Source of the DNA: Mesorhizobium sp. WSM2240
GTDB taxonomy: Bacteria > Pseudomonadota > Alphaproteobacteria > Rhizobiales > Rhizobiaceae
Assembly: GCF_040438645.1 (NCBI RefSeq)
Contig: NZ_CP159253.1
Span: 1,116,001 to 1,180,000, forward strand
Direction of reading: 5' to 3'
DNA length: 64,000 nucleotides
The stretch's first letter is position 1; every line of letters starts with the position of its first letter. The position numbers were made by a program, and so were the translations under genes. The notes below the pieces were generated by a model that saw only the letters and a list, made by a program, of their open reading frames with translations, made no database searches and was not told the origin of the DNA. This document shows, one piece after another, positions 1 through 64,000 of the stretch.

Positions 1-668
1 GCCAGATTGACGCCAGTGATTGTGAGCAGCCGTTTGATCGCCGCATCGTCGAGCGCGCGCTCGGCAATCTCCCGGTCAAGCACGCGGAGATCGTCACCCA
101 GCCGATCCAGTTCCCGGATATGGCGCTCGATTGCGGCGCGCTCGTCATCCGGCACCGGCTGTCCGATGAGCCAGGCACGACCGAGCCGCCCGAACAGGTC
201 CGCATGGGGACACCGTGGAATCAGATGAGCGTAGAGGATCGAATGTACCTCGTTCTTGATCCGGGTCCGATGCCGCACGACCTGGTAGCGCCGCGCGACC
301 AGTCTGCGCATCCGCTCGGTGGCGGCATCCGGTGTCCAGATCTCCGGCAGGTAGCCGGCTGCGTACAAGCTGGCCAGCGTGCCGGCGTCGATCTTGTCGG
401 TCTTCACATGGGCGTGCGCGATCGCCTTCACCTGCAGCGGGTTGGCGATCACCACCCGCTTCACGCATGGCGACAGCACCCGAGAGACCGCCATGCAGTT
501 GCCAGTGGCTTCGATGACCACCTCGTCGTCGGCCAGAAGGGTTTTGCCGAAGCCTTCCAGCGCGGTTCGCGTCATGTCGACCCGGCCCACATGCCGCAGT
601 CGACCATCTTCCCAGATCACCACCTCCCCAAAGGTGCGGTGCGTGTCGATTCCGATTACACGTCGCAT
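1..668 (-). CDS. IS110-family transposase, partial (runs off left edge)
   Basis: About 222 residues read leftwards from an ATG at 668 and continue past base 1. The start (MRRVIGIDTH) carries the first acidic residue of the RuvC-like DEDD nuclease domain that IS110 transposases use, and a later KTDKIDAGTLA stretch carries the other characteristic acidic residues. The C-terminal Tnp20 domain would lie outside the window. IS110 enzymes move their element by a site-specific, seeker-RNA-guided mechanism and usually lack terminal inverted repeats. It differs in sequence from the IS110 transposase at 30298-31470, so this is a second IS110 type. The non-coding end of the element probably covers roughly 669-880. 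Family assignment is secure; whether the gene is complete cannot be seen. Confidence 0.85.
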   Translation of the reverse strand, partial: MRRVIGIDTHRTFGEVVIWEDGRLRHVGRVDMTRTALEGFGKTLLADDEVVIEATGNCMAVSRVLSPCVKRVVIANPLQVKAIAHAHVKTDKIDAGTLASLYAAGYLPEIWTPDAATERMRRLVARRYQVVRHRTRIKNEVHSILYAHLIPRCPHADLFGRLGRAWLIGQPVPDDERAAIERHIRELDRLGDDLRVLDREIAERALDDAAIKRLLTITGVNL

Positions 669-901
669 TCCCTTGTCTCCTCTCGATCAGTTAGTGGGGA
701 GCCGCGGGCGACACGACAACTACGGATTCGCGCTCTCAGCGCAACCGGGCGAGTCGCAGAGGCGGCCATCTACTAACACGAGCTCGCAGCTCAACGTACT
801 GGATCGGCCTGCCCGCACCTTCGTGCTCCCGGTGCCTCTGTCCCGGATGGTCGCACCATACGCCGCGATCGCGAAAACCGCAGAATCTTATACCGGTTAC
901 A

Positions 902-1093
902 AACGCGATTGAGCGTCTGCATGAGGAGTTCAAGCGGCGCATCAAGACCCAGACCGTTCTGCCTTCGGCCGAAACCGCGGCAATGTTGTTCTGGGCCTTG
1001 ATGGCGTCCGGCCAGATCTCGATGCGAAAGATCAACGGCTGGCAAACGCTGCCTACGAAGCCACTCGATCAGCAGATTGACGTCGCCGCATGA
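902..1093 (+). pseudogene. IS256-family transposase, C-terminal remnant
   Basis: One open frame encodes about 63 residues beginning NAIERLHEEFKRRIKTQT and continuing through AMLFWALMASGQISMRK to a TGA at 1091. This is the conserved C-terminus of IS256 (Mutator-like) transposases. The N-terminal and catalytic parts are missing; upstream sequence belongs to the IS110 end. It is an inactive fragment that marks the junction between two insertion events. Confidence 0.75.
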
Positions 1094-1261
1094 GACGATA
1101 ATCTTAACCTACCGGAGGCTGCTCCGCCAAATTCCACACGATCCGCTACGGGCACCCCTTCGAACAGCACGACAGTCTGTGACGGGAGGGGGTTCCCGTC
1201 ACAAAGGATGTTGACGCCTTAACTGCCGGCGGAAGCAGGTTCAGTTGCTGCGACGTCGACT

Positions 1262-2101
1262 TCAAGTCCACCAGAGAACAAGATCCGGCCGCGCAAACCC
1301 GAAAAAGCTATTCAGCACTATGCGAGGCTTTCCAGTCCCTGATTGACCGGTGACGCCGTGGACGAACCCGCCGTCGATCAGGCCGATGTCCCCCGCCTTG
1401 AGTTGGAATTCGTGGCAAGGAACGGCTTGGAGATAATCTGCGGAATAGGGATAGCCCGTGGCCTCCACACCCTGCGACTTTCGGTCGGTGACGGTCGGTT
1501 TGTGGCTCCAAAGCCGCAGATTACCGCCTTCCTCGGCCATGCTGGGATAGAAGTTGAGCGCTGCTACGATGTTGTTCGCCACCGCAGGAAGCTCGTAATC
1601 GTTCCCGGCATTTAGGACTTGAGCGACATCGTCGTGAGGCTCCAGGGAATACGTGCCCCCGCCAGTCCAGCTAAGAGCGCGACAAACGTTAGCCTGTCCG
1701 TCCGCCGACCGTGCCAGGCGCAATTCAATGCCCTGGTCGTGCAGTTCGCGCTTTAGGGCGTCGAATACTCCGCGGACCGGATCAACCAAATTGCCAAAAA
1801 GCGCGTCGACATACGGCCGCGCATTTTTTGCCTCTGCGAAATAGTTGGATGCATCCTTCCTGTAGTGAGAAGCGCCGACGTATTCTCCTGGGACACCGTC
1901 TTTGCGCTCCTTGCGGCCAGGATTGCGAATAAAGTTGGCGGTGATCTCTTCGGCTACTTGCGTGCTGAAAGCTTGCTTGATGTGCACAGCGGTGATCTCA
2001 CCTTTCAGCACCGAGATTATCTCCGCAGTGCTGATCGAGCCGGTTCGTTCTTTAATAACAACAGGGGAGATGGTTGGCTCTTGAGATACGTGGTCAGTCA
2101 T
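1262..2101 (-). CDS. 2-oxoglutarate/Fe(II)-dependent oxygenase-like protein
   Basis: A 279-residue protein with the double-stranded beta-helix iron site of 2OG oxygenases: an HxD pair at H156/D158 (EPHDD), a distal H248 (GFVHGV) and a following R260 (KPRIVLNSFF) suited to bind 2-oxoglutarate. Such enzymes hydroxylate or otherwise oxidise small molecules in the cytoplasm. The ATG at 2101 is preferred over an upstream in-frame ATG at 2158 because it has an AGGAG ribosome site and overlaps the stop of the aminotransferase gene by 8 bases, implying translational coupling. The substrate is unknown. Being the second gene behind a diaminobutyrate-type aminotransferase, it may oxidise a product derived from that amine; this is inference. 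Confidence 0.7.
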   Translation of the reverse strand: MTDHVSQEPTISPVVIKERTGSISTAEIISVLKGEITAVHIKQAFSTQVAEEITANFIRNPGRKERKDGVPGEYVGASHYRKDASNYFAEAKNARPYVDALFGNLVDPVRGVFDALKRELHDQGIELRLARSADGQANVCRALSWTGGGTYSLEPHDDVAQVLNAGNDYELPAVANNIVAALNFYPSMAEEGGNLRLWSHKPTVTDRKSQGVEATGYPYSADYLQAVPCHEFQLKAGDIGLIDGGFVHGVTGQSGTGKPRIVLNSFFGFARPDLVLWWT

Positions 2102-3350
2102 TGTCTTGCTCCTGTAGTGCCTGATCGAGGATGGCGATGCCATCATGGAGTTCGTCATCGCTGATGGTTATTGGCGGGAGGACTTTGATGACGTCGCGAT
2201 TTGGTCCTGATGATTCGATCAGCAGGCCGTTTTCGAACGCGACATCGTGCACACGGCCGACAATGGCCGGTGAACGGCACTTGAGACCGGCCATCAGGCC
2301 GCGGCCGCGCTTTTGTTCGATGCACTTGGGAAATTTCGCAACGAGGCGATCAAGGAGTGCTTGCAGTTTGACGGCTGTTCGCTCGACGCCTGCAGTAAAC
2401 TGCCTGTCGGACCACAATTTGCACATTGCCCCTGCAGTCACGAAGGCGAGATTGTTGCCTCTGAAGGTCCCGCTATGTTCTCCGGGATTCCATATGTCTA
2501 AATCGGGGCGGATCAGAACAATGGAAAACGGACTGCCTGAACCGCTGAAGGATTTCGAAAGGCAGACGATGTCGGGTTGGATTTTGGCGAACTCGAACGA
2601 AAAGAAGTCGCCCGTTCGCCCCGCACCTGCCTGAATGTCGTCGACGATGAAAACGACGCCGTGCTTGCGGCAAATGCGCTGAATGTCTGTGAGCCACGCT
2701 GCGGATGCGGTGTTCATGCCGCCTTCTGCCTGGATGGTTTCCAGAATGATTGCGGCGGGCTTTTCTATGCCGCTTCCTGGGTCGCCCAATAGGTGATCAA
2801 TGTAACTCGCGGAATCGAAAGCTTGATTTGGATAGCCATCGTAGGGAACACGGATCACATCGTGGCGAGCAACGCCGCCGAGCTCCCTGGTTGACGCCGA
2901 ACCCGACACCGCCAGCGAGCCGAGCGACATGCCGTGGAAGGCATTTGTGAAGGCCATGACGCTCGATCGGCCCGTATATTTTCGCGCCAGCGCCAGCGCC
3001 GCTTCGTTAGCGTTTGTGCCCGTTGGCCCGGGGAACTGTATCTTGTAAGAAAGGCCCCGGGGTTTCAGAATCGAATCGACAAACACCTCGATGAATTCCC
3101 TCTTTGCTGCTGTATGCATGTCCAGCGATAGAAGGATGTTCTCGCCAACGAGATATTCAATCGCTGGCGCCATAATATTTGGATTGTTGTGTCCGTAGTT
3201 GAGTGCGCCGGACCCCACAAGAAAGTCAATATAAGTCTTGCCGGCCTCGTCCCAGATTGTCGCCCCAAGGGCCTTCGTGAACACGGTGGGAAACGACCGC
3301 CCATAGCGCTGAACGTTGGATTCATGAGCCGTAAAAACGTCGGTATTCAT
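2094..3350 (-). CDS. Class III aminotransferase, diaminobutyrate--2-oxoglutarate type (EctB-like)
   Basis: A 418-residue PLP enzyme of fold type I. Visible landmarks are GPTGTNANEAA near residue 110 (cofactor phosphate binding), DDIQAGAGRTG near 237-247 (the Asp that contacts the pyridine nitrogen) and LSKSFSG with the Schiff-base lysine K266. The LSKS-x-SG-x-G arrangement and the length match diaminobutyrate aminotransferases (EctB, RhbA), which make L-2,4-diaminobutyrate from aspartate semialdehyde using glutamate. No ectA, ectC or siderophore synthetase gene lies nearby, so ectoine or rhizobactin synthesis is not supported. It heads a two-gene operon with the oxygenase at 1262-2101. The start has an AGAGGGA ribosome site. 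Confidence 0.8.
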   Translation of the reverse strand: MNTDVFTAHESNVQRYGRSFPTVFTKALGATIWDEAGKTYIDFLVGSGALNYGHNNPNIMAPAIEYLVGENILLSLDMHTAAKREFIEVFVDSILKPRGLSYKIQFPGPTGTNANEAALALARKYTGRSSVMAFTNAFHGMSLGSLAVSGSASTRELGGVARHDVIRVPYDGYPNQAFDSASYIDHLLGDPGSGIEKPAAIILETIQAEGGMNTASAAWLTDIQRICRKHGVVFIVDDIQAGAGRTGDFFSFEFAKIQPDIVCLSKSFSGSGSPFSIVLIRPDLDIWNPGEHSGTFRGNNLAFVTAGAMCKLWSDRQFTAGVERTAVKLQALLDRLVAKFPKCIEQKRGRGLMAGLKCRSPAIVGRVHDVAFENGLLIESSGPNRDVIKVLPPITISDDELHDGIAILDQALQEQDND

Positions 3351-4546
3351 TTAGGGATCCCTCTGCACGTAGGCATTGCGTTCAACTAGATGGCAACTAA
3401 ACGCGTTTGGTCGGCGATCGACATTCTTGGCCAATCTCCGAGCCACAGGGTATGGATCACGCATTAAAAGCGATTCATTTGGTGATACATACCGGTGTGG
3501 CGCCTTGCCAATCACTCCATCCATGGTGGTCTCCTTCGCAAGTAAGTGGTTTAAATGACCACAAGCGTGCTGTTCTCAGATCGGGCGAGCTGTGCGCGAT
3601 AGCGGGCCGTAACGTGCGCGCGTTTCGGCGGAAGTTAACTCACATTGCGTGACGCGTGTCCGCACTCGATAACCTCAGAAATGCGAACGACCAACCTACT
3701 AAGGCTGGTAGTCTCCTCGGATCCAGTGGTACTTCTTTATCCTGCCGCATAGGCTCGCGTCGTCCATTCTGGATAAACTGACGCGTTTCAGTGTTGCGAT
3801 GATCGGCTTCCGACCTAAGAGGATCAGGAGCTGTTAACGTTTGGTACGCGGCCGACTGAGGTGGTCCCGCCTCAGACTTGCGTTGTCTGCTGGGTCGTCG
3901 AGGTTGGGAGACACTTGCCTCGCGAGAAAGTACCCTACATCGGCGCTCTGCCTCTCCCGGGAGCGGCCAATGGAGACCGCGCTCAATTTTCGACAACGCG
4001 CCCCCAAGCCGGCGTCGGCCGATGCAATGGAAGCGGTGCTTTAAGGGGTCTACGTCCACGCCACCTATTAGCTGTGGGCGGAGCGTCGCCGGCAAAGTCG
4101 AGACGCCCTTCGTGCGAGCACGATCTATCTGATGCAGGCCTGACACATTGGCTTCCTTTCGTCGTTCCATCGTTCGCGATGTCATCACGAGATGATACGG
4201 CAGCTCCTGCCGTCTTCTGAAAGGGAGCGTCAAAATTCATGCCAACTAAAAGTTTATTATTAAGGTCTAACGAGTTGCAGCAGCGAGCCAGACCGAACGC
4301 CACCGTGTCACGGACTCGACAAACCCGACATAAGGTGTCGGTTGCGCAGCATTTTCCAGGAATGGTGGACAGGATTTCTATTTTGGGTACATCTGTTTAC
4401 GGCAACCCGAATTTCCAGGCCGTCGCGGGGGATGGTCGGTAGGATCGGGCAGATGAAGCGATGTGGCAGGCGCAACGGACCGGCCCTTACGAGTAAGTTG
4501 CCGACGACACTGGTGCCGCTCCTTGATTGAGGCAGGGAGCCCGCAG
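3351..4546. other. Non-coding stretch upstream of the aminotransferase operon
   Basis: No reading frame here has a recognisable domain or believable start. The part next to 3350 must hold the promoter of the leftward operon. Bases 3640-4233 are open on the minus strand, but the composition is arginine-rich and low in complexity, as expected of an antisense frame. The rest looks like decayed accessory DNA. Confidence 0.5.
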
Positions 4547-5289
4547 ATGAAGCCACTGGTTCTGATCTGTTCGGAGGATGCTGAGTTCTACCTGTACCTC
4601 AGCCTCATCCTGGAGGTGGACGGCTTCGCGACCGAGCTGGCCGGCGGCGTCGAGGAAACGGTCGGGCAGGCCCTGAGCGAGAGCCCCATGCCGTCGTTCT
4701 CGACTGCCAGCCGGCCAGCGCTGTGGGGCAGGCGATCTGTGCCCGGTTGAAAGGCGAAATTCGGACCAGCGCCCGGCCCGTAGTCGCCTTAATCGCGCCC
4801 GGCGCCGAGCACCAGCACCTCGATTTGCTCAAGACCGGCATCGACGAGAGTTTCGCGCGGCCCTTCGCGCCGGCCAAGCTGCTCGCCTATCTGCGCGCGG
4901 AGCTGGGGATGGCGCCCCTTGGTTCCGATGGCGGGGAGGGCGGGGGGTCGCTGATCTTCGGCGAGCTCGAAATCCAGCCTGCCAGCCACCGGGTGCGCTG
5001 CAATGGCCATCAACTCCATTTGGGGCCGATCGAGTTCAACCTCCTGTATCATCTGATCGAGAATCCCGGCAAGGCGTGCAGCCGCGACGAACTGATCGGC
5101 GCGGCTTGGCCCGCTAACATCCATGTGGGCCCGCGCACCGTCGACGTCCATATGAGTCGGCTCAGAAGGACCCTGAAAAAGGTCTCGTCCGAGAACGTCA
5201 TCCGTACCATACGCTCGGCCGGCTATGCCCTCGAAGAGGAGGGAAGCTGGCCTGACTACGCACCGGCAGCTATTGCTAAAGGGCAATAA
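4547..5289 (+). pseudogene. PhoB/OmpR-type response regulator, frameshifted
   Basis: The first frame (ATG at 4547, MKPLVLICSED) gives the start of a receiver domain. The second frame gives the rest: HAVVLDCQPAS, including the likely phosphoacceptor Asp, and a winged-helix output domain with LGPIEFNLLYHLIENPGKAC and RTVDVHMSRLRRTLKK. The frames join at a run of four C bases at 4685-4688; one extra C would restore one protein of roughly 248 residues ending at 5289. The acidic pocket at the N-terminus (CSEDAE) is only partly conserved. It could be a real pseudogene, a phase-variable tract or a sequence error. No partner histidine kinase is visible. Confidence 0.7.
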
Positions 5290-6557
5290 CTTTGGCTTAG
5301 GGGTGATATGGCTTCCCGACCAGGTCGACCGCCTCGTTGATTGCGTCATAGAGCCGGTCAAGCTCCGCCGCAGTTGCGCAAGGCGCCGAATGTCCCCCGC
5401 GAAAGCGGCGGATCGGCGCGACCCACCGCAGACTCTGCCGTCTTATTTCGCTGCCCCTGTGGCACACGGAAGCAGAGTAAATTGGTGGTTCGACGGGCTT
5501 CGAGTCATCTCGCTTCCAGATGCCGAGGGTATGTAAACTGAATTTGACGCAAGCCGTTCGGCGGTTGATCCTCAAGGGAAAGGCGCGTAGCGCCATCGAA
5601 ATCGGGAATCTGCAATGCAAGGGGGTGAGACCGTCCGGAATCTCCAGAACGAGGCAACCATATGGCACCGTTACCTCCATCACAATCGTGATCTGGATCT
5701 CCGGCTACAGGCCACTGCAAGGTTCGTTACCGAGCAGCGGGTCTCATTCGGTATCGCCCACATCATAACTGGGATATCTGAAGCCGCCGTCGCCGCTTCG
5801 ATTGACTTAAGCGGCAAGCTGGAAGCCGAGTTCAACCCTCAGAGAGGCGGAGACGGTCGAGAACGGCGCTGCCAAACTCGAACACAGGGATCGCTGTAAC
5901 CGGTGCCAAGGTGGGGAGGGCGCGCTTCTTTATGCAGCGGCTGGCACCTCGAACCAATGGATTCGTCCGATGTCGTGGTATGCCGCGGTCCGGTGTCGGC
6001 ATGCAACGAGGACGCGTTGATTGTTCTTCATCAAGCCAGGTGCGGCCCCAAAAGACAAATAATCGCCGCCGCTTTCCGGTCGCCACGTGGCCGCGAGTTT
6101 TGCGCGGCGTGCCCTGCCGGTGTGCCTCCCAACCGGCAGGGCAGTCTTTCAAAGCGCCGGATGGCGCTTTCGCAAATCGATGTTTGAGAAGAAGGTGATC
6201 CGCGTATTGGGAAGGCACATTGAGCTCTCGCATCTCCGCTGCGCCACCGCCCACCGCCAGCTTCCGGCGCGCGGCAGACGTGCGTTACAGCAAGGTGTCG
6301 ATACTGAGCCGGTGCTTTCTACCCTTGAACATCGGGTTCGCTGTCGAAGGCGACCCGGTGGGGTACGGCTTGACCAAAGCCCAATGAAGATCGAGCACAG
6401 GTCGCGGAACCGTGTCTGGACCGTGCGTCACAAGGGAGCCAACCGCGAAGGAGACTGCCCGCGACCACATCGGTCGTATGGGGATCTGCTTCCGTAAGGC
6501 TGGATCATGCGCGGCAGACGGATCGAGGGGATTGCGTTCAAGACAATGATGAAGGGA
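5290..6557. other. Long stretch without a supported gene
   Basis: Several short overlapping frames occur on both strands, but none shows a family motif or a credible ribosome site. A short minus-strand segment near 5300-5390 (AAELDRLYDAINEAV) faintly resembles the C-terminal helix of large serine recombinases; this is too weak to call. The only clear structure is the hairpin at 6111-6142. Confidence 0.5.
6111..6142 (+). terminator. Strong hairpin, possible transcription terminator
   Basis: GCCCTGCCGGT at 6111-6121 and ACCGGCAGGGC at 6132-6142 form a perfect 11-bp stem with a 10-base loop. It is followed on the plus strand by AGTCTTTC, a weak T-rich tail. It would insulate traR from upstream reads. 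No gene directly upstream is identified. Confidence 0.45.
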
Positions 6558-7277
6558 ATGCAATTTGTATTTGAAACATTCCTGGAACAGCTCTCTGAAA
6601 GCGTCGATGAGACGGATTTCCGCGAAGCCATGGCGCGTGCAGCCGCAGCACTCGATCTCCTAACATTCGCTTATCTGTCCTTGCCACCGCGTCCTTCGGG
6701 CAAGCCAAGGCTGATCTCGAATTATCCGCCTCCCTGGACCGCACATTATCTGAACAACGGTTATCAGAGAGTCGACCCCGTCATTACGCGGGCGCAGTGT
6801 GGCGGATGCCCATTTCGCTGGGGACCTGAACACAGCCGCAATTCAAAATTCGAGCAGCAGCTGTTCGAGGAAGCGGCCGAGTTCGGCATCCGCTGGGGCC
6901 TGACGATCCCGATCGTTGATAGGCGGGGTTGCGTTGCGGCGATGACCTTTGCCGCTGCTCAGCCCAATCCCGCTTTCCTCAGCGTCGCGGAGCGATATGA
7001 ACAGGCTCTTCAGTTCATGGCGACCTGCTTTCACATTTTTGCCCGCCGCAAGCTCTCAGCCGGTCGAATCGTAAACGGCGTTCCGCTGACGCCCCGCGAA
7101 TATGAGTGCCTGCAATGGGCCTCGCGCGGCAAGTCCGCCTCGGATATCGGCTGCATCTTGGGTATCAAGCGCCGCACAGCAGCGTTTCATCTGGACAATG
7201 CGAGGAAGAAGCTTGACGTGCGCACTCTCATGCAAGCCGTCGCGCAATTTTCCGCCTCCAAAAACTTTTCGTCGTGA
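6558..7277 (+). CDS. traR: TraR-like LuxR-family quorum-sensing activator
   Basis: About 239 residues: an N-terminal acyl-homoserine-lactone pocket followed by a C-terminal LuxR helix-turn-helix. The ligand-domain pattern W-x3-Y-x8-DPV then W (WTAHYLNNGYQRVDPV, later FRWG) and the conserved Gly in EFGIRWG are present. The DNA-binding part reads LTPREYECLQWASRGKSASDIG followed by GIKRRTAAFHLDNARKKL. The start at 6558 is chosen over ATGs at 6546 and 6549 and a frame opening at 6507 because the truncated copy at 9293 keeps only this start. In ICEMlSymR7A the equivalent regulator with its AHL activates traI-fseA and is held off by QseM. A tra-box lies 12 bases after its stop. Confidence 0.88.
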   Translation: MQFVFETFLEQLSESVDETDFREAMARAAAALDLLTFAYLSLPPRPSGKPRLISNYPPPWTAHYLNNGYQRVDPVITRAQCGGCPFRWGPEHSRNSKFEQQLFEEAAEFGIRWGLTIPIVDRRGCVAAMTFAAAQPNPAFLSVAERYEQALQFMATCFHIFARRKLSAGRIVNGVPLTPREYECLQWASRGKSASDIGCILGIKRRTAAFHLDNARKKLDVRTLMQAVAQFSASKNFSS

Positions 7278-7289
7278 CAAAGCGTCTTC

Positions 7290-7309
7290 ACCTGTGCGGC
7301 TGCACAGGC
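7290..7309. promoter_or_regulatory. lux/tra-box upstream of the MFS gene
   Basis: ACCTGTGCGGCTGCACAGGC is a dyad (CCTGTGC/GCACAGG) of the size and form of LuxR-type operators. A near-identical site with the same flanking GCTGTTTCGA sequence precedes traI at 15195. The most likely ligand is TraR-AHL. It lies 157 bases before the MFS start, so that gene may be quorum-regulated. Confidence 0.7.
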
Positions 7310-7466
7310 TGTTTCGAAATGACGGTTCACCTCCAAATGGCACGGGAAGCATGTCGATCGGATTTCCGATGCGAATATCAGCGAGGCGGGCGCCAAATGA
7401 TACTCTCGTTTTTTTGCAGTCGGGAAGACTCAGCAACGGCATGGCGGTCCAACGTGAAGACTTGAT

Positions 7467-9119
7467 ATGAGCAAGGCGGCGCGCACGAATGGGGCTCCAG
7501 TTTCGTCGGCGACATTTGCGCCGCTGAGCAACCAGACGTTCCGATCGATTTGGCTCGCCACCCAGGTGTCCAGTCTCGGCTGGCTGATACAGACCGTTGC
7601 CATTAGTTGGCTTATGGCAACGATCTCACCGTCTGACCTTATGGTCGCGTTGGTACAAGGTTCATCGACGCTGCCCGCGTTCTTTCTATCCATATTCGCT
7701 GGGGCCATTGCCGACAATTTCAGCCGTCGCAATATCATGTTTGCTGGTTGGTGTCTGATAGCGTTGGCATCGGCGATGCTGACCGGCCTTGTGGGGCTGG
7801 GCGTTGTCGATCCGTTGATCATCCTCGGCCTCAGCTTTTTGGTGGGATGCGGCGCCGCTTTCACCGATCCCGCTTGGCACGCTTCGGTTGGCGATATCTT
7901 GAACAAACGCGATGTACCAGCTGCCGTCACGCTCATGTCGGTCGGGTACAATGCTGTCCGGAGTGTCGGCCCGGCGCTCGGCGGGATCATCGTTGCCTCC
8001 TTTGGATCTCTGACGGCGCTCGCCCTGGCGACGCTTAGCTATCTGGCGTTGCTGTGGACGGTAGGGCGCTGCAGCTGGAACGGTCCGTCTTCTCCCCTGC
8101 CGCGCGAGCCTATGTCTACCGCGGTCCATGACGGTGTGCGGTTTACAGCGATGTCCTCGGAAATCAAGGCAGCAATCGCGCGCGGAACTCTTTTTGGATT
8201 GGCGAGCATCTCTATATTGGCGCTGCTCCCTCTGGTTGCTCGCGATCAGTTGGGGGGAGGGCCAATCGCTTATGGCACCCTGATGGCTGGTTTCGGCACC
8301 GGCGCCTTGGTCGCCGGCATCAGCAACAACTTCTTGAGAAGGATCATGTCTCAGGAGCGGCTGACAACACTCGCCTGCCTCGCCTGCGCCGCATGTTCTT
8401 TTTCTCTTGCTTTGACCTCTTCGCTTGCACTGGCGGCCATGGTACTCGCGCTCGGCGGCGCGGGTTGGGTCATCACTTGGACTGGCCTGGACGTCAGTGT
8501 GCAATTGTCGAGTCCGCGGTGGGTCGTAGGTCGCACGCTTTCGATCTATTATGCCCTTTCTTACGGCGGCATCGCGGCCGGCAGTTGGGTGTGGGGTACG
8601 GTAGCCCAGGATTACTCGCTGCCGCTGGCCCTGGAGGGCTCCGCTGTCGCTCTCTTGCTGGTCGCTGCCACCGGGTTCCTGTTGCCCATTCGTCAATGGA
8701 AAGAATCTGACCAAGACCCTTTGGAGTTCACGGCGCCGGAAGTTGCCCTCGATCTGAAGCCAAGAAGCGGCCCCATCGTCGTCAAGATCGAATATCTAAT
8801 ACCAGGGAAAAACGTGGAAGCGTTCCTGGAGCAGATGCACGAACGGCGGCGTCTGCAGAGCAGCGCCGGTGCTCGGCACTGGAGTCTCCAGCGAGACCTC
8901 CAAGAGCCGTCCGGCTGGACTGAGACATTTCGCACGCCGACCTGGACGGACTACCTTCGCCTCAACTATCGCCACACGGCAGCGGACAAGGAACTGGAGA
9001 AACGTCTACTCGAATTGCACACGGGAGAGCGCCCGCCGCAATTGAAGCTTTCAATTGAGCGACCGGCGGGCCCTGTGCGCAAGCGTGATCAACCGGCGCG
9101 TTTTCGCTCCTATCCTTGA
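7467..9119 (+). CDS. MFS exporter (EntS-like, MFS_3 group) with extra C-terminal domain
   Basis: A 550-residue inner-membrane transporter with about 12 hydrophobic segments up to residue 405. The MFS loop signature GAIADNFSRRNI sits at residues 79-90. The group resembles enterobactin exporter EntS, which pumps small molecules outward using proton motive force. Beyond residue 420 is a soluble tail of about 100 residues (PIVVKIEYLIPGKNVEAFLEQM) resembling antibiotic-biosynthesis-monooxygenase-like folds that some members carry. It follows a tra-box and a copy of the sequence that normally precedes traI, so it probably uses a duplicated traI-type promoter. Substrate unknown; export of the product of the aminotransferase/oxygenase operon is a guess. 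Confidence 0.8.
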   Translation: MSKAARTNGAPVSSATFAPLSNQTFRSIWLATQVSSLGWLIQTVAISWLMATISPSDLMVALVQGSSTLPAFFLSIFAGAIADNFSRRNIMFAGWCLIALASAMLTGLVGLGVVDPLIILGLSFLVGCGAAFTDPAWHASVGDILNKRDVPAAVTLMSVGYNAVRSVGPALGGIIVASFGSLTALALATLSYLALLWTVGRCSWNGPSSPLPREPMSTAVHDGVRFTAMSSEIKAAIARGTLFGLASISILALLPLVARDQLGGGPIAYGTLMAGFGTGALVAGISNNFLRRIMSQERLTTLACLACAACSFSLALTSSLALAAMVLALGGAGWVITWTGLDVSVQLSSPRWVVGRTLSIYYALSYGGIAAGSWVWGTVAQDYSLPLALEGSAVALLLVAATGFLLPIRQWKESDQDPLEFTAPEVALDLKPRSGPIVVKIEYLIPGKNVEAFLEQMHERRRLQSSAGARHWSLQRDLQEPSGWTETFRTPTWTDYLRLNYRHTAADKELEKRLLELHTGERPPQLKLSIERPAGPVRKRDQPARFRSYP

Positions 9120-9292
9120 GCCCGTTGGCTTGTCTATACCGAGGATGAGTTGATCGTGTCATCCTTCATCGGCGCGGCAGAGCATTGCCAACAAAGAGCG
9201 CGAACGTAGGCACACGTGACCGCAGCCATGCCGGTCTGCTTCCGTAAGTCTGGATGGCGCGCAGCAGAAGGATTGAGGGGACAAGTAAGCGA
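9120..9292. other. Spacer ending in a copy of the traR upstream region
   Basis: From about 9236 the sequence (CTGCTTCCGTAAGTCTGG onward) repeats the bases upstream of traR at 6486. This marks the left edge of a second traR copy. Nothing else is seen here. Confidence 0.6.
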
Positions 9293-9343
9293 ATGCAAAT
9301 TGTCTTCGAGACATTCCTGGAACAGCTCTCTGCAGCGTCCTGA
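9293..9343 (+). pseudogene. Second traR copy, N-terminal remnant
   Basis: The ATG at 9293 starts MQIVFETFLEQLSA, almost the same as traR at 6558 (MQFVFETFLEQLSE), and then hits a TGA. The C-terminal half of this copy appears at 14967-15181, just before the tra-box of traI. The two pieces are best explained as one traR gene split by inserted DNA. Confidence 0.75.
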
Positions 9344-9426
9344 CGCGTCGCTAATGCTCGCGCACTCTGGGCACTCTGGCAGCCAAGTGACGGGAATCGC
9401 CTAGACTTTTTTGGGGACGTATTTCA

Positions 9427-9483
9427 AGTTCGGCTGACCGCCTTACAGGATGAGGTGCGCGGCATGCTGCGGTCAGCCGAACT
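9427..9483. repeat. 15-bp perfect inverted repeat
   Basis: AGTTCGGCTGACCGC at 9427-9441 is exactly reversed and complemented at 9469-9483, leaving a 27-base loop. No T-run follows. It lies at the start of the foreign segment inside the split traR, so it may be part of an insertion end or a cruciform. Confidence 0.5.
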
Positions 9484-9534
9484 GGGAGCCGCCGGCCTGT
9501 GGGCGGGACACGTGCCCCGCGGCTTCTCGGGCTC

Positions 9535-9654
9535 AACGCTGCGCTCTGCGAGAGTATATCCCACTTCATCGCGAACCGCCGCTGCGCCCAACTGGGGCTG
9601 GCTCCCGTGTTCGCGGAAGCCAAGAACCCGTTTCCTTGGATGTCGGAAGCAATG
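9535..9654 (+). pseudogene. Fragment of class I ribonucleotide reductase small subunit
   Basis: A 40-residue open stretch includes [16 protein letters not shown] and [10 protein letters not shown], a motif near the C-terminus of NrdB-type beta subunits of aerobic ribonucleotide reductase. Residues expected before and after (iron ligands, the C-terminal tail) are missing. It is a stray fragment, probably carried in by recombination. Confidence 0.6.
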
Positions 9655-9938
9655 TACGCCTCCGGCGAGGCTTCACCGGATGCATACGGCGATCCTGACC
9701 TGTGTAAACGATCATCTGTATGGGCTAGGCGCGCGCACCTGCCTGTTTCTCGGTCCAGCGGCGTTTGTGCGTATGGCGGTATGGCGGAACGGCTGGATTG
9801 GGAGTACAGGGTGCTGGAATTCCTAGTGGTAAAAGCCTGACACTTGGTACCCGTGGGGCAGCTCAGGCTGAAAGACCGCCAATCAGGCAATCACGGACAA
9901 GATGGAAGGTCAGCCCCGCAATCGCGCGCAGGGCGTCC
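9655..9938. other. No gene recognised
   Basis: Frames here are short and lack motifs. The sequence separates the nrdB fragment from the stop of the leftward SDR gene. Confidence 0.5.
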
Positions 9939-10724
9939 TCAATAAGCCCGAGTGAATCCGCCATCGTGTACAATGTTCAAGCCTGTCATGTGATCAGTGA
10001 GGGGTGACAACAAGCCCTCGACGACGACGGCAACTTCAGACGGCGTCCCATACTTTTTGAGTGGAATATTGCCGGTCTCGACCGCAATCCTTTCTTCAAA
10101 CGTCACGCCGGCGTCCTGCGCTCGCCTGCCAATTGCATCCCGATACCGGGGCGACAGCGTGCCGCCGAGTGAAAGAGTGTTCACATGAATACCTCTTTCG
10201 CCTAGCGCAAAGGCAAGCGTCTTCGCTTCTCCAAGCCACGCGGTGCGGATGACGTTGGCGGTGGCGTAGTGGCTAAGAACCTGAGCCGAAGAAATGCCGG
10301 AAATGATTACGACCTTGCAGCGACGGCCTGCTTCAGGCGCCGGTTCCATCCGAGCGATTGCCGACTTCAACAGGGACAACGGCCCAACGAAGCTTGTCTG
10401 AAACAGCGTTCGCCAGACCTCCGGCTCGGGCATAGGGTCAGCGGACGAATGCGGTTGGGGCGGCATAAGAACGACCCCATCAAGCTTGAGGCCCGACGTG
10501 GCGAGGTGTCGATCAAACTCGCCCAACGCGGCTTCCGATGCCATATCAACAGGTATAGCTTTATGCGAACCGTCGGCTGGTGCAGGCAGGGTCGAAACCA
10601 GCGACTCAAGCCGCACCTGATTGCGGGCCGCCACCATCAGCCGCGCGCCACCGGCCGCAAGCCGTTCGCAAATTGCTTTCCCGATCCCACCCGTTGCCCC
10701 AGTCACAAGTATGGTCGACATCAC
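9939..10724 (-). CDS. Short-chain dehydrogenase/reductase (SDR) family protein
   Basis: 261 residues with a Rossmann start TGATGGIG (residues 8-15) for NAD(P) binding and the usual SDR order: active-site Ser at 142 (ISGISS) and Tyr at 153 (SHYATAN). The lysine expected four residues after the Tyr is Asn157, so the classic YxxxK motif is broken and activity is uncertain or altered. The end (MTGLNIVHDGGFTRAY) is normal for the family, so the reading frame looks intact. It starts 4 bases inside the end of a truncated IS66 transposase frame (stop at 10721), so the insertion cut exactly upstream of this gene and may supply its transcription. Substrate unknown. Confidence 0.75.
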   Translation of the reverse strand: MMSTILVTGATGGIGKAICERLAAGGARLMVAARNQVRLESLVSTLPAPADGSHKAIPVDMASEAALGEFDRHLATSGLKLDGVVLMPPQPHSSADPMPEPEVWRTLFQTSFVGPLSLLKSAIARMEPAPEAGRRCKVVIISGISSAQVLSHYATANVIRTAWLGEAKTLAFALGERGIHVNTLSLGGTLSPRYRDAIGRRAQDAGVTFEERIAVETGNIPLKKYGTPSEVAVVVEGLLSPLTDHMTGLNIVHDGGFTRAY

Positions 10725-11530
10725 ACCACCCCGCCAGTTTCGAAGACCCTTTCGCCCTCCTTGATGCGCTCCAGGATGTAATCAGCAAGCATCTGCAGCT
10801 CGAAGCCCAGATGCCCCATCCAGTGCGCCATCAGCGATCGGCTGAGTTCGACGCCATCACGCAGATAGATCGCCTCCTGCCGGAAAAGCGGAAGGCCATC
10901 GGCGTATTTCGACACGGCGATATGGGCAAGCAGCCGCTCTGTCGGCAGGCCGCTTTCGATGATGCGCGCCAGCGCCAGTGCCTGAACCACGCCGTCCCGA
11001 TCCCGGAAGGCATATTTGGGACGGCGCGTCACGATGACCCGGAACTTCGGCGGCACGACGTCCAGCCGCTCGGACCGATCCTCGCCGATCAGAACCTTTT
11101 CCAGCCCTGCGCAGTCGGCTGGGATTTCCGGTTCGACAACTTCCTCGATGCGCTCGAGATGAACGGCAAAGCCCTTGCGCGGACGCGGGGCACGCTTCGG
11201 CTTGTCCCCGACCGCGTGATCGAATTCGCTCTGGATCGCGGAAAGGCCAGTCTCGACCTCTTCGAAGGCAAAGGATGCCTGCTCATCGTTGATTGACAGG
11301 TGCAGCCGTTCGGAACGCTTGCCGTATTGCGCGCGCTCCAGCACCTTCACGATCGACGTGAGGTTGGCGATCCGCTCGTTGGCGCTTCTCTCGACGGCCG
11401 TCAGCCGGGCGACCTCCGCCGTCGCTGCTGCAAGCTGAGCTTCGTTTGCAGTCCGCTCGCTGGCCATCGCGAGGATCATCGCCTTCAGCGGATCGACGTC
11501 GTCCGGCAGGTCGGGAGCAGGCAAAACCAT
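10721..11530 (-). pseudogene. tnpC: IS66-family transposase TnpC, C-terminally truncated
   Basis: Starts MVLPAPDLPDDVDPLKAMIL and follows IS66 TnpC through a coiled coil (about residues 20-75), a Lys/Arg linker and the conserved KYADGLPLFRQEAIYLRDGVE and LADYILERIKEGERVF. At that point a full transposase continues with ADETTLP and the DDE domain, but here the frame ends ETGGVV then stop, merging into the SDR start. About half of the protein, including all catalytic residues, is lost. Confidence 0.85.
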
Positions 11531-11584
11531 GGCGGAAGGAGAGCACAAAAACAGCCGCCTTCCCAACTGTTACAGCCGCATGAT

Positions 11585-11670
11585 TCATCTTGCCGCAGCC
11601 AGCGCCTCCGCAACAAGCCGCGCCTTGTCCTCGTCCGACCAATGACGCGGCTGCCGATCCGAACGGGTGA
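11585..11670 (-). pseudogene. IS66 TnpA-like remnant
   Basis: A minus-strand frame reads RQPRHWSDEDKARLVAEAL then stops. The WSDEDKARLVAE stretch is typical of the N-terminal helix-turn-helix of IS66 TnpA. It lies just upstream of the tnpC remnant, in the natural gene order; tnpB between them is gone. Confidence 0.55.
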
Positions 11671-12044
11671 ACTACTGGACGCGACGTGGGACGAGGTCGT
11701 AAAATTTGGCGCCTATGGTTCAATATCTTAGATCCAGTGCGGCAGGAGGCGATCCCGATCACTCCCACTCTGTCGCGGACTCGCCAACCCCATGAGTAAG
11801 TATCGGTTGCCCGGCCTTATCGGTAGTGGCGCACAGGATTCCTCTGCTGGAGAAGCTGCATTCACGCGCATTCACCACGTTTCGGCGGTGTCCGATATAT
11901 CCGACAAAGGTCCGAAACCCTGCACAAATGTCGGACTTACACATACCGGCATTATCGCCGCATTGTTCTGAAACGATTTCGGTCTTGGCACGGTGCATGC
12001 TCGATGATCCGCAAACCCGTCACGGAATGAGGAGACATCGTCCC
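11671..12044. other. No gene recognised
   Basis: About 370 bases between the IS66 remnant and the M16 peptidase start. It should contain the promoter for the peptidase pair. No clear box or hairpin was seen. Confidence 0.45.
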
Positions 12045-13416
12045 ATGATCACGCTCTCCGAAAATGCCGTCGGATGGCTACCGGCGACCACGTTGGCTTT
12101 TATTACGACCGCGCCGGCGCTGGCCGCCGAAACGCCGCCGGCAGGTCTCAGGTGAGGCATTTCCGGCTCGACAACGGCATGGAAGTTGTCGTCATTCCGA
12201 CCATCGCGCGCCGATCGTCACCCATATGGTCTGGACCAAGATCGGCAGCGCCGACGAGCCCCCCGGCAAATCCGGCATAGCCCATTTCTTCGAGCATCTG
12301 ATGTTCAAGGCAACGAGCAATCACGCCGCCGGCGAGTTCGAGCGCGCTGTGGCCGAGGTCGGCGGCTCAATGAACGCCTTCACTTCTTACGACTATACCG
12401 CCTACTACGAGACGGTGCCGCCCTCGGCCCTCGAGCAGATGATGGGTTTCGAGGCCGACCGTATGCGCAACCTCGTCCTCACCGACGACGTCGTCAAAAC
12501 CGAGCGCGACGTGATCCTGGAGGAGCGCCGCTGGAGTATCGACAGCAAACCCGAGGCGGTGCTCAACGAAGCAATCAAAGCCACGCTCTGGCAGAACCAA
12601 CCGTACCGCATCTCGGTGCTTGGCTGGATGCAGGAGATGGAACAGCTGAATCGCACCGACGCCGAGGCATTTTACGACAGCTACTACCGGCCGAACAACG
12701 CTCTGTTGGTGGTGGCGGGCGATGTCGATCCGGATACGGTGAAAGCGATGGCCGAAAGGACCTACGGCAAGGTGGCGCGCGGGCCGGATCTGCGACCGCG
12801 CATCCGCCCGGTCGAGCCGGAACAGAAGACGAGGCGCACGGTTACGCTCACGGACGCGCGCGTTTCGGTGCCGAGCTTTTCGACGCAATGGGTGGTGCCG
12901 TCCTATCGTACGGCGCAGCCTGGCGAGGCCGAGGCGCTCGACCTGCTGGCCCAGATCCTGGGCGTCGGCAAACGCAGCCGCCTCTACCAGCAGCTGGTGG
13001 TCAAGCAGGGCATCGCCGCCAAAGCCGTCGCCTCGTTCCAGGGCACCATGCTCGACGACACCCGCTTTACCGTTTATGGCTCTCCGCGCAGTGATGCCAA
13101 GCTTGCCGAAGTCGAAGCGGTGGTGAATGCCGAGATCGCCTGCATCGTCAAGGACGGCGTGACCGACGGCGAGCTTGAGCGGGCGAAGATTCGCTCTGTC
13201 CGCTCGATGATCTTCGCCCGCGACAGGCAGGATCTCATGGCCATGCTGTATGGCCGGATGCTCGCCACCGGCGGCAATGTGCAGGATGTGGAGGAATGGC
13301 CGGACCGCATCCGCAAGGTCACTGCTGATCAGGTGAGCGCCGTGGCCGCCCGCTACCTGGTGCTCGACCACTCGACCACCGGCTATCTCTTGCCGCAGCA
13401 ACAAGCGGGGAATTGA
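12045..13416 (+). pseudogene. M16 zinc peptidase (catalytic subunit), frameshifted near its N-terminus
   Basis: Bases 12045-12150 encode a secretion signal ([16 protein letters not shown]...APALAAE). The next bit continues in another frame ([17 protein letters not shown]) and the rest in a third ([14 protein letters not shown] to 13416). The main frame has the inverted zinc motif HFFEH, the downstream glutamate region of M16 proteases, and [17 protein letters not shown] segments typical of the bacterial processing-protease-like family. The protein would be periplasmic. Two small indels, near 12150 and 12200, break the gene; at the second, one missing G after CCG would restore the frame. With the degraded partner gene behind it, real loss of function is more likely than two errors. 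Confidence 0.75.
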
Positions 13417-13484
13417 TGATGAGCTCTGCCCTGATGCCTAGGCGCCGCACGTTCCTCCCTTCTTGCACGAAGGGGGAAGGAAAG

Positions 13485-14687
13485 ATGGCGCGTGCTTTCG
13501 ATACCCTTTGTTTCGCGCTTTTCTTGCTGCTGCTGCCGGCGCTTGCCGCGCGCGGCTGCTGCTGCCGGCGCTTGCAGGGCGCGCCGATATGAACATACTG
13601 GAGGTCAAATCGAAGAAGGGCATCACCGCCTGGCTGGTCGGAGACCATTCGATCCCGCTGATCGCCATCCGCTTCGCCTTTGATGGCGGCACGGCGCAGG
13701 ATCCCGCCGGCAAGGAAGGTCTGGTCAACCTGATGACCGGCCTGTTCGAGGAAGGCTCCGGCGACCTTGACAGCGAGGCCTTCCAGTGACCGCATTCGCG
13801 CCAAAGTGCTCTCCGGCATTTTGGCCGATGAGCGCGAACCCAATACGGTGGCGCAGAAGCGCTGGCTACGTGCGATCTATGGCGAGCATCCCTACGCGCA
13901 GCCTGACAAAGGGACCAAGCACAGCCTGACCACCATCACGTCGAAGGCTATCAAGGCCTTCCATAGGGCGAATTTCGCCCGCGGCGGCCTGCATGTGGCG
14001 GTGGTGGGCGACATCGACGCGGCAACACTAAGCGGCAAACTGGACGACGTGTTCGGCGATCTGCCGGAGAAGCAGATGCTGACTCCCGTGGCCGATGTGA
14101 CGCCGAAGCTCGGCCAGCAGCTCGAGGTAAACTACGAGCTGCCGCAGGCCTCGCTGCGGCTTGCCTGGCCTGGCGTGAAACGCAGTTCGCCCGATTTCTA
14201 CGCTGTGGAGTTGATGAATAATATCCTCGGCGGGCGGGCTTTCACCACGCGGCTGTGGAAGGAGGTACGCGAAAAGCGGGGCCTTGCCTATAGCGTTGGT
14301 TCCACACTGACCGACGACCGGCATTCCAACGCGCTTATCATCACCACCGCGACGCACTCGGATCGTGCGTCCGAGACGCTGGGCATCGTGCGCGACGTAG
14401 TGAAGAAAATGGCTGAGGAGGGCCCGACTGAGGCCGAGCTGGAAGCGGCCAAGAAATACATGATCGGCGCCTTTGCCATTAACAATCTCAACTCGTCTTG
14501 CGCCATTGCCGCGACGCTGGTCGAATTGCAGCTCGATGAATCCGGCATCGATTATATGCAGCGCCGCCCCGGCCTCATTAACGCGGTGACGCTGGACCAG
14601 GTGAGGGCGGCGGCAAAGAAGCTGCTTCCAGTTGATCCGGCAGTCATGGTCGTCGGGCCGCCGCTGGGCCCGGGTGGCAAGGGATAA
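13485..14687 (+). pseudogene. M16 peptidase-like partner subunit, broken
   Basis: This is the non-catalytic partner normally encoded behind the HxxEH subunit; no zinc motif is present. Translation from ATG 13485 gives a signal peptide, but the 21-base stretch 13526-13546 is repeated exactly at 13555-13575 (29-base offset) and shifts the frame. The protein continues in another frame ([17 protein letters not shown]...LDSEAFQ) and stops at 13788. It resumes in a third frame at [16 protein letters not shown] and reads to 14687. About 55-60 residues expected between AFQ and DRIRA are missing. So two independent lesions, a tandem duplication and a deletion, inactivate it. Confidence 0.75.
13526..13575. 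repeat. 21-bp tandem-type direct repeat inside the M16 partner gene
   Basis: GCTGCTGCTGCCGGCGCTTGC occurs at 13526-13546 and again at 13555-13575 with an 8-base spacer. The 29-base duplication is not a multiple of three, so it breaks the signal-peptide frame. It looks like a replication-slippage product. Confidence 0.85.
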
Positions 14688-14966
14688 GCCGGAGCCCCAT
14701 TTCCCAGCACAGGCCCGCGCCGGTTCAGCAAGCGGGCAGGGCCGGGCAATCGCTTCACGTTATTTGCCCCGTTTTTCCTGGTTGGCGCCGCCCCTCATTC
14801 ACCTACCGCCCATTCTCCCGGTACAGGGACGGGCAGGAAGGGATCTGCGGCTGCGGCGCCCTTCTTTGTGACGCCGGCGGTTGGCGAACTCGCGGGCAAC
14901 ATCAGACGCTATATCCTCACGGGCGGGCATCGGCTCCTTGTTGCACTGTGTCTATCGTCCTCGGCC
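14688..14966. other. Spacer between the M16 remnant and the traR remnant
   Basis: No gene is recognised. The right edge of the DNA inserted into the second traR copy should lie near 14940-14970, where similarity to the intact traR resumes. Confidence 0.5.
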
Positions 14967-15181
14967 AGGCGATCGGTGGTAAGCGGCGTTCCGCGACGCC
15001 CCGCGAATATTGTGCCTGCAAATGGCCAGCGGACAAATCGGCCTGGGAGATCGGCTGCATTCTGAGGATCAAGCGCCGCACAGCAGCGTTTCGTCTGGAC
15101 GATGCCAGGAAGAAGCTCGGCGTGCGCACTCTCACGCAAGCCGTCGCGCAATTTTCCACCTCGAAAGACGTTCTTAGCTGA
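14967..15181 (+). pseudogene. Second traR copy, C-terminal remnant
   Basis: Bases matching traR 7056-7277 encode TPREYCACKW then EIGCILRIKRRTAAFRLDDARKKLGVRTL, the LuxR helix-turn-helix, down to a TGA at 15181. Its N-terminal part is at 9293-9343. The fragment has the DNA-recognition helix, but no ligand domain, and several changes in the first helix. It sits 13 bases before the traI tra-box, in the same place that intact traR holds relative to the box at 7290. Confidence 0.75.
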
Positions 15182-15194
15182 CGAAGCGGCTTTC

Positions 15195-15214
15195 ACCTGT
15201 ATAGGTGCACAGGC
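15195..15214. promoter_or_regulatory. lux/tra-box upstream of traI
   Basis: ACCTGTATAGGTGCACAGGC has the ACCTG...CAGG dyad of LuxR-type boxes and matches the site at 7290-7309 at both arms. It lies 57 bases before the traI start, suitable for activation by TraR-AHL. Confidence 0.75.
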
Positions 15215-15271
15215 TGTTTCGAGATGACGGTTCACCTCCAATGGCAGGGTCATTCCTGCAAGGAGGCCCGC

Positions 15272-15910
15272 ATGATCCAGCTAATTGCACCCGAATGGTA
15301 CGGCGACTTCGCTGACCATCTTCACGCGATGCACCGTCTGCGACACCGCGTCTTCAAGGAGCGGCTCGACTGGGACGTGGGAACCAGTGGCGGCTACGAG
15401 ATCGATTCCTTTGATGCGCTCAGACCGCATTATCTCTTGCTGGGCGGTACCGGCGCTGACGTCGACGGTTGCGTCCGTCTTCTTCCCACGATCGGACCGA
15501 TCATGCTTCGCGACACTTTTCCGGTCCTGTTGGAAGAACAGACGGCGCCGCAAGATCATCTCATCTGGGAAAGCAGCCGTTTCGCGCTCGACCTTCCAGC
15601 GTCCGCCCCGAAGGGGGCGGGTGGCATTGCCATCGGCACTTACGAACTCTTCGCCGGCATGATCGAGTTCGGGCTGTGGCAAAGTCTCAGCCGAATTGTC
15701 ACGGTCACCGATTTGCGCATGGAGCGCATCCTTCGTCGAGCACAGTGGCCACTGGAGCGGATCAGCGAACCGCGCACGATCGGCAATACCCGGGCCGTAG
15801 CAGGATATCTAGACGTTTCCACCGAGAGCCTTGATGCGGTTCGACACAACGGCGGTCTCAGCAGCCCGGTGCTGTGGGCGCCGGTAGTCCACAGGCCGCG
15901 TGATGCTTGA
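15272..15910 (+). CDS. traI: Acyl-homoserine-lactone synthase (LuxI family)
   Basis: A 212-residue AHL synthase, which makes the signal from S-adenosylmethionine and an acyl carrier protein thioester. Invariant LuxI residues fall at their usual places: R24, F28, W34, D45 and D48 near the N-terminus (LRHRVFKERLDWDV, EIDSFD), and the E/R pair of ESSRFA near residue 100. The ATG at 15272 has a perfect AGGAGG site. Earlier in-frame starts are unlikely. It leads an operon with the two fseA frames, as traI1-msi172-msi171 does in ICEMlSymR7A, and a tra-box upstream gives a positive feedback loop. Acyl chain length cannot be read from sequence. Confidence 0.92.
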   Translation: MIQLIAPEWYGDFADHLHAMHRLRHRVFKERLDWDVGTSGGYEIDSFDALRPHYLLLGGTGADVDGCVRLLPTIGPIMLRDTFPVLLEEQTAPQDHLIWESSRFALDLPASAPKGAGGIAIGTYELFAGMIEFGLWQSLSRIVTVTDLRMERILRRAQWPLERISEPRTIGNTRAVAGYLDVSTESLDAVRHNGGLSSPVLWAPVVHRPRDA

Positions 15911-15943
15911 CGGTTGCCTCCATGCTTCAGGCGGGGACGCATC

Positions 15944-16198
15944 ATGAGCCTGGCAGATGGCACCGCCGCCCACCAGCCGGATTGGTGGGATGAACGGTCG
16001 TACGACTACGCCACTCAGCTGACGCGACGCGGCTGGGCATGGGAGTTCTTGCGGCGCAATCCGGCCTTTCAGCGTGACCTGATCGCTGCGCAGGAACAGG
16101 TCAGATATCAGGCAAGCCGGCCACCCCTGGACGTGATCGAGTCGGCCGCCGATCTGTCGCGCTGGGGCGTTTCGTTTCGCGGGCTCGCTAGGGTTTGA
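15944..16198 (+). CDS. fseA: FseA N-terminal frame (msi172-like)
   Basis: An 84-residue frame, MSLADGTAAHQPDWWDERSY and onward, with the WDERSYDYATQLTRRGWAWEFLRRNPAF motif of the small DUF6499 helical proteins. In ICEMlSymR7A this frame (msi172) is translated together with the next one (msi171) by a programmed +1 frameshift to make FseA, the activator of the excisionase gene rdfS. The zero-frame product ends at the TGA 16196-16198. It has a GGCGGGGA ribosome site and follows traI by 33 bases, so it is expressed with it. Confidence 0.85.
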   Translation: MSLADGTAAHQPDWWDERSYDYATQLTRRGWAWEFLRRNPAFQRDLIAAQEQVRYQASRPPLDVIESAADLSRWGVSFRGLARV

Positions 16199-16202
16199 TG
16201 CG
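16187..16202 (+). promoter_or_regulatory. Putative +1 programmed frameshift site of fseA
   Basis: The first frame ends GCT AGG GTT TGA. The second frame is open through this point and continues GAT GCG GCC GTG. Skipping one base within AGG-GTT-TGA joins LAR or LARV to DAAVLWCPRQC. The slow stop codon directly after the joint fits +1 slippage as described for msi172/msi171. Which codon slips cannot be decided from sequence alone. Confidence 0.65.
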
Positions 16203-16751
16203 GCCGTGCTTTGGTGTCCGCGCCAGTGCAAGCACGTGCTGCCTCTCATCGCCGAACCGGTATCCTCGTCATCCACAAGATCGCCGTTTGATTTGGTGGC
16301 GCTCCCATGCCAGGCAACAGTCCAGCTCACCTCCGACGACAAGCAACATGTCCTGCTGCGGACCGCCGATCGTCACCTTCAGCTCATCGTGACGGGCGCC
16401 AGCGTTTTGCAGCCGGTTGGACTCCGCGCCGACGCGGTGTGGCCCGCGGATCTGCCGAAGCACCGCCTATGGGCGCTCGAATGTCTCAATGCTCTTTGCG
16501 CGCACGGACAGCTCCCTGCGAGATTGTTTCCGCACGAAAAGCGCAGCCGCCGTCTGCATTTTGTCATTCGGGCGCTCGACGGCTCGCTTGCCGGAGCCTC
16601 GCACCGTGACATTGCCCAGGCCGTGTTCGGCAAAGGGCGCGTCCGGGCCGACTGGATGCATCCCGGCGATCACCTGCGCGACCACATCCGCCGCGCCGTG
16701 AGGCGTGGCCGCGCCCTCATGAATGGCGGTTACAGAGATTTCCTTGACTGA
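16203..16751 (+). CDS. fseA: FseA C-terminal frame (msi171-like, DUF2285)
   Basis: About 182 residues in the +1 frame relative to 15944-16198, open from well before 16197. It has a small beta-rich part (VLWCPRQCKHVLPLIAEP, DDKQHVLLRTADRHLQLIVTGASVL) and a C-terminal DUF2285 helix-turn-helix (ASHRDIAQAVFGKGRVRADW, LRDHIRRAVRRGRALMNGGYRDFL). A GTG at 16206 lacks a good ribosome site, so it is likely expressed only as the second half of the frameshifted FseA. FseA activates rdfS and is neutralised by QseM, which shares the DUF2285 fold, in the R7A system. Confidence 0.85.
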   Translation, partial: AVLWCPRQCKHVLPLIAEPVSSSSTRSPFDLVALPCQATVQLTSDDKQHVLLRTADRHLQLIVTGASVLQPVGLRADAVWPADLPKHRLWALECLNALCAHGQLPARLFPHEKRSRRLHFVIRALDGSLAGASHRDIAQAVFGKGRVRADWMHPGDHLRDHIRRAVRRGRALMNGGYRDFLD

Positions 16752-16781
16752 CAGCATCGAGGAAATGCGTTGCCCGCTTTT

Positions 16782-17063
16782 TCAGCTGGCGAATAATTCC
16801 TTGTAGCCACTCGTGACCATCCAGTTCGCACGGTCCAAATGGCTTCGCAGTGCCTTTTGGGCCCGTTCCGGTTCGCGTGCCGGATCGATACCGAGGATCA
16901 GCTGTGCCATTTCCTCTTCGCTGGCATCGTCAGCAGCCGCGTCCAGGAGCCGAAGATAGATGGTGAAGTGCTCGTTGTCGTAAGCCGTGAGGCTGTCCGA
17001 CCAAGGCACTTCGTCAGACAGTTGCGATTTTTGAGCCTCATCAGTTTGGGTTGGTCGATTCAT
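16782..17063 (-). CDS. qseM: QseM antiactivator (DUF2285)
   Basis: A 93-residue protein facing traI-fseA, ending in the DUF2285 pattern (EEEMAQLILGIDPAREPERAQKALRSHLDRANWMVTSGYKELF). In ICEMlSymR7A the corresponding protein binds both TraR and FseA and keeps transfer off in most cells. The ATG at 17063 (MNRPTQTDEAQ) is chosen because the longer frame to 17117 would run into the operator palindromes shared with qseC. It is transcribed away from qseC, from the same 120-base control region. Confidence 0.85.
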   Translation of the reverse strand: MNRPTQTDEAQKSQLSDEVPWSDSLTAYDNEHFTIYLRLLDAAADDASEEEMAQLILGIDPAREPERAQKALRSHLDRANWMVTSGYKELFAS

Positions 17064-17109
17064 TCTCTGCTGCGATCCTCGTGTCTTCGCGTGCTGGAGC
17101 GAAGCAGAA

Positions 17110-17143
17110 TATCCCAAAATGGGATAATCCGAAACCGGGATTA
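17110..17143. promoter_or_regulatory. Tandem palindromic operators between qseM and qseC
   Basis: TATCCCAAAATGGGATA at 17110-17126 is a perfect 17-base palindrome. It overlaps TAATCC-n7-GGATTA at 17125-17143. Both share the ATCC/GGAT half-site and lie between divergent qseM and qseC, exactly where QseC operators are expected. Their placement suits control of qseM and autoregulation of qseC. Confidence 0.7.
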
Positions 17144-17180
17144 GTCGCTGAGCCGGTCATTTCCCGACCGGTTCGCCCAC

Positions 17181-17414
17181 ATGCCCAAATCTCTCCGATC
17201 GCCCCGGCACCTGCGATTGCTGGATCAACTGATTTCGCTACGCAAGGCCAACAACCTGACCCAGACGCAGGTTGCCGAGAAGCTTGGTCGCCCGCAATCC
17301 TTCGTCGCCAAATACGAAGGTGGAGAGCGGCGCCTCGATGTTGTTGAGTTTCTCGAGGTGACGGCTGCGCTTGACGCGGATCCATGCGAGATTCTGTCCA
17401 AGCTTCGGTCATAG
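17181..17414 (+). CDS. qseC: QseC, XRE-family switch regulator
   Basis: A 77-residue protein consisting of one helix-turn-helix: LISLRKANNLTQTQVAEKLGRPQSFVAKYEGGERRLDVVEFLEVTAAL. Small Cro/CI-like regulators of this type control qseM in ICEMlSymR7A and help to produce two cell states. There is no Shine-Dalgarno sequence before the ATG, so translation may be weak or from a nearly leaderless mRNA. Its C-terminal codons and roughly 100 bases after it recur as a decayed copy at 29545-29770. Confidence 0.85.
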   Translation: MPKSLRSPRHLRLLDQLISLRKANNLTQTQVAEKLGRPQSFVAKYEGGERRLDVVEFLEVTAALDADPCEILSKLRS

Positions 17415-17640
17415 TTGGGCGCCCGGCCGCCTGACGGCGCTCGCCGGCTCCTCGTAAACCGAGCCCGCTTTCCTTCGGCAGGCTCAGGCGGTTTTGGCCA
17501 TTCGGCTTAGCCGCCCGGCGTGGAGCGCTGGCCGATCAGCCGCCCCTGGGGTGAGGGGAAGCACAATTCACCTGCGCTACCACGGTTTCCTGTGATTCGG
17601 CAGGCGGGAAACATCCTCGTGCAATGCCTGTCGCTGCCTT
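17415..17640. other. Non-coding sequence after qseC, partly duplicated
   Basis: The GC-rich stretch 17415-17515 (including CCGAGCCCGCTTTCCTTCGG) has a close copy at 29690-29770. No gene is seen in it. Confidence 0.6.
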
Positions 17641-17683
17641 GACACTACAGGGGTCGCAGGTTCAATCTCTGTCACGCCCACCA
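17641..17683 (+). repeat. tRNA 3'-end-like sequence, possible attachment site
   Basis: GTCGCAGGTTCAATCTCTGT folds as a tRNA T-arm (stem GCAGG/TCTGT, loop TTCAATC) and is followed by a seven-base acceptor strand CACGCCC, a discriminator A and CCA. The rest of a tRNA is absent upstream. ICEs and phages often keep only the 3' end of their target tRNA in their attachment site, and an integrase remnant follows within 300 bases. The G53:U61 pair in the stem is unusual, which suggests a decayed copy. Confidence 0.5.
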
Positions 17684-17752
17684 TCCAACCTCCTGTAGAG
17701 ACTTCGTTTTCCGCTAAGCGACACCCGCCTCAGGACTGATCGAATTCGTAGC

Positions 17753-17771
17753 TGTCACACTCTTGTCATAG
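17753..17771 (+). repeat. 19-bp direct repeat, left copy
   Basis: TGTCACACTCTTGTCATAG here and TGTCACACTCCTGTCACAG at 20908-20926 agree at 17 of 19 bases. They bracket the integrase remnant and the two-gene module at 18471-20871, so they may be remains of integration ends. Confidence 0.55.
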
Positions 17772-17945
17772 TAAAAGGGTTCGGCCACAATTCGCAAGCG
17801 GCGGGCCAAATGGCAGGTCCAAATCCGGCGGAGGGGAATCGCCCCGATAACATGTTCTTTCGTCACGAAGGCGGATGCTAAGGCTCGGGACCGAGAGGTT
17901 CTAGCTGACCGGCAAGACCTACCCGCCTAACCCAAAAGTTTTGGA

Positions 17946-18290
17946 ACAATCACGTTGCGGGACCTCGTGGTTCGATATCGCGATGAGGTGGTTCCGGCGA
18001 AGCGGGGTGCCGAGACTGAAACCATCGTGCTGAACGCGTTCCTCCGCGATCCAATTTGTGCCAAACGCCTGTCGAGACTTACCACGTCCGATTTTGCCAA
18101 TTATCGCGACCGGAGACTTGACAAAGTAGCCACTGCGACGCTCAGGCGCCGGTTAGCCCCTCTCCACAACCTGTTCGAAATTGCACGAACGAGTGGCATG
18201 TTCCGCTGAAATCAAACCCCCTCAGCAAAATTGCCTTGCATGGATTCGACAGGAAAAGCGCAGCAGGGCTGAAGTTGTATGTCCATTCGA
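17946..18290 (+). pseudogene. Tyrosine-recombinase (phage-type integrase) N-terminal remnant
   Basis: One frame (17946-18209) encodes TLRDLVVRYRDEVVPAKRGAETE...LTTSDFANYRDRRLDKVATATLRRRLAPLHNLFEIAR, the core-DNA-binding SAM-like domain of phage integrases. After a one-base shift the sequence continues EWHVPLKSNPLSKIALHGFD, the usual linker, then decays. The catalytic R-H-R-Y domain is missing. It cannot recombine DNA, but shows that this cargo arrived with, or next to, an integrase. Confidence 0.75.
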
Positions 18291-18470
18291 TTGCCCTGGG
18301 TCGGATCGCGAACTAGGCATTCCCTTCGAAAAATTGCGGCAAAACACGGCATTTCGGTGAGTACGTGCACAAATTGGCGTGCGCGCTGCCCTCACACCCC
18401 TAGTTAAACGCGCCACGTCGTCTAAAAGGGCCTTGGGCAAAATGGGGAGTGGCGAGTCGCGCCAAATTGC

Positions 18471-19739
18471 ATGGAAAAGAAGACGAAAGGCGCGTGGCTT
18501 CTTGCCCAGTCTAAAAACTTAGATTCCGTCACTGGAGCCGGTGCCGCTCGGTTGGAAACAATTTCCTATGCTGGACGGGTCGGCAGGCTTTATAATCTCC
18601 TCCGACGCAATATCGCCGATAATCCAAATCCAACCCTAGATAAACGGACGATTTCCAAGGTCTGCCAGCTGAATGGCATTGATCGTTCCACGCGTGAAGT
18701 CGGGCTCAATATTTTACAAGATCTTGGGCGTATAGATGTTGCTAAAAATGAATCTGTGAGCGTCCTTGGTGCGACAAGCACCGCTGTTCTGGAGGTCACT
18801 GCTGACATTTTCACCGACGCGACACCCACCACGGACGAAGAAGCCGTAATCGAGCTTTCAGAAAAGGTGGCAGAAAAGCCGCTTAGCCGAAAAGACGCTA
18901 TGGAATATGTTGCTGACGTTTTTCATATAGCAAGCAATGATACGTCGAACCTGATCGAACTCTGCAAAACCACTGCAATTATCGACGAAGAGACCGATCG
19001 CGGACGAACGATCCTATTCAATTCCAATACATTTCGGGACGGTCAGTATGCAGCGAAAGCTCTCCTTGTTTTGGAGGGCCTCACAGATTTGGAGAAATCT
19101 AATCTACTGGAGGTTCAGGAAAAACTTCGAAGAAACGGCGCGCTTTTCGACAGAGAGGTCGAAAGGATTCTGGGCCAAGATTTGTACAGGCGGTTAGTAA
19201 GTGTCGGCTTCTTTGACAGAATGGAAGTTAGCAACAGCACCGAAGCGGTTGGTTATATAGCGTCACCCAATGATTTTCAGAAGTTCGGCAGACCTTTTGA
19301 GGACGATCCAATCGATGATGCAAAGGCTCTTCTTGCCTCGCTCACATATGGCCAAACCAGGAGCAACTACGTCAGGGGAAGTATCACAATGCCCGACGCC
19401 CTACTTAGAGCTTTGATCGCAGGACGAGAGATTGGAAAAAACGGCGTTCGCGCTATTGGCGAAGATTATCGGGAGCTTGAAGCTCGACAGGTTGTCCAGG
19501 TCCATGAGCGTGGGTATGGACGCTACACTATGAGCTTGCTCAAGAAAGATGTTGGTGAACTCGCTCTAACGATCGTTCGCGGCGGAGCGGCTGCGCAGGA
19601 GGCTGTTCTTATGGATGATTCAGCCGCGACTTCCTTTAAGGGACCGCACAATGTGCGATCGGACGTTAGGCAAAAGAACACCGTTGGCGACAAGCGTTTC
19701 GTGACCGACGCTTTGGACCGCCTGAGAAGCGGAGGCTAG
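18471..19739 (+). CDS. Unassigned protein, first gene of a two-gene cargo module
   Basis: 422 residues with no family I recognise. The predicted make-up is soluble and mixed helical. The N-terminal part (KRTISKVCQLNGIDRSTREVGLNILQDLGRIDV) reads like a winged-helix domain. The middle is acidic. Another winged-helix-like stretch (MPDALLRALIAGREIGKNGVRAIGEDYRELEARQVVQVHERGYGRYTMSLL) lies near 300-355, and the C-terminal 50 residues are rich in polar residues. It ends one base before the next gene, so both are expressed together. The gene is visibly less GC-rich than the ICE backbone, which suggests separate acquisition. A regulator or DNA-sensing partner for the nuclease-like gene is inference. 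Confidence 0.75.
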   Translation: MEKKTKGAWLLAQSKNLDSVTGAGAARLETISYAGRVGRLYNLLRRNIADNPNPTLDKRTISKVCQLNGIDRSTREVGLNILQDLGRIDVAKNESVSVLGATSTAVLEVTADIFTDATPTTDEEAVIELSEKVAEKPLSRKDAMEYVADVFHIASNDTSNLIELCKTTAIIDEETDRGRTILFNSNTFRDGQYAAKALLVLEGLTDLEKSNLLEVQEKLRRNGALFDREVERILGQDLYRRLVSVGFFDRMEVSNSTEAVGYIASPNDFQKFGRPFEDDPIDDAKALLASLTYGQTRSNYVRGSITMPDALLRALIAGREIGKNGVRAIGEDYRELEARQVVQVHERGYGRYTMSLLKKDVGELALTIVRGGAAAQEAVLMDDSAATSFKGPHNVRSDVRQKNTVGDKRFVTDALDRLRSGG

Positions 19740-19740
19740 A

Positions 19741-20871
19741 ATGGCGGCGGCACCGAAGGGCGCAGCGCTAGAAGAACTTGTTAGGGCATACTTCGCCCGC
19801 CAGGGTTTCTTCGCGCTAAGGGGTGTTTCGTTACGCTTCGACGAGGAAGAGGTAACAGATATCGACGTCTGGCTTTATGGTAGACAGTCGGCCAGCTTGA
19901 GAACCCGCACCATCGTCGACGTTAAAGACAAGCGCTCACCAAAGGCATTTGAGCGGATTTTGTGGACGAGGGGGGTTCAGCTGGCGCTTGGGTGCGACCG
20001 AGGGGTGGTGGCCACGACCGACAACAACCCAAAGATAGTGAGGTTTGCCCAACAGCAAAAGGTTGCCCTCTTGACGAGGCAATTTCTTGAGCGCCTGCAA
20101 AAGAATGTGAGCACCGAAACTCGCCAATCGGCCGAGCAGTTCGTGGCGAATATCCAGAGCAATCCCAATCACAAGCAGGACGGAGATTGGCTTCGCCGGA
20201 TAGCTGACGCGAAATCAGCACTTATTAGCCTTTCCGGATATCCAGCATTTAACAAGGCGATCTCGACGTTTCGCTTTTTTGGAGAGCGGGCGGAAACGAG
20301 GCCACTACATCGAGAGCAGGCGTTAAGGGGGGCCTATATCGCAGCTGCGTTGGCGTGTATCGCGTTGGACAGTGCTCTAGAGCGTTCCGTTTATGAGGAC
20401 GCCGCGACAAGATTCAGGTCAATTGCGAACGGTGTTACGTATGGTGACGCTGGTGATGGGCGCGTTCAATCGAGCATTGATTCGGTTTTGACCGTATTGT
20501 CTGGCGCAATGGAAAATGGGCGGGTGGTAGCGACTCAGGCTAGAGATGCTTTTGAGCGTCTCTTTGAACAAGTCAGATCAGATATAATAGCAGAATTTTT
20601 TTCAAGGGAGCACAATTCTTCGTCGCTATTTTCGGTCGCTAGGGAATTCGACGAGAAAGCGCACAGTATTGATCCGTTGACTATGCTAGACCTATCGACC
20701 GAAGCGAAATCGGTTTTGGGAGTATTTGCCGATTTTGTAGCTGTAAAACGGGGTCCACTGTTCGCAGGACAGTCTCAGAGGAGCTCAGGGAACAGAGCCT
20801 CCGAAACTGGTCAACCCAAATCAGCCGATGATCAGGAGCCATCGAAATTGAAACAGGATAAGCTGCTTTAG
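19741..20871 (+). CDS. Nuclease-like protein (putative PD-(D/E)XK fold), second gene of the module
   Basis: 376 residues. The first 110 look like a restriction-endonuclease fold: a helix with LEELVRAYFARQGFF, then strand DIDVW (D40, D42), then TIVDVKDK with the (D/E)xK pair D60/K62, followed by helix and VQLALGCDRGVVAT. This is the Mrr/RecB-like order. The remaining 260 residues are mainly helical and unassigned (for example YIAAALACIALDSALERSVYEDAATRF). It starts one base after the preceding stop (TAGAATG). With its partner it forms a compact AT-richer pair next to an integrase remnant, a typical setting for a defence module. The catalytic assignment rests on motif spacing only. Confidence 0.65.
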   Translation: MAAAPKGAALEELVRAYFARQGFFALRGVSLRFDEEEVTDIDVWLYGRQSASLRTRTIVDVKDKRSPKAFERILWTRGVQLALGCDRGVVATTDNNPKIVRFAQQQKVALLTRQFLERLQKNVSTETRQSAEQFVANIQSNPNHKQDGDWLRRIADAKSALISLSGYPAFNKAISTFRFFGERAETRPLHREQALRGAYIAAALACIALDSALERSVYEDAATRFRSIANGVTYGDAGDGRVQSSIDSVLTVLSGAMENGRVVATQARDAFERLFEQVRSDIIAEFFSREHNSSSLFSVAREFDEKAHSIDPLTMLDLSTEAKSVLGVFADFVAVKRGPLFAGQSQRSSGNRASETGQPKSADDQEPSKLKQDKLL

Positions 20872-20907
20872 CCAAGGCAATCGGGCCTAGTTGAAGCTAT
20901 GTCTTCC

Positions 20908-20926
20908 TGTCACACTCCTGTCACAG
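20908..20926 (+). repeat. 19-bp direct repeat, right copy
   Basis: TGTCACACTCCTGTCACAG is the partner of 17753-17771. It begins 37 bases after the nuclease-like gene ends, which fits it being the right boundary of that insertion. Confidence 0.55.
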
Positions 20927-21098
20927 CGGGATTCGAAAATATTCAAAGCCGGCTTCGGATTGCGTGTAGCCAAAGAAGATCGTAGACTGCGCTAAGCAGC
21001 TGAATTTATTCAATCTTTCGATAAGAGTGTAGCGAAGCGGAACTCTCTCTCAGCGGGAGAGCCCTGCATTGACATGGCAGCGCGGAAAGCCCGCCAAA

Positions 21099-22833
21099 TC
21101 AGGGGAACGTTATTCTCACCAATTTCGGATCGTGATCGCTGACCCTCCGGCTATCCGGCTGGACCGAATTCACATGGAGCGCCTGCATCGACGCTGCCTG
21201 GTCATTTCCCAATTGGACAAGCATGTGATCGAGCGACTGCGAATTGCCTTCGAAGACATAGCTGATGCGTTCAAGCGGCGGCTCGTCCAGCGCGAGGTTC
21301 CTGAACGCCGGCTCGGCGCCGGTAAGCAGAAGCAGTGGCGTTTCGTACCAGAACGCGTTGAAGTCTCCGAGGACGATAACTGTCCGGTTCGCGTCGTGGG
21401 GTAGTCCTCGTACAAAGTCGCGCACAGCCCGCACCTGGGCGATCCGTGCCGGCTCCGCCGGATCCACCGGTGGCCGCACGATGCCATAGACGCCGCCGCT
21501 GCCAGCCTTCGATGAAAGGTGCACGTTTATCAATTTCACCTCACGGTCACGAAACGTGAAGGTCGCAACGAGCGGGAGCCGGCTTCTGCCGAACGCCGGC
21601 GCAACGATCTGACTCGGACCGGCGGGGTCGGCGCTGATACGAGCCGATTGAAGAGATCGGCCACCCGGATATTGCCGCCAGGCTGACCGCCGTATGTGTC
21701 ATCAATCGGATCGATGGACAATGGCTCATACCGCGGACCACCAGCGTCGATGATCGCGTCAATGAGCGTTGTCAGCGTCACATCCGACGCAACGACCTCG
21801 CTGTATTCGCCGCCGTCATTGTCCTGCACTTCCTGCAAGGCCAGAATGTCCGGTGAGCCGAGAAGTCTGACGACGTGATCCGCGATGGAGCTGAATTTTC
21901 CGCCGCTGACATCATCATCAGGATCGCCGACCGGCGTGCGCTCGACACGCTCGAGAACAGGGTCCAAGTTCTCAACATTGTAGCCGGCGACCGTAAGGAC
22001 GTCATCGGCAGGAGCGACACTTATGGCAACGATCTCCTGCTCGTTCCGGCTGGCGCCGCTCGCATTCACCAGCCGTAGTTCGTAGAGGCCGCGGTCAAAT
22101 GCAATGTAGCCTTCGATGCTTGCAAACGTGTCGCCGACGGTGTGCTGGAACTGCGGCGCCTGCGCTTTCGTCACCTGTATCTGAATTCGTTCTGGGTTGC
22201 TGTCCCCGGGGGTTGCCGAAATACCGCTGAGTGAGTTCATCCCAGTTGCGCCGACACCGCGTTCAGCCACCACCCAGAACTCGCCGAACTCATTCGTTGG
22301 GCCGACGACAACCGGGTTGTTGATTCTGACAAGGGTGTGCTCTCGAGGCTTTCATAGAAGTCGGTACCGGAAATCGACGGATCGCCGCTGTCCTCTGATA
22401 TGTAGAGCACCTCGGTGGGCGGCATCCTGCCGCCAGTTCCAATTGCTACCGGCGCAAGCGGAGCCCCAGAAGGCAGTTTCTCGAACACTGCATCGGCTAT
22501 GACCGTCGTAGTTCTAGTCTCATCGCGCTCGTCAGACTCGCGAACGGCGCCCTCGACTCGAACCCGGTCTCCGACGGCAAAGCCATCCGCCTTTCGCCGG
22601 ACGATGATGCTGTCGGAGTTTGCGTCGTTTCCATCACCTATCTCACGCACAATGAAGTTGTTGCCGAATATGTACGTTACGACACCTTCGAAGATCACCG
22701 GCGATCGAACGTGGGGAGAGGTGTGCCCGCTATCTTGAATCTGTGGAACTCTTAGTCTTTCGGCAGCCTGAAGGTCGGCAGCTCCAGCTGCCGCGACGCC
22801 TAAAAGCAATAACGCTATCCATCGTGCCCTCAT
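21099..22833 (-). pseudogene. Secreted endonuclease/exonuclease/phosphatase-family nuclease (ExeM/NucH-like), two frameshifts
   Basis: Translation from ATG 22833 gives a signal peptide (MRARWIALLLLGVAAAGA), then an OB-fold-like region (VIFEGVVTYIFGNNFIVREIG, GDRVRVEGAVRE). After a shift near 22340 the next frame reads LVRINNPVVVGPTNEFGEFWVVAERG and AGYNVENLDP, GSPDILALQEVQDN (catalytic Glu). After a second shift near 21645 the last frame has EVKLINVHLSSK, VIVLGDFNAF and VSDHDPKLV, the remaining EEP catalytic Asp/Asn/His residues. Together they form a full nuclease of about 580 residues whose relatives degrade extracellular DNA. All catalytic motifs survive, so decay is recent, or the indels are assembly errors. 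Confidence 0.75.
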
Positions 22834-22901
22834 GCCATCCACCATAAGACGTCTCCAACTATACCGTAGATCAGCAAGTCCCATGGACTCACGACGCTAC
22901 G

Positions 22902-23732
22902 CTATGCCCTCGGCCAGATGGACTTGGCTCCTGCCTGCCCGTCAGCTATTTCGGGGACTTGGTTGCTAGGTTTGCCCGGCGCTGTCTCATTGTTGAACCA
23001 CTCAAATATCTCTATCGAAACTCTTGTGATCCTGATGGCAAGGGCCGCGGCGAGAAGAAAGAAGCCAAAAAATCTGTATTGCGCGAGCACGCCGCGAGCG
23101 TCGTGAACAAATAGGCTCCCCCTTAATCCCTCGACGATGGATCGGATGTTCACGACATCGGGCGCCAAGAAACTGTCCTCTGGATTGTCGAGTACATGGT
23201 ACTCGTTTTGTAGGGCGCGGGCCCATCTTTCCAGACCCTCGATCCCGTCAATGGTCGGCTTGAGGTTCACCTCGTTCAGTCGGAAGCGGAAATTCGTTGG
23301 AATTTCCTGCAGGGCCTTGCATTTGTCGGATTGGTCTTTGTCTTGCTGGCACATGAAGGCGAGATCGTCCATCACCACGGGAAGCTGTGACAACGCGTCA
23401 AGTGCGCGCTCGAACGCCGCACGAACATCGGCCTCGTATTGCTGCCGTGAAAACTCGAGCCCCGCCGCTAGCAAGCCGACCGCAGTGACACCCAGATAAA
23501 GATAGTCGATGTATTTGGTGACGTTTTTTGTATGGAACCGGCGTACAAAGTAGAACCACGCATGGTAGACTGTTAGCGCGATCGCGAAGCATATGGCTAT
23601 TTCCAACGGAACGTCTTGGTCCGTGCCGAGACGACGCGATATGAAAGACCCCGCGACAGCGACGCCGATCACGATCGCGGTCAATAAGGCAAACTCAAGA
23701 GCGACTGACGCTCTCCGCATTTTTCCAGGCAT
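22902..23732 (-). CDS. Membrane protein of unknown function
   Basis: 276 residues. Three N-terminal transmembrane helices at about residues 10-30, 42-62 and 75-95, a soluble domain of about 125 residues with two cysteines (FMCQQDKDQSDKCKAL), and a fourth helix near 223-243 followed by a short tail. The layout places the 96-222 domain on one side of the inner membrane. No family recognised. It is the gene upstream of the broken secreted nuclease on the same strand, 68 bases apart from that gene's start. Confidence 0.65.
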   Translation of the reverse strand: MPGKMRRASVALEFALLTAIVIGVAVAGSFISRRLGTDQDVPLEIAICFAIALTVYHAWFYFVRRFHTKNVTKYIDYLYLGVTAVGLLAAGLEFSRQQYEADVRAAFERALDALSQLPVVMDDLAFMCQQDKDQSDKCKALQEIPTNFRFRLNEVNLKPTIDGIEGLERWARALQNEYHVLDNPEDSFLAPDVVNIRSIVEGLRGSLFVHDARGVLAQYRFFGFFLLAAALAIRITRVSIEIFEWFNNETAPGKPSNQVPEIADGQAGAKSIWPRA

Positions 23733-24300
23733 CTCAAGCTCTCACCCTCCTGCCGCCGAGCGTATGCCTTTTGCACGCTCAGTCAAAGGGCTGCCATCGC
23801 GCGTCCAAGTCGCCCGTCAGCCAGGTCGCACCGACGCCACAGCTCTTCTGCAAGGCCAACGCGGAACCACCTCGGCGGGGGCACTAGCGTTGACCAGAAG
23901 TAATACGCCCTGCGGCGGACCGCCCGTATAGCATCTCTCGCGCATCAACGAGCTCGACGAGCCTCGGTCGAGCGCCACGGGCATAAAGCGGCACCGACTT
24001 TTGCTCCGGACAACCCTACAACCCTTCGTAAGGCGCGGCACGGTAACCGCCACATCCCTACCATCAAGCCGAAGCAGCGCGTAGGCGGAGGCGTTGGCGG
24101 GCATTGCGGGTGCTCCGTCCGATCGAGCAGGGCGAGGAGCTGCACCGCACGGGCGTATCGACACAATTTTTCCTTGGCGGCAGAAAATAAGGCCCCCTTT
24201 CCTCGCAATGACGAGGTGCTGGTCCGAATGAAAGTCATTGTGATTGCAGAAGCGTGATTGCGACAATCCCAGCTTGCCGCTCGGTGAGGCTTTTCATAAG
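23733..24300. other. No gene recognised
   Basis: Open frames on the minus strand exist (for example 23817-24266) but lack a known domain and a clear ribosome site. The sequence may be remnant DNA. Confidence 0.45.
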
Positions 24301-24349
24301 GAAAAGACCCGTCCGACGTTGTGGCGGGGGGCGGGACGCCGGACGGGTC
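24301..24349 (-). terminator. Rho-independent terminator after the MucR-like gene
   Basis: On the minus strand GACCCGTCCG ... CGGACGGGTC forms a 10-bp stem and is followed by TTTTCC. It lies about 80 bases downstream of the MucR-like gene stop at 24432. Confidence 0.65.
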
Positions 24350-24431
24350 GATGCGGGCAGGCAAAGGTCCGCCGCGAGGTGGTATTGGCACGACTAGCTG
24401 AGTCGGGCAATGCGTGGCCCGACCAGGCCCG

Positions 24432-24767
24432 CTAATCAAGGGACGGCGGAAGGACGCAGCCTTCCCTACGCGGCCTTCTTGAGGCCCCGGCGCGTATACC
24501 GGCCTCACGTCCCAACCCTGATGCTTTGGCCGGTCGCGAACGCGCGGCCGCGTAACTCGGCGCCACCATCGGCAGATTCCATTTCGCCCGGTATTCGTCC
24601 GGAGTCATGCCGGAGCTGGTCATTAGATGGCGCTTCAGCGGCTTGAACGGTTTGCCGTCTTCAAGGCATAAGATGTAATCCGGTGTCACCGATTTCTTGA
24701 CCGGAACGGCGGGCTGCTGCGGTTCGACCTCGACCGGAACTGTGGTGCCGTGACCTGCGTTCACCAT
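24432..24767 (-). CDS. MucR/Ros-family transcriptional regulator, truncated and with altered zinc finger
   Basis: About 111 residues. The core ([20 protein letters not shown] then [31 protein letters not shown]) is the DNA-binding domain of rhizobial MucR/Ros proteins, which repress exopolysaccharide and other genes. Roughly 40 residues of the usual N-terminal oligomerisation region are missing, and the C-terminus departs from the family after GLGRE. Of the zinc ligands, the second Cys is Asp (as in the M. loti Ml proteins) and the last His is Ser. It may be a decayed copy or a zinc-free variant. A longer start at 24824 is possible. Confidence 0.65.
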
Positions 24768-24858
24768 AAGGATACATCTGGCATTGTGTCGGGGAAGGTT
24801 GCCAATGATCCGGCTTTTATGCACCGGAAAACTGGCTCGGTTGCGATAGCAGGATCAT

Positions 24859-25290
24859 TTACCGTGCACCTGCGTCATACAAGATCGCGTCATAGCGATT
24901 GACGATATCCTCAACCCACGGCGTCATGCGTGATGCGGTTGCGCGCCACTCTTGGAAATGGTGGAGCGTCTTATCCCAATCAACGAGGCCCTTTGCGTTG
25001 GCGATTTGCTTCTTATAGTCCTCGGCCATCGCCATGATCTTCAATGCCGCGTCCCTTTGGTCATTGAGGACTTTGACCATGCTGTCGCACATTTCGGGAC
25101 TGTCGCCGCAGACTTGAGCGCAGCGACGGGTCAGGCGTGGCATGGCAGCGGTGATGATATCGAGCGCCCGACCTGCTTCACTCGCGACCTCAGCGTTCAA
25201 TTTGGCTATCTCGGCGCGCCTGTCGCTCCGGTGCATCGCCCTATCGCCAGCAATCCCGATTAGCGCGAGAAGCCAAGAAACGAAATCCAT
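24859..25290 (-). CDS. Small membrane-anchored protein of unknown function
   Basis: 143 residues beginning MDFVSWLLALIGIAGD, a single N-terminal membrane anchor, followed by a basic stretch and a mostly helical soluble part with a CAQVCGDSPEMC cysteine cluster. The start at 25290 has GGGAGGAT ten bases upstream; an ATG at 25320 has no ribosome site. No family is recognised. It is divergent from the IetAS pair. Confidence 0.55.
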   Translation of the reverse strand: MDFVSWLLALIGIAGDRAMHRSDRRAEIAKLNAEVASEAGRALDIITAAMPRLTRRCAQVCGDSPEMCDSMVKVLNDQRDAALKIMAMAEDYKKQIANAKGLVDWDKTLHHFQEWRATASRMTPWVEDIVNRYDAILYDAGAR

Positions 25291-25568
25291 CGCGGTGATC
25301 CTCCCAAGCTGGAGGATCATATCTCACAGGATGCCGCCGGGCGATGCCCTCCCGAATTCGCTGAACTGGCCCCTGGAACCCTACACACCGGGAAATCGGA
25401 ATCTCCCTATCTGCACGACGCCGACGATTTTGTTTCCACAGCTGATTCCAGCTGCGTCAAGATGGGCAGTCTGGAAAGTGCCCCATGATCATGTTATGTT
25501 CTGTCGGCCAGCGTAGAAACTTAACGTTTCTGCGCTTTCTTTGTGATTCGAAATAAGGGGAGGCGAGC

Positions 25569-26579
25569 ATGTCGACGAAGCATATCCTCGCGCTCCTGAG
25601 TTCGCATGTCGAGGGAGACGAAGAGCAGCTGCTTTCGATCGCCTTGCAGATCGCGGCACAGGAAGCCCGTCAGGGCCGCGCCGAGGACGCCGAAAAGTTG
25701 AAACGGCTCGTTCAGAAGGCTCGCGATCAGCGCCGAATCGGCAAGCCTGCAGGCGGCCAGACGCCGATCCCGCTTGCCCGCCCCCGAGGAGAATTGCAGG
25801 GGCTTGTCGAAAGCACCTATCCGAAAATCAAGCTGGCGAACATGGTGCTGTCCGACGACGTTGCCAAACGTCTCGCACGCATTGTGCGCCAGCAGCAGGA
25901 GCGCGTAGCCCTACGCGAACATGGGCAGACGCCTGCCACCCATATGCTGCTTGTGGGCCCGCCTGGAACCGGCAAAACGATGACGGCCTCGGCGCTGGCT
26001 GGCGAACTGCATCTGCCGCTCTTCACGGTGCGTCTCGAAGCCCTGTTCAGCCGCTTCTTTGGAGAGACTGCGGGCAAGTTGCGTTTGCTTTTCGATCAGG
26101 TCGCCCAGACGCGGGGTGTCTACCTCCTCGACGAGTTTGATGCGATCGGTGCTCGCCGAGGCGACCCTAATGATGTCGGAGAGATACGCCGTGTTCTAAA
26201 CTCCGTCCTTGCCTTTATGGAGGAACCCAACTCCACCGACAGCCTCGTTCTGGCGGCGACAAACCATGTCGAGATCCTCGATCAGGCTTTGGCACGGCGC
26301 TTTGACGAGGTGATCGAATACACGTTGCCCGACGCGAAGTCCGCCCGAGCGATAATCGAGCGGCGGTTGGGCAAGTTTAAATTTAAGGCCGGGTCCTGGC
26401 TCACGCTTGAAACGGTCCTCGAAGGGCTAAGCCAAGGAGAATTGGTGCGGGCCGCCGATGCCGTCGTCAAGGATGCCATCCTCGAGGGTGCATTGAAGGC
26501 TGCGCCGGAGACATTGCGTGACGCATTGGAGAACCGTCAATCGCTTAGGAGCAAGTTCCGTCGCTCGTCCGGCAGTTAG
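25569..26579 (+). CDS. ietA: IetA-like AAA+ ATPase
   Basis: 336 residues: a helical N-terminal 75 residues, then one AAA+ domain with Walker A GPPGTGKT (residues 130-137), Walker B VYLLDEFDAIG, the sensor-1 region LVLAATNH and an arginine-finger segment ALARRFDEVIEY. It precedes an S8 serine peptidase by 52 bases. This ATPase/subtilase pair matches IetAS, first seen as a plasmid incompatibility/toxin-antitoxin pair in Agrobacterium and later reported as anti-phage. The ATPase is the presumed restraining or recognising partner. The start has a GGGGAGGCGAGC site. Confidence 0.82.
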   Translation: MSTKHILALLSSHVEGDEEQLLSIALQIAAQEARQGRAEDAEKLKRLVQKARDQRRIGKPAGGQTPIPLARPRGELQGLVESTYPKIKLANMVLSDDVAKRLARIVRQQQERVALREHGQTPATHMLLVGPPGTGKTMTASALAGELHLPLFTVRLEALFSRFFGETAGKLRLLFDQVAQTRGVYLLDEFDAIGARRGDPNDVGEIRRVLNSVLAFMEEPNSTDSLVLAATNHVEILDQALARRFDEVIEYTLPDAKSARAIIERRLGKFKFKAGSWLTLETVLEGLSQGELVRAADAVVKDAILEGALKAAPETLRDALENRQSLRSKFRRSSGS

Positions 26580-26631
26580 GCAGGCTCCGCCGACCGGATC
26601 AAATGGAATGTAACTTACCAGGTAGGGTCTT

Positions 26632-29178
26632 ATGGCGGAGCCTGAAAACGACGACGAAAGAAACCGTTCCCATATCAAGATCGACGTCTTCCGCGAGGAG
26701 GCCGCCTACGAGTATCCGTCGCGCAACCAGCAGCGCAAGCCGATGCGTGACGACTATGCCGCCCACGCCGAGCATCTCCTTGACCAACTGGCGCAAGCAC
26801 TTGGCGATCAGCCGGCCGCAGGCGCCGATCAGCGGTTGCCCATTCAAGGACTGAAGCCCGGAACGATTGTCGAGGTCGAAACGGTGCCTCCGGCTGAGGG
26901 TTCGCGGACCAAGGCCGTGAAGGTGCCGACCAATCTCGAATTTCCCAACCAGGATGTGGTCGTCCTGCGGTCTAGGCGAAATGACGATCGCACAGAGAGC
27001 GCGCTTTTATTCGTGCCGGATGATGCGCGTGACTTCCTGCGCGGCCGGATCGAAAACTACGGTCGCGATCCTGGAAACCAGCGCCGGCCGGATGTGGACC
27101 GTTTCGAGGCGATCGACCACGTTCGCGCCATCGAAGCGACGGCACTCTTCACCGGCGAGGTGGACTTAGCCGCGCCGGCTGCAGCCTGGTGGGAACTGTG
27201 GGTCCGCCAACCGGTTGCGCTTGCGGAACGTATTGCTGCCGCCGCGCAGAACGCGAACATCGACGTTCACGCGGATCGTCTGCTTTTCCCCGATACCACC
27301 GTGCTCTTCCTGCACTGCGCCGCCGGGAGTGTTGCTGCTTTCTCAGCACGCATTCCCGGTGCCGTCATGGAGATTCGTCGGGCGACCGGCACGATCGAGA
27401 TTTTTCTTGCGGGCGGCGGCGGTTTGGACCAGCACGATTGGGTTGCGGAGTTGGCGCCGCGTGTCGGAGCTCCACCCGAGAAATCTCCGGTCGTTTGCAC
27501 CCTCGATACCGGTGTAGCCGCCGCCCACCCACTGATTGCCCCTGGGCTTCGCGGCGCTTGGGCCTACGACGTGGGATGGGGCGCGGATGATCACCATCCC
27601 AATGGTGGTCATGGAACACCCTTGGCCGGTCTCATCCTTTATGGTGATCTCGAGCCGCTGATGAACGGGATCCAGCCCGTTCAACTGACCCACGGCGTCG
27701 AATCCATGAAGCTCCTGCCGCCGCAAGGCTTCCCGCCCACTAAACCGCCGAGCTACGGCGTTGTCACGCAGGGCGCGGTCAGCGCTGTGGAGATCGAACA
27801 GTCAGATGTTCTGCGCAGCTTCTGTCTGGCAATCTCGACCACTGATTTCCCGCCGAGCCGGCCGTCGACCTGGAGCGGCGCACTCGATCAGATTGCCGCC
27901 GGCGCCATGCACGGGGAAGCGGCAGAAGGAACACCAGCATCGGAACGGCCGAAGCGCCTGCTTGTGGTTGCGACCGGAAACGTGTTGGAGGGCATGGCAG
28001 TGGACGTGCTGCCATGCCAGTCGCTTGAAGACCCATCCCAAAGTTGGAATGCCGTGACGGTCGGCGGCATCACCCGCAAGGAGCAAGCTCCGGCACCGCC
28101 ACCCGCTCTCAGCCCCGCTGTTCCGGCCAATCATCGCAGCCCCTTCAGCAGGGGATCGCAGTCGCTTCCCGACGATCTGACGCCGATCAAGCCGGAAGTC
28201 CTGTTCGAGGCTGGAAACATGCTCTCGGCTGCTACCGGCCTTTGCGATTGGCATCCTGCCGTCTCGCTCTTGGCGCCGGGATCGGATGTTGTTGCGGAAC
28301 CTTTGGTGCCATTCTGGGCGACCAGCGCGGCCGTCGGCATGGCCGGCAACTTCGTCGGGCAACTGCAGGCCGCGCTGCCCGATCTCTGGCCTGAGACACA
28401 TCGCGCGCTCACAGTTGATTCGGCCCGCTGGCCGGAGCCTATCCGCAAGAATTTCATCGGACGCGGAGCCCATTGGAAGACCGGGAAAAACGCCACCAAA
28501 GCGAAGGTGCAGGAAATGCTTCGCGAGGTCGGCTACGGCGTGCCGGATATCACCCGGGCGATCATGTCCGCGCGGAACGACGCCACAATGATCGCACAGG
28601 CGGAGATTCAACCATACACGATGGGCGCGGCAGGCGCTGCTGTGTTCAACGAGATGCACTTTTACGACCTGCCTTGGCCTAAGACCGCGCTGGAGCAACT
28701 CGAAAATGAAATCGTCACGATGAAAGTGACGCTCTCATATTTCATCGAGCCGAACCTTACCGGCAAGGCTGCCACACGTCCGGACACTTATCGGTCCTTC
28801 GGGCTCCGCTTTGACATGAAGAAGCGAGGCGAAACAGATGCGCGTTTCCGCAGCCGTGTTTCTGCCAGTCAGGAGAAGGACGGCACGCAATCCGATAGCG
28901 AGCAGAGCTATTGGCTGCTCGGCCCCAAAGCAGTGCAAGCCGGATCGCTGCATTGTGACCTCTGGCGTGGCTATGCGGCCGACCTCGCCTTGCATGATGC
29001 GATCGCAGTCTATCCGGTCGGAGGGTGGTGGAAGTCCCACGCAGGCCAGAAGCGCATTACGGACAAGGCCCGATACGCCTTGGTCATCTCAATCTCCGCG
29101 CCGGGGCAGAACATTGACCTCTATTCCGAGGTCACGGCCCTTGTTGAGGCGAAGGAGGTCGAGGTGTTGGTGGGATGA
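26632..29178 (+). CDS. ietS: IetS-like S8 (subtilisin-family) serine peptidase
   Basis: 848 residues. The catalytic triad of subtilases is recognisable: Asp292 in CTLDTGVAAAHP, His327 in GGHGTPLAG and Ser565 in ATSAAVGMAGN. The N-terminal 280 residues are a family-specific region with no signal peptide, so the protease acts in the cytoplasm. The C-terminal 250 residues include beta-rich segments (VTMKVTLSYFIEP, YALVISISAPGQNI). The Gly before the Ser motif is Ala, a tolerated change. It is the effector-like partner of the AAA+ ATPase in front. The gene is intact. Confidence 0.82.
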   Translation: MAEPENDDERNRSHIKIDVFREEAAYEYPSRNQQRKPMRDDYAAHAEHLLDQLAQALGDQPAAGADQRLPIQGLKPGTIVEVETVPPAEGSRTKAVKVPTNLEFPNQDVVVLRSRRNDDRTESALLFVPDDARDFLRGRIENYGRDPGNQRRPDVDRFEAIDHVRAIEATALFTGEVDLAAPAAAWWELWVRQPVALAERIAAAAQNANIDVHADRLLFPDTTVLFLHCAAGSVAAFSARIPGAVMEIRRATGTIEIFLAGGGGLDQHDWVAELAPRVGAPPEKSPVVCTLDTGVAAAHPLIAPGLRGAWAYDVGWGADDHHPNGGHGTPLAGLILYGDLEPLMNGIQPVQLTHGVESMKLLPPQGFPPTKPPSYGVVTQGAVSAVEIEQSDVLRSFCLAISTTDFPPSRPSTWSGALDQIAAGAMHGEAAEGTPASERPKRLLVVATGNVLEGMAVDVLPCQSLEDPSQSWNAVTVGGITRKEQAPAPPPALSPAVPANHRSPFSRGSQSLPDDLTPIKPEVLFEAGNMLSAATGLCDWHPAVSLLAPGSDVVAEPLVPFWATSAAVGMAGNFVGQLQAALPDLWPETHRALTVDSARWPEPIRKNFIGRGAHWKTGKNATKAKVQEMLREVGYGVPDITRAIMSARNDATMIAQAEIQPYTMGAAGAAVFNEMHFYDLPWPKTALEQLENEIVTMKVTLSYFIEPNLTGKAATRPDTYRSFGLRFDMKKRGETDARFRSRVSASQEKDGTQSDSEQSYWLLGPKAVQAGSLHCDLWRGYAADLALHDAIAVYPVGGWWKSHAGQKRITDKARYALVISISAPGQNIDLYSEVTALVEAKEVEVLVG

Positions 29179-29544
29179 GGGCTAATTGAAACAGGACCAC
29201 CATCGAACTCGTATCAATGGTGGGGGATTGGTGCGGATCTACCCGTCGAGTGCTGGGGGTGTGTCATATTTCGTGTGTGGCGCACTCAGGAGCCTTTGTC
29301 TCAATGCGTAGCGCTCCTCCGGCACACTCAACTGCTAAAAGCCAATAAAGGTGCTAACCAAACTTGCTAATTAGCCTTGTTAAGCCGCTGATTTTTTGAG
29401 AAAAACAAGCTGTCTGGAAAGCCTAGATTCGAACCGGGACTAACGGAGTCCTTGTCCGGACAATACATCTCCTGCCGCCGAAAGTGCGGTCAGCGTTCAT
29501 GGGCAGGGGAAGGGAACATTCCGCAACTTGTCCAACCGCGTGGA
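29179..29544. other. Non-coding spacer after ietS
   Basis: No reading frame is supported. A short TTCGAACC string near 29428 resembles a tRNA T-loop, but the flanks do not pair. Confidence 0.55.
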
Positions 29545-29770
29545 CTGCGGGCCCGGCCGCAGCCCCCAAATCTCTTCATACGACGCTGGAGAGCGGCGCC
29601 TCCATACCGTTGAATTTCTCGACGTGACGGCTGCGCACGGCTCGGATCCATGCGAGATTCTGTCCAAGCTCCTGTATAATTGGGCGCCCGCGCGCCCTTG
29701 GCGCGCACCGGGTGCTCGTGAACCGAGCCCGCTTTTCTTCGGCAGGCTCAGGCGGTCTCGGCCATCCGGC
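29545..29770 (+). pseudogene. Second qseC copy, C-terminal remnant with downstream duplicate
   Basis: The frame reads SSYDAGERRLHTVEFLDVTAAHGSDPCEILSKLL, matching the end of QseC (KYEGGERRLDVVEFLEVTAALDADPCEILSKL). Its stop codon is lost and the helix-turn-helix is missing. Similarity to the sequence after qseC continues to about 29770 (CCGAGCCCGCTTTTCTTCGG). So the whole cargo from 17.5 to 29.5 kb is flanked by direct copies of this locus. Confidence 0.75.
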
Positions 29771-29828
29771 TTCGCCCCCTGGCGCAGGGCAGCCTCTCGG
29801 CTGCTGATGGCCGCCGTCCTTCGGCCGG

Positions 29829-30008
29829 CGCGGTTTGTTTGTCAGCCTGTCCCGGTGGCGCGGGGTGGGCGGCACTCCCTTCTAGGCCCGCCGCGGCGGC
29901 CCGCAACCCTTCGCTTGTCGCTCCGGGTCCTCCACCTCCGTTCCGGTCCTGCGGATGCAGACCGCCTTTGACGGCGGGCCTTTCCGGTCGCGTCTCGCCG
30001 CCCACCCC
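29829..30008. repeat. Structured GC-rich repeat, copy 1
   Basis: A segment bounded by GGGGTGGGCGGC (29862-29873) and its complement GCCGCCCACCCC (29997-30008). Inside, the TTCTAGGCCCGC string and several GC-rich dyads are shared with copy 2 at 31551-31723. Similarity starts at CGGTTTG near 29831. In this copy the following gene has been displaced by an IS110 element. Confidence 0.65.
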
Positions 30009-30297
30009 ACTCACATGGGGACTTTGTCGTCAAGGCTATCTTCGCATATCAACCTCAATGCGTTGTGATCCAAGGTCCGAGCCTCTCGTCTTGGCGCGGT
30101 GACAACACCGGTCCAAACTCACATACGGTCGCTGCGCTGTGGCAGCTGCACCAACATCCCGCTTTCGTCGGTAAGGCTCAGGGGAACGCGACCAGTCTTC
30201 CGGACGGCATTTTTAGGCCAAGTGGGGTGGGAGGTTCGTTCGCCCTGGATCAGCCGGGAGCGATCAATCCCGGCGGATGGGACAGAGAGTACGTTGA
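30009..30297. other. IS110 element, non-coding flank
   Basis: The sequence between the structured repeat and the transposase stop carries no gene. It probably forms the right-hand non-coding end of the IS110-family element, whose transposase reads leftwards. Confidence 0.5.
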
Positions 30298-31470
30298 TTA
30301 TGCCGGCTTCATGACCGCGCCCTCAATGACAGCACCATGGTGAACATACTTCCACAGCGCGATCAGAAGTTTTCTCGCGAGCGCTATGATGGCCGGCTTG
30401 CGGCGCCTGCCACCGTCGAGTGTGACCCGCTCCTGGAACCACTGTGCCAAAGCCGATCGAGGTTGATGCAAAAGCCAGAACCACGACAATTGCACCATCA
30501 CGGTCCTCAGCCTCGGATTGCCCGCCTTCGATACGCCCTGTTCCCGGCTGATCGATCCGCTTTGCCACGGTGTCGGTGTCAGGCCAGCATAGGAGGCAAG
30601 CTGCCTTCGGTTCGCGAATTCGCGGTACAGTCCCTCGGACCACAGCACCTCGGCAAAGTCCGCGCCCACGCCGCGCAGCTGTTTGAGCATCGATATCCCA
30701 TTGGCGACCTTTGACGGGGCGCATTCGTTGCGGGCCACTTCGTCACGCGCTGCTTCCACGTCCTTGATCTGCCGAAGCACGAGTTCAATCCGGTCCAGGG
30801 CACGCCCAATCTCCGTTTTCAAATTCGGCGGCAGCTCCCGGCCGTCTCCGGTTCTGAGCTCTTCCAGCCGAGTGCGTCGGTCCTGCTTCAGCGGCTCAAA
30901 TCCAACGACACCTTGCGAGAACAAGAGCCCCTTCACCCGGTTCACGATTTTGATCCGCTCCGCGATGAGAGCGCGTCGCTCGCGGCTGTTGCGCTTTCGG
31001 TCCTCTTCCTCCGGCGTTGGTGGAACGACCATAGCGCAGACACGCGGCTCGCCGCGCTTGTAGGCAAGCAGGGCGCGAAGGAGAGTCTCGCCGTCCAGCT
31101 TGTCTGTCTTCGCTCGGCGTTTCTTACGTGACGTGGCGATGGATGCGGCATCGACCACATGGCTTTCGATTCCGTCACGCTCAAGGATCCGATGTATCCA
31201 GAAGCCGTCTAGGCCAGCCTCCTGGATTGCGATCACCGGCACGTCACGGCACGTTCTGCGCCGAACCGTCGTCTTTAGCTGGCGGACAAGGTCCAACAAT
31301 CCGGCCGTATCGCCCGCCTTGACGACACGCTTTGACATCTTCTCTCCGTTGCACGGCAACAAGCTCGTCACCAACCAGGTCGAACGACTGAGTTCCATGG
31401 ACAGGAAGATGGCGCCGAGCGTCGTATGGACCGCATTGGTTTCAATCTCAGTCGCGTATTCAGTCTTCAT
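30298..31470 (-). CDS. IS110-family transposase, intact
   Basis: 390 residues. The N-terminal DEDD domain is somewhat divergent (FLSMELSRSTWLV, AIQEAGLDGFWIHRIL, KTDKLDGETLLRALLAY). The C-terminal Tnp20 domain is typical: LRGVGADFAEVLWSEG, RQLASYAGLTPTPWQSGSISREQGVSKAGNPRLR with the catalytic Ser region, and a basic end. The start has GGAGGGACC upstream. It lies between two copies of a structured repeat. It is a different subtype from the partial transposase at 1-668. Confidence 0.88.
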   Translation of the reverse strand: MKTEYATEIETNAVHTTLGAIFLSMELSRSTWLVTSLLPCNGEKMSKRVVKAGDTAGLLDLVRQLKTTVRRRTCRDVPVIAIQEAGLDGFWIHRILERDGIESHVVDAASIATSRKKRRAKTDKLDGETLLRALLAYKRGEPRVCAMVVPPTPEEEDRKRNSRERRALIAERIKIVNRVKGLLFSQGVVGFEPLKQDRRTRLEELRTGDGRELPPNLKTEIGRALDRIELVLRQIKDVEAARDEVARNECAPSKVANGISMLKQLRGVGADFAEVLWSEGLYREFANRRQLASYAGLTPTPWQSGSISREQGVSKAGNPRLRTVMVQLSWFWLLHQPRSALAQWFQERVTLDGGRRRKPAIIALARKLLIALWKYVHHGAVIEGAVMKPA

Positions 31471-31550
31471 GTGTCTGGTCCCTCCAAGTCTTCATGAGCA
31501 ATATGTTGGTCAAAGCGAGTTGATCGCAGCTGCGGTCATCGCTTCGCGAT

Positions 31551-31723
31551 GCGGTTTGATTGTTGCCCGCCCCCGTTTCGCGGGGTGGGCGACGCTCCTT
31601 TCTAGGCCCGCTGCGGCGTGCCGCAACGCTCGCTGCGCTCGCATCCTCCACTCCGTTCCGGCCCTTCGGGTGCGGCCCGCCTCATTCAGCGGGCCAAGCC
31701 AGTCGCGTTCTGCCGCCCACCCC
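31551..31723. repeat. Structured GC-rich repeat, copy 2 (ardC leader)
   Basis: Bounded by GGGGTGGGCGAC (31582-31593) and GCCGCCCACCCC (31712-31723), with an inner TTCTAGGCCCGC block and many smaller dyads. It sits about 100 bases before ardC. It could be a leader RNA, a small mobile unit or a transfer-related site. See the copy at 29829-30008. Confidence 0.65.
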
Positions 31724-31826
31724 ACTCAACGGGGGCAGGCACGCGAGATTGGGATCGAGCGCTGCCTCCACCTCCCCATGGGATCTTCCGGGGAAAGGCG
31801 CGCGAGTGGGAGCGGAGGACCAGACG

Positions 31827-32789
31827 ATGCGCGCAACCGAAAAGCGTTCTGCCCGAGGCGAGGCCGGCGCAAAGAAGGGCAGCCGCCCGAACGCGAGCCT
31901 TTATCAGGAGATCACCGACCGCATCATTGCCGATCTGGAGCGTGGCAGCGTGCCGTGGGTCAAGCCATGGGGCAGGGCCAATGCCGGGCTCGGTCTGCCG
32001 AGGAACGCCGCCACCGGGCGCTGCTATTCCGGCATCAACATCCTGATCCTGTGGGGCGCGGTCATCGAGCGCGGTTACCACAGCCAGAACTGGCTGACCT
32101 TCCGGCAGGCGCTTTCCCTTGGCGGCAATGTCAGGAAGGGCGAGCGCGGCGCCACCATCGTGCATGCCGACCGCTTCATCCCGAAAGACGAAAAAGAGCG
32201 CGCCAAGGACGAAGGCGACGAGCCGCAGGCCGTGCCTTACCTCAAGCGCTTCACCGTCTTCAATGTCGCGCAGTGCGACGGCCTGCCCGAGCACCTCTGT
32301 GCCGCCGCCGAGCCGCTGCCCGAGCGCGAAATCTTGCCGCAGGCCGAGGCGCTCATTCGCGCGAGCGGCGCGGATTTCCGGATCGGCGGCGAGCGCGCCT
32401 TCTACAGCCAGTCCGCAGACTACATTCAGGTGCCGCCGCAGCCGGCCTTCTTCGAGCAGATCGACTATTACCGCACCTGCTTCCACGAGCTTGGCCACTG
32501 GACCGGACACCCGAGCCGGCTTGCCCGCGACCTTTCCGGCTCTTTCGGTTCCAAGGCCTATGCCCGCGAGGAACTGGTCGCGGAAATTGCCGCTGCCTTT
32601 ATCTGTTCCACGCTCGGCATCGAGCCGACCGTGCGCCATGCCGACTATATCGGCTCATGGCTAAAGGTGCTGCGCGAGGACAATCGCGCCATCTTCCGCG
32701 CCGCCAGCCTTGCCTCCAAAGCCGCCGATTTTCTCCTGGCTTTCCACCAGGATGAAGCCGAGCCGCCGCAGGAGGAGATCGCGGCATGA
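31827..32789 (+). CDS. ardC: ArdC-type antirestriction protein (zincin-like)
   Basis: 320 residues. The N-terminal half is the ArdC ssDNA-binding domain (LYQEITDRIIADLERGSVPWVKPW, GINILILW, KGERGATIVHADRF, FTVFNVAQCDGLP). The C-terminal half is a metallopeptidase-like domain with HELGHWTGH and a downstream Glu in REELVAEIAAAF. ArdC proteins protect incoming single-stranded element DNA from host restriction early in conjugation. The ATG at 31827 has GGAGG before it. Its stop overlaps the start of a 12-codon frame. Confidence 0.88.
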   Translation: MRATEKRSARGEAGAKKGSRPNASLYQEITDRIIADLERGSVPWVKPWGRANAGLGLPRNAATGRCYSGINILILWGAVIERGYHSQNWLTFRQALSLGGNVRKGERGATIVHADRFIPKDEKERAKDEGDEPQAVPYLKRFTVFNVAQCDGLPEHLCAAAEPLPEREILPQAEALIRASGADFRIGGERAFYSQSADYIQVPPQPAFFEQIDYYRTCFHELGHWTGHPSRLARDLSGSFGSKAYAREELVAEIAAAFICSTLGIEPTVRHADYIGSWLKVLREDNRAIFRAASLASKAADFLLAFHQDEAEPPQEEIAA

Positions 32790-32824
32790 GCAGGCGCGCG
32801 GAAAATCAACTCGACCTGTTGTGA
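32786..32824 (+). CDS. Possible 12-residue peptide coupled to ardC
   Basis: ATG at 32786 overlaps the ardC stop as ATGA and is preceded by AGGAGGAG, a strong ribosome site. The frame MSRRAENQLDLL ends at 32824, 15 bases before DUF2958. It may simply carry ribosomes on to the next gene. No homology is claimed. Confidence 0.35.
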   Translation: MSRRAENQLDLL

Positions 32825-32839
32825 CGAGGAGAACCCGAC

Positions 32840-33259
32840 ATGATCCTGATCACCGATGAACTGCGCGCGCGGCTCCTCGCCAACGGCGCAGCCGATGCCG
32901 AAACCGACCATGTCCCCATCGTGAAACTGTTCGATCCGGCGGGGGCGGCGACCTGGCTTCTGACCGAACTGGACGCGGACGGCGACACGCTCTTCGGACT
33001 TTGTGACCTTGGCTTCGGCTTTCCCGAACTCGGCAGCGTCAGCCTTGCCGAGCTTCAAACCGTCAAGGGACCGCTTGGCCTCGGCATCGAGCGCGATCTC
33101 CACTTCGCGACGCGGTTTCCGCTCTCGGTCTATGCCGAGGCCGCGCGCATCGCCGGCCACATCACCGAGGCCGAGCGGCTCCTCCGGCAGGCCGCGGCGG
33201 CACTTTCAATTCCCGTTTCCGAGCTTCCGCCCGACACGGCGGAGGACAAGCGCCGTTAG
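32840..33259 (+). CDS. DUF2958 protein
   Basis: 139 residues beginning MILITDELRARLLANGA and including DHVPIVKLFDPAGAATWLLTELD and FGLCDLGFGFPELGSVSLAEL, the standard DUF2958 pattern. This small protein is found almost only on conjugative elements, beside antirestriction and ParB-like genes, as here. Its role is not established. It has a CGAGGAGAACC ribosome site and is in one operon with ardC. Confidence 0.85.
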   Translation: MILITDELRARLLANGAADAETDHVPIVKLFDPAGAATWLLTELDADGDTLFGLCDLGFGFPELGSVSLAELQTVKGPLGLGIERDLHFATRFPLSVYAEAARIAGHITEAERLLRQAAAALSIPVSELPPDTAEDKRR

Positions 33260-33271
33260 GCGCAAAACCGT

Positions 33272-33311
33272 CCCCGCCGCTCGGCCTTCGGCCTCGCGGC
33301 GGGGCTATTTT
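33272..33311 (+). terminator. Terminator between DUF2958 and the ParB-like gene
   Basis: CCCCGCCGC (33272-33280) pairs with GCGGCGGGG (33296-33304), with inner pairing in CGGCC/GGCC, followed by CTATTTT. It should end much of the ardC transcript or attenuate reading into the ParB gene. Confidence 0.65.
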
Positions 33312-33335
33312 CACCCACCCCAAAGGAGACAAACC

Positions 33336-35066
33336 ATGCAGCTTGCCCACATTTCTATCGACCAGTTGAGCGTGTCAGCCATCAATATGCGGCATTCCAA
33401 ACGCGCGCCCGACATCTCCGACATCCTGCCGTCCGTCCGTGCGCGCGGCGTGCTCGTGCCGCTTCTGGTGCGGCCCAATGGCGAGCCGGAAACGTTTGAA
33501 ATTGTCGCCGGGCGGCGACGCTACTTTGCCGCCAAGACGGTCGCCGACGAGCGCGGCGAGGCCGAACCACTGCCCTGCGCGGTTCTGGAGGACGGCGACG
33601 ATGCCGATGCGCTCGAAGCCTCGCTGATCGAGAACCTCGCCCGCCTCGATCCCGACGAGGTGTCGCAATGGGAGACATTCGCCCGGCTCGTCAGGCAAGG
33701 CCGAACCGTCCCCGACATCGCCGCAACCTTCGGCCTTACCGAGCCTCTGGTAAAACGCATTCTGGCGCTCGGCGACCTCCTGCCGAAAATCCGCGAGGCC
33801 TATCGCCGCGAGGAGATCGACGCGGAGACGGTGCGCTATCTGACCATGGCCTCCAAGGCTCAGCAGAAGGACTGGCTGGCGCTGTTTGCCGATCCCGAAA
33901 AATATGCGCCCCGTGGCTACCAGCTGAAACAATGGCTGTTCGGCGGCCAGTCGATATCGACGGCGGTGGCGCTGTTTGCTGTCGAGGACTATCCCGGCCT
34001 GATCGTCTCCGACCTGTTCGGCGAGGACAGCTATTTCGCCGATGCCGACCTGTTCTGGGAAAAGCAGAACGCGGCGATCGCCGCCAGACGCGATGCCTAT
34101 CTGGCGGACGGCTGGGCCGAAGTGATCGTGCTGGAACCGGGTCAGCATTTCCACTCATGGGATCACGAAAAGACGCCGAAGAAGAAGGGCGGCAAGGTCT
34201 TCATCACCGTCTCGCATCGCGGGGAGGTCGAGTGCCACGAAGGCTGGCTGTCGCGCAAGGAAGCCCGCCGCGCCCGCGCGAAAGGCGAGGGCGGTGGGGA
34301 AGCGGAGACGGCTGCCAAGCCCTCGCGGCCGGAACTCTCCGGCCCGATGCAGAACTATGTCGACCTCCATCGCCACGCCGCCGTGCGCACGGCCATGCTT
34401 GACCATCCGGGAGTCGCGCTGCGCCTGATGGTGGCGCATGCCCTCGCCGGTTCGGGCCTGTGGCAGGTGCGCCCCGAGCCGCAGCGCGCCGCCAACGAGG
34501 CAGTGGCGGCGAGCATTGCCGGCAGCAAAGCCGAGGCCGCATTCTCCGAAAAACGGCGCGAGGTCTTGGCCCTGCTCGGCGCGCCGGATGAGGACGGAAC
34601 CGTCTCCGGGGGGAATGGCGACGACTATGCCAAGGCCCGCGTCTTCGCCCGCTTGCTGGCACTCTCCGAAGACGATGTCATGCGTGTTCTCGCCATCGTC
34701 ATGGCCGAGACGCTTGAGGTCGGCAGCGCCGTGGTCGAGGCGCTCGGCAATCATCTGAATGTCGATATGGGAAGCTGGTGGCAGCCGGACGATGCCTTCT
34801 TCGATCTGCTGCGCGACAAGGAAATCGCCAACGCCATGCTGGCCGATGTCGGCGGCAAGCACGTTGCGGACGGCAATGTCGCCGAGAAGGTGAAGACGCA
34901 AAAGACGATCATCCGCGATTGCCTCTCGGGTGAGAACGGCAGGCAGAAGGTCGAGTGCTGGCTGCCGCGCTGGCTGAAATTCCCGGTCGAAAGCTACACC
35001 GAGCGTGGCGGTTTCCGCACCGCAGATCAGTGGGCCAGGGTCCGGTCGCTGTTTACCTCCGAATAA
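33336..35066 (+). CDS. ParB-like nuclease/CTPase-domain protein
   Basis: 576 residues. The first 200 are a ParB N-terminal domain (PSVRARGVLVPLLVR, EIVAGRRRYFAAK, LIENLARLDPDEVSQWETF) and a KorB/HTH part (TVPDIAATFGLTEPLVKRIL). The rest is a long family-specific region. This enlarged ParB type is standard on rhizobial ICEs and plasmids and may bind element DNA for maintenance or regulation; no ParA is next to it. An AAAGGAG site precedes the ATG. Confidence 0.85.
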   Translation: MQLAHISIDQLSVSAINMRHSKRAPDISDILPSVRARGVLVPLLVRPNGEPETFEIVAGRRRYFAAKTVADERGEAEPLPCAVLEDGDDADALEASLIENLARLDPDEVSQWETFARLVRQGRTVPDIAATFGLTEPLVKRILALGDLLPKIREAYRREEIDAETVRYLTMASKAQQKDWLALFADPEKYAPRGYQLKQWLFGGQSISTAVALFAVEDYPGLIVSDLFGEDSYFADADLFWEKQNAAIAARRDAYLADGWAEVIVLEPGQHFHSWDHEKTPKKKGGKVFITVSHRGEVECHEGWLSRKEARRARAKGEGGGEAETAAKPSRPELSGPMQNYVDLHRHAAVRTAMLDHPGVALRLMVAHALAGSGLWQVRPEPQRAANEAVAASIAGSKAEAAFSEKRREVLALLGAPDEDGTVSGGNGDDYAKARVFARLLALSEDDVMRVLAIVMAETLEVGSAVVEALGNHLNVDMGSWWQPDDAFFDLLRDKEIANAMLADVGGKHVADGNVAEKVKTQKTIIRDCLSGENGRQKVECWLPRWLKFPVESYTERGGFRTADQWARVRSLFTSE

Positions 35067-35075
35067 GCCCGTCAC

Positions 35076-35118
35076 GCCGGGCGGCGGCTTGTCGATAGCC
35101 GCCGCTCGGCGCTTTTTT
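35076..35118 (+). terminator. Terminator after the ParB-like gene
   Basis: GCCGGGCGGCGGC (35076-35088) pairs with GCCGCCGCTCGGC (35098-35110), and a run of six T follows at 35113. Strong intrinsic terminator form. Confidence 0.8.
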
Positions 35119-35448
35119 AGGGTTGCACTGCTGCACATTCTCGCCCTTGCAACCCGTCTCGCGCGGCAAGAATCTGGCCGACAACCTCGTCCCTGTCCGC
35201 GCTCGATCACCACGCCGGCATGTCTGCCGGGGCTGCCGGTCGCATGGGCACATCTGTCGATCCGGCAAAGCATCCAAGCGGACGCATACCTGTCGCCGCA
35301 CGTCGTCTGCTCGTTGCGTTCACCGCGATCAGGCGACCTGTCTCCTTGCGTCTTGAAGGACCATTTCCCTGCGGCTGGCTTGTCGACCTATGGGCGGTCC
35401 GCCATCGCAGGGGAATGGTCCCCGGCGACAACAAAAGGAGACTTCGAA
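35119..35448. other. Long leader of the DUF736 gene with a large stem-loop
   Basis: There is no gene. GGACCATTTCCCTGCG (35358-35373) pairs with CGCAGGGGAATGGTCC (35406-35421) with one mismatch, closing a 32-base loop that ends 27 bases before the DUF736 ATG. The stem may fold in the mRNA and affect translation, or be a protein-binding dyad. Confidence 0.55.
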
Positions 35449-35772
35449 ATGACCGCGATCGGTTACGTCAACAAGCAGGAAAACGGCGGCTACAAGGGCC
35501 AGCTGAGGACGCTCAGCGTCCGCGCCGACATCGACATCGTGCCCAACCAGAGCAAGTCCGCCGACAACCATCCCGACTTCCGGGTGCTGACTCAGGGCGT
35601 CGAGGTCGGCGCCGGCTGGATCCGCACCGGAGAGATGTCCGGCAAGGACTATGTGAGCTTGTCCATCGCCGCACCGGAGTTCGGTCCGCGCAAGCTCTAC
35701 GCCAATCTCGGCCGCGCCGCCGGCCAGGACGATGACGACACCTACGCTGTCATCTGGAACCCGGCCGACTGA
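35449..35772 (+). CDS. DUF736 protein
   Basis: 107 residues: MTAIGYVNKQENGGYKGQLR then DFRVLTQGVEVGAGWIRTGEMSGKDYVSLSIAAPEFGPRKLYANLG. This beta-rich family is widespread on alphaproteobacterial conjugative elements, usually close to the relaxase region; its function is unknown. The ATG at 35449 follows AAAAGGAG. It is a single-gene unit between two terminators. Confidence 0.88.
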   Translation: MTAIGYVNKQENGGYKGQLRTLSVRADIDIVPNQSKSADNHPDFRVLTQGVEVGAGWIRTGEMSGKDYVSLSIAAPEFGPRKLYANLGRAAGQDDDDTYAVIWNPAD

Positions 35773-35785
35773 CCGGCCGATTTGA

Positions 35786-35817
35786 GCCCTCGCGCCGCGG
35801 CCGGCGCGGGGGCTTTT
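35786..35817 (+). terminator. Terminator after DUF736
   Basis: GCCCTCGCGCC (35786-35796) pairs with GGCGCGGGGGC (35803-35813) with one G-T pair, followed by TTTT. Confidence 0.7.
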
Positions 35818-35926
35818 GCCTTCCGAAGGGGCGGCGAAAACTCCCACCCGACTCTTCGCCCGTCCCGGAAGCGCTCTCGCTCGCCGATCCTCGCCGTCTC
35901 CTTCCGTGAGCGAAACGAGGACCACC

Positions 35927-36196
35927 ATGGACGACGAAAACGAGCGCGCGGCCCGCGCCAAAAAGGGCAGTCCGTTTCTCAACACCGCGCAGGCCGCCTT
36001 CTATATCGGCCTGTCGCAACGGACGCTGGAAAAGATGCGGCTGACCGGCGGCGGCCCGAAATACCGCAAGCACGGCCGCTATGTCCGCTACCACATCGAC
36101 GAGCTCGACGACTGGTCGAAAGGCCGCTCCCAGCACACCAAATCCGAGGATGATCGCGGCGGTTCCGGCTCTGCCGGCGATGGGGGCCGGTCATGA
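35927..36196 (+). CDS. rdfS: RdfS excisionase (recombination directionality factor)
   Basis: 89 residues with a MerR/excisionase-type winged helix: FLNTAQAAFYIGLSQRTLEKMRLTGGGPKYRKHGRYVRYHIDELDDW. It sits directly before traF and the relaxase gene, as rdfS does in ICEMlSymR7A, where it turns the integrase toward excision and is itself activated by FseA. The ATG at 35927 (MDDENERAARAKKG) is chosen over longer frames because it follows ACGAGG and gives the usual length. Its stop overlaps the traF start (ATGA). Confidence 0.85.
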   Translation: MDDENERAARAKKGSPFLNTAQAAFYIGLSQRTLEKMRLTGGGPKYRKHGRYVRYHIDELDDWSKGRSQHTKSEDDRGGSGSAGDGGRS

Positions 36197-36741
36197 CGGG
36201 GCGGCCTTCGATCCATCTGATCGGCAGCCGGCTGAAGCGCGCCCGGGCGCGCCGGACCATCGCAGTTGCCTCGATCGGCCTGAGCCTGATCGGTTTCACC
36301 GCCTTCGTCAAACCATCGCCCTGGCTGGTCTGGAACCCCTCGGCGAGCGCGCCGGTCGGCTTTTACCGGATCGCAAACGACGCACCGATGCGCGGCGATC
36401 TCGTGCTTGTCCGCACGCCTGAATCCGTCGCCAATCTCGCCGAAAAACGCGGCTACCTGCCCCGCAACGTGCCGCTGGTGAAGCGCATCGCCGCGCTGCC
36501 TGGCGAGCATGTCTGCGCCTTCTACCACCTCATCATCATCGGCGGCGAGATCGTCGCGCGCCGCCTCGAGACGGATGTCCAAGGCCGTCCGCTGCCATGG
36601 TGGAACGCGTGCCGCAGGCTCTCCGGTAACGAGGTCTTCCTGCTCAGCGGCGAGGCACCCGGCTCTTTCGATGGCCGGTATTTCGGGCCGGTTCCGGTCG
36701 GAAACATCATCGGGAGGCTCGTGCCGCTATGGACCGAGTGA
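36193..36741 (+). CDS. traF: TraF, conjugative-transfer signal peptidase (S26 family)
   Basis: 182 residues with one N-terminal membrane helix (about 22-38) and the catalytic Ser in SASAPVGFYRI (S52) and Lys in LVKRIAALPGEHVC (K97), the S26C Ser/Lys dyad. TraF of RP4 matures and cyclises the TrbC pilin, so here it should process TrbC encoded at 54088. It is translationally coupled to rdfS and overlaps the next gene by 13 bases. Confidence 0.9.
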   Translation: MTGRPSIHLIGSRLKRARARRTIAVASIGLSLIGFTAFVKPSPWLVWNPSASAPVGFYRIANDAPMRGDLVLVRTPESVANLAEKRGYLPRNVPLVKRIAALPGEHVCAFYHLIIIGGEIVARRLETDVQGRPLPWWNACRRLSGNEVFLLSGEAPGSFDGRYFGPVPVGNIIGRLVPLWTE

Positions 36742-37415
36742 CCCTCCTGATGCTGGGCATGATAGCAGTCGCCCCATGCGCCTGTGCCGCCTCGACCGGC
36801 GCTGAACCGGTCGCCATCTCCCATGATCCGCAGCTTGAACGATGGCAGGCGTTCGTATCGCAAGCAAGCCGGCGTTTCGGTATTCCTGAGCCCTGGATTT
36901 ACGCCGTCATGGACGCTGAGAGCAACGGCGAGACCATGCTCGAAGGCCGTCCGATCACCTCCCACGCCGGCGCAATGGGCCTCATGCAAATGATGCCTGG
37001 CACCTGGCGGGAGATGCGTGTCGAGCACGGCCTGGGCGCCAATCCGCACGAACCGCGCGACAACATTCTCGCCGGAACAGCCTATTTGCGCGCCATGTAT
37101 GACCGCTTCGGATTCCCCGGCCTGTTCGCCGCCTACAATGCCGGACCCGAGCGCTACCAAGAGCATTTGCACAAGGGCAGGCCGCTTCCGAAGGAGACGG
37201 TTTCCTATGTGAAAACGCTCAAAGAAGCAGCGATTTCGGCTGCCGACATCGACGAATTCAAAGGCGAATCCGATGCCTCCAAGAAGCCGGACACACCTTC
37301 CGGGCGGTCGCTGTTTTTCCTTCGCGACGGCATTCGCGCCCGTGAATCAAAGGGTGATCTGTTCGTGCCGCTCGGCAAGGAACGTGTTCGGCAGAAGAAG
37401 CCGGATCGCGGGTGA
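36729..37415 (+). CDS. Lytic transglycosylase (SLT domain)
   Basis: 228 residues: a signal peptide (MDRVTLLMLGMIAVAPCACA) and a soluble lytic transglycosylase domain with the catalytic Glu in YAVMDAESNGE (E64) and the GAMGLMQMMPGTW, NILAGTAYLR and FAAYNAGPERY motifs. It opens peptidoglycan for the type IV secretion channel, as VirB1 does. The C-terminal 60 residues are charged. It overlaps traF, so rdfS-traF-transglycosylase form one operon. Confidence 0.88.
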   Translation: MDRVTLLMLGMIAVAPCACAASTGAEPVAISHDPQLERWQAFVSQASRRFGIPEPWIYAVMDAESNGETMLEGRPITSHAGAMGLMQMMPGTWREMRVEHGLGANPHEPRDNILAGTAYLRAMYDRFGFPGLFAAYNAGPERYQEHLHKGRPLPKETVSYVKTLKEAAISAADIDEFKGESDASKKPDTPSGRSLFFLRDGIRARESKGDLFVPLGKERVRQKKPDRG

Positions 37416-37470
37416 TGTGTGGGCGGTGCGGGCAGGGGGAAGGGGCGGGCGCGTAAGGCAAGATAAAGGC

Positions 37471-37489
37471 ACCGCCTCCACGAGGCGGT
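37471..37489. repeat. Inverted repeat upstream of the relaxase gene, possible oriT element
   Basis: ACCGCCTC-CAC-GAGGCGGT is a perfect 8-bp stem with a 3-base loop, followed by TAAGTTCCTGTCTGC. MOBP relaxases recognise an inverted repeat next to their nick site, and many origins lie just before the relaxase gene. The site is 104 bases before rlxS. The nick position is not known. Confidence 0.45.
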
Positions 37490-37592
37490 TAAGTTCCTGT
37501 CTGCACATCGTTTTTGTCAGAGGCTGCTTGCACGCGCCGGAGGCTATGACCTGAAAGTCGCTGATCTTGCTGCTAAATATCCGGAGGCTGGC

Positions 37593-39563
37593 GTGAAGGA
37601 TGACGAGTTCAAGCCCAGGCTTGGCAAGATCCGGTCGAATGGCTCGAAAGCAGGAACGCGCTACGCCAACCAGCTTCGGTCGGCGATCAATCGGGCAGGC
37701 GGCAAACACCAGCGTGGCGCCCGTTTCAGCGGAAGCCGGGCAGGACGCGGCGGGGCGGTCGCGACACTGCTTAAGTCACGCGACCGCCATGCCGCGTTTC
37801 GCCAGCGCCGGGTGATGGTCAAGGCGCGCATCGTCAAGCTGGCCGGCAAGGGTATTGACGGGGCGCGGGCGCATCTGCGCTATATCCAGCGCGACGGCGT
37901 CACCCGCGAGGGCGAGCCCGGCGAACTCTACGGCGCCGAGAATGATCACGTGGACGGCAGGGAATTTGTCGATCGCTCGAACAGCGATCGTCATCAGTTC
38001 CGCTTCATCGTCGCGCCGGAGGACGGCATCCAGTATGACGACCTCAAGCCGCTGACCCGGCGCCTGATGGCGCAGATGGAGGAAGATCTCGGCACCAAGC
38101 TCGACTGGGTCGCCGTCGATCATTTCAACACAGGCCATCCCCACACCCACATCATCGTCCGCGGCAAGGACGACAGGGGCGAGAATCTTGTCATTGCGCG
38201 GGAGTATATTGCGAGCGGCATCCGAGAACGAGTGGCCGAGCTGGTCAGCCTCGATCTCGGCCCACGCACCGACCGCGAGATCGAACTTCGCCTGCGCCTG
38301 GAAATGGACCAAGAACGCTTCACCAGCATCGACCGGCAGCTGCTGCGCATGCGCGACGATGATGGAATGGTCTCGCCGGTGGGCCGCGACGCGCCTCGCC
38401 AGACGCTTCACCAGCGACGCCTGCGCAAGCTGGAGCGGATGGGTCTGGCCGAAGAGACCGGTCCGGGCCGCTGGCGCCTGAACGATGCTCTCGAGCCCAC
38501 GTTGCGCCGCATGGGCGAGCGCGGCGACATCATCAAGACCATGCATCGCGAGCTGACCGGCAAGGGGCTCGTCCGCAGTGCCGCCGACTGCATCATCCAC
38601 GATCAATCCAGCGAGCCGGCTCAGCCTGTCGTCGGCCGCGTCGTGGCGCGCGGGCTCGCCGACGAGATCAACGACCGGCATTATCTCATTGTCGATGGCG
38701 TGGACGGCAGAACGCACTGGATCGATATCGGCAGGGGCGAGGCGACGGAACCGACGACTGAAGGCTGCATCGTGCGCGTCACGGCAAGCAACACCGAACC
38801 CAGGCAGGCTGACCGCACCGTCGCCGAGATCGCCGCCGCCACTGGCGGGCGCTACAACATCGACATCCATCTGAAACATGACCCGTCCGCAACCGAACGT
38901 TTCGCCGAAACGCACGTGCGGAGGCTAGAGGCGATCCGTCGTGCGACCGGCGGGCTGGAGCGCGAGCCGGACGGCACCTGGATCATCGCGCCGGATCATC
39001 TCAGCCGTGTGGCGGAATACGAGCGTCAGCGGGCCAGGGCCGAGCCTGTCACCATCGACAAGCTCTCGCCTTTGTCGCTGGAGCAGCAGGTCGGTTTCGA
39101 TGGCGCTACCTGGATCGACCGCGAGCTGGTTTCCGATAGACCGGAGCCCTTGCATGATTCGGGCTTCGGCCATGACGTGCGAGAGGCGCAGACTCGTCGG
39201 CGGCAGTGGCTGATTGCAGAAGGCCTTGCGCGTCAAGAGCAGGATCGGGTCGTCTATCGCACCAACATGCTGGCGGTTCTGCGCCAGCGCGAGCTGATCC
39301 GTGTTGCCGGTCAGCTCTCGGAAGAACTCGGTCTGTCCTATACCGAAGCGCGACCCGGAGACCGGGTAGAGGGAACGCTCCGCCGTTCAGTTGAACTCGC
39401 CAGCGGCAAATACGCCGTCATCGAGAAATCGCGTGAGTTCACGCTGGTGCCGTGGCGGCCGTTGCTGGAGCGGCATATCGGCAAGCCGGTTGCCGGCGCT
39501 ATGCAGCGGGAGGGGATTTCCTGGACAATCGGGCGGCAGAGAGGGGGACCCGGCGTTTCTTAG
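37593..39563 (+). CDS. rlxS: RlxS relaxase (MOBP, DUF3363)
   Basis: 656 residues. The relaxase domain spans about 70-230 with ARAHLRYIQRDG and the histidine cluster HFNTGHPHTHIIVRG (residues 177-191) that binds the metal for nicking. The long C-terminal DUF3363 region holds repeated HTH-like pieces (TLHQRRLRKLERMGLAEETGPGRW) and an end segment (FTLVPWRPLLERHIGKPVAG). RlxS starts transfer by cutting at oriT and leading the strand to TraG. The GTG start at 37593 follows CGGAGG. Confidence 0.9.
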   Translation: MKDDEFKPRLGKIRSNGSKAGTRYANQLRSAINRAGGKHQRGARFSGSRAGRGGAVATLLKSRDRHAAFRQRRVMVKARIVKLAGKGIDGARAHLRYIQRDGVTREGEPGELYGAENDHVDGREFVDRSNSDRHQFRFIVAPEDGIQYDDLKPLTRRLMAQMEEDLGTKLDWVAVDHFNTGHPHTHIIVRGKDDRGENLVIAREYIASGIRERVAELVSLDLGPRTDREIELRLRLEMDQERFTSIDRQLLRMRDDDGMVSPVGRDAPRQTLHQRRLRKLERMGLAEETGPGRWRLNDALEPTLRRMGERGDIIKTMHRELTGKGLVRSAADCIIHDQSSEPAQPVVGRVVARGLADEINDRHYLIVDGVDGRTHWIDIGRGEATEPTTEGCIVRVTASNTEPRQADRTVAEIAAATGGRYNIDIHLKHDPSATERFAETHVRRLEAIRRATGGLEREPDGTWIIAPDHLSRVAEYERQRARAEPVTIDKLSPLSLEQQVGFDGATWIDRELVSDRPEPLHDSGFGHDVREAQTRRRQWLIAEGLARQEQDRVVYRTNMLAVLRQRELIRVAGQLSEELGLSYTEARPGDRVEGTLRRSVELASGKYAVIEKSREFTLVPWRPLLERHIGKPVAGAMQREGISWTIGRQRGGPGVS

Positions 39564-39868
39564 GTCGGAATGGATAGCGTCATTGACCGCAGAGCGGAGC
39601 TCAGCGCTATGGCCCGCCGAGCGCATTTGCGGGCATTGGGGGCCGCACCAGGGCTCATCAGAAGCGTCTCTACAGAGCTAATGTTCGGCGTAGTCCCGTC
39701 GCAATTTACAAAACCGCTCCTACATTGGCTTCCCAAGCGATGCGCACCAAGCATTGAGATCCGAGTGGAAAATCGAAGTAGGGCCGCGATTGCCTTCAAC
39801 TCACATCCGCAAGAAAAACTGCAAATGCGCGTCGGAGCGGCCGGTCGTACTGAGATGGCTATGCGGGT
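39564..39868. other. No gene recognised
   Basis: Sequence between the rlxS stop and the remnant at 39869. Frames on both strands lack motifs. Confidence 0.45.
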
Positions 39869-40166
39869 CTATTCCCGCAAGCCGGTAAGCGTGGGGAACA
39901 GCAAACCTGTTTGTCCGGCTCGCAAGACGCTGAGCGCGCTGCGAATGCAGCTCCGGTCGATGCGGGCAAGCTCGTCGAACTTGCCGTAGCGTCACATGGG
40001 CGAGGTTCGTGTCGTTGTCCCGAAACGTCACGATCAAAAGGAACACTTTCAAGGCGTTTAGTTCAGCCACGCTCCGAAGCTTGAAATCCGAAAACGCCGC
40101 GATCACCCTACCGCCGTAGAGACTTGCAGGCAGCTTTCCCCATCCTTCGTTCGGATTGAATCCCAC
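39869..40166 (-). pseudogene. Unassigned DNA-binding-like protein, frameshifted remnant
   Basis: From ATG 40166 the frame encodes GGRVIAAFSDFKLRSVAELN then LKVFLLIVTFRDNDTNLAHVT. A one-base insertion near 39990 sends it out of frame, while the next frame continues YGKFDELARIDRSCIRSALSVLRAG and then stops at 39869. The reconstructed segment looks like the winged-helix part of a plasmid or phage replication-type protein, but I cannot name a family. An IS5-type element inserted 150 bases upstream. Confidence 0.5.
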
Positions 40167-40316
40167 CCGCTGGAGAAATTTAGCCGAGGAGAACGTTTAT
40201 CTTCTAGAGACAGTGCGGGGGCAATTAGGCCGTCGATTGGATACTTTCCTTTTAATCAGAATGATGGGTTCACAATTGACGGTTCAGGAATGTGTCGACC
40301 GTGAACAATCCGGGTC

Positions 40317-41663
40317 CTAAGCGGCGACCTGTTTTTCCCGGGGTTGAAGCACAGCGATCAAGAGCGACAAAAGCGCCTTCAGCCACCTGAGCAGGAGGGA
40401 GAAGTTGTAACCCGCGGCGGCCAGGATGGCGTTGATCGCGTCGCCTTGGGCGTGGGCGAGGTCGTTGCGGCCCATCCTGTGTTCGCTTTTGATATGGCCG
40501 ATCACCGGCTCGACCGCGGATCGTCGTCGCATCTGGCGTTTGATGGCCGGCGTCACGCGACGCTTCTGGCCTGCAGTGAAGACCCTAAACCTGTGACTTT
40601 GCGGCGCGTTGTGGCCGCGGTAGCCGGCGTCTGCGAGGATGCGCTCAATCTCGGCGCCGATGGTGTCTTCCATCGCGGGAATGACCGTTCCCAGCGTGTG
40701 CCCGTCATAGGGGTTGCCGGGAAGGGCCATGGCGTGCAGGGCGAACTGGCCGCCCTTCGAGCGCTTCAGCGTGGTGGCGATGGAGACTTTGACGCCGAAT
40801 TCGTAGGGCGCGTGCGCCTTCCCCTTGCCGATGCACTCGACCTCATGGGCGTGCAAGCTGTAGATCTTGCGGCCGCGCTGACGCTGCCTCTGTTCGAGAA
40901 CGGTCGAGGCCTGGTAGAGCGGCCACTTGAAGATCGTGTCCAGCTCCGCATCCTCGGCGATCTGGCGCTTGATGTCGCGGATGATCCGCCCGAGATAGGT
41001 CTTCAGTTTGCGCAAGGCCTTGCTCGCCCTCTTGAACTGCTTGGCGTGCGCATAGCGCTGATGCTTGATCAGCGCCAGCTTGCCGACCCGGACATAGCTC
41101 TGGCGCAGGTCAAGCCCCACTCTTTTCGCCAGCCGCACCAGCCGCTCGCGGGCGCGATGGATGAGCTTGGCGTCGGTCGGGAACATCACATTCTTGGGCT
41201 GCACCGTTGTATCGACGATGACCCGCCGCGTGTCCTGCGGCTTCATCGCTCCGGTCTTCACCGCCACCGCCAGGCTTTCCTGCAGCAGGGCCGTGATCCG
41301 CTCCTCGCCCATGCGCTGACGCCAGCGCGTCATCGACGAGCGGTCAAACGGCAGTTCATGTTGGAAGAACTCCTCGCCGCACAGGTACTGGAAATAGGGA
41401 TTTTCGATCCAGCGCTCGCACAGTGCCTCGTCCGACAGGTCGAAGGTGTGCTTGAGGATCGCCAGCCCGGCCATCAGCCGTGTCGGCAAGGGCGGCATGC
41501 CCGGTCCGTCGGAATAGACCGCGCCGAAACGCTCTTCCAGCACCGACCAGTCGATGGCCTGCGTCAACCGCACCAGTTCGTGCTTCATGTTGAGAATCTG
41601 ATCAAGGCGGGCGCGGAACAGATCCTGTTCTCCCCTCTCGCGCCGCTCGCGTGGTTTGCCCAT
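40317..41663 (-). CDS. IS5-family transposase, apparently intact
   Basis: 448 residues from MGKPRERRERGEQ. It has the DUF772-type N-terminus (LTQAIDWSVLEERFGAVYSD, LSDEALCERWIENPYFQYLCGEEFFQHELPFD), the first DDE Asp in VIVDTTVQPKNV, the second in ADAGYRGH, and RRRSAVEPVIGHIKSEHRMGRN for the final Glu. The start at 41663 excludes 31 residues of an upstream extension that reads through the IS end. The element probably covers about 40300-41780 and sits at the edge of the defence island. Confidence 0.88.
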   Translation of the reverse strand: MGKPRERRERGEQDLFRARLDQILNMKHELVRLTQAIDWSVLEERFGAVYSDGPGMPPLPTRLMAGLAILKHTFDLSDEALCERWIENPYFQYLCGEEFFQHELPFDRSSMTRWRQRMGEERITALLQESLAVAVKTGAMKPQDTRRVIVDTTVQPKNVMFPTDAKLIHRARERLVRLAKRVGLDLRQSYVRVGKLALIKHQRYAHAKQFKRASKALRKLKTYLGRIIRDIKRQIAEDAELDTIFKWPLYQASTVLEQRQRQRGRKIYSLHAHEVECIGKGKAHAPYEFGVKVSIATTLKRSKGGQFALHAMALPGNPYDGHTLGTVIPAMEDTIGAEIERILADAGYRGHNAPQSHRFRVFTAGQKRRVTPAIKRQMRRRSAVEPVIGHIKSEHRMGRNDLAHAQGDAINAILAAAGYNFSLLLRWLKALLSLLIAVLQPREKQVAA

Positions 41664-41756
41664 CCCCTGGCTCTCCGATTCACCGCGATAAGGGCAGTGA
41701 ATCACGCTTTGCCGGGCAGGAAAACCACAAACTGGAATTGCAAGGAAACGACCCAC

Positions 41757-41907
41757 AAATAGGCCGTTTCCTGCAATCTCGAAGTCAACACCGCAGCCAT
41801 TATCTACGAAATATCAGTGGCTTCCGAATTCTTCACGGCCGACGAATGTATCTGAAACAGTTCACGAACGACGCCTTGTGAACTATTAGGTCGCCAAACC
41901 GCCTGCG
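41757..41907. other. IS end and spacer
   Basis: No gene. The outer end of the IS5-type element lies in the first bases. An AGTTCAC/GTGAACT dyad near 41858-41883 is the only structure seen. Confidence 0.4.
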
Positions 41908-43842
41908 TCAGACGGCGAGAGTAACAATCGCCCAGCCCTTGACACCTTGAAGAGCGTCACGATGTGCGGCCGAAATCCGATCCCGGTGCACCGCTAGACA
42001 AATCAGATGACGTGCGCGGCTGGTTGCAACATAGAGCTTCTTCATGAAGCCGGCGCGCAACGAGGCGTTGGTCTTTGGATGCGCGGGGTCGAAGGCAGGC
42101 CTTTGGAGCCCGTCGTCGATGAGAAAGGGCAGCATCTCGGCCACGTCAAAGAGCTTGTTCAGCTTGGTCTCCAGCACCAGGGTTGCATCGTGCGTTTCGC
42201 CTTTGACGCCGTGAATTGTCGAAACCTCCATTATGATTCCGTTCGGCGCGGCATAGACGTTGCCTGGAAGGGCAGCCGCGTCTTGAAGCTCGGCCGGGAC
42301 ATCGGAAAATGCCATGAACGGAGCGACTTCCGCACTGGCAATATCGACTTCGCAGCATTCTCCCAGTTTCGTCGCCAAAGAGCCCCAGTGTTCCGGGGAA
42401 AGACGATCCGTCATCATCATTTCGGCCATCAGGCGATTGAAGTTCTCACCCTCGTTAGTGCCGGCAAAGTAGCGGCTTAGGTTCGCCAGCGAAATCGCCC
42501 CCGCTTTGCCGTTGCGTCCGACTAAGGTTTTGCCCCCCAGCCGAAGTAGTTCGACGGCGCTCTGCTTCAGCAAATGATAATGGCTGTGAACGGGACCATC
42601 TTGAAGTTCAACGCAGAGCCGAAGCGCACCGCAGAACGTGGAAGGGAGGGGAGCGCGATGGCCGCGCGAGCGATCAAAGGCAGGCCAATAGCTCTGAATG
42701 TTAAGCGGATTGTTGGCGCCTTCTGCATTCTGAGAGATTCCACCTACTACCTTGATTGTGCGGCGATGCTCCGCCGGGAGGCCCTCAACGATTTCACCGA
42801 ATTTCGCGAGCACGTCACCTATCGTGGCATCGTCATAGACAATCACAGTGCAAATGGGGGAGTCCGGGAGCGCCGCCCTCGAACCGGTAAGGGCGATCCG
42901 GCGCGTGCTAAGGCCGCGCACCTTCGACGCGATCGCTTGAGTGAACCGGCCACTGTCTGGAATAGGCTGCAAAACCACGGCGGCACCGTTGAAGCTTTCG
43001 TTGGGCTGGTCGCCGGGCATTCCATCGAAAATTGCCTGATCCGGATCACCGACTTTCTGAAACTTAACGTCGTCCGAATTCGAGAAGAGTCGCCCAAGGA
43101 ACTCGTCCTGGTATTTCTGTGTGTCTTGCATCTCATCGATCATAACGATCGGGAAGCGGTGCCGCAGCGCGGCCGCGACAGCAGGATTGGAAACCATCAA
43201 ATCCTCTGCCAAGGCGAACATTTCCGAGAAGAAAAAGAATCCGTTTTCTATGGCGGCTTTCTTGGCCGCCATCATGAAGTTGTATGAGTGGGTGTGCGCT
43301 CCCGGATTGCCCGGAACCTTGATGGTAAGCGCGCCATTCTCAAACACAACGCGCAGGTCCGAGACGCTCGCGTGTTTGTTCAGTAGAAACGTGCGAGTTC
43401 CAACTGGCAGTTTGCGGAACAGAAATGCGTCGGTCGAGGCGTCGTCGATACGTTGCGCTGGATAGCCCTTCGATCGGCAAGCCGGCAGCGCCAGGAACGT
43501 GTGCGTGAAATCCTGGATCGTCCCGATGAAGTGGGGGTAGGAGAGAAGGCGCCGTCCCGAGGCATCTCTTTTGATGCGGGACAGAATTTCATCCTTCGCG
43601 ATATTGGTATGAGTGAGTACGCATACTCCCTGGTGCGAGGCGGACCATTTTTGCGCCAAAAGCATCAGCTTCAGGGCAATAACGGTCGTCTTTCCTGCTC
43701 CTGGGCAAGCGTGGATATGTTGGTAGTCTCGAATTGCGCCGCGTCGCGCATCGTCCAGCACAAGAACCCGATCGGCGCTCGCCCCTTCATTGAGGCGAAC
43801 GAGCAAAGCCTCGATGGCCTCATCCTCAAGCTGCGGCAGCAT
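41908..43842 (-). CDS. gajB: UvrD/PcrA-like helicase, Gabija GajB-like
   Basis: 644 residues with superfamily 1 helicase motifs: Walker A ACPGAGKT (45-52), VLTHTN, Walker B IVMIDEMQDTQ (about 233-241), VGDPDQAIF (about 264), STIHGVKGETHDATLVLE (motif V region) and KLYVATSRARHLICLAV (motif VI). It starts 17 bases inside the end of the OLD-family gene, so it is co-translated. An OLD nuclease with a TOPRIM domain followed by a UvrD-type helicase is the Gabija architecture (class 2 OLD), which blocks phage by nucleotide-sensed DNA cleavage. It is longer than the founding GajB. Confidence 0.82.
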   Translation of the reverse strand: MLPQLEDEAIEALLVRLNEGASADRVLVLDDARRGAIRDYQHIHACPGAGKTTVIALKLMLLAQKWSASHQGVCVLTHTNIAKDEILSRIKRDASGRRLLSYPHFIGTIQDFTHTFLALPACRSKGYPAQRIDDASTDAFLFRKLPVGTRTFLLNKHASVSDLRVVFENGALTIKVPGNPGAHTHSYNFMMAAKKAAIENGFFFFSEMFALAEDLMVSNPAVAAALRHRFPIVMIDEMQDTQKYQDEFLGRLFSNSDDVKFQKVGDPDQAIFDGMPGDQPNESFNGAAVVLQPIPDSGRFTQAIASKVRGLSTRRIALTGSRAALPDSPICTVIVYDDATIGDVLAKFGEIVEGLPAEHRRTIKVVGGISQNAEGANNPLNIQSYWPAFDRSRGHRAPLPSTFCGALRLCVELQDGPVHSHYHLLKQSAVELLRLGGKTLVGRNGKAGAISLANLSRYFAGTNEGENFNRLMAEMMMTDRLSPEHWGSLATKLGECCEVDIASAEVAPFMAFSDVPAELQDAAALPGNVYAAPNGIIMEVSTIHGVKGETHDATLVLETKLNKLFDVAEMLPFLIDDGLQRPAFDPAHPKTNASLRAGFMKKLYVATSRARHLICLAVHRDRISAAHRDALQGVKGWAIVTLAV

Positions 43843-45793
43843 TCACTTCGGCCTCCTCGGCGGGCGGTGCCAAAGGAACGCCCGTGATGTACCCCAAGGC
43901 AGCGAGGATATAACGGGGCAGCTTCGCTCTTAGTGCGTCTTTGCGGGCGAGACTTTCGGCCTCAGCTGCCTTCTGACGACCTTCGGCCTGCTCTGGTGTC
44001 TCGCCCGCGACGGGGAGGGAAATCACTGGTCCGTAACGCTCGGCCAGCAGCGCGGAGAGTTTGTAGGCAACGGATGTTTTACCTCCGCGCGATTCGGCGA
44101 TTTCTTTGAAAATCGCGATTGCGCGCAACTCCTCGTCCGCGGGCAGTTCAGCAAAACCATTGGTGCTGCCTTTCAACGCCTCGTACACCTCGGCAGCGAG
44201 GCCCGACCGAATGAGCGCGTATTCAAACGTCCAGTGATCAGAAAGTTCGACGCGGACATTCTGACCGGCAAGCGCTTTACGATTGTTCATCCATTGGGTC
44301 CGACCAGCGGCATTCCCCGCGTAGTGCGATTCCCAATAGTGCTGATTGCGTTCTTTGGACTCGATGAAACCGTACGGATTTCCTTCGGCAATCTTCGCCC
44401 TCTCGGGCCAGAGGTCGAGATCACGCAGGCAGGCTATCCGGGTGCTCAGCCATTCGACGGGCTCTGCATCTTTGCCTCTGCGCTGGAATATGTTGGCAAA
44501 CGGCGCGAACGCGATGCTCCCGACATTTATGACGGACACCCCGAAATCCTCGAAGGATGCGCCCAGGAGATCAGCAAATGTGGATAGGAGAATATTCTCT
44601 CCGTCGCCTTCCACCAAGATGACGCCCTTTGCGAAGAAGAGATTCGATTTCGTCACGTCGAGAAATTTCTCAAGGTAGACGTAATTCTCTGGCGCGAGTT
44701 GGGTCTCTTCCTTACGCAGAGAGAAGGCCTTTCCCGCCGACATGATGATGATGCTTTCGAGGGGAGCTTTCGACGCGAGGTTTGGGCTGTGTGTCGTAAG
44801 GACGCTTTGAAGGGACGAATTTCGCCCGCCGAAGCCTTCGCGCAGCGCTTTCAGAAACTTCATCTGAAGCTGGGGATGCAAATGCGCTTCAGGTTCTTCG
44901 ACCAGGAGCAAGGGAAAGTCGTGCTGCTCCTGCTCTAACAGCAAGAGCTCCGTCGCTATAAATAGTAGGTTGCTGTAGCCGAGTCCTTGATAGCGCTCAT
45001 GTGCATCAATCAGCAGCTGAAGCCGTTCCAGAATGGCTTTGAACATTTGCCGCCGCTCGACGTCTGTAAGCAGCGCGAGGTCGGTCCCACCCATAATGCT
45101 GATCAATGGACTCAAGGGATTTGTCTTGAAATCCAGATCGCGAATCTGGGTTTGAACGCGATCTCGCGCGGAAGTGACGCCCTCATTTCCCATGATCGTC
45201 TGATTAGCCGTAACGATCGCAGAGAGCAGCTCGTCCACCACGTTCGCCTGCCCGAATTGCTCTGAGGCATCCAAAATTTGCGCAAGGCGAGAGCCGCGCC
45301 CGCCCATCAGTTCAGCTTCTGCATCACGCAGCGGCCGAAGGTAGGTTGTCGCGAGAAATTCGCGCGCTTCACGTTCGATACTCGGCCCGTCCGCATTCGG
45401 TCCTGAGCGGATCTCAGTGCGAATTTGCCGTGTCCCTCGAGCCAGCGGCGAAGTCTGCTCGGCCAAAAGATTTAAGTACAGAACCGACTTGCGACCTTGT
45501 GCGTCCGTCAGTTTTTCGTGGGTGAGGTGCTCGACGAATGCAGCAGCCTGACGGCTGTTGATGTCCTCAAATTTCAGCTGAATAGAGAAGGATGTAGCGC
45601 CCTTCCGGAAATCGCGGTCCTGAATGCGTACCCACTCGCCGGAATTGACCGATAGTGCATACCGCAGCGCGTCGATGAGCGCTGTCTTTCCACTGTTGTT
45701 CTCGCCAACGATAATGTTGATTCCAGAGTTCAGGCGAACCTTGAAATCCGCAAACAGCCGGAAATTCCGAATCGTGATCTCAGACAAAAACAT
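43826..45793 (-). CDS. gajA: OLD-family ATPase-TOPRIM nuclease, Gabija GajA-like
   Basis: 655 residues. ABC-type ATPase domain: Walker A GENNSGKTAL (about 30-38), Walker B LLLVEEPEAHLHPQ (about 295-308) and H-loop TTHSP (about 334). C-terminal TOPRIM domain: LVEGDGE with the metal-binding Glu (about 394-400) and RDLDLW (about 457-462). It is a class 2 OLD nuclease paired with a helicase. The ATG at 45793 follows GGGGGAAG; a TTG-led extension to 45805 is less likely. It lies 250 bases downstream of the three-gene operon, same strand. Confidence 0.84.
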   Translation of the reverse strand: MFLSEITIRNFRLFADFKVRLNSGINIIVGENNSGKTALIDALRYALSVNSGEWVRIQDRDFRKGATSFSIQLKFEDINSRQAAAFVEHLTHEKLTDAQGRKSVLYLNLLAEQTSPLARGTRQIRTEIRSGPNADGPSIEREAREFLATTYLRPLRDAEAELMGGRGSRLAQILDASEQFGQANVVDELLSAIVTANQTIMGNEGVTSARDRVQTQIRDLDFKTNPLSPLISIMGGTDLALLTDVERRQMFKAILERLQLLIDAHERYQGLGYSNLLFIATELLLLEQEQHDFPLLLVEEPEAHLHPQLQMKFLKALREGFGGRNSSLQSVLTTHSPNLASKAPLESIIIMSAGKAFSLRKEETQLAPENYVYLEKFLDVTKSNLFFAKGVILVEGDGENILLSTFADLLGASFEDFGVSVINVGSIAFAPFANIFQRRGKDAEPVEWLSTRIACLRDLDLWPERAKIAEGNPYGFIESKERNQHYWESHYAGNAAGRTQWMNNRKALAGQNVRVELSDHWTFEYALIRSGLAAEVYEALKGSTNGFAELPADEELRAIAIFKEIAESRGGKTSVAYKLSALLAERYGPVISLPVAGETPEQAEGRQKAAEAESLARKDALRAKLPRYILAALGYITGVPLAPPAEEAEVNAAAA

Positions 45794-45805
45794 ATCTTCC
45801 CCCAA

Positions 45806-46041
45806 CGCCAGAATAGTCGCCGCGCGTGCGTCCGGCTACCGAATTTCGCGAACCAGACTGAGTATGCGTCGTTTGAAATGCTACACTTCGCCCCAATGAA
45901 CGTTGTTCCCTGCACTGGCCGCGGTTAAGCTAATCCGATCCGCGGACGAGGAAGCAGGCGATGAAGTGCTGTTTCCTTGTGTATCCATTATGGGGACGAC
46001 GGCACAGCCAACAATGCTCTGCAGCCGCATTTCTCGAAGAG
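45806..46041. other. Spacer between the UDG-like gene and gajA-like gene
   Basis: About 235 bases with no gene. It should hold a promoter for the leftward OLD/helicase pair, so the pair may be a separate transcription unit from the three genes before it. Confidence 0.5.
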
Positions 46042-46494
46042 CTAGGCGATCTCAGTCATGGCAACGGCCAGCGAAAGCTCGCGAGCGTAGGCATCACGTC
46101 GGCTTGCTGGTTGACGCAACGCGTAGGATGGATGCTGGAAAAAGTATATCGGTGTCCGGGTCGGACGTTCAGCCTGCAGCACTTCAAACGCCCGCTTGGC
46201 CTCGCCGCCGAACACCACAACGGCTGCCAAGGAACTGTTCTGCCAAAGACGATGCTTGCGCAACCACGGCAGAAGCTCGGCCCACGTAGGGTTCCGCTCG
46301 TCGCCGTCGGGTCCTTCCACAGGACCAGGAATAATATTGTCCCGCGTGATTGAGATACGGTTTAAGGGCAGATCAGCAAGGAGGGAAGTGAGAAAGCGGC
46401 CCGACCGCGAGGTTGGTGCGAGTGGCGCGTGAAGTCCGCCTTTGGCGTTTTTCTTAGCACACAGGCCCAGGAACAGGATTGTCTTATCTGTCAT
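46042..46494 (-). CDS. Uracil-DNA-glycosylase-fold protein
   Basis: 150 residues. The pattern fits the UDG superfamily: ILFLGLCAKKNA at the place of motif 1, TSRSGRFLTSLL, NIIPGP at the usual Asn position, VVVFGGEAKRAFEVL and FQHPSYALR, the C-terminal HPS-x-LR motif. The acidic residue that activates water in motif 1 (as in GQDPYH or GEAPG) is not present, so it may bind modified bases without hydrolysing them, or use another mechanism. It is the third gene of a tight operon; its ATG overlaps the radical SAM stop as ATGA. The assignment rests on motif order only. Confidence 0.6.
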   Translation of the reverse strand: MTDKTILFLGLCAKKNAKGGLHAPLAPTSRSGRFLTSLLADLPLNRISITRDNIIPGPVEGPDGDERNPTWAELLPWLRKHRLWQNSSLAAVVVFGGEAKRAFEVLQAERPTRTPIYFFQHPSYALRQPASRRDAYARELSLAVAMTEIA

Positions 46495-47900
46495 CTTGCA
46501 TGCTGTAACGCCATAATGGTGTATAAATTCTTTCTAACCTGGTCCACGGGAACCTCTCCGAACTGCAGACCGGTCGAAAAGTTGAACTCGTCGCGGCCGA
46601 CCGAAGCCCCGGTCTCAACGGAGGCAGGTGAACCATACCAAAGCATTTCGGAAGCCGAATAGCCGGATCGAAGGAGCCGGTTCCAGTCCGGTGTCCCAGG
46701 GTAGGGCCGGTACTCGAACGCGCTGCATCGGAATCTGCCCGGCATTCCCGCGGTTAGATTCCAGAGATTCTCGATCAGCCGCAGCGTCGCTTGATGCTCT
46801 GCGTGGGTTTCGGTGGGCAGCCCCAGCATGAAATAGCCTTTGACCGAGATGCCGGCCCTGCATAGCCGGGTTACAACGCGCATCACTTGCGCAACAGTGA
46901 TTTTCTTGTCGATGTGACTAAGCAGGCGGTCGCTTCCAGTTTCAATGCCGAGAGCAACTTCACGACACCCCGAATCGACCATGAGATCGATGATCGACTC
47001 CGGCACCTTGTCGAGAATATTGATGCGACCGGTGGCGTCCCACCTCAAACCCAGAGAAGCGTTGGAAAATGCACGAAGCGTGTTTGTGATCACCTTGGGA
47101 CTGGCGAGGAATAGGTCATCAACAAAGCGGATTCGGGTCACGCCATAGCGGTCTCTCAGCTCTGTCATTTCGGCGATGATGTTGTCTGCCGTGCGAATTC
47201 GGATGCTGACGTCGGGATTGCCGCTGATCGCCGCCCCGCAAAAGGAACAATCAAACGGACAGCCGCGGGACGCAACCATGGCGGACTCCACCTGATCCTC
47301 ATCGATATACGGATCTTGCGGAAGGAACGAACGGTCCAGCAACGGAAGCGCATCAATGTCCGGCGCCAGCAATGCCCTCTCGCCTTGCAGCCGGGGAACC
47401 ATCGCTTTATCGCCATCGCGCCATCCGACCAGGGGCATGTCTTCGCGAGCGCAGATATCGCCAAGCAACAGCGGGATGCGTGTCTCCGCCTCGCCGACGA
47501 CCAGAGCATCAATGCGAGGAAGGATCGGGTCCGCAAGAATTTCCGCCGGCATAGCCTTCGCCTGATGTCCGCCTAGCATGACGTGTATCGACGGATCCGC
47601 TTTGGCGAGTACCGCTTGGCTATAGCGATATGTTGGGGCGAGAAGGTTCAAACCGACCCAGCGAGGGGCAGCTTCGTTGATAATCCTAGCTGTCTCGTCG
47701 ATTCCGACGCCAAGCGCTTCGCTGTCGAGCAAGCCGACCGCGAATCCTGCTGCTGTGGCTACCGTCGCTATGTAGCCGAGACCGAGGGTCGGCAACGTGA
47801 AGTCGTTGACACGGCGCTCGTGCCCATAGTCTTTCAGCGGAGAGTTTACGAGCAGAAGATCAAGTGTGTTGGCCGCGCCTAGAATCCGGGAATCCTTCAT
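46491..47900 (-). CDS. B12-binding-domain radical SAM protein
   Basis: 469 residues. N-terminal cobalamin-binding-type Rossmann domain (TLPTLGLGYIATVATAAG, VMLGGHQAKAMPAEIL, DALVVGEAETRIPLLL; about 1-170). Then a radical SAM barrel with the 4Fe-4S motif C214-x3-C218-x2-C221 (SRGCPFDCSFCG), RIRFVDDLFLA, VALGIETGSDRLL and GYFMLGLPTET. Members methylate or rearrange unreactive carbons using SAM and often B12. The gene overlaps the kinase-like gene in front (ATGA) and the UDG-like gene behind (ATGA). Neighbours suggest a nucleotide or nucleobase substrate; this is inference. Confidence 0.82.
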   Translation of the reverse strand: MKDSRILGAANTLDLLLVNSPLKDYGHERRVNDFTLPTLGLGYIATVATAAGFAVGLLDSEALGVGIDETARIINEAAPRWVGLNLLAPTYRYSQAVLAKADPSIHVMLGGHQAKAMPAEILADPILPRIDALVVGEAETRIPLLLGDICAREDMPLVGWRDGDKAMVPRLQGERALLAPDIDALPLLDRSFLPQDPYIDEDQVESAMVASRGCPFDCSFCGAAISGNPDVSIRIRTADNIIAEMTELRDRYGVTRIRFVDDLFLASPKVITNTLRAFSNASLGLRWDATGRINILDKVPESIIDLMVDSGCREVALGIETGSDRLLSHIDKKITVAQVMRVVTRLCRAGISVKGYFMLGLPTETHAEHQATLRLIENLWNLTAGMPGRFRCSAFEYRPYPGTPDWNRLLRSGYSASEMLWYGSPASVETGASVGRDEFNFSTGLQFGEVPVDQVRKNLYTIMALQHAR

Positions 47901-48487
47901 GATGCAATGTCCAGGCGTCCAATGATGTCAGCAACCTTCATTGCAGTCGCTGCCGCGTCCTCATTGGCGTTAACTGAGATGACCGGATGACCTCGCGCCC
48001 GCAGGAACGCAATTCCTTCACCGTAAAGGGCAATTTCGTCCTCAAGCCCCAGACTTCGCTTGAAAAAGTCAGATTGGTTTGATTGCCGGGTCTCCCGTCT
48101 ACCGGCAATAACCTGAGCCCGCGCCTCAAGGGCGACAGTGACAACGCCAGCGAGGAGCGGCGCGTTGATCTGATAAATGTACTCCCGGTCGATCCCCGAG
48201 AAAGTCTGGTAGACGAGGCTGGATAGCACGTACCTATCAACCAGCAGGTTGCCGGTTGTCCTCTCAAGCAGCAACGCCCTCGCCGCTGCCAATGCCAGAC
48301 AAAGCGCAATCCCGGGTTTTTCGCTTCGGGCAAGCTCGCGGATCAGTGGCTGGAGGCTGGTCGTCTCGACGTTGCTAGTCGCTTGGAAGGGCGGAGCTCT
48401 CTTCGCCAGCGACGGCATCAGTCGCCGTAGCAACTCCGACTTGCCGATTCCGCTGGGGCCTTCGATGGCAATGATCAGGCGGCTCAT
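47897..48487 (-). CDS. Thymidylate-kinase-like P-loop protein
   Basis: 196 residues from MSRLIIAIEGPSGIGKSELL. It has a Walker A EGPSGIGKS (9-17) and the DRY motif of dTMP kinases in LLVDRYVLSSLVYQ (D84-R85-Y86), with a LID-like arginine region (RQSNQSDFFKRS) near 145. The core housekeeping motif DG/D-x-GK (EGxDGxGK) is changed to EGPSGIGK, so substrate preference may differ. The start at 48487 has CGAGG upstream; a longer frame to 48526 lacks one. It leads the three-gene operon and probably phosphorylates a (modified) nucleotide. Confidence 0.72.
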   Translation of the reverse strand: MSRLIIAIEGPSGIGKSELLRRLMPSLAKRAPPFQATSNVETTSLQPLIRELARSEKPGIALCLALAAARALLLERTTGNLLVDRYVLSSLVYQTFSGIDREYIYQINAPLLAGVVTVALEARAQVIAGRRETRQSNQSDFFKRSLGLEDEIALYGEGIAFLRARGHPVISVNANEDAAATAMKVADIIGRLDIAS

Positions 48488-48662
48488 CGGCCTCGTTAGC
48501 CAGAGAAACAAAGCATTTCGAATCAAGTTCGACGTGGAGATAAGCGCCTCGGCTACTGTGGAGTCAAGTATACCGAGGAGTGAATATCAGTCTTTGAGGA
48601 AGGGCCGAATTATGCAGTTGATATGTTGACAAGCCTGTTGACGGCCCACGTGGGATACACGA

Positions 48663-49316
48663 TTGCTGGTAGCGATCTGGACCCGCAACCCGACGGAACC
48701 CACCGCAGTGCAACTTAGGCTTCCCGTCGCGGCGATCATTTTCGTGGGAAGCTACCTGCCGCTTAGCCTGATATTGTTGGCTCAGGACTATAATTTTACG
48801 ATGCTTAGCAGGCCGATATGTTGGGGGTGGATCCGAGGGGCACCTGACTGCGTGCTCCCATTTCAGAACCCCGGGTACTCGATCAGTATCTTTGCCGGCT
48901 GCCTGCTGTGCTTCCTAACCACACTACTCGCTCTTTGGCTATTGCCAGCCAAGCGCACCATAACGATAGTCGAGGCAGAGTACATCGCGGTCGATTTGAT
49001 GAATTACACATTGCCATATGTTGTTTCTTTCATGAGTATAGACTATCGCGATAATGGAAAATTTCTTGGCCTGCTTATATTTTTAGCATGGATGTTCTGG
49101 CTTACTTATCGATCTGGTCAGATCATTCTAAACCCATTGCTAATCGCGTTTGGCTGGCGTCTTTACAACGTGAGATATCGCCATGCCGGGTCGGATAACG
49201 TCCATATTAAGCACGCCCTGGCAAAGGGCATCTTGACAGCGGAGCGCCCGGAAAAATTCGCTGAAATGCAGGACGTGTTCATCATCAAGCCGAAACAGAC
49301 CGAGAGCCTTCCGTGA
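48663..49316 (+). CDS. kwaA: KwaA-like membrane protein (Kiwa defence system)
   Basis: About 217 residues with four hydrophobic segments: AAIIFVGSYLPLSLILL, SISIFAGCLLCFLTTLLAL, MNYTLPYVVSFMSI and FLGLLIFLAWMFWLTY. It is followed by a basic cytoplasmic tail. It precedes and overlaps a DUF4868 gene by 4 bases; a membrane protein plus a DUF4868 protein is the Kiwa arrangement, where KwaA senses phage at the membrane and KwaB binds DNA. The start is uncertain: TTG at 48663 or GTG at 48708. Identity depends mainly on the neighbour. Confidence 0.72.
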   Translation: MLVAIWTRNPTEPTAVQLRLPVAAIIFVGSYLPLSLILLAQDYNFTMLSRPICWGWIRGAPDCVLPFQNPGYSISIFAGCLLCFLTTLLALWLLPAKRTITIVEAEYIAVDLMNYTLPYVVSFMSIDYRDNGKFLGLLIFLAWMFWLTYRSGQIILNPLLIAFGWRLYNVRYRHAGSDNVHIKHALAKGILTAERPEKFAEMQDVFIIKPKQTESLP

Positions 49317-50233
49317 CAGCACTCAACGACTTGCGGGATTTCGATGTTGACGCAGCAGAGGTTACGCTTTGGACGTTTAAAACGTCGAGGGCAGGTGGCA
49401 CATTGGGCTTCAAGGGCAGGTGGGTCGAAACATCCGAGGCATTGGATAACGCGCTGCGCGAAGCCGTGAAAGCCGAACGGGCACACATTGAGGAGATGAT
49501 TGAGTATGGCCTGCTCGCTCAGAACAACGAGGCAAGCGCCCTCAGGCTCGACGCGGATGAAACGCATGCCTCATGGATTGTTGATGTCGCGGAGGACGAC
49601 TCAGCTCAGAACCGGGTCCGGAACCTGAAAGATCTTCGAAACTCGGGATTCTATGCGATTAAGCTCGTGCAAGGCGAAACAGTGCTATACGGCGTGAAGA
49701 AAACAGACGCGTCATGGCACACCCGGAGAGTCCAGAATGCGGTTTCCGCCATATTTGTGGAAGACGTAATGGGGATTGAAGAATCGCCGAGCTTTGACAT
49801 CGCCAAAAGCGTCGATTTCTTCATAGTTGGTGACTCCCTCCTTGTTGCGGACAAAGGCAGGTTCGAATCCATCATGCAATACAAAGCGGCTCACCGAGAG
49901 GATTTCGCTGCTTTGACGGCCGAGCCTGCTTTCCTTGCCATTTTGGCGGACGTGGGGCCGATCGTAGCCTTCGTTGGAGACAATAAAATCCATCTTCGGC
50001 GAGCCTCGGCGATCCGTCAGAAGGCCTATTATTCCGACGCGGCCTTCATGAACAACCTCCGCGCGCGGCGTGATGAAATGGGCTTCAATTTTGAATTCGA
50101 CGCGGTTGGTCGGATAATTGCTACAGCCGAGCATTGCCGAGAAATCTTTCAGGCCCTCTTAGATCATAGGCTTTTGTCAAGGCTTTCGGAAAACATTTAC
50201 GACGTTCAGGACGCTGTCTCGATTGCGGTCTGA
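49313..50233 (+). CDS. kwaB: KwaB-like DUF4868 protein (Kiwa defence system)
   Basis: 306 residues of the DUF4868 family: SVDFFIVGDSLLVADKGRFESIMQYK in the middle, then AFLAILADVGPIVAFVGDNKIHLRRASAIRQKAYYSD and a C-terminal FNFEFDAVGRIIATAEHCREIFQALLDHRLLS. Length and order agree with KwaB, the cytoplasmic partner in Kiwa, which acts with KwaA against phage DNA replication. The GTG start overlaps the kwaA stop. Both genes are visibly less GC-rich than the neighbouring traG. Confidence 0.8.
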   Translation: MTALNDLRDFDVDAAEVTLWTFKTSRAGGTLGFKGRWVETSEALDNALREAVKAERAHIEEMIEYGLLAQNNEASALRLDADETHASWIVDVAEDDSAQNRVRNLKDLRNSGFYAIKLVQGETVLYGVKKTDASWHTRRVQNAVSAIFVEDVMGIEESPSFDIAKSVDFFIVGDSLLVADKGRFESIMQYKAAHREDFAALTAEPAFLAILADVGPIVAFVGDNKIHLRRASAIRQKAYYSDAAFMNNLRARRDEMGFNFEFDAVGRIIATAEHCREIFQALLDHRLLSRLSENIYDVQDAVSIAV

Positions 50234-50551
50234 AACTATCATTGCATCTGTGAGAGCCGGCGCTCGATAGTGAATCTTCGTGCGGCCCGCCAGCAACACC
50301 GCGGCGCGCCCTTGAATCCGCTAAGTCTGCCAGCGCATTGCCAATCCGCGGACGTATCATCTCCAAGGCCGGATGTTTCAGTGGCCTAACCGAGGACGTG
50401 GCACTGCCCCCATCGTCTTTGAAATCGCGCCTGTGGCGGTTTCAAATTCTCAGCACTGCCTATCGTATCAAGTAGTACGTATGGGCCGTTCGAAATTTGC
50501 ATCGCCCGGCGAGATGTTTGTTCCACCTGTCCAGAACAGAGGAGCAACCCA
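50234..50551. other. Control region upstream of traG
   Basis: About 320 bases without a gene. It should contain the promoter of traG and perhaps of the trb operon. I saw no tra-box-like dyad in it. Confidence 0.5.
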
Positions 50552-52582
50552 ATGACACCCACGAAGCTGCTTATTGGGCAGATCGCCGTTGTGTTCGCAA
50601 TCGTCATTCTCGGCGTGTGGGCGGCGACACAATGGTGCGCCCATAGGCTCGGCCATCAGCCGGCACTCGGCGGGCCATGGTTTGAGGCGGCCGGCTGGCC
50701 AATCTATGGGCCTTGGAAACTCTTCGAATGGTGGTTCCAGTTCGATGCTTATGCACCAGAGGTTTTCGACAAGGCCGGCATGCTGGCGGCGGCCAGTGGC
50801 TTGATGGGATGTGCCGCCGCGATTGCTGGCTCGCTGTGGCGGGCACGGCAGCGTGGCCTGGTCACCACCTACGGCTCCTCGCGATGGGCTGCGAAGAGCG
50901 AGATTGAGAAGGCCGGACTGTTTCAGCCGGCAGGCGTTTTCCTCGGCAGGCTGAACAATCGCTATCTGCGCCATGACGGGCCCGAGCATGTCATAGCCTT
51001 CGCGCCGACACGTTCGGGCAAGGGCGTCGGCCTGGTCGTTCCTACACTTTTGTCCTGGCCCGGCTCGGCAGTCATCCACGACATCAAGGGCGAGAACTGG
51101 CAGCTGACCGCCGGATGGCGCTCGAAGTTCTCGTACAGCCTCCTGTTCAATCCGACCGATCCGAGATCTGCGCGCTACAACCCATTGCTGGAAGTACGCA
51201 AAGGCCCAGACGAGGTACGCGACGTCCAGAACATAGCTGACATCCTGGTCGATCCCGAAGGCGCGCTGGAGCGGCGGAACCATTGGGAGAAGACCAGTCA
51301 TTCACTCTTGGTCGGCGCCATCTTGCACGTGCTCTACGCGGAAGAGGAAAAGACACTTGCTCGCGTCGCCACTTTCCTGTCGGACCCTCAGCGCTCGTTT
51401 GCCGCGACGCTGCAGCGGATGATGACCACCAATCATCTCGGCATTGCGGATAAGCCTCAAGTGCATCCGGTCGTTGCCTCTGCAGCGCGCGAAGTGCTCA
51501 ACAAGTCAGAGAACGAGCGTTCAGGCGTTCTCTCGACCGCCATGTCGTTTCTCGGGCTCTATCGTGACCCAACAGTCGCGGCGGCAACATCGGCCTGCGA
51601 CTGGCGCATTGCTGACCTCGTGGATGCGAAGCGACCGATCTCGCTCTATCTGGTAGTGCCGCCATCCGACATCTCGCGTACCAAGCCTCTGGTGCGACTG
51701 GTGCTTAATCAGATCGGCCGGCGGCTCACCGAACGGCTGGAGGGTGACCCAAAGAAGAGCCGCAAGCACCAATTGCTCATGATGCTGGACGAATTTCCGG
51801 CGCTCGGCCGGCTCGATTTCTTCGAGACGGCGCTCGCCTTCATGGCGGGTTACGGCATCCGAGCCTATCTGATCGCGCAATCCTTGAACCAGATCTCCAA
51901 GGCCTATGGCGAGAACAACGCCATCCTCGACAACTGCCATGTCAGGATCGCTTTTTCTTCCAATGACGAGCGCACGGCCAAGCGCATCTCCGACGCGCTC
52001 GGCATGGCGACGGAGCTGCGTGCCATGCGCAACTATGCCGGCCACCGCCTCGCGCCCTGGCTCTCCCACGTCATGGTCAGTCGCCAAGAGACCGCCCGCC
52101 CGCTGCTGACGCCCGGCGAGGTGATGCAATTGCCGCCGGCTGACGAATTGGTGCTGGTCTCTGGGCTTGCGCCAGTCCGGGCAAAGAAGCTGCGCTACTA
52201 CGAGGACAGCAACTTCACCGAGCGGGTGTTGCCTGTGCCAGACCTCGCAGACGGTCCTTATGCGGACCGACCGGCGCCACGGGCCGACGAATGGAGCGGG
52301 CGGGTACGCGGCGTGGACCGTCGGCTTCTCACAGGCGAAGAGCGTTCGGGCGCAATTTCCGAAGATGAAGGCGGCGTGCAGCAGCAGCGTCATCCCGGCC
52401 TGCCCGAGGAAGATGCCGTCGCCAAACAAAAACCTGGGCAGGATGACCTGTTCGGACCGCCCGATGACGAAGGCGATATGGCGGCCGAGAAGAAGGTCAT
52501 CGACCGGATTTCCAATGTCGCGCGGGCGTACGGCATCAATGAAGGCGGGGGCGAAGACAAGGACATCCTGCCCGGCTTCTGA
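50552..52582 (+). CDS. traG: TraG, type IV coupling protein (VirD4 family)
   Basis: 676 residues. Two N-terminal membrane helices (about 8-28 and 76-95), Walker A APTRSGKGVG (151-160) and Walker B LLMMLDEFPALGRLDF. The typical IYLVVPPSDISRTKPLVRLVL-like segment is present (SLYLVVPPSDISR). It docks the RlxS-bound DNA strand to the Trb channel and provides energy. The C-terminal 80 residues are acidic and variable. ATG with GAGGAGC site. It starts the transfer block that continues through trbI. Confidence 0.92.
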   Translation: MTPTKLLIGQIAVVFAIVILGVWAATQWCAHRLGHQPALGGPWFEAAGWPIYGPWKLFEWWFQFDAYAPEVFDKAGMLAAASGLMGCAAAIAGSLWRARQRGLVTTYGSSRWAAKSEIEKAGLFQPAGVFLGRLNNRYLRHDGPEHVIAFAPTRSGKGVGLVVPTLLSWPGSAVIHDIKGENWQLTAGWRSKFSYSLLFNPTDPRSARYNPLLEVRKGPDEVRDVQNIADILVDPEGALERRNHWEKTSHSLLVGAILHVLYAEEEKTLARVATFLSDPQRSFAATLQRMMTTNHLGIADKPQVHPVVASAAREVLNKSENERSGVLSTAMSFLGLYRDPTVAAATSACDWRIADLVDAKRPISLYLVVPPSDISRTKPLVRLVLNQIGRRLTERLEGDPKKSRKHQLLMMLDEFPALGRLDFFETALAFMAGYGIRAYLIAQSLNQISKAYGENNAILDNCHVRIAFSSNDERTAKRISDALGMATELRAMRNYAGHRLAPWLSHVMVSRQETARPLLTPGEVMQLPPADELVLVSGLAPVRAKKLRYYEDSNFTERVLPVPDLADGPYADRPAPRADEWSGRVRGVDRRLLTGEERSGAISEDEGGVQQQRHPGLPEEDAVAKQKPGQDDLFGPPDDEGDMAAEKKVIDRISNVARAYGINEGGGEDKDILPGF

Positions 52583-52687
52583 CCCTCCAGTGCCGGGCGC
52601 ATCTCAGCGTAAATAAGGGGCGTAAGCAATTTCGGGCTTCTGAACGATGCTTGTTCGGAGCGGGCGCAGCAGCGCCGGCCAACCGGA

Positions 52688-53110
52688 ATGAGCAGCATGA
52701 AACCCGCACGCATCCGCCATCAGTTTCTGCTGGATTCAGAGCTGAGCGAAAAGCTCGCTCAGCTCAGCCGCAATCCTTCAACCACCAAATCGGAGGTCGT
52801 GGCGAAGGCGGTCCAAGTCTTCATCGATCAGCGCGGGGAGAACGAGCTCGACCGGCGCTACGGCAAGAGGCTCGACCGTCTTTCCCGTGACCTCGACAAC
52901 GTCAGGCGCGATGCCGAAATGATCCTGGAGAGCCTGGCGCTCTTCATCCGCTTTTCCATCACGTTGCACGCTCACACGCCGGCGCCTGACAAGGCAACCC
53001 AGGCGATCGCGCAGGAGCGCTTCCAAAAATTCGTCGAGCAAGTCGGCCGCCAGATCGCGTCCGGCAAGCGCTCCCTGCGCAACGAAAACAGTGGGGGAGG
53101 GGGCGAATGA
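52688..53110 (+). CDS. CopG-type ribbon-helix-helix protein upstream of trbB
   Basis: 140 residues; the N-terminal 50 (ARIRHQFLLDSELSEKLAQL then STTKSEVVAKAVQVFI) are a ribbon-helix-helix DNA-binding fold, the rest a helix-rich tail. Proteins of this type are found between traG and trbB on many alphaproteobacterial ICEs; local regulation of transfer genes is likely but not proven. Starts at 52688 or 52697 are both possible. It overlaps trbB by 4 bases. Confidence 0.78.
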   Translation: MSSMKPARIRHQFLLDSELSEKLAQLSRNPSTTKSEVVAKAVQVFIDQRGENELDRRYGKRLDRLSRDLDNVRRDAEMILESLALFIRFSITLHAHTPAPDKATQAIAQERFQKFVEQVGRQIASGKRSLRNENSGGGGE

Positions 53111-54075
53111 CTTCTCATCCCGAGGCCGATCACCGTCGCCGCGCCATGTTGCGCACCGCCATGGGCCAGGCCATCGCGGAAGCGTTGGCCGATCCAGCCG
53201 TCATCGAGGTGATGGTCAATCCCGACGGCGTGCTACGGCTCGACCGTCTAGGCGAGGGTCGTGTCGACACCGGCGTGTGCATGCACCCGTCCGAGGCGGA
53301 ACGGATCGTCCGCCTGATCGCCTCGCACGTTCGCGCGGAGGCCCATACGGACAATCCGATCGTCAGCGCCGAGCTGCCGTCCGGCGAGCGTTTCGAGGGC
53401 CTGCTGCCGCCCGTGGCGCTGGCGCCGTGCTTTTCCATTCGTAAACCGGCGGCGCGTGTCTACAGGCTCGCCGATTACATTGCCGACGGCATCATGATGC
53501 CGCTGCAGGCCGATGCCTTGCGCAAGGCTGTCCGGGAGCGCCGCAATATCCTGGTCGCCGGGGGAACGTCGTCGGGCAAGACGACGCTCGCCAACGCGCT
53601 GCTGGCGGAAGTGGCGGAATGCGACGAGCGGGTGATCCTGATCGAGGATACGCGCGAACTGCAATGCGCGGCCAAGGATTGCGTCGCGCTCAGAACCCGC
53701 CGCGGCTCCGTCACGCTTGCCGATCTTGTGCGCTCCACACTGCGGCTCAGGCCCGACCGCATCATCGTCGGCGAGGTGAGAGGCGCCGAAGCCCTCGACA
53801 TGCTGAAGAGCTGGAACACGGGCCATCCGGGTGGCATCGCCACGGTTCATGCCAATTCGGCGCGCTCAGCCCTCTATCGCATCGAGCAGCTCGCCCAGGA
53901 GGCCGTCGTCACCGTTCCCCGCCGTCTTATCGCCGAAGCCATCGACCTGATCGTCTTCATCGCCGGGCGCGGCTCGTCCCGCCGGGTCGATGCGATCGCC
54001 GAGGTCACCGGTCTCGACGGCAATGGCGACTATGCGGTCACCCAGCTCACCCTCGCTCAACTCCAGCAGCTTTGA
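53107..54075 (+). CDS. trbB: TrbB, secretion ATPase (VirB11 family)
   Basis: 322 residues with Walker A GGTSSGKT (152-159), the Asp box (VILIEDTRELQC), Walker B-like IIVGEVRGAEALDML and the His box GHPGGIATVHANS. It forms a hexamer at the inner face of the membrane and powers assembly of the mating channel. It is the first trb gene. Confidence 0.93.
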   Translation: MTSHPEADHRRRAMLRTAMGQAIAEALADPAVIEVMVNPDGVLRLDRLGEGRVDTGVCMHPSEAERIVRLIASHVRAEAHTDNPIVSAELPSGERFEGLLPPVALAPCFSIRKPAARVYRLADYIADGIMMPLQADALRKAVRERRNILVAGGTSSGKTTLANALLAEVAECDERVILIEDTRELQCAAKDCVALRTRRGSVTLADLVRSTLRLRPDRIIVGEVRGAEALDMLKSWNTGHPGGIATVHANSARSALYRIEQLAQEAVVTVPRRLIAEAIDLIVFIAGRGSSRRVDAIAEVTGLDGNGDYAVTQLTLAQLQQL

Positions 54076-54087
54076 AAGGCCTCCCTC

Positions 54088-54396
54088 ATGCGCAAGAAAC
54101 TTCGATTTTTATCATCGGCCGTCATCACGTTTGTCCTCACGGCGCCGGCCCATGCGGCCGGTTCCGGCATGCCGTGGGAAGAACCGCTGCAGCGGATCCT
54201 TGAATCGGTGCAAGGGCCTGTCGCCAAGATCGTCGCGGTGATCATCATTATCGTCACCGGCCTGACGCTCGCCTTCGGCGATACGGCTGGCGGGTTTCGC
54301 CGGCTGATCCAGATCGTCTTCGGCCTGTCGATCGCATTCGCGGCAAGCTCCTTTTTCCTCTCCTTCTTCTCCTTCGGCGGCGGGGCGCTCATCTGA
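54088..54396 (+). CDS. trbC: TrbC, pilin (VirB2 family)
   Basis: 102 residues: a signal peptide (MRKKLRFLSSAVITFVLTAPAHA) and two hydrophobic helices (IVAVIIIIVTGLTLAF and LIQIVFGLSIAFAASSFFLSFFSF). It is cleaved and probably cyclised by TraF into the conjugative pilus subunit. It overlaps trbD by one base. Confidence 0.9.
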   Translation: MRKKLRFLSSAVITFVLTAPAHAAGSGMPWEEPLQRILESVQGPVAKIVAVIIIIVTGLTLAFGDTAGGFRRLIQIVFGLSIAFAASSFFLSFFSFGGGALI

Positions 54397-54668
54397 TGGC
54401 GGCCGGCGAGCAGCATAGCGAGGGCTTCGAGGTTCCGGTTCACCGGGCGCTGACCGAGCCGATCCTGCTCGGCGGCGCGCCGCGGGCCGTGGCGATCCTG
54501 AACGGCACGGTGGCCGCGGCGATCGGGCTTGGGATGCAGCAGTGGATCGCGGGCCTGGTGCTCTGGATAGCCGGCCACACGCTCGCGGTCTTCGCCGCCC
54601 GCCGCGATCCGGATTTCGCGAGCGTGCTCGTCCGCCACCTCCGCCTGAAGGGCTGGCTCGCATGCTGA
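54396..54668 (+). CDS. trbD: TrbD, membrane protein (VirB3 family)
   Basis: 90 residues with FEVPVHRALTEPILLGGAPR and two closely spaced membrane helices, the VirB3 pattern. It works with TrbE at the inner membrane. The end overlaps trbE by 7 bases. Confidence 0.9.
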   Translation: MAAGEQHSEGFEVPVHRALTEPILLGGAPRAVAILNGTVAAAIGLGMQQWIAGLVLWIAGHTLAVFAARRDPDFASVLVRHLRLKGWLAC

Positions 54669-57097
54669 ACCTTTCGGAATACCGCTCCCGCGCCGACCGG
54701 CTTGCCGACCATCTTCCATGGGCGGCATTGGTCGCGCCCGGCATCGTTCTCAACAAGGACGGCAGTTTCCAGCGGACCTTCCGATTCCGCGGGCCTGATC
54801 TCGAAAGCGCGACGGAAGCCGAGCTCGTCGGAATCTGTGCGCGGGCGAACAATGCGCTGAGAAGGCTCGGCTCTGGCTGGGCATTTTTCTTCGAGGCCGA
54901 GCGCGTCGAGGCGCTCGATTATCCTAAATCGGACTTTCCCGACGCCGCGTCATGGCTGGTCAACGAGGAACGGCGCGCGGCCTTCGAGGGCAAGGTCGCG
55001 CATTTCGAGAGCCGCTACCACCTGACCTCACTGTTCATGCCGCCGCCGGATGGCCAGGCGCGAGCGGAGAGCGCACTGGTCGACGCCGATCGTGAGAATG
55101 GGAAACGCGACTGGCGTCAGGAACTGACGCGATTCCGCGACGAGACCGACCGTGTGCTCGATCTGCTCTCCGGCTTCATGCCCGAGGTGCGCGCGCTCGA
55201 CGATGCCGAGACGCTCATATTCCTGCACGGTACGATCTCGACCAGGCGTCACCCGGTCACTGTACCGCAGACGCCGATGTACCTCGATGGCGTCCTGGTC
55301 GACACGCCGCTTACGGGTGGACTGCAGCCGATGCTGGGCGAACAGCATCTGCGCATGCTCACCATTCTTGGTTTGCCGAATGTCACCCGGCCCGGCATCC
55401 TCGATGCGCTCAATCACCAGGACTTCGCCTATCGCTGGGTGACGCGGTTCATTCCACTCGACAAGACGGAAGCCGCGAAGACGCTGACCCGCCTGCGCCG
55501 GCAATGGTTCGCCAAGCGCAAATCGATCGCCGCCATCTTGCGCGAGGTGGTCACCAACGAGCCGGTTCCGCTCGTCGACAGCGATGCCGAGAACAAGGCG
55601 CTCGACGCGGACGCCGCGCTGCAGGCGCTGGGTGGCGACCATGTCGGCTTCGGCTATCTCACCGCCACGGTGACAGTCTGGGACGACGACCGCCAGGCCG
55701 CCGAGCAGAAGCTCCGCGCGGTGGAGCGGATCGTGAATGGACTCGGCTTCACCACGATTCGCGAGAGTGTCAATGCGGTCGAGGCCTGGCTCGGCTCCCT
55801 GCCAGGTCACGTCTATGCCAATGTCCGCCAGCCACTCGTCCATACGCTAAACCTTGCCCATCTCATACCGCTATCGTCGGTGTGGGCCGGGCCGGCTCGC
55901 AACGAGCATCTGGGTAAGGTCATTGGGACAGAAGCTCCGCCGTTGCTCATTGCCGAGACCAGCGGCTCGACACCGTTCCGGCTGTCCACCCATATCGGCG
56001 ATGTCGGCCACATGCTGATAGTCGGGCCGACCGGCGCCGGCAAATCGGTGCTGCTTTCCCTTATCGCTCTGCAGTTCCGCCGCTATCCCGGCGCGCAGGT
56101 CTATCTCTTCGATAAGGGCAATTCTGCGCGAGCCGCAACGCTCGCCATGGGCGGCGAGCATCATGCTCTTGGCGCTGACGGTTCATTCGCCTTCCAGCCC
56201 CTGCGCAACATCGACGACCACGCCGTCCGCGGCTGGGCGGCGGAATGGATCGCTGGACTGCTCGCCCACGAAAGCGTCACTGTCACCCCAGAGGTGAAGG
56301 AAGCCGTCTGGTCGGCGCTCACCAGCCTTTCCACCGCTCCGGCGGAAGAACGCACGCTCACCGGCCTATCGGTGCTGCTTCAGTCTAATGCACTGAAGGC
56401 GGCACTCATGCCCTACACGCTCGACGGCCCTTTCGGCCGGCTGCTCGACGCCGATGACGACCGGCTGGCGCTGGCGGACGTGCAGTGTTTCGAGACCGAG
56501 GAATTGATACACAGGCAAGGCGTGGTCTTGCCGGTGCTCACCTATCTGTTCCACCGGCTCGAGGAACGCTTCGACGGGCGGCCGACGCTACTCATCCTCG
56601 ACGAAGCCTGGGTCTATCTCGATAACCCCCTGTTTGCCGCTCGCATCCGCGAGTGGCTGAAGGTGCTGCGCAAGAAGAATGTTTCGGTGATCTTCGCCAC
56701 GCAGTCTCTGGCTGACATCGCGGGCTCTGCCATAGCGCCCGCGATCATCGAGAGCTGCCCGCAGCGCATCTTTCTTCCCAATGACCGGGCGGTCGAGCCG
56801 CAGGCGCGCGAAGCCTATGAGCGTTTCGGATTGAACGAGCGACAGATCGAGCTGATCGCCCGCGCCACGCCAAAGCGCCACTATTATCTGCAGTCGCGGC
56901 GCGGCAACCGGCTGTTCGAACTGGGATTGGGTCCCGTCGCGCTCGCCCTTTGCGGCGCCTCAGATCCGGCCGCGCAGACTCTCATCGACACGGTCATATC
57001 CGAGCACGACCGGAGCGAGTTCGCTTCCCGATTCCTGAGCGCTCGCGGCCTCGAATGGGCCGTCGAGCTTCTCGGGGATTTCCCCCAACCAGAATAG
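54662..57097 (+). CDS. trbE: TrbE, conjugative ATPase (VirB4 family)
   Basis: 811 residues from MLNLSEYRSRADRLADHLPW. Walker A GPTGAGKSV at about 454-462, Walker B LLILDEAWVYLD, and the KKNVSVIFATQSLADI segment of VirB4 proteins. The largest energy provider of the channel. The start at 54662 is chosen because it overlaps trbD and matches the family; the frame is open further upstream. Confidence 0.93.
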   Translation: MLNLSEYRSRADRLADHLPWAALVAPGIVLNKDGSFQRTFRFRGPDLESATEAELVGICARANNALRRLGSGWAFFFEAERVEALDYPKSDFPDAASWLVNEERRAAFEGKVAHFESRYHLTSLFMPPPDGQARAESALVDADRENGKRDWRQELTRFRDETDRVLDLLSGFMPEVRALDDAETLIFLHGTISTRRHPVTVPQTPMYLDGVLVDTPLTGGLQPMLGEQHLRMLTILGLPNVTRPGILDALNHQDFAYRWVTRFIPLDKTEAAKTLTRLRRQWFAKRKSIAAILREVVTNEPVPLVDSDAENKALDADAALQALGGDHVGFGYLTATVTVWDDDRQAAEQKLRAVERIVNGLGFTTIRESVNAVEAWLGSLPGHVYANVRQPLVHTLNLAHLIPLSSVWAGPARNEHLGKVIGTEAPPLLIAETSGSTPFRLSTHIGDVGHMLIVGPTGAGKSVLLSLIALQFRRYPGAQVYLFDKGNSARAATLAMGGEHHALGADGSFAFQPLRNIDDHAVRGWAAEWIAGLLAHESVTVTPEVKEAVWSALTSLSTAPAEERTLTGLSVLLQSNALKAALMPYTLDGPFGRLLDADDDRLALADVQCFETEELIHRQGVVLPVLTYLFHRLEERFDGRPTLLILDEAWVYLDNPLFAARIREWLKVLRKKNVSVIFATQSLADIAGSAIAPAIIESCPQRIFLPNDRAVEPQAREAYERFGLNERQIELIARATPKRHYYLQSRRGNRLFELGLGPVALALCGASDPAAQTLIDTVISEHDRSEFASRFLSARGLEWAVELLGDFPQPE

Positions 57098-57111
57098 GAG
57101 CATTCAGAATC

Positions 57112-57834
57112 ATGCGGCGCCACCTTGTCACGGGTCTTGTCACCGTCTCCCTTATCCTCAAGCCGATCGCCGGATTTGCCCCACCGGCTTTCGCCGTCAC
57201 TGTTTTCGATCCCAAGAACTACGCGGAAAACGTGCTGACGGCGGCACGCTCGCTGGAGCAGATCAACAACCAGATCCAGTCGTTGCAGAACGAGGCGACG
57301 ATGCTGCAGAACATGGCGCGCAACCTTCAGCGCCTGGATTTCTCCTCGCTAGGCCAGCTGACCGGCGCGCTCAACCGTATCGATGGACTGATGATCCAGG
57401 CCGACGGGCTGAGTTTTGACCTTGGCCAGCTCGAGAGTGAATGGCGAGAAAAGTATCCGGAAAGCTACGACGGCACGATCAAGGTGAACGACCTGGCCTC
57501 AGCAGCACGCGAGCGCTGGCAAAGCGCCATGAAAGCCTTCCGCCAGACAATGCGGGTGCAGTCGCAGATCGTCGAGAACGTCCAGGCCGACGGCGACCTG
57601 CTTGCTGAGCTCGTCAACCGCAGCCAGGGCGCCACCGGCGCACTAGAGGCCCAGCAGGCGACGAATCAGCTGATGGCGCTGTCGGCCAAGCAGCAGATGC
57701 AGATCCAGACGCTGCTTGCGACCCAGTACCGCGCCGAAGCCGAGGACGCCGCCCGCAAGGCGCAGTCGGAGGAAGCCGCGCGCAAGACGACGCGGCGCTT
57801 CCTCGGCTCTGGCAAGGCCTATTCCGGCAACTGA
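57112..57834 (+). CDS. trbJ: TrbJ, periplasmic transfer protein (VirB5-like)
   Basis: 240 residues with a signal peptide (LVTGLVTVSLILKPIAGFAPPAFA) and a long helical body (LEQINNQIQSLQNEATMLQNMA and QQATNQLMALSAKQQMQIQTLL). It is thought to be a minor pilus component. No trbK entry-exclusion gene follows; only 33 bases separate it from trbL. Confidence 0.9.
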   Translation: MRRHLVTGLVTVSLILKPIAGFAPPAFAVTVFDPKNYAENVLTAARSLEQINNQIQSLQNEATMLQNMARNLQRLDFSSLGQLTGALNRIDGLMIQADGLSFDLGQLESEWREKYPESYDGTIKVNDLASAARERWQSAMKAFRQTMRVQSQIVENVQADGDLLAELVNRSQGATGALEAQQATNQLMALSAKQQMQIQTLLATQYRAEAEDAARKAQSEEAARKTTRRFLGSGKAYSGN

Positions 57835-57867
57835 GCCGGCATCGCCTGAAGCGAGGAAATCGGCAGC

Positions 57868-59190
57868 ATGAACGATCTCGGCGTCATCGACCGGTTCATG
57901 GAGACCTTTATCCGCTACATCGACAGCGGGTTCGGTCTGCTCTCGGGCGACGTCGCCTTCCTCACCACCATCCTGATCGGCATCGACATCACGCTGGCCG
58001 GTCTGTTCTGGGCGTTCGGTGGCGAGCCAAATATTCTCGGCCGGCTGGTCCGCAAGGTTCTATATGTCGGTGTCTTCGCCTTCATCCTGAACAATTTTTC
58101 GAACCTCGCCGGCATCATCTACCGCTCCTTGGCCGGCCTCGGGATCAATGCGTCGGCCGGCAACCTGTCGGCCGACGATCTGCTGCGGCCGGGCCGCATT
58201 GCCGCCGCCGGCTTCGAAGGCGCCTGGCCGCTGCTGGATCAGGCAAGCCAGCTTGTGGGCTTCCCCGAGTTCTTCGGCAATGCGCTGACGATCTTCGTGC
58301 TGTTGCTCGCCTGGTTCCTGGTCATCATTGCCTTCTTCATCCTCTCCATCCAGCTCTTCATTACCATCTTGGAGTTCAAGCTCACCACGCTCGCCGGCTT
58401 CGTGCTGGTGCCGTTCGCGCTGTGGAACCGCTCGGCGTTTCTGGCCGAGCGCGTGCTCGGCAACGTAATTTCCTCCGGCATCAAGGTGATGGTGCTTGCC
58501 GTCATCGTCGGCATCGGTTCGACGCTCTTTGGTGAGTTCGCTTCCGCCCTCCAGGGCCAGGAACCAGATCTTGCCGCCGCCATGGCGCAGGTCCTGGGCG
58601 CGCTGGCTCTGCTCGGTCTCGGCATCTTCGGACCAGGCATTGCGTCCGGACTCGTTTCTGGCGCACCTCAGCTTGGTGCAGGCGCCGCGCTCGGAACCAC
58701 AGCAGCGGCGGCCGGCGCGACGCTCGTTGCCGGCGGCACGGCATTCGCTGGCGTCCGTATGGCTACCGGCGGCAGTCTGGCCGCGGTCCGCGCCGGCTCG
58801 ACCATGGGCTCTGCTACCTCGACGGCCTACCGCTTCGGAAGGATTACATCCGGCGAGTCTGGTCTGTCAGGTGTGGCGGCTGGAATGGGCGGAGTCGCAC
58901 GAGCCGCCGGCGGCGCAGTGATGCAGAGCGCACGGTCCGTAACAAATCCGATGCGTCAAAGCGTTGAAGCCGGCCGCGACGCCGCCGGGGCGGCGACGGG
59001 CGGTGCTCCGACCTCATCCCGGCAGGAACCCGCTGCCAACACGGCGGTCAATGCCGCGCCAGCGTGGGCAAAACGCCTGCGTTCCGAGCAGACGGCCCGA
59101 GCCCATCGCCACACTGCCATGCAGGCCGTCCGTGATGGCGACCGGCCAGGCGGCGGAGCCAATCCCTCCCTCAACGACAAGGACGACTAG
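57868..59190 (+). CDS. trbL: TrbL, inner-membrane channel protein (VirB6 family)
   Basis: 440 residues with about six membrane helices between 30 and 270 and a Gly/Ala-rich, mostly soluble C-terminal tail of 150 residues (ATAAAAGATLVAGGTAFAG, then low complexity with SRQEPAANTAVN). It forms the translocation pore. Its stop directly precedes the trbF start. Confidence 0.92.
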   Translation: MNDLGVIDRFMETFIRYIDSGFGLLSGDVAFLTTILIGIDITLAGLFWAFGGEPNILGRLVRKVLYVGVFAFILNNFSNLAGIIYRSLAGLGINASAGNLSADDLLRPGRIAAAGFEGAWPLLDQASQLVGFPEFFGNALTIFVLLLAWFLVIIAFFILSIQLFITILEFKLTTLAGFVLVPFALWNRSAFLAERVLGNVISSGIKVMVLAVIVGIGSTLFGEFASALQGQEPDLAAAMAQVLGALALLGLGIFGPGIASGLVSGAPQLGAGAALGTTAAAAGATLVAGGTAFAGVRMATGGSLAAVRAGSTMGSATSTAYRFGRITSGESGLSGVAAGMGGVARAAGGAVMQSARSVTNPMRQSVEAGRDAAGAATGGAPTSSRQEPAANTAVNAAPAWAKRLRSEQTARAHRHTAMQAVRDGDRPGGGANPSLNDKDD

Positions 59191-59922
59191 ATGCTCTTCA
59201 AGCGACCCGTTCAGCGTTACGGGAAGACACCCGAACCCGTCACGCCCTATCAGAAGGCGGGGCAGCTCTGGGACGAGCGCATCGGTTCGGCGCGCCTGCA
59301 GGCCAGGAACTGGCGGCTCATGGCCTTTGGCTGCCTGGCCCTGGCGACCGGCCTTTCCGGCGCGCTCTTATGGCAGTCGATGCAAAGCCGCGTCGTGCCT
59401 TACGTCGTCGAGGTCGACCGTTTTGGTGAGGCGCGCGCCGTCGCGCCGGCCATCCAGGACTATGAGCCGTCCGATGCCCAGATCGCCTGGCATCTCGGCC
59501 GATTCATTTCGAATGTCCGCTCTGTCTCCACTGATCCAGTACTGGTGCGGCAGAACTGGCTGTCGGCCTACGACTTCGCAACCGACCGCGCCGCGCTTTT
59601 CCTCAACCAATACGCCAAGGCGAACGACCCGTTCGGCAGAATCGGCACGCGCAGCGTGTCGGTGCAGGTGACCAGCGTGGTCAGGGCGTCCGAGAGCTCG
59701 TTCCAGGTCAAATGGACCGAACAGGTTTTTGAGCGGGGTAGCCTCGCCAGCACCACCCGCTGGACCGCGATCCTCACGATGGTGATCCGCCCGCCAGACA
59801 ACACCGACCAACTGCGCAGGAACCCGCTCGGCGTCTTCGTCAATGCCATCGACTGGTCTCGCGAACTCGACAGCGCCGCGCCGACACCCGTTTCCCCGAA
59901 GGAGCCAGCAAATGAAGAATAG
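59191..59922 (+). CDS. trbF: TrbF, inner-membrane assembly protein (VirB8 family)
   Basis: 243 residues: one membrane helix near 48-68 (AFGCLALATGLSGALLW) and a periplasmic NTF2-like VirB8 domain (VVPYVVEVDRFGEA, SFQVKWTEQVFERG, NPLGVFVNAIDWSREL). It bridges the inner and outer parts of the channel and overlaps trbG by 11 bases. Confidence 0.92.
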   Translation: MLFKRPVQRYGKTPEPVTPYQKAGQLWDERIGSARLQARNWRLMAFGCLALATGLSGALLWQSMQSRVVPYVVEVDRFGEARAVAPAIQDYEPSDAQIAWHLGRFISNVRSVSTDPVLVRQNWLSAYDFATDRAALFLNQYAKANDPFGRIGTRSVSVQVTSVVRASESSFQVKWTEQVFERGSLASTTRWTAILTMVIRPPDNTDQLRRNPLGVFVNAIDWSRELDSAAPTPVSPKEPANEE

Positions 59923-60937
59923 AGTGCCATTGTTCCGCGCTGCGCTGATCGCATCAACCTCGGCGCTTGTCCTTTCGGCCTGCGCGTCCAAGCCGGTGCC
60001 GCCGCCCGAAATTTCCTACGATGCGGCGGGCTTCAAACCGGCGGCAATCGAGAAGGCGCCGGTCAAGCCGGTCAAGATCGTCGAGGTCCCAAAACCTCTT
60101 CCGCTGCCGGGCCAGTTGCAGCCCGAACCGGGAATAGTGGCCAAGGACAAGCGTCCGCCCACGGAGCGCGTCGCCGATGCCAATAAGGCCGCCACTCAGG
60201 AGCCCACGAAACATGGCTATGTCAACGCGGTCCAGGTCTACCCATACGCTGAAGGCGCGCTCTACCAGCTCTATGCGGCGCCCGAGCGCGTCACCGACAT
60301 CGCGCTGCAGCCGGGCGAGACGCTCACATCGGTGTCGGCCGGCGACACGGTGCGCTGGGTGATTGGCGACACGGTGAGCGGCACCGGAGACAACCAACGC
60401 ACCCATGTCCTGGTCAAGCCTTTCGCGCCGGGACTGACGACTAATCTCGTCGTAACGACGGACCGACGCTCCTACCATCTACAGCTCGAAAGCACGGAAA
60501 AGACCGCCATGGCAGCGATTTCCTGGACCTATAGCGAGGACCAGATCATTGCCCTGCGCCGGCGCAATGCTGAAGCCGAGGCTGCCATGCCGGTGGCGTA
60601 CAACGTGGCGCTGGACGATATCCGCTTCCGCTATTCCATTACCGGCGACACGCCTCCCTGGCGCCCGGTGCGCGCCTTCGACGACGGCCATAAGGTCTAT
60701 ATCGAGTTCCCGCGCCGCATCGACCAAGGCGAGGCCCCGCCGCTCTTCGTGGTCGGCGTCAAGGGCGACAACCAGCTCGTCAACTATCGGATGCGAGGCA
60801 ACTACTACGTCGTTGACCGGCTCTTTGCCGCCGCCGAACTGCGGCTTGGTACGCAGCCGCAGCAGGTGGTGCGCATCACGCGGACCGACGGCAAGCCACG
60901 GCGGCATCCATCGCTCTTTGCCCGCTCCGGCCGGTGA
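59912..60937 (+). CDS. trbG: TrbG, outer-membrane core component (VirB9 family)
   Basis: 341 residues. A lipoprotein-type signal with lipobox LSAC (ALVLSACASKP), a Pro-rich linker and the VirB9 domain (VYPYAEGALYQLYAAPERVTDIALQPGE, WRPVRAFDDGHKVYIEFP). The ATG at 59912 matches the signal; the frame extends further upstream through trbF. The lipid anchor may stand in for a separate TrbH/VirB7 lipoprotein, which is absent. Confidence 0.92.
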   Translation: MKNRVPLFRAALIASTSALVLSACASKPVPPPEISYDAAGFKPAAIEKAPVKPVKIVEVPKPLPLPGQLQPEPGIVAKDKRPPTERVADANKAATQEPTKHGYVNAVQVYPYAEGALYQLYAAPERVTDIALQPGETLTSVSAGDTVRWVIGDTVSGTGDNQRTHVLVKPFAPGLTTNLVVTTDRRSYHLQLESTEKTAMAAISWTYSEDQIIALRRRNAEAEAAMPVAYNVALDDIRFRYSITGDTPPWRPVRAFDDGHKVYIEFPRRIDQGEAPPLFVVGVKGDNQLVNYRMRGNYYVVDRLFAAAELRLGTQPQQVVRITRTDGKPRRHPSLFARSGR

Positions 60938-60948
60938 GGGGAGGTGTC

Positions 60949-62166
60949 ATGACCGGCACATTCCAATCCGATGTTCCTCCGAAAGCCGATCCCGAGGATC
61001 TGCAGCTGCGAGCGTCGCCGCGCCGCGTCGTGCGGTTCAGACGCGGCGTCATCATCGCCATCGCTGCGCTTGGTTCGGGCGCCATTTTGGGCGTCACGAT
61101 GATCGCGCTGCAGGGACCGGCTCTGCGCATCAAGGAGCAGGCCGAAGAGCTCTACGACACGGAGCGTAAACCGACAGCGGAGGGGCTTGAAGCGCTTCCT
61201 GGGGACTACTCCAAAATCAAGCGCGAAGCGCCGCTGCTCGGACCGCCTCTCCCGGGCGACCTTGGGCGACCGATCCTCGAGCGCCAGCGCCAGCTCGGCA
61301 TTGCGCCGGGACAGGACGTTTCCGCCGAGGAACAGCGCCTGGCGGAGCAGGCGATTCAGGCACGTGAGTCGGAAGTGTTCTTTCGAATCGAGAACAGGCC
61401 GGGGGAGAAGGATACCGCACGGAACAGGCAGGATGCGCGTTCGCAGTTGGGGGCAACGCTCAAACAGCCCGACACCGGGCAGGCACGCGCTTCCGTGGCG
61501 CCGGCCGAAGGTGACCAGAACAACCAGCAGCGCAAGCTGGATTTCCTGCAATCGCGCGACACCGGCGGCATCTACAATCCGCACGCACTGCAGGTGCCGG
61601 CCTCGCCCCATCAGGTCATGGCCGGCAGCGTGATTGCCGCGAGTCTGATCACTGGGATTAAGTCCGACCTGCCGGGTCTCGTCGTCGCCCAGGTCACCGA
61701 AAACGTCTACGACACAGTCACCGGCAGTGTCCTGCTGATCCCGCAGGGATCTCGCCTCATCGGTACCTATGACAGCGTCGTTGCCTTCGGCCAAAGGCGC
61801 GCGCTGCTCGTCTGGCAGCGCATCTTGCTGCCCGACGGCTCCTCCATCGAAATCGACAACCTGCCCGCCAGCGACACCGCAGGCTACTCCGGCCTTGAGG
61901 ACGAAGTGGACTTCCATACGTGGCAGCTGATCAAGGGCATCGCGCTCGCCACGCTGCTCGGCGTCGGCACTGAGCTGAGCCTAGGCGAAGATGAAAGTGA
62001 TCTGGTCCGTGCCATCCGCGAATCCACCCAGCAGAACGTCAGCCGCGCCGGCCAGCGCATCACCGAAAAGAACCTCAACATCCAGCCCACCATCACTGTC
62101 CGTCCCGGATGGCCGCTGCGTGTGATCATCCATAAGGACCTCATGTTGCGGCCGTACAGTGGCTGA
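60949..62166 (+). CDS. trbI: TrbI, channel scaffold (VirB10 family)
   Basis: 405 residues: short cytoplasmic N-terminus, one membrane helix (GVIIAIAALGSGAILGVTMI, about 36-56), a Pro/Gln-rich periplasmic spacer and the VirB10 C-terminal domain (PASPHQVMAGSVIAASLITGIKSD, TVTGSVLLIPQGSRLIGTYDS, PTITVRPGWPLRVIIHKDL). It spans the envelope. GGGGAGG ribosome site. Confidence 0.92.
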   Translation: MTGTFQSDVPPKADPEDLQLRASPRRVVRFRRGVIIAIAALGSGAILGVTMIALQGPALRIKEQAEELYDTERKPTAEGLEALPGDYSKIKREAPLLGPPLPGDLGRPILERQRQLGIAPGQDVSAEEQRLAEQAIQARESEVFFRIENRPGEKDTARNRQDARSQLGATLKQPDTGQARASVAPAEGDQNNQQRKLDFLQSRDTGGIYNPHALQVPASPHQVMAGSVIAASLITGIKSDLPGLVVAQVTENVYDTVTGSVLLIPQGSRLIGTYDSVVAFGQRRALLVWQRILLPDGSSIEIDNLPASDTAGYSGLEDEVDFHTWQLIKGIALATLLGVGTELSLGEDESDLVRAIRESTQQNVSRAGQRITEKNLNIQPTITVRPGWPLRVIIHKDLMLRPYSG

Positions 62167-62205
62167 ACTGTTTACGCGAACGATCGGACAGGGGAGGGAT
62201 CACCA

Positions 62206-62478
62206 ATGGCAAATTTGAAGCTGGGAAAGCTGCCCGACCGCTCGCCCTCGAAAATCACCATCACTGTCAGTGCTGAGCTCAACCGGGCGCTTCACGACTA
62301 CGCATCGCTGTATCGTCAGACTTATGGCGAATCCGAATCTGTCGCTGAACTCATCCCGTTCATGCTTGAGGCATTCCTGGAAAGCGATCGGGCGTTTGCG
62401 AAGGCGAAAAGGGATGGCTTGGCGGCCGCCGATATGTCAAAGGAATCGCGGCGCCGACCAATTTCTGGTTCAGAATAG
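62206..62478 (+). CDS. DUF2274 protein
   Basis: 90 residues (ANLKLGKLPDRSPSKITITV and LNRALHDYASLYRQTYGESES), the DUF2274 family, which nearly always closes trb operons of this type. The N-terminus resembles a ribbon-helix-helix. Function not known. GGGGAGGG ribosome site; same operon as trbI. Confidence 0.88.
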   Translation: MANLKLGKLPDRSPSKITITVSAELNRALHDYASLYRQTYGESESVAELIPFMLEAFLESDRAFAKAKRDGLAAADMSKESRRRPISGSE

Positions 62479-62903
62479 GGAGTTAAGGCCTGGGGCCGAT
62501 TAGGCGCGGTTCTTCCACTTTGTGAACAAAAAGATCGCGCACAGGAGCGGCCACTCGGCGGCGCGTCAACAAATGGCCAAATTGACCCAAAGAGACCTGT
62601 CGTGCGCGCACAACATGGCTGTTCCGCTCGGAATCGGACAATCGATTACCGGTATGCTTCTCGCGAAAAAGTCTGATGAGCACCAAACAGAAGCGTCTAA
62701 GGCTTTCATGCGAGGAGCCACTCGATGCGGTTTCGTTTATCGTTGCTGCTTGGTCTACCTCATCCATGCTCAACAACTTTTCCCTCAATCGAATTTGGTG
62801 AGGGGTGTCGACAGTATGGCGCGTCCAGGCTATTCGCATCAGCAGTTCGACCGCGGTGACGACGGCACACGCGTGCCGACCTAGCGGGTAGGCAGTAGTA
62901 ACC
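62479..62903. other. No gene recognised
   Basis: Frames exist on both strands (62522-62884 plus, 62483-63028 minus), but neither has a known motif, and the minus frame overlaps the HD hydrolase start. Likely end of the transfer block and decayed sequence. Confidence 0.45.
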
Positions 62904-63470
62904 ATGGGGTGTCGACGGATGCAGGTGACGGCGTTGAAGGTGGAAGTCGGGCCATCAATCATGCTCCACAGCGGGGCATGGCTTGATCTTCGCTCGCCGG
63001 CAACAAGCAAGTTCACCATCGAGGACATCGCTCAAGGGCTGGCAAACCTTTGCCGCTACGCTGGGCAGTGCCGCGGCTTCTATTCCGTTGCTGAACACAG
63101 CATTCTGGTGAGCGAAATGGTCCAGGAGCATGCCCTTGAGGCCTTGCTCCACGATGCCGCCGAGGCGTTTCTGGGGGATATAACTCGGCCATTGAAGCAA
63201 ATGTTGCCGGACTATCGGAGGATCGAACGTGAGGTACAGGACGCCATCCTGAAGCGTTTCGATTTGCCGGTTGAGCCGATCCCAGCCGTCAAGCGGGCCG
63301 ACCTGAGGGTTCTGGCCGCCGAGCAGAGCCAGATCATGCCGGCTGGGACCGATGCTTGGGCCAGGGCGGAAGGCATAGAGCCGGCACCCATTGTCGTCCG
63401 ATATCTGGCCCCGGAAGCGGCGAAGGAAGAGTTTCTCGTCAGGTTCGATCGGCTGAGCGCCGGCCGCTGA
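62904..63470 (+). CDS. HD-domain phosphohydrolase (YfbR-like)
   Basis: 188 residues. Metal-binding HD motif: His in GFYSVAEHSILVSE, the His-Asp pair in ALLHDAAEAFLGDI, and a later Asp in KRADLRVLAAEQ. The family includes 5'-deoxynucleotidases such as YfbR and the phage dATP hydrolase DatZ, so a nucleotide substrate is likely. The start may be 62904 or 62919 (MQVTALKV); neither has a clear ribosome site. It is the first gene after the trb operon and precedes a nucleotide-kinase-like gene by 208 bases. Confidence 0.72.
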   Translation: MGCRRMQVTALKVEVGPSIMLHSGAWLDLRSPATSKFTIEDIAQGLANLCRYAGQCRGFYSVAEHSILVSEMVQEHALEALLHDAAEAFLGDITRPLKQMLPDYRRIEREVQDAILKRFDLPVEPIPAVKRADLRVLAAEQSQIMPAGTDAWARAEGIEPAPIVVRYLAPEAAKEEFLVRFDRLSAGR

Positions 63471-63678
63471 GCGTGACAAGATTCCCGAGCCCAGCCCTGC
63501 AAGGCATTCTCCTGTGCTGTGTTGCTCCCGACCTTGTCGAATCGCACCCCTCCCTGCTATTCAGGCTTACCAAGTATTTGAGGTGTCCAGACAGGCGATT
63601 GCAAGCTGTCGTGCTTGAGCGCGACAGCCCAGCGAAATCGACGGCATGGACAGTTCGAATTCACGCCCGAGGGGGGCC

Positions 63679-64000
63679 ATGCACACAATCTTCCTGCTGT
63701 CCGGCGCAATGTCGTCCGGCAAGTCTCAGCTTGCTGGAGCTTTCAAGGCTCGCTTCGGCGCTAAGCACGTATCCACCCGAGAGCTGCTGTTGCAGGTGCA
63801 GCCGGATGCCGACAGAAAGGCTCTAATCGCTCTAGGCCTCCGATTGGACGGGGAAACCGACGAGAAGTGGGTGCTCGACGAGTTCCTCAAGGCAAGCGGA
63901 ACGAAACTCGACAAGCACGTCTGGTTAGTGGATGCGGTGCGGACGATAAAACAGGTCGAGCACTTCCGCGAGCATTTCACGGAGCGCCTGGAGTATCAGA
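63679..64000 (+). CDS. P-loop NTPase, nucleotide-kinase-like, partial (runs off right edge)
   Basis: At least 107 residues: MHTIFLLSGAMSSGKSQLAG with Walker A GAMSSGKS (9-16), followed by STRELLLQVQPDADRKALIALG and WVLDEFLKASG then HVWLVDAVRTIKQVEHF, an order like that of adenylate/dNMP kinases. A GAGGGGGG site precedes the ATG at 63679. Some proteins with such a start carry an adenylosuccinate-synthetase domain behind it; whether this one does lies outside the window. Confidence 0.6.
   Translation, partial: MHTIFLLSGAMSSGKSQLAGAFKARFGAKHVSTRELLLQVQPDADRKALIALGLRLDGETDEKWVLDEFLKASGTKLDKHVWLVDAVRTIKQVEHFREHFTERLEYQ

Follow-up and report, generated by a model that had tools for sequence, protein, structure and literature searches.

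A mobile cassette of a B12-type radical SAM enzyme, a thymidylate-kinase-like enzyme and exchangeable partners as a candidate nucleotide poison and antidote system

A three-gene operon between Gabija and Kiwa genes

The window, i.e. the whole analysed stretch of 64,000 nt from Mesorhizobium sp. WSM2240, harbors on its minus strand an intact operon of three open reading frames (48487-46042). It encodes a dTMP-kinase-like nucleotide kinase of 196 aa (TK, 47897..48487), a radical SAM enzyme of 469 aa with a B12-binding domain (rSAM, 46491..47900), and a protein of 150 aa with the fold of the uracil-DNA glycosylase (UDG) superfamily (UDG-like, 46042..46494). The genes are joined by two 4-nt ATGA overlaps, one between TK and rSAM (47897..47900) and one between rSAM and UDG-like (46491..46494), from which a preliminary description of this DNA had concluded that the three genes are one unit. 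This reading was borne out, as was the placement of the operon between a Gabija and a Kiwa pair, which PADLOC scores confirm. Pfam, NCBIfam and PADLOC agree with the three protein kinds as well as with the flanking pairs. A hydrolase gene is absent from the window operon.

Downstream of the operon, at a distance of 236 nt and on the same strand, the Gabija gene GajA is located (43826..45805; 703.5 bits in PADLOC), followed by GajB (41908..43842, minus strand; 738.4 bits). On the other side, KwaA of the Kiwa pair (48663..49316, plus strand; 228.6 bits) is divergent from the operon and is followed by KwaB (49313..50233, plus strand; 390.8 bits in PADLOC and 94.4 bits to PF16162). PADLOC detected a further defence-type system in the same window, the pair IetA (234 bits) and IetS (99 bits) at 25569-29178 on the plus strand. 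Reading of the sequence also revealed a transposase-like ORF of 479 aa (40317-41756, minus strand) immediately beyond the Gabija genes. The region 50552-60937 (plus strand) holds a run of genes that by eye are of the conjugation type, TraG-like and Trb-like, so that the island seems to lie within an integrative conjugative element or something similar.

In rSAM, the Radical_SAM and B12-binding domains both exceed their curated Pfam cut-offs, and the three cysteines of the CxxxCxxC motif (C214, C218 and C221) are invariant in all 27 aligned sequences. From these domains and the motif, rSAM is predicted to be a cobalamin-type radical SAM enzyme which would bind cobalamin and a [4Fe-4S] cluster. 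Among the NCBIfam matches listed (25 of 31 families), no named radical SAM model such as ApyD, HpnJ, AprD4 or PhpK was above its cut-off, the best score being 132.4 bits for ApyD with a cut-off of 750. Since OxsB ranked no higher than AprD4 or MgmA, the fold does not name a substrate. The sole PADLOC match of rSAM is PDC-M51A.

TK retains an intact P-loop (GPSGIGKS) and DRY motif. With 37.3 bits it stays under the equivalog cut-off of 83.25 for the housekeeping dTMP kinase (TIGR00041), and an actinobacterial relative (L012) reaches 97.5 bits. The aromatic residue before the conserved Arg, which we take to be the base pocket position of dTMP kinase, is replaced in the window protein and kept in none of 26 aligned TKs; the host genome encodes its own Tmk, which has a Phe there.

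The UDG-like protein keeps H121-P122-S123 and N53 (8/8 aligned sequences), the Asn presumably being the base-reading residue. Its motif A reads GLCAK instead of GEAPG, and all eight aligned sequences follow G[LP]CxK. The acid of this motif (GEAPG or GEQPG in family 4 and UdgX) is thus lost, and is kept in the family-4 and UdgX-like proteins of the host, which has four other UDG-superfamily proteins altogether. Because the motif-A acid is missing, the protein may not be a cleaving enzyme; as it contains a single Cys, it also lacks an Fe-S cysteine set.

Relatives in genomes, plasmids and phages

Among 7,998 candidates scored, 1,218 were relatives of rSAM at E <= 1e-20. The matches listed (120 of 1,218) include Mesorhizobium, Bradyrhizobium and Rhizobium at 62-75% identity; at 53-57%, most of the named ones come from actinomycetes. 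A scan of genomes with a single query sequence found zero relatives; the scan with the rSAM family alignment gave 169 pattern matches and 125 relatives, for which 80 loci were kept, 73 of them from actinomycetes. The family was also found at nine loci in a scan of viral contigs, in 13 of 72,556 plasmid records, all from Streptomyces or Kitasatospora, and in two records of one phage, Streptomyces phage SF3, in a collection of 50,697 records. The SF3 copy (L093:5139-8512) is an entire cassette of AlkA/HhH-like glycosylase gene (HhH), rSAM, TK and NUDIX gene adjoining an integrase. Streptomyces plasmid pSITFR-21c (L145:9151-12428) holds a cassette whose hydrolase slot is occupied by a MazG-like protein; RecT, exonuclease and RusA genes lie nearby, in a prophage-like setting.

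The rSAM gene is accessory, since it occurs in 0 of 150 other genomes searched and in 3 of 397 genomes of the window's order, the window's own included. The identical three genomes carry the UDG-like gene; one additional weak UDG hit in the order is UdgX-like (GEQPG and KRRIH motifs). The preliminary description had considered housekeeping settings as the observation that would speak against its reading; these counts show an accessory gene instead. A housekeeping role was rejected, given the host's own Tmk, its four other UDG-superfamily proteins and the absence of rSAM from the 150 genomes.

For a census of partners, the ORFs of the 80 genome loci (80 of the 125 relatives) were compared with partner profiles within 3.5 kb at a minimum of 80 bits. 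TK stands beside rSAM in 72 of the 80 loci and a glycosylase-fold gene in 77, with the UDG fold in four Rhizobiales loci and the AlkA/HhH-like fold in 73. Close homologues of rSAM are therefore not mostly partnerless, the other finding that would have counted against the early reading. In 69 loci, all among the 76 besides the four with a UDG fold, there is also a nucleotide hydrolase, whose fold is NUDIX, CYTH or MazG-like, three folds unrelated to each other. HhH with TK and NUDIX is the most frequent set (48 of the 80 loci), followed by HhH with TK and CYTH (12) or MazG-like (6); HhH and TK are accompanied by both NUDIX and CYTH in one locus and by no hydrolase in another, UDG and TK occur without hydrolase in four, HhH without TK in five (three without hydrolase, one with NUDIX, one with CYTH), and three loci (L016, L064 and L078) have none of the partners by these criteria. 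The UDG-like protein named as partner in the preliminary description thus holds for Rhizobiales and has a distant counterpart in L016, but most relatives have an HhH/AlkA-like protein and a nucleotide hydrolase.

Among the eight loci in which TK is missing, the contig of L011 ends 141 nt past the rSAM ORF, L064 and L078 are rSAM copies without any partner, and in L016, L044, L047, L075 and L079 TK is absent within 3.5 kb of rSAM. In L016, from the acidobacterium Acanthopleuribacter, a NUDIX gene (46.6 bits) overlaps a gene for a family-4-like UDG, both convergent to rSAM. This UDG scores 53.5 bits with Pfam and 29 bits to the Rhizobiales UDG profile, so that it falls outside the census count; its motif A (GISAQK) likewise lacks the acid.

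The order of genes is TK-rSAM-UDG in Rhizobiales, HhH-rSAM-TK-hydrolase in most actinomycetes, where CYTH lies on the opposite strand, and TK-HhH-rSAM with a convergent NUDIX gene in Nocardia. In the hydrolase slot, NUDIX scored 72.3 bits and CYTH 55.3 bits; the MazG/PRA-PH-like proteins scored 21.6 and 24.9 bits (above the cut-off) and 20.3 and 18.9 bits (below it), and a plasmid record annotates one of them as MazG-like. By profile (E 4.1e-8), the HhH partner resembles 3-methyladenine glycosylases, and one of two proteins tried matched the NCBIfam AlkA model at 3.5e-7, under its cut-off; Pfam scans of a single protein were weak or empty, with nothing significant. An Asp of the catalytic region is invariant in all 29 aligned sequences (of 73 loci). 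By homology and this Asp, the actinobacterial HhH partner is a predicted AlkA/HhH glycosylase.

For a quick tree, 80 rSAM rows were used, 78 from the genome loci (of 80), one from the window and one from a plasmid. The tree has 22 open forks and implies at least seven changes in the hydrolase slot and at least one in the glycosylase slot; for this count nine rows without hydrolase were left out, L016 was set by hand to NUDIX and UDG, and L031 with NUDIX and CYTH was set to NUDIX. The latter, a Nocardiopsis locus (L031:12018-13036), may be an intermediate of slot exchange.

As judged from gene content, the operon is one branch of a larger, widespread and apparently mobile family of bacterial cassettes. 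By sequence, the family has a conserved core in which a divergent dTMP-kinase-like enzyme is translationally coupled to a B12-type radical SAM enzyme. Nearly all relatives also have a glycosylase-fold gene, and outside Rhizobiales a nucleotide hydrolase gene is usually present as well, with unrelated folds exchanged in both slots.

Possible functions of the cassette

Because unrelated folds were swapped in two slots around rSAM and TK, the data suggest that the product of the core requires hydrolysis at the triphosphate stage and, in DNA, handling as a base. According to the model we propose, rSAM would alter the sugar or the base of a (deoxy)nucleotide, and TK, with a base pocket unlike that of the host Tmk, would phosphorylate the product on its way to a triphosphate that interferes with DNA replication. 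NUDIX, CYTH or MazG-like proteins would clear this triphosphate, and the HhH or UDG-fold protein would excise or bind the base after its entry into DNA. In the window version, protection would come from the UDG-like protein and host enzymes. The preliminary description had proposed that rSAM makes a modified nucleotide, that the kinase activates it, and that the UDG-like protein recognises it or protects against it; this scheme gains weight from the fold swaps elsewhere, but the identity of the partner needs changing.

Viperins inhibit the replication of viruses. A comparable use, the blocking of replication of invading DNA, would be the likeliest one for the window copy because of its place between Gabija and Kiwa. 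We regard it as an evenly balanced proposition that the operon represents one branch of a mobile cassette of nucleotide poison and antidote, and that its copy here most likely inhibits such replication. The main reason for the poison and antidote reading is that unrelated folds with a common kind of substrate have repeatedly replaced one another. More tentatively, the cassette may represent a new intracellular antiviral class, in which the B12 radical SAM enzyme and the kinase make a poisonous deoxynucleotide that halts the replication of invading DNA, while the glycosylase-fold protein and the hydrolase keep the pool and genome of the host clean.

A use in defence is favoured by the place between Gabija and Kiwa, the IetAS pair in the window, the SF3 copy beside an integrase, and the restriction genes near two further copies: a type I restriction-modification set adjoins the Phreatobacter copy (L124, which shares its contig with L004), and next to L008 lies a type IV restriction enzyme (900 bits), with ORF relatives at 77-86% identity in L017, L020, L030 and L078 (5/80 loci in all). 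The nine flanking proteins examined were picked by eye and give no frequency. A survey took 120 ORFs around 20 actinobacterial copies, at most six per locus, and compared them with 114 ORFs from control regions in these genomes, of which 19 of 20 contributed and one gave none. The PADLOC threshold of E <= 1e-59 was picked after earlier results had been seen, in which the control listing gave 25 of 38 families. The cassette side contained six PADLOC families with one member each (BrxD, DarG, DarT, PDC-S01, AbiLi and mREase_IV), which are at most six ORFs, DarT and DarG probably being one locus, and the control side contained two JetA models with one member each, counted as one ORF. Enrichment of defence genes around these 20 copies was not significant (at most 6/120 versus 1/114 ORFs, two-sided p = 0.12) and was set aside as support. 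PADLOC matched no partner gene as a defence gene beyond weak hits.

An antibiotic role fits nearly as well as the antiviral one. The same chemistry would then yield a secreted nucleoside that kills competitors after dephosphorylation and export, the glycosylase and the hydrolase would confer self-resistance, and the island place of the window copy would be incidental. The available text on thmABC describes such a case with three genes, in which resistance is conferred by thmC, encoding the NTPase (PMC12691670); B12 radical SAM enzymes take part in the biosynthesis of oxetanocin and albucidin, according to the accessible parts of the respective papers (PMC13331322, PMC7074753), and actinomycetes account for 73 of the 80 loci. 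Neither an exporter nor a phosphatase family is prominent beside the cassette, however: outside the cassette, the three most frequent families, present in 18, 16 and 11 of the 80 loci, resemble HTH regulators by eye, and an ABC-type ATPase occurs in four loci. The phage copy and the one that lies between defence systems are also more in keeping with an intracellular role, and we consider secretion rather unlikely.

Two further explanations are less probable still. NUDIX and MazG are nucleotide-cleaning folds, which together with the island context of the window copy would agree with a clean-up or restriction of foreign modified DNA, where the glycosylase-fold protein excises or reads a phage base and kinase, rSAM and hydrolase recycle or destroy the nucleotides. 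Recycling needs no radical enzyme, however, the fixed part of the cassette is rSAM with TK and the exchanged part the glycosylase fold, and the window UDG lacks the motif-A acid, which makes this explanation improbable, even though a UDG-superfamily glycosylase, Brig1, does defend according to the available text (PMC11078745). Least credible, and very doubtful, is a modification of host or element DNA with the glycosylase-fold protein as base-exchange enzyme or reader of the installed base. Phage hypermodification pathways do use kinases, HhH-derived transferases and radical SAM enzymes, but the HhH and kinase partners match AlkA and Tmk, with zero Pfam hits to the families expected of such a pathway, and hydrolases of triphosphates as partners and a swap of the glycosylase to an unrelated fold are ill-suited to a specific transferase.

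Comparison with known systems

The preliminary description knew no named system with this set of genes. No description of the cassette itself was found in the literature searched, mainly openly available journal papers, but the candidate system PDC-M51 of PADLOC and thmABC (PMC12691670) come close. DefensePredictor predicts other nucleotide-enzyme systems, and the word 'radical' is absent from the main text of that study (PMC13092281).

PDC-M51 is a two-gene candidate defence system, a pair of a radical SAM and a thymidylate-kinase protein. Membership was rejected on score, since the window proteins match partially with 31.0 and 30.4 bits, compared with 567 bits for a full PDC-M51A member; the weak PDC-M51A match is uninformative, because at 1e-20 this model picks up radical SAM proteins in 86 of 299 genomes. 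An intact PDC-M51 pair with a 1-nt overlap of its genes is located at L122:8812-10634. Its kinase matches both thymidylate kinase and dNK, and its radical SAM protein has no B12-binding Pfam hit, though relatives are called B12-binding by their sources; L122 appears to stand for another, distantly related rSAM family that has this kind of partner too. PDC-M51A was not found in plasmids at 1e-15, and Photorhabdus does not occur among the PDC-M51A matches listed (120 of 935), which says nothing about ThmA.

Prokaryotic viperins are radical SAM enzymes, often accompanied by a nucleotide kinase, which convert a nucleotide into a poison of virus replication. The window rSAM is not a viperin, as it has a B12 domain and viperins do not. 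The oxetane-nucleoside enzymes OxsB and AlsB differ as well: OxsB has about 730 residues, identity is 13-14%, and the partner described in the available text is an HD phosphohydrolase rather than a glycosylase or a kinase of the Tmk type (PMC13331322). A likeness to albucidin was rejected, as albA and albB are the minimal set and the thymidylate kinase gene of the cloned BAC is found five genes away from albA, according to the accessible text (PMC7074753). Brig1 gives immunity alone, as far as its available description goes, whereas the UDG-like protein of the window is tied to rSAM and TK and altered in motif A (PMC11078745).

The nearest characterised analogue appears to be thmABC, the 4'-thiothymidine cluster of Photorhabdus (radical SAM, nucleoside kinase and NTPase), described by Son et al. 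2025 (PMC12691670). Compared by gene kinds rather than by sequence, thmABC resembles the cassette as a small operon that combines a radical SAM enzyme with a nucleoside kinase and a nucleotide hydrolase; these kinds occur in most actinobacterial loci, and the window version is without the hydrolase. In the accessible parts of that study, vitamin B12 was put into the expression medium and the product is phosphorylated and enters DNA; as differences, ThmB is an AbmG-like nucleoside kinase, and a DNA glycosylase is absent from the main text (PMC12691670).

By this comparison the cassette would belong with the nucleotide-analogue systems, and its immunity logic is possibly new. If our proposal is right, one mobile cassette of actinomycetes, rhizobia, a phage and plasmids makes a modified nucleotide and carries its own antidotes, which would offer a route to new nucleoside analogues and new glycosylase specificities. 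Since the two antidote slots are interchangeable, the hypothesis can be tested before the product is known: glycosylases and hydrolases of unrelated folds should relieve the toxicity of rSAM with TK. The cassette would possibly be a second natural nucleotide-analogue immunity beside viperins and, should the antiviral reading be true, would correspond to viperin at the level of DNA, with an antidote of two stages built in.
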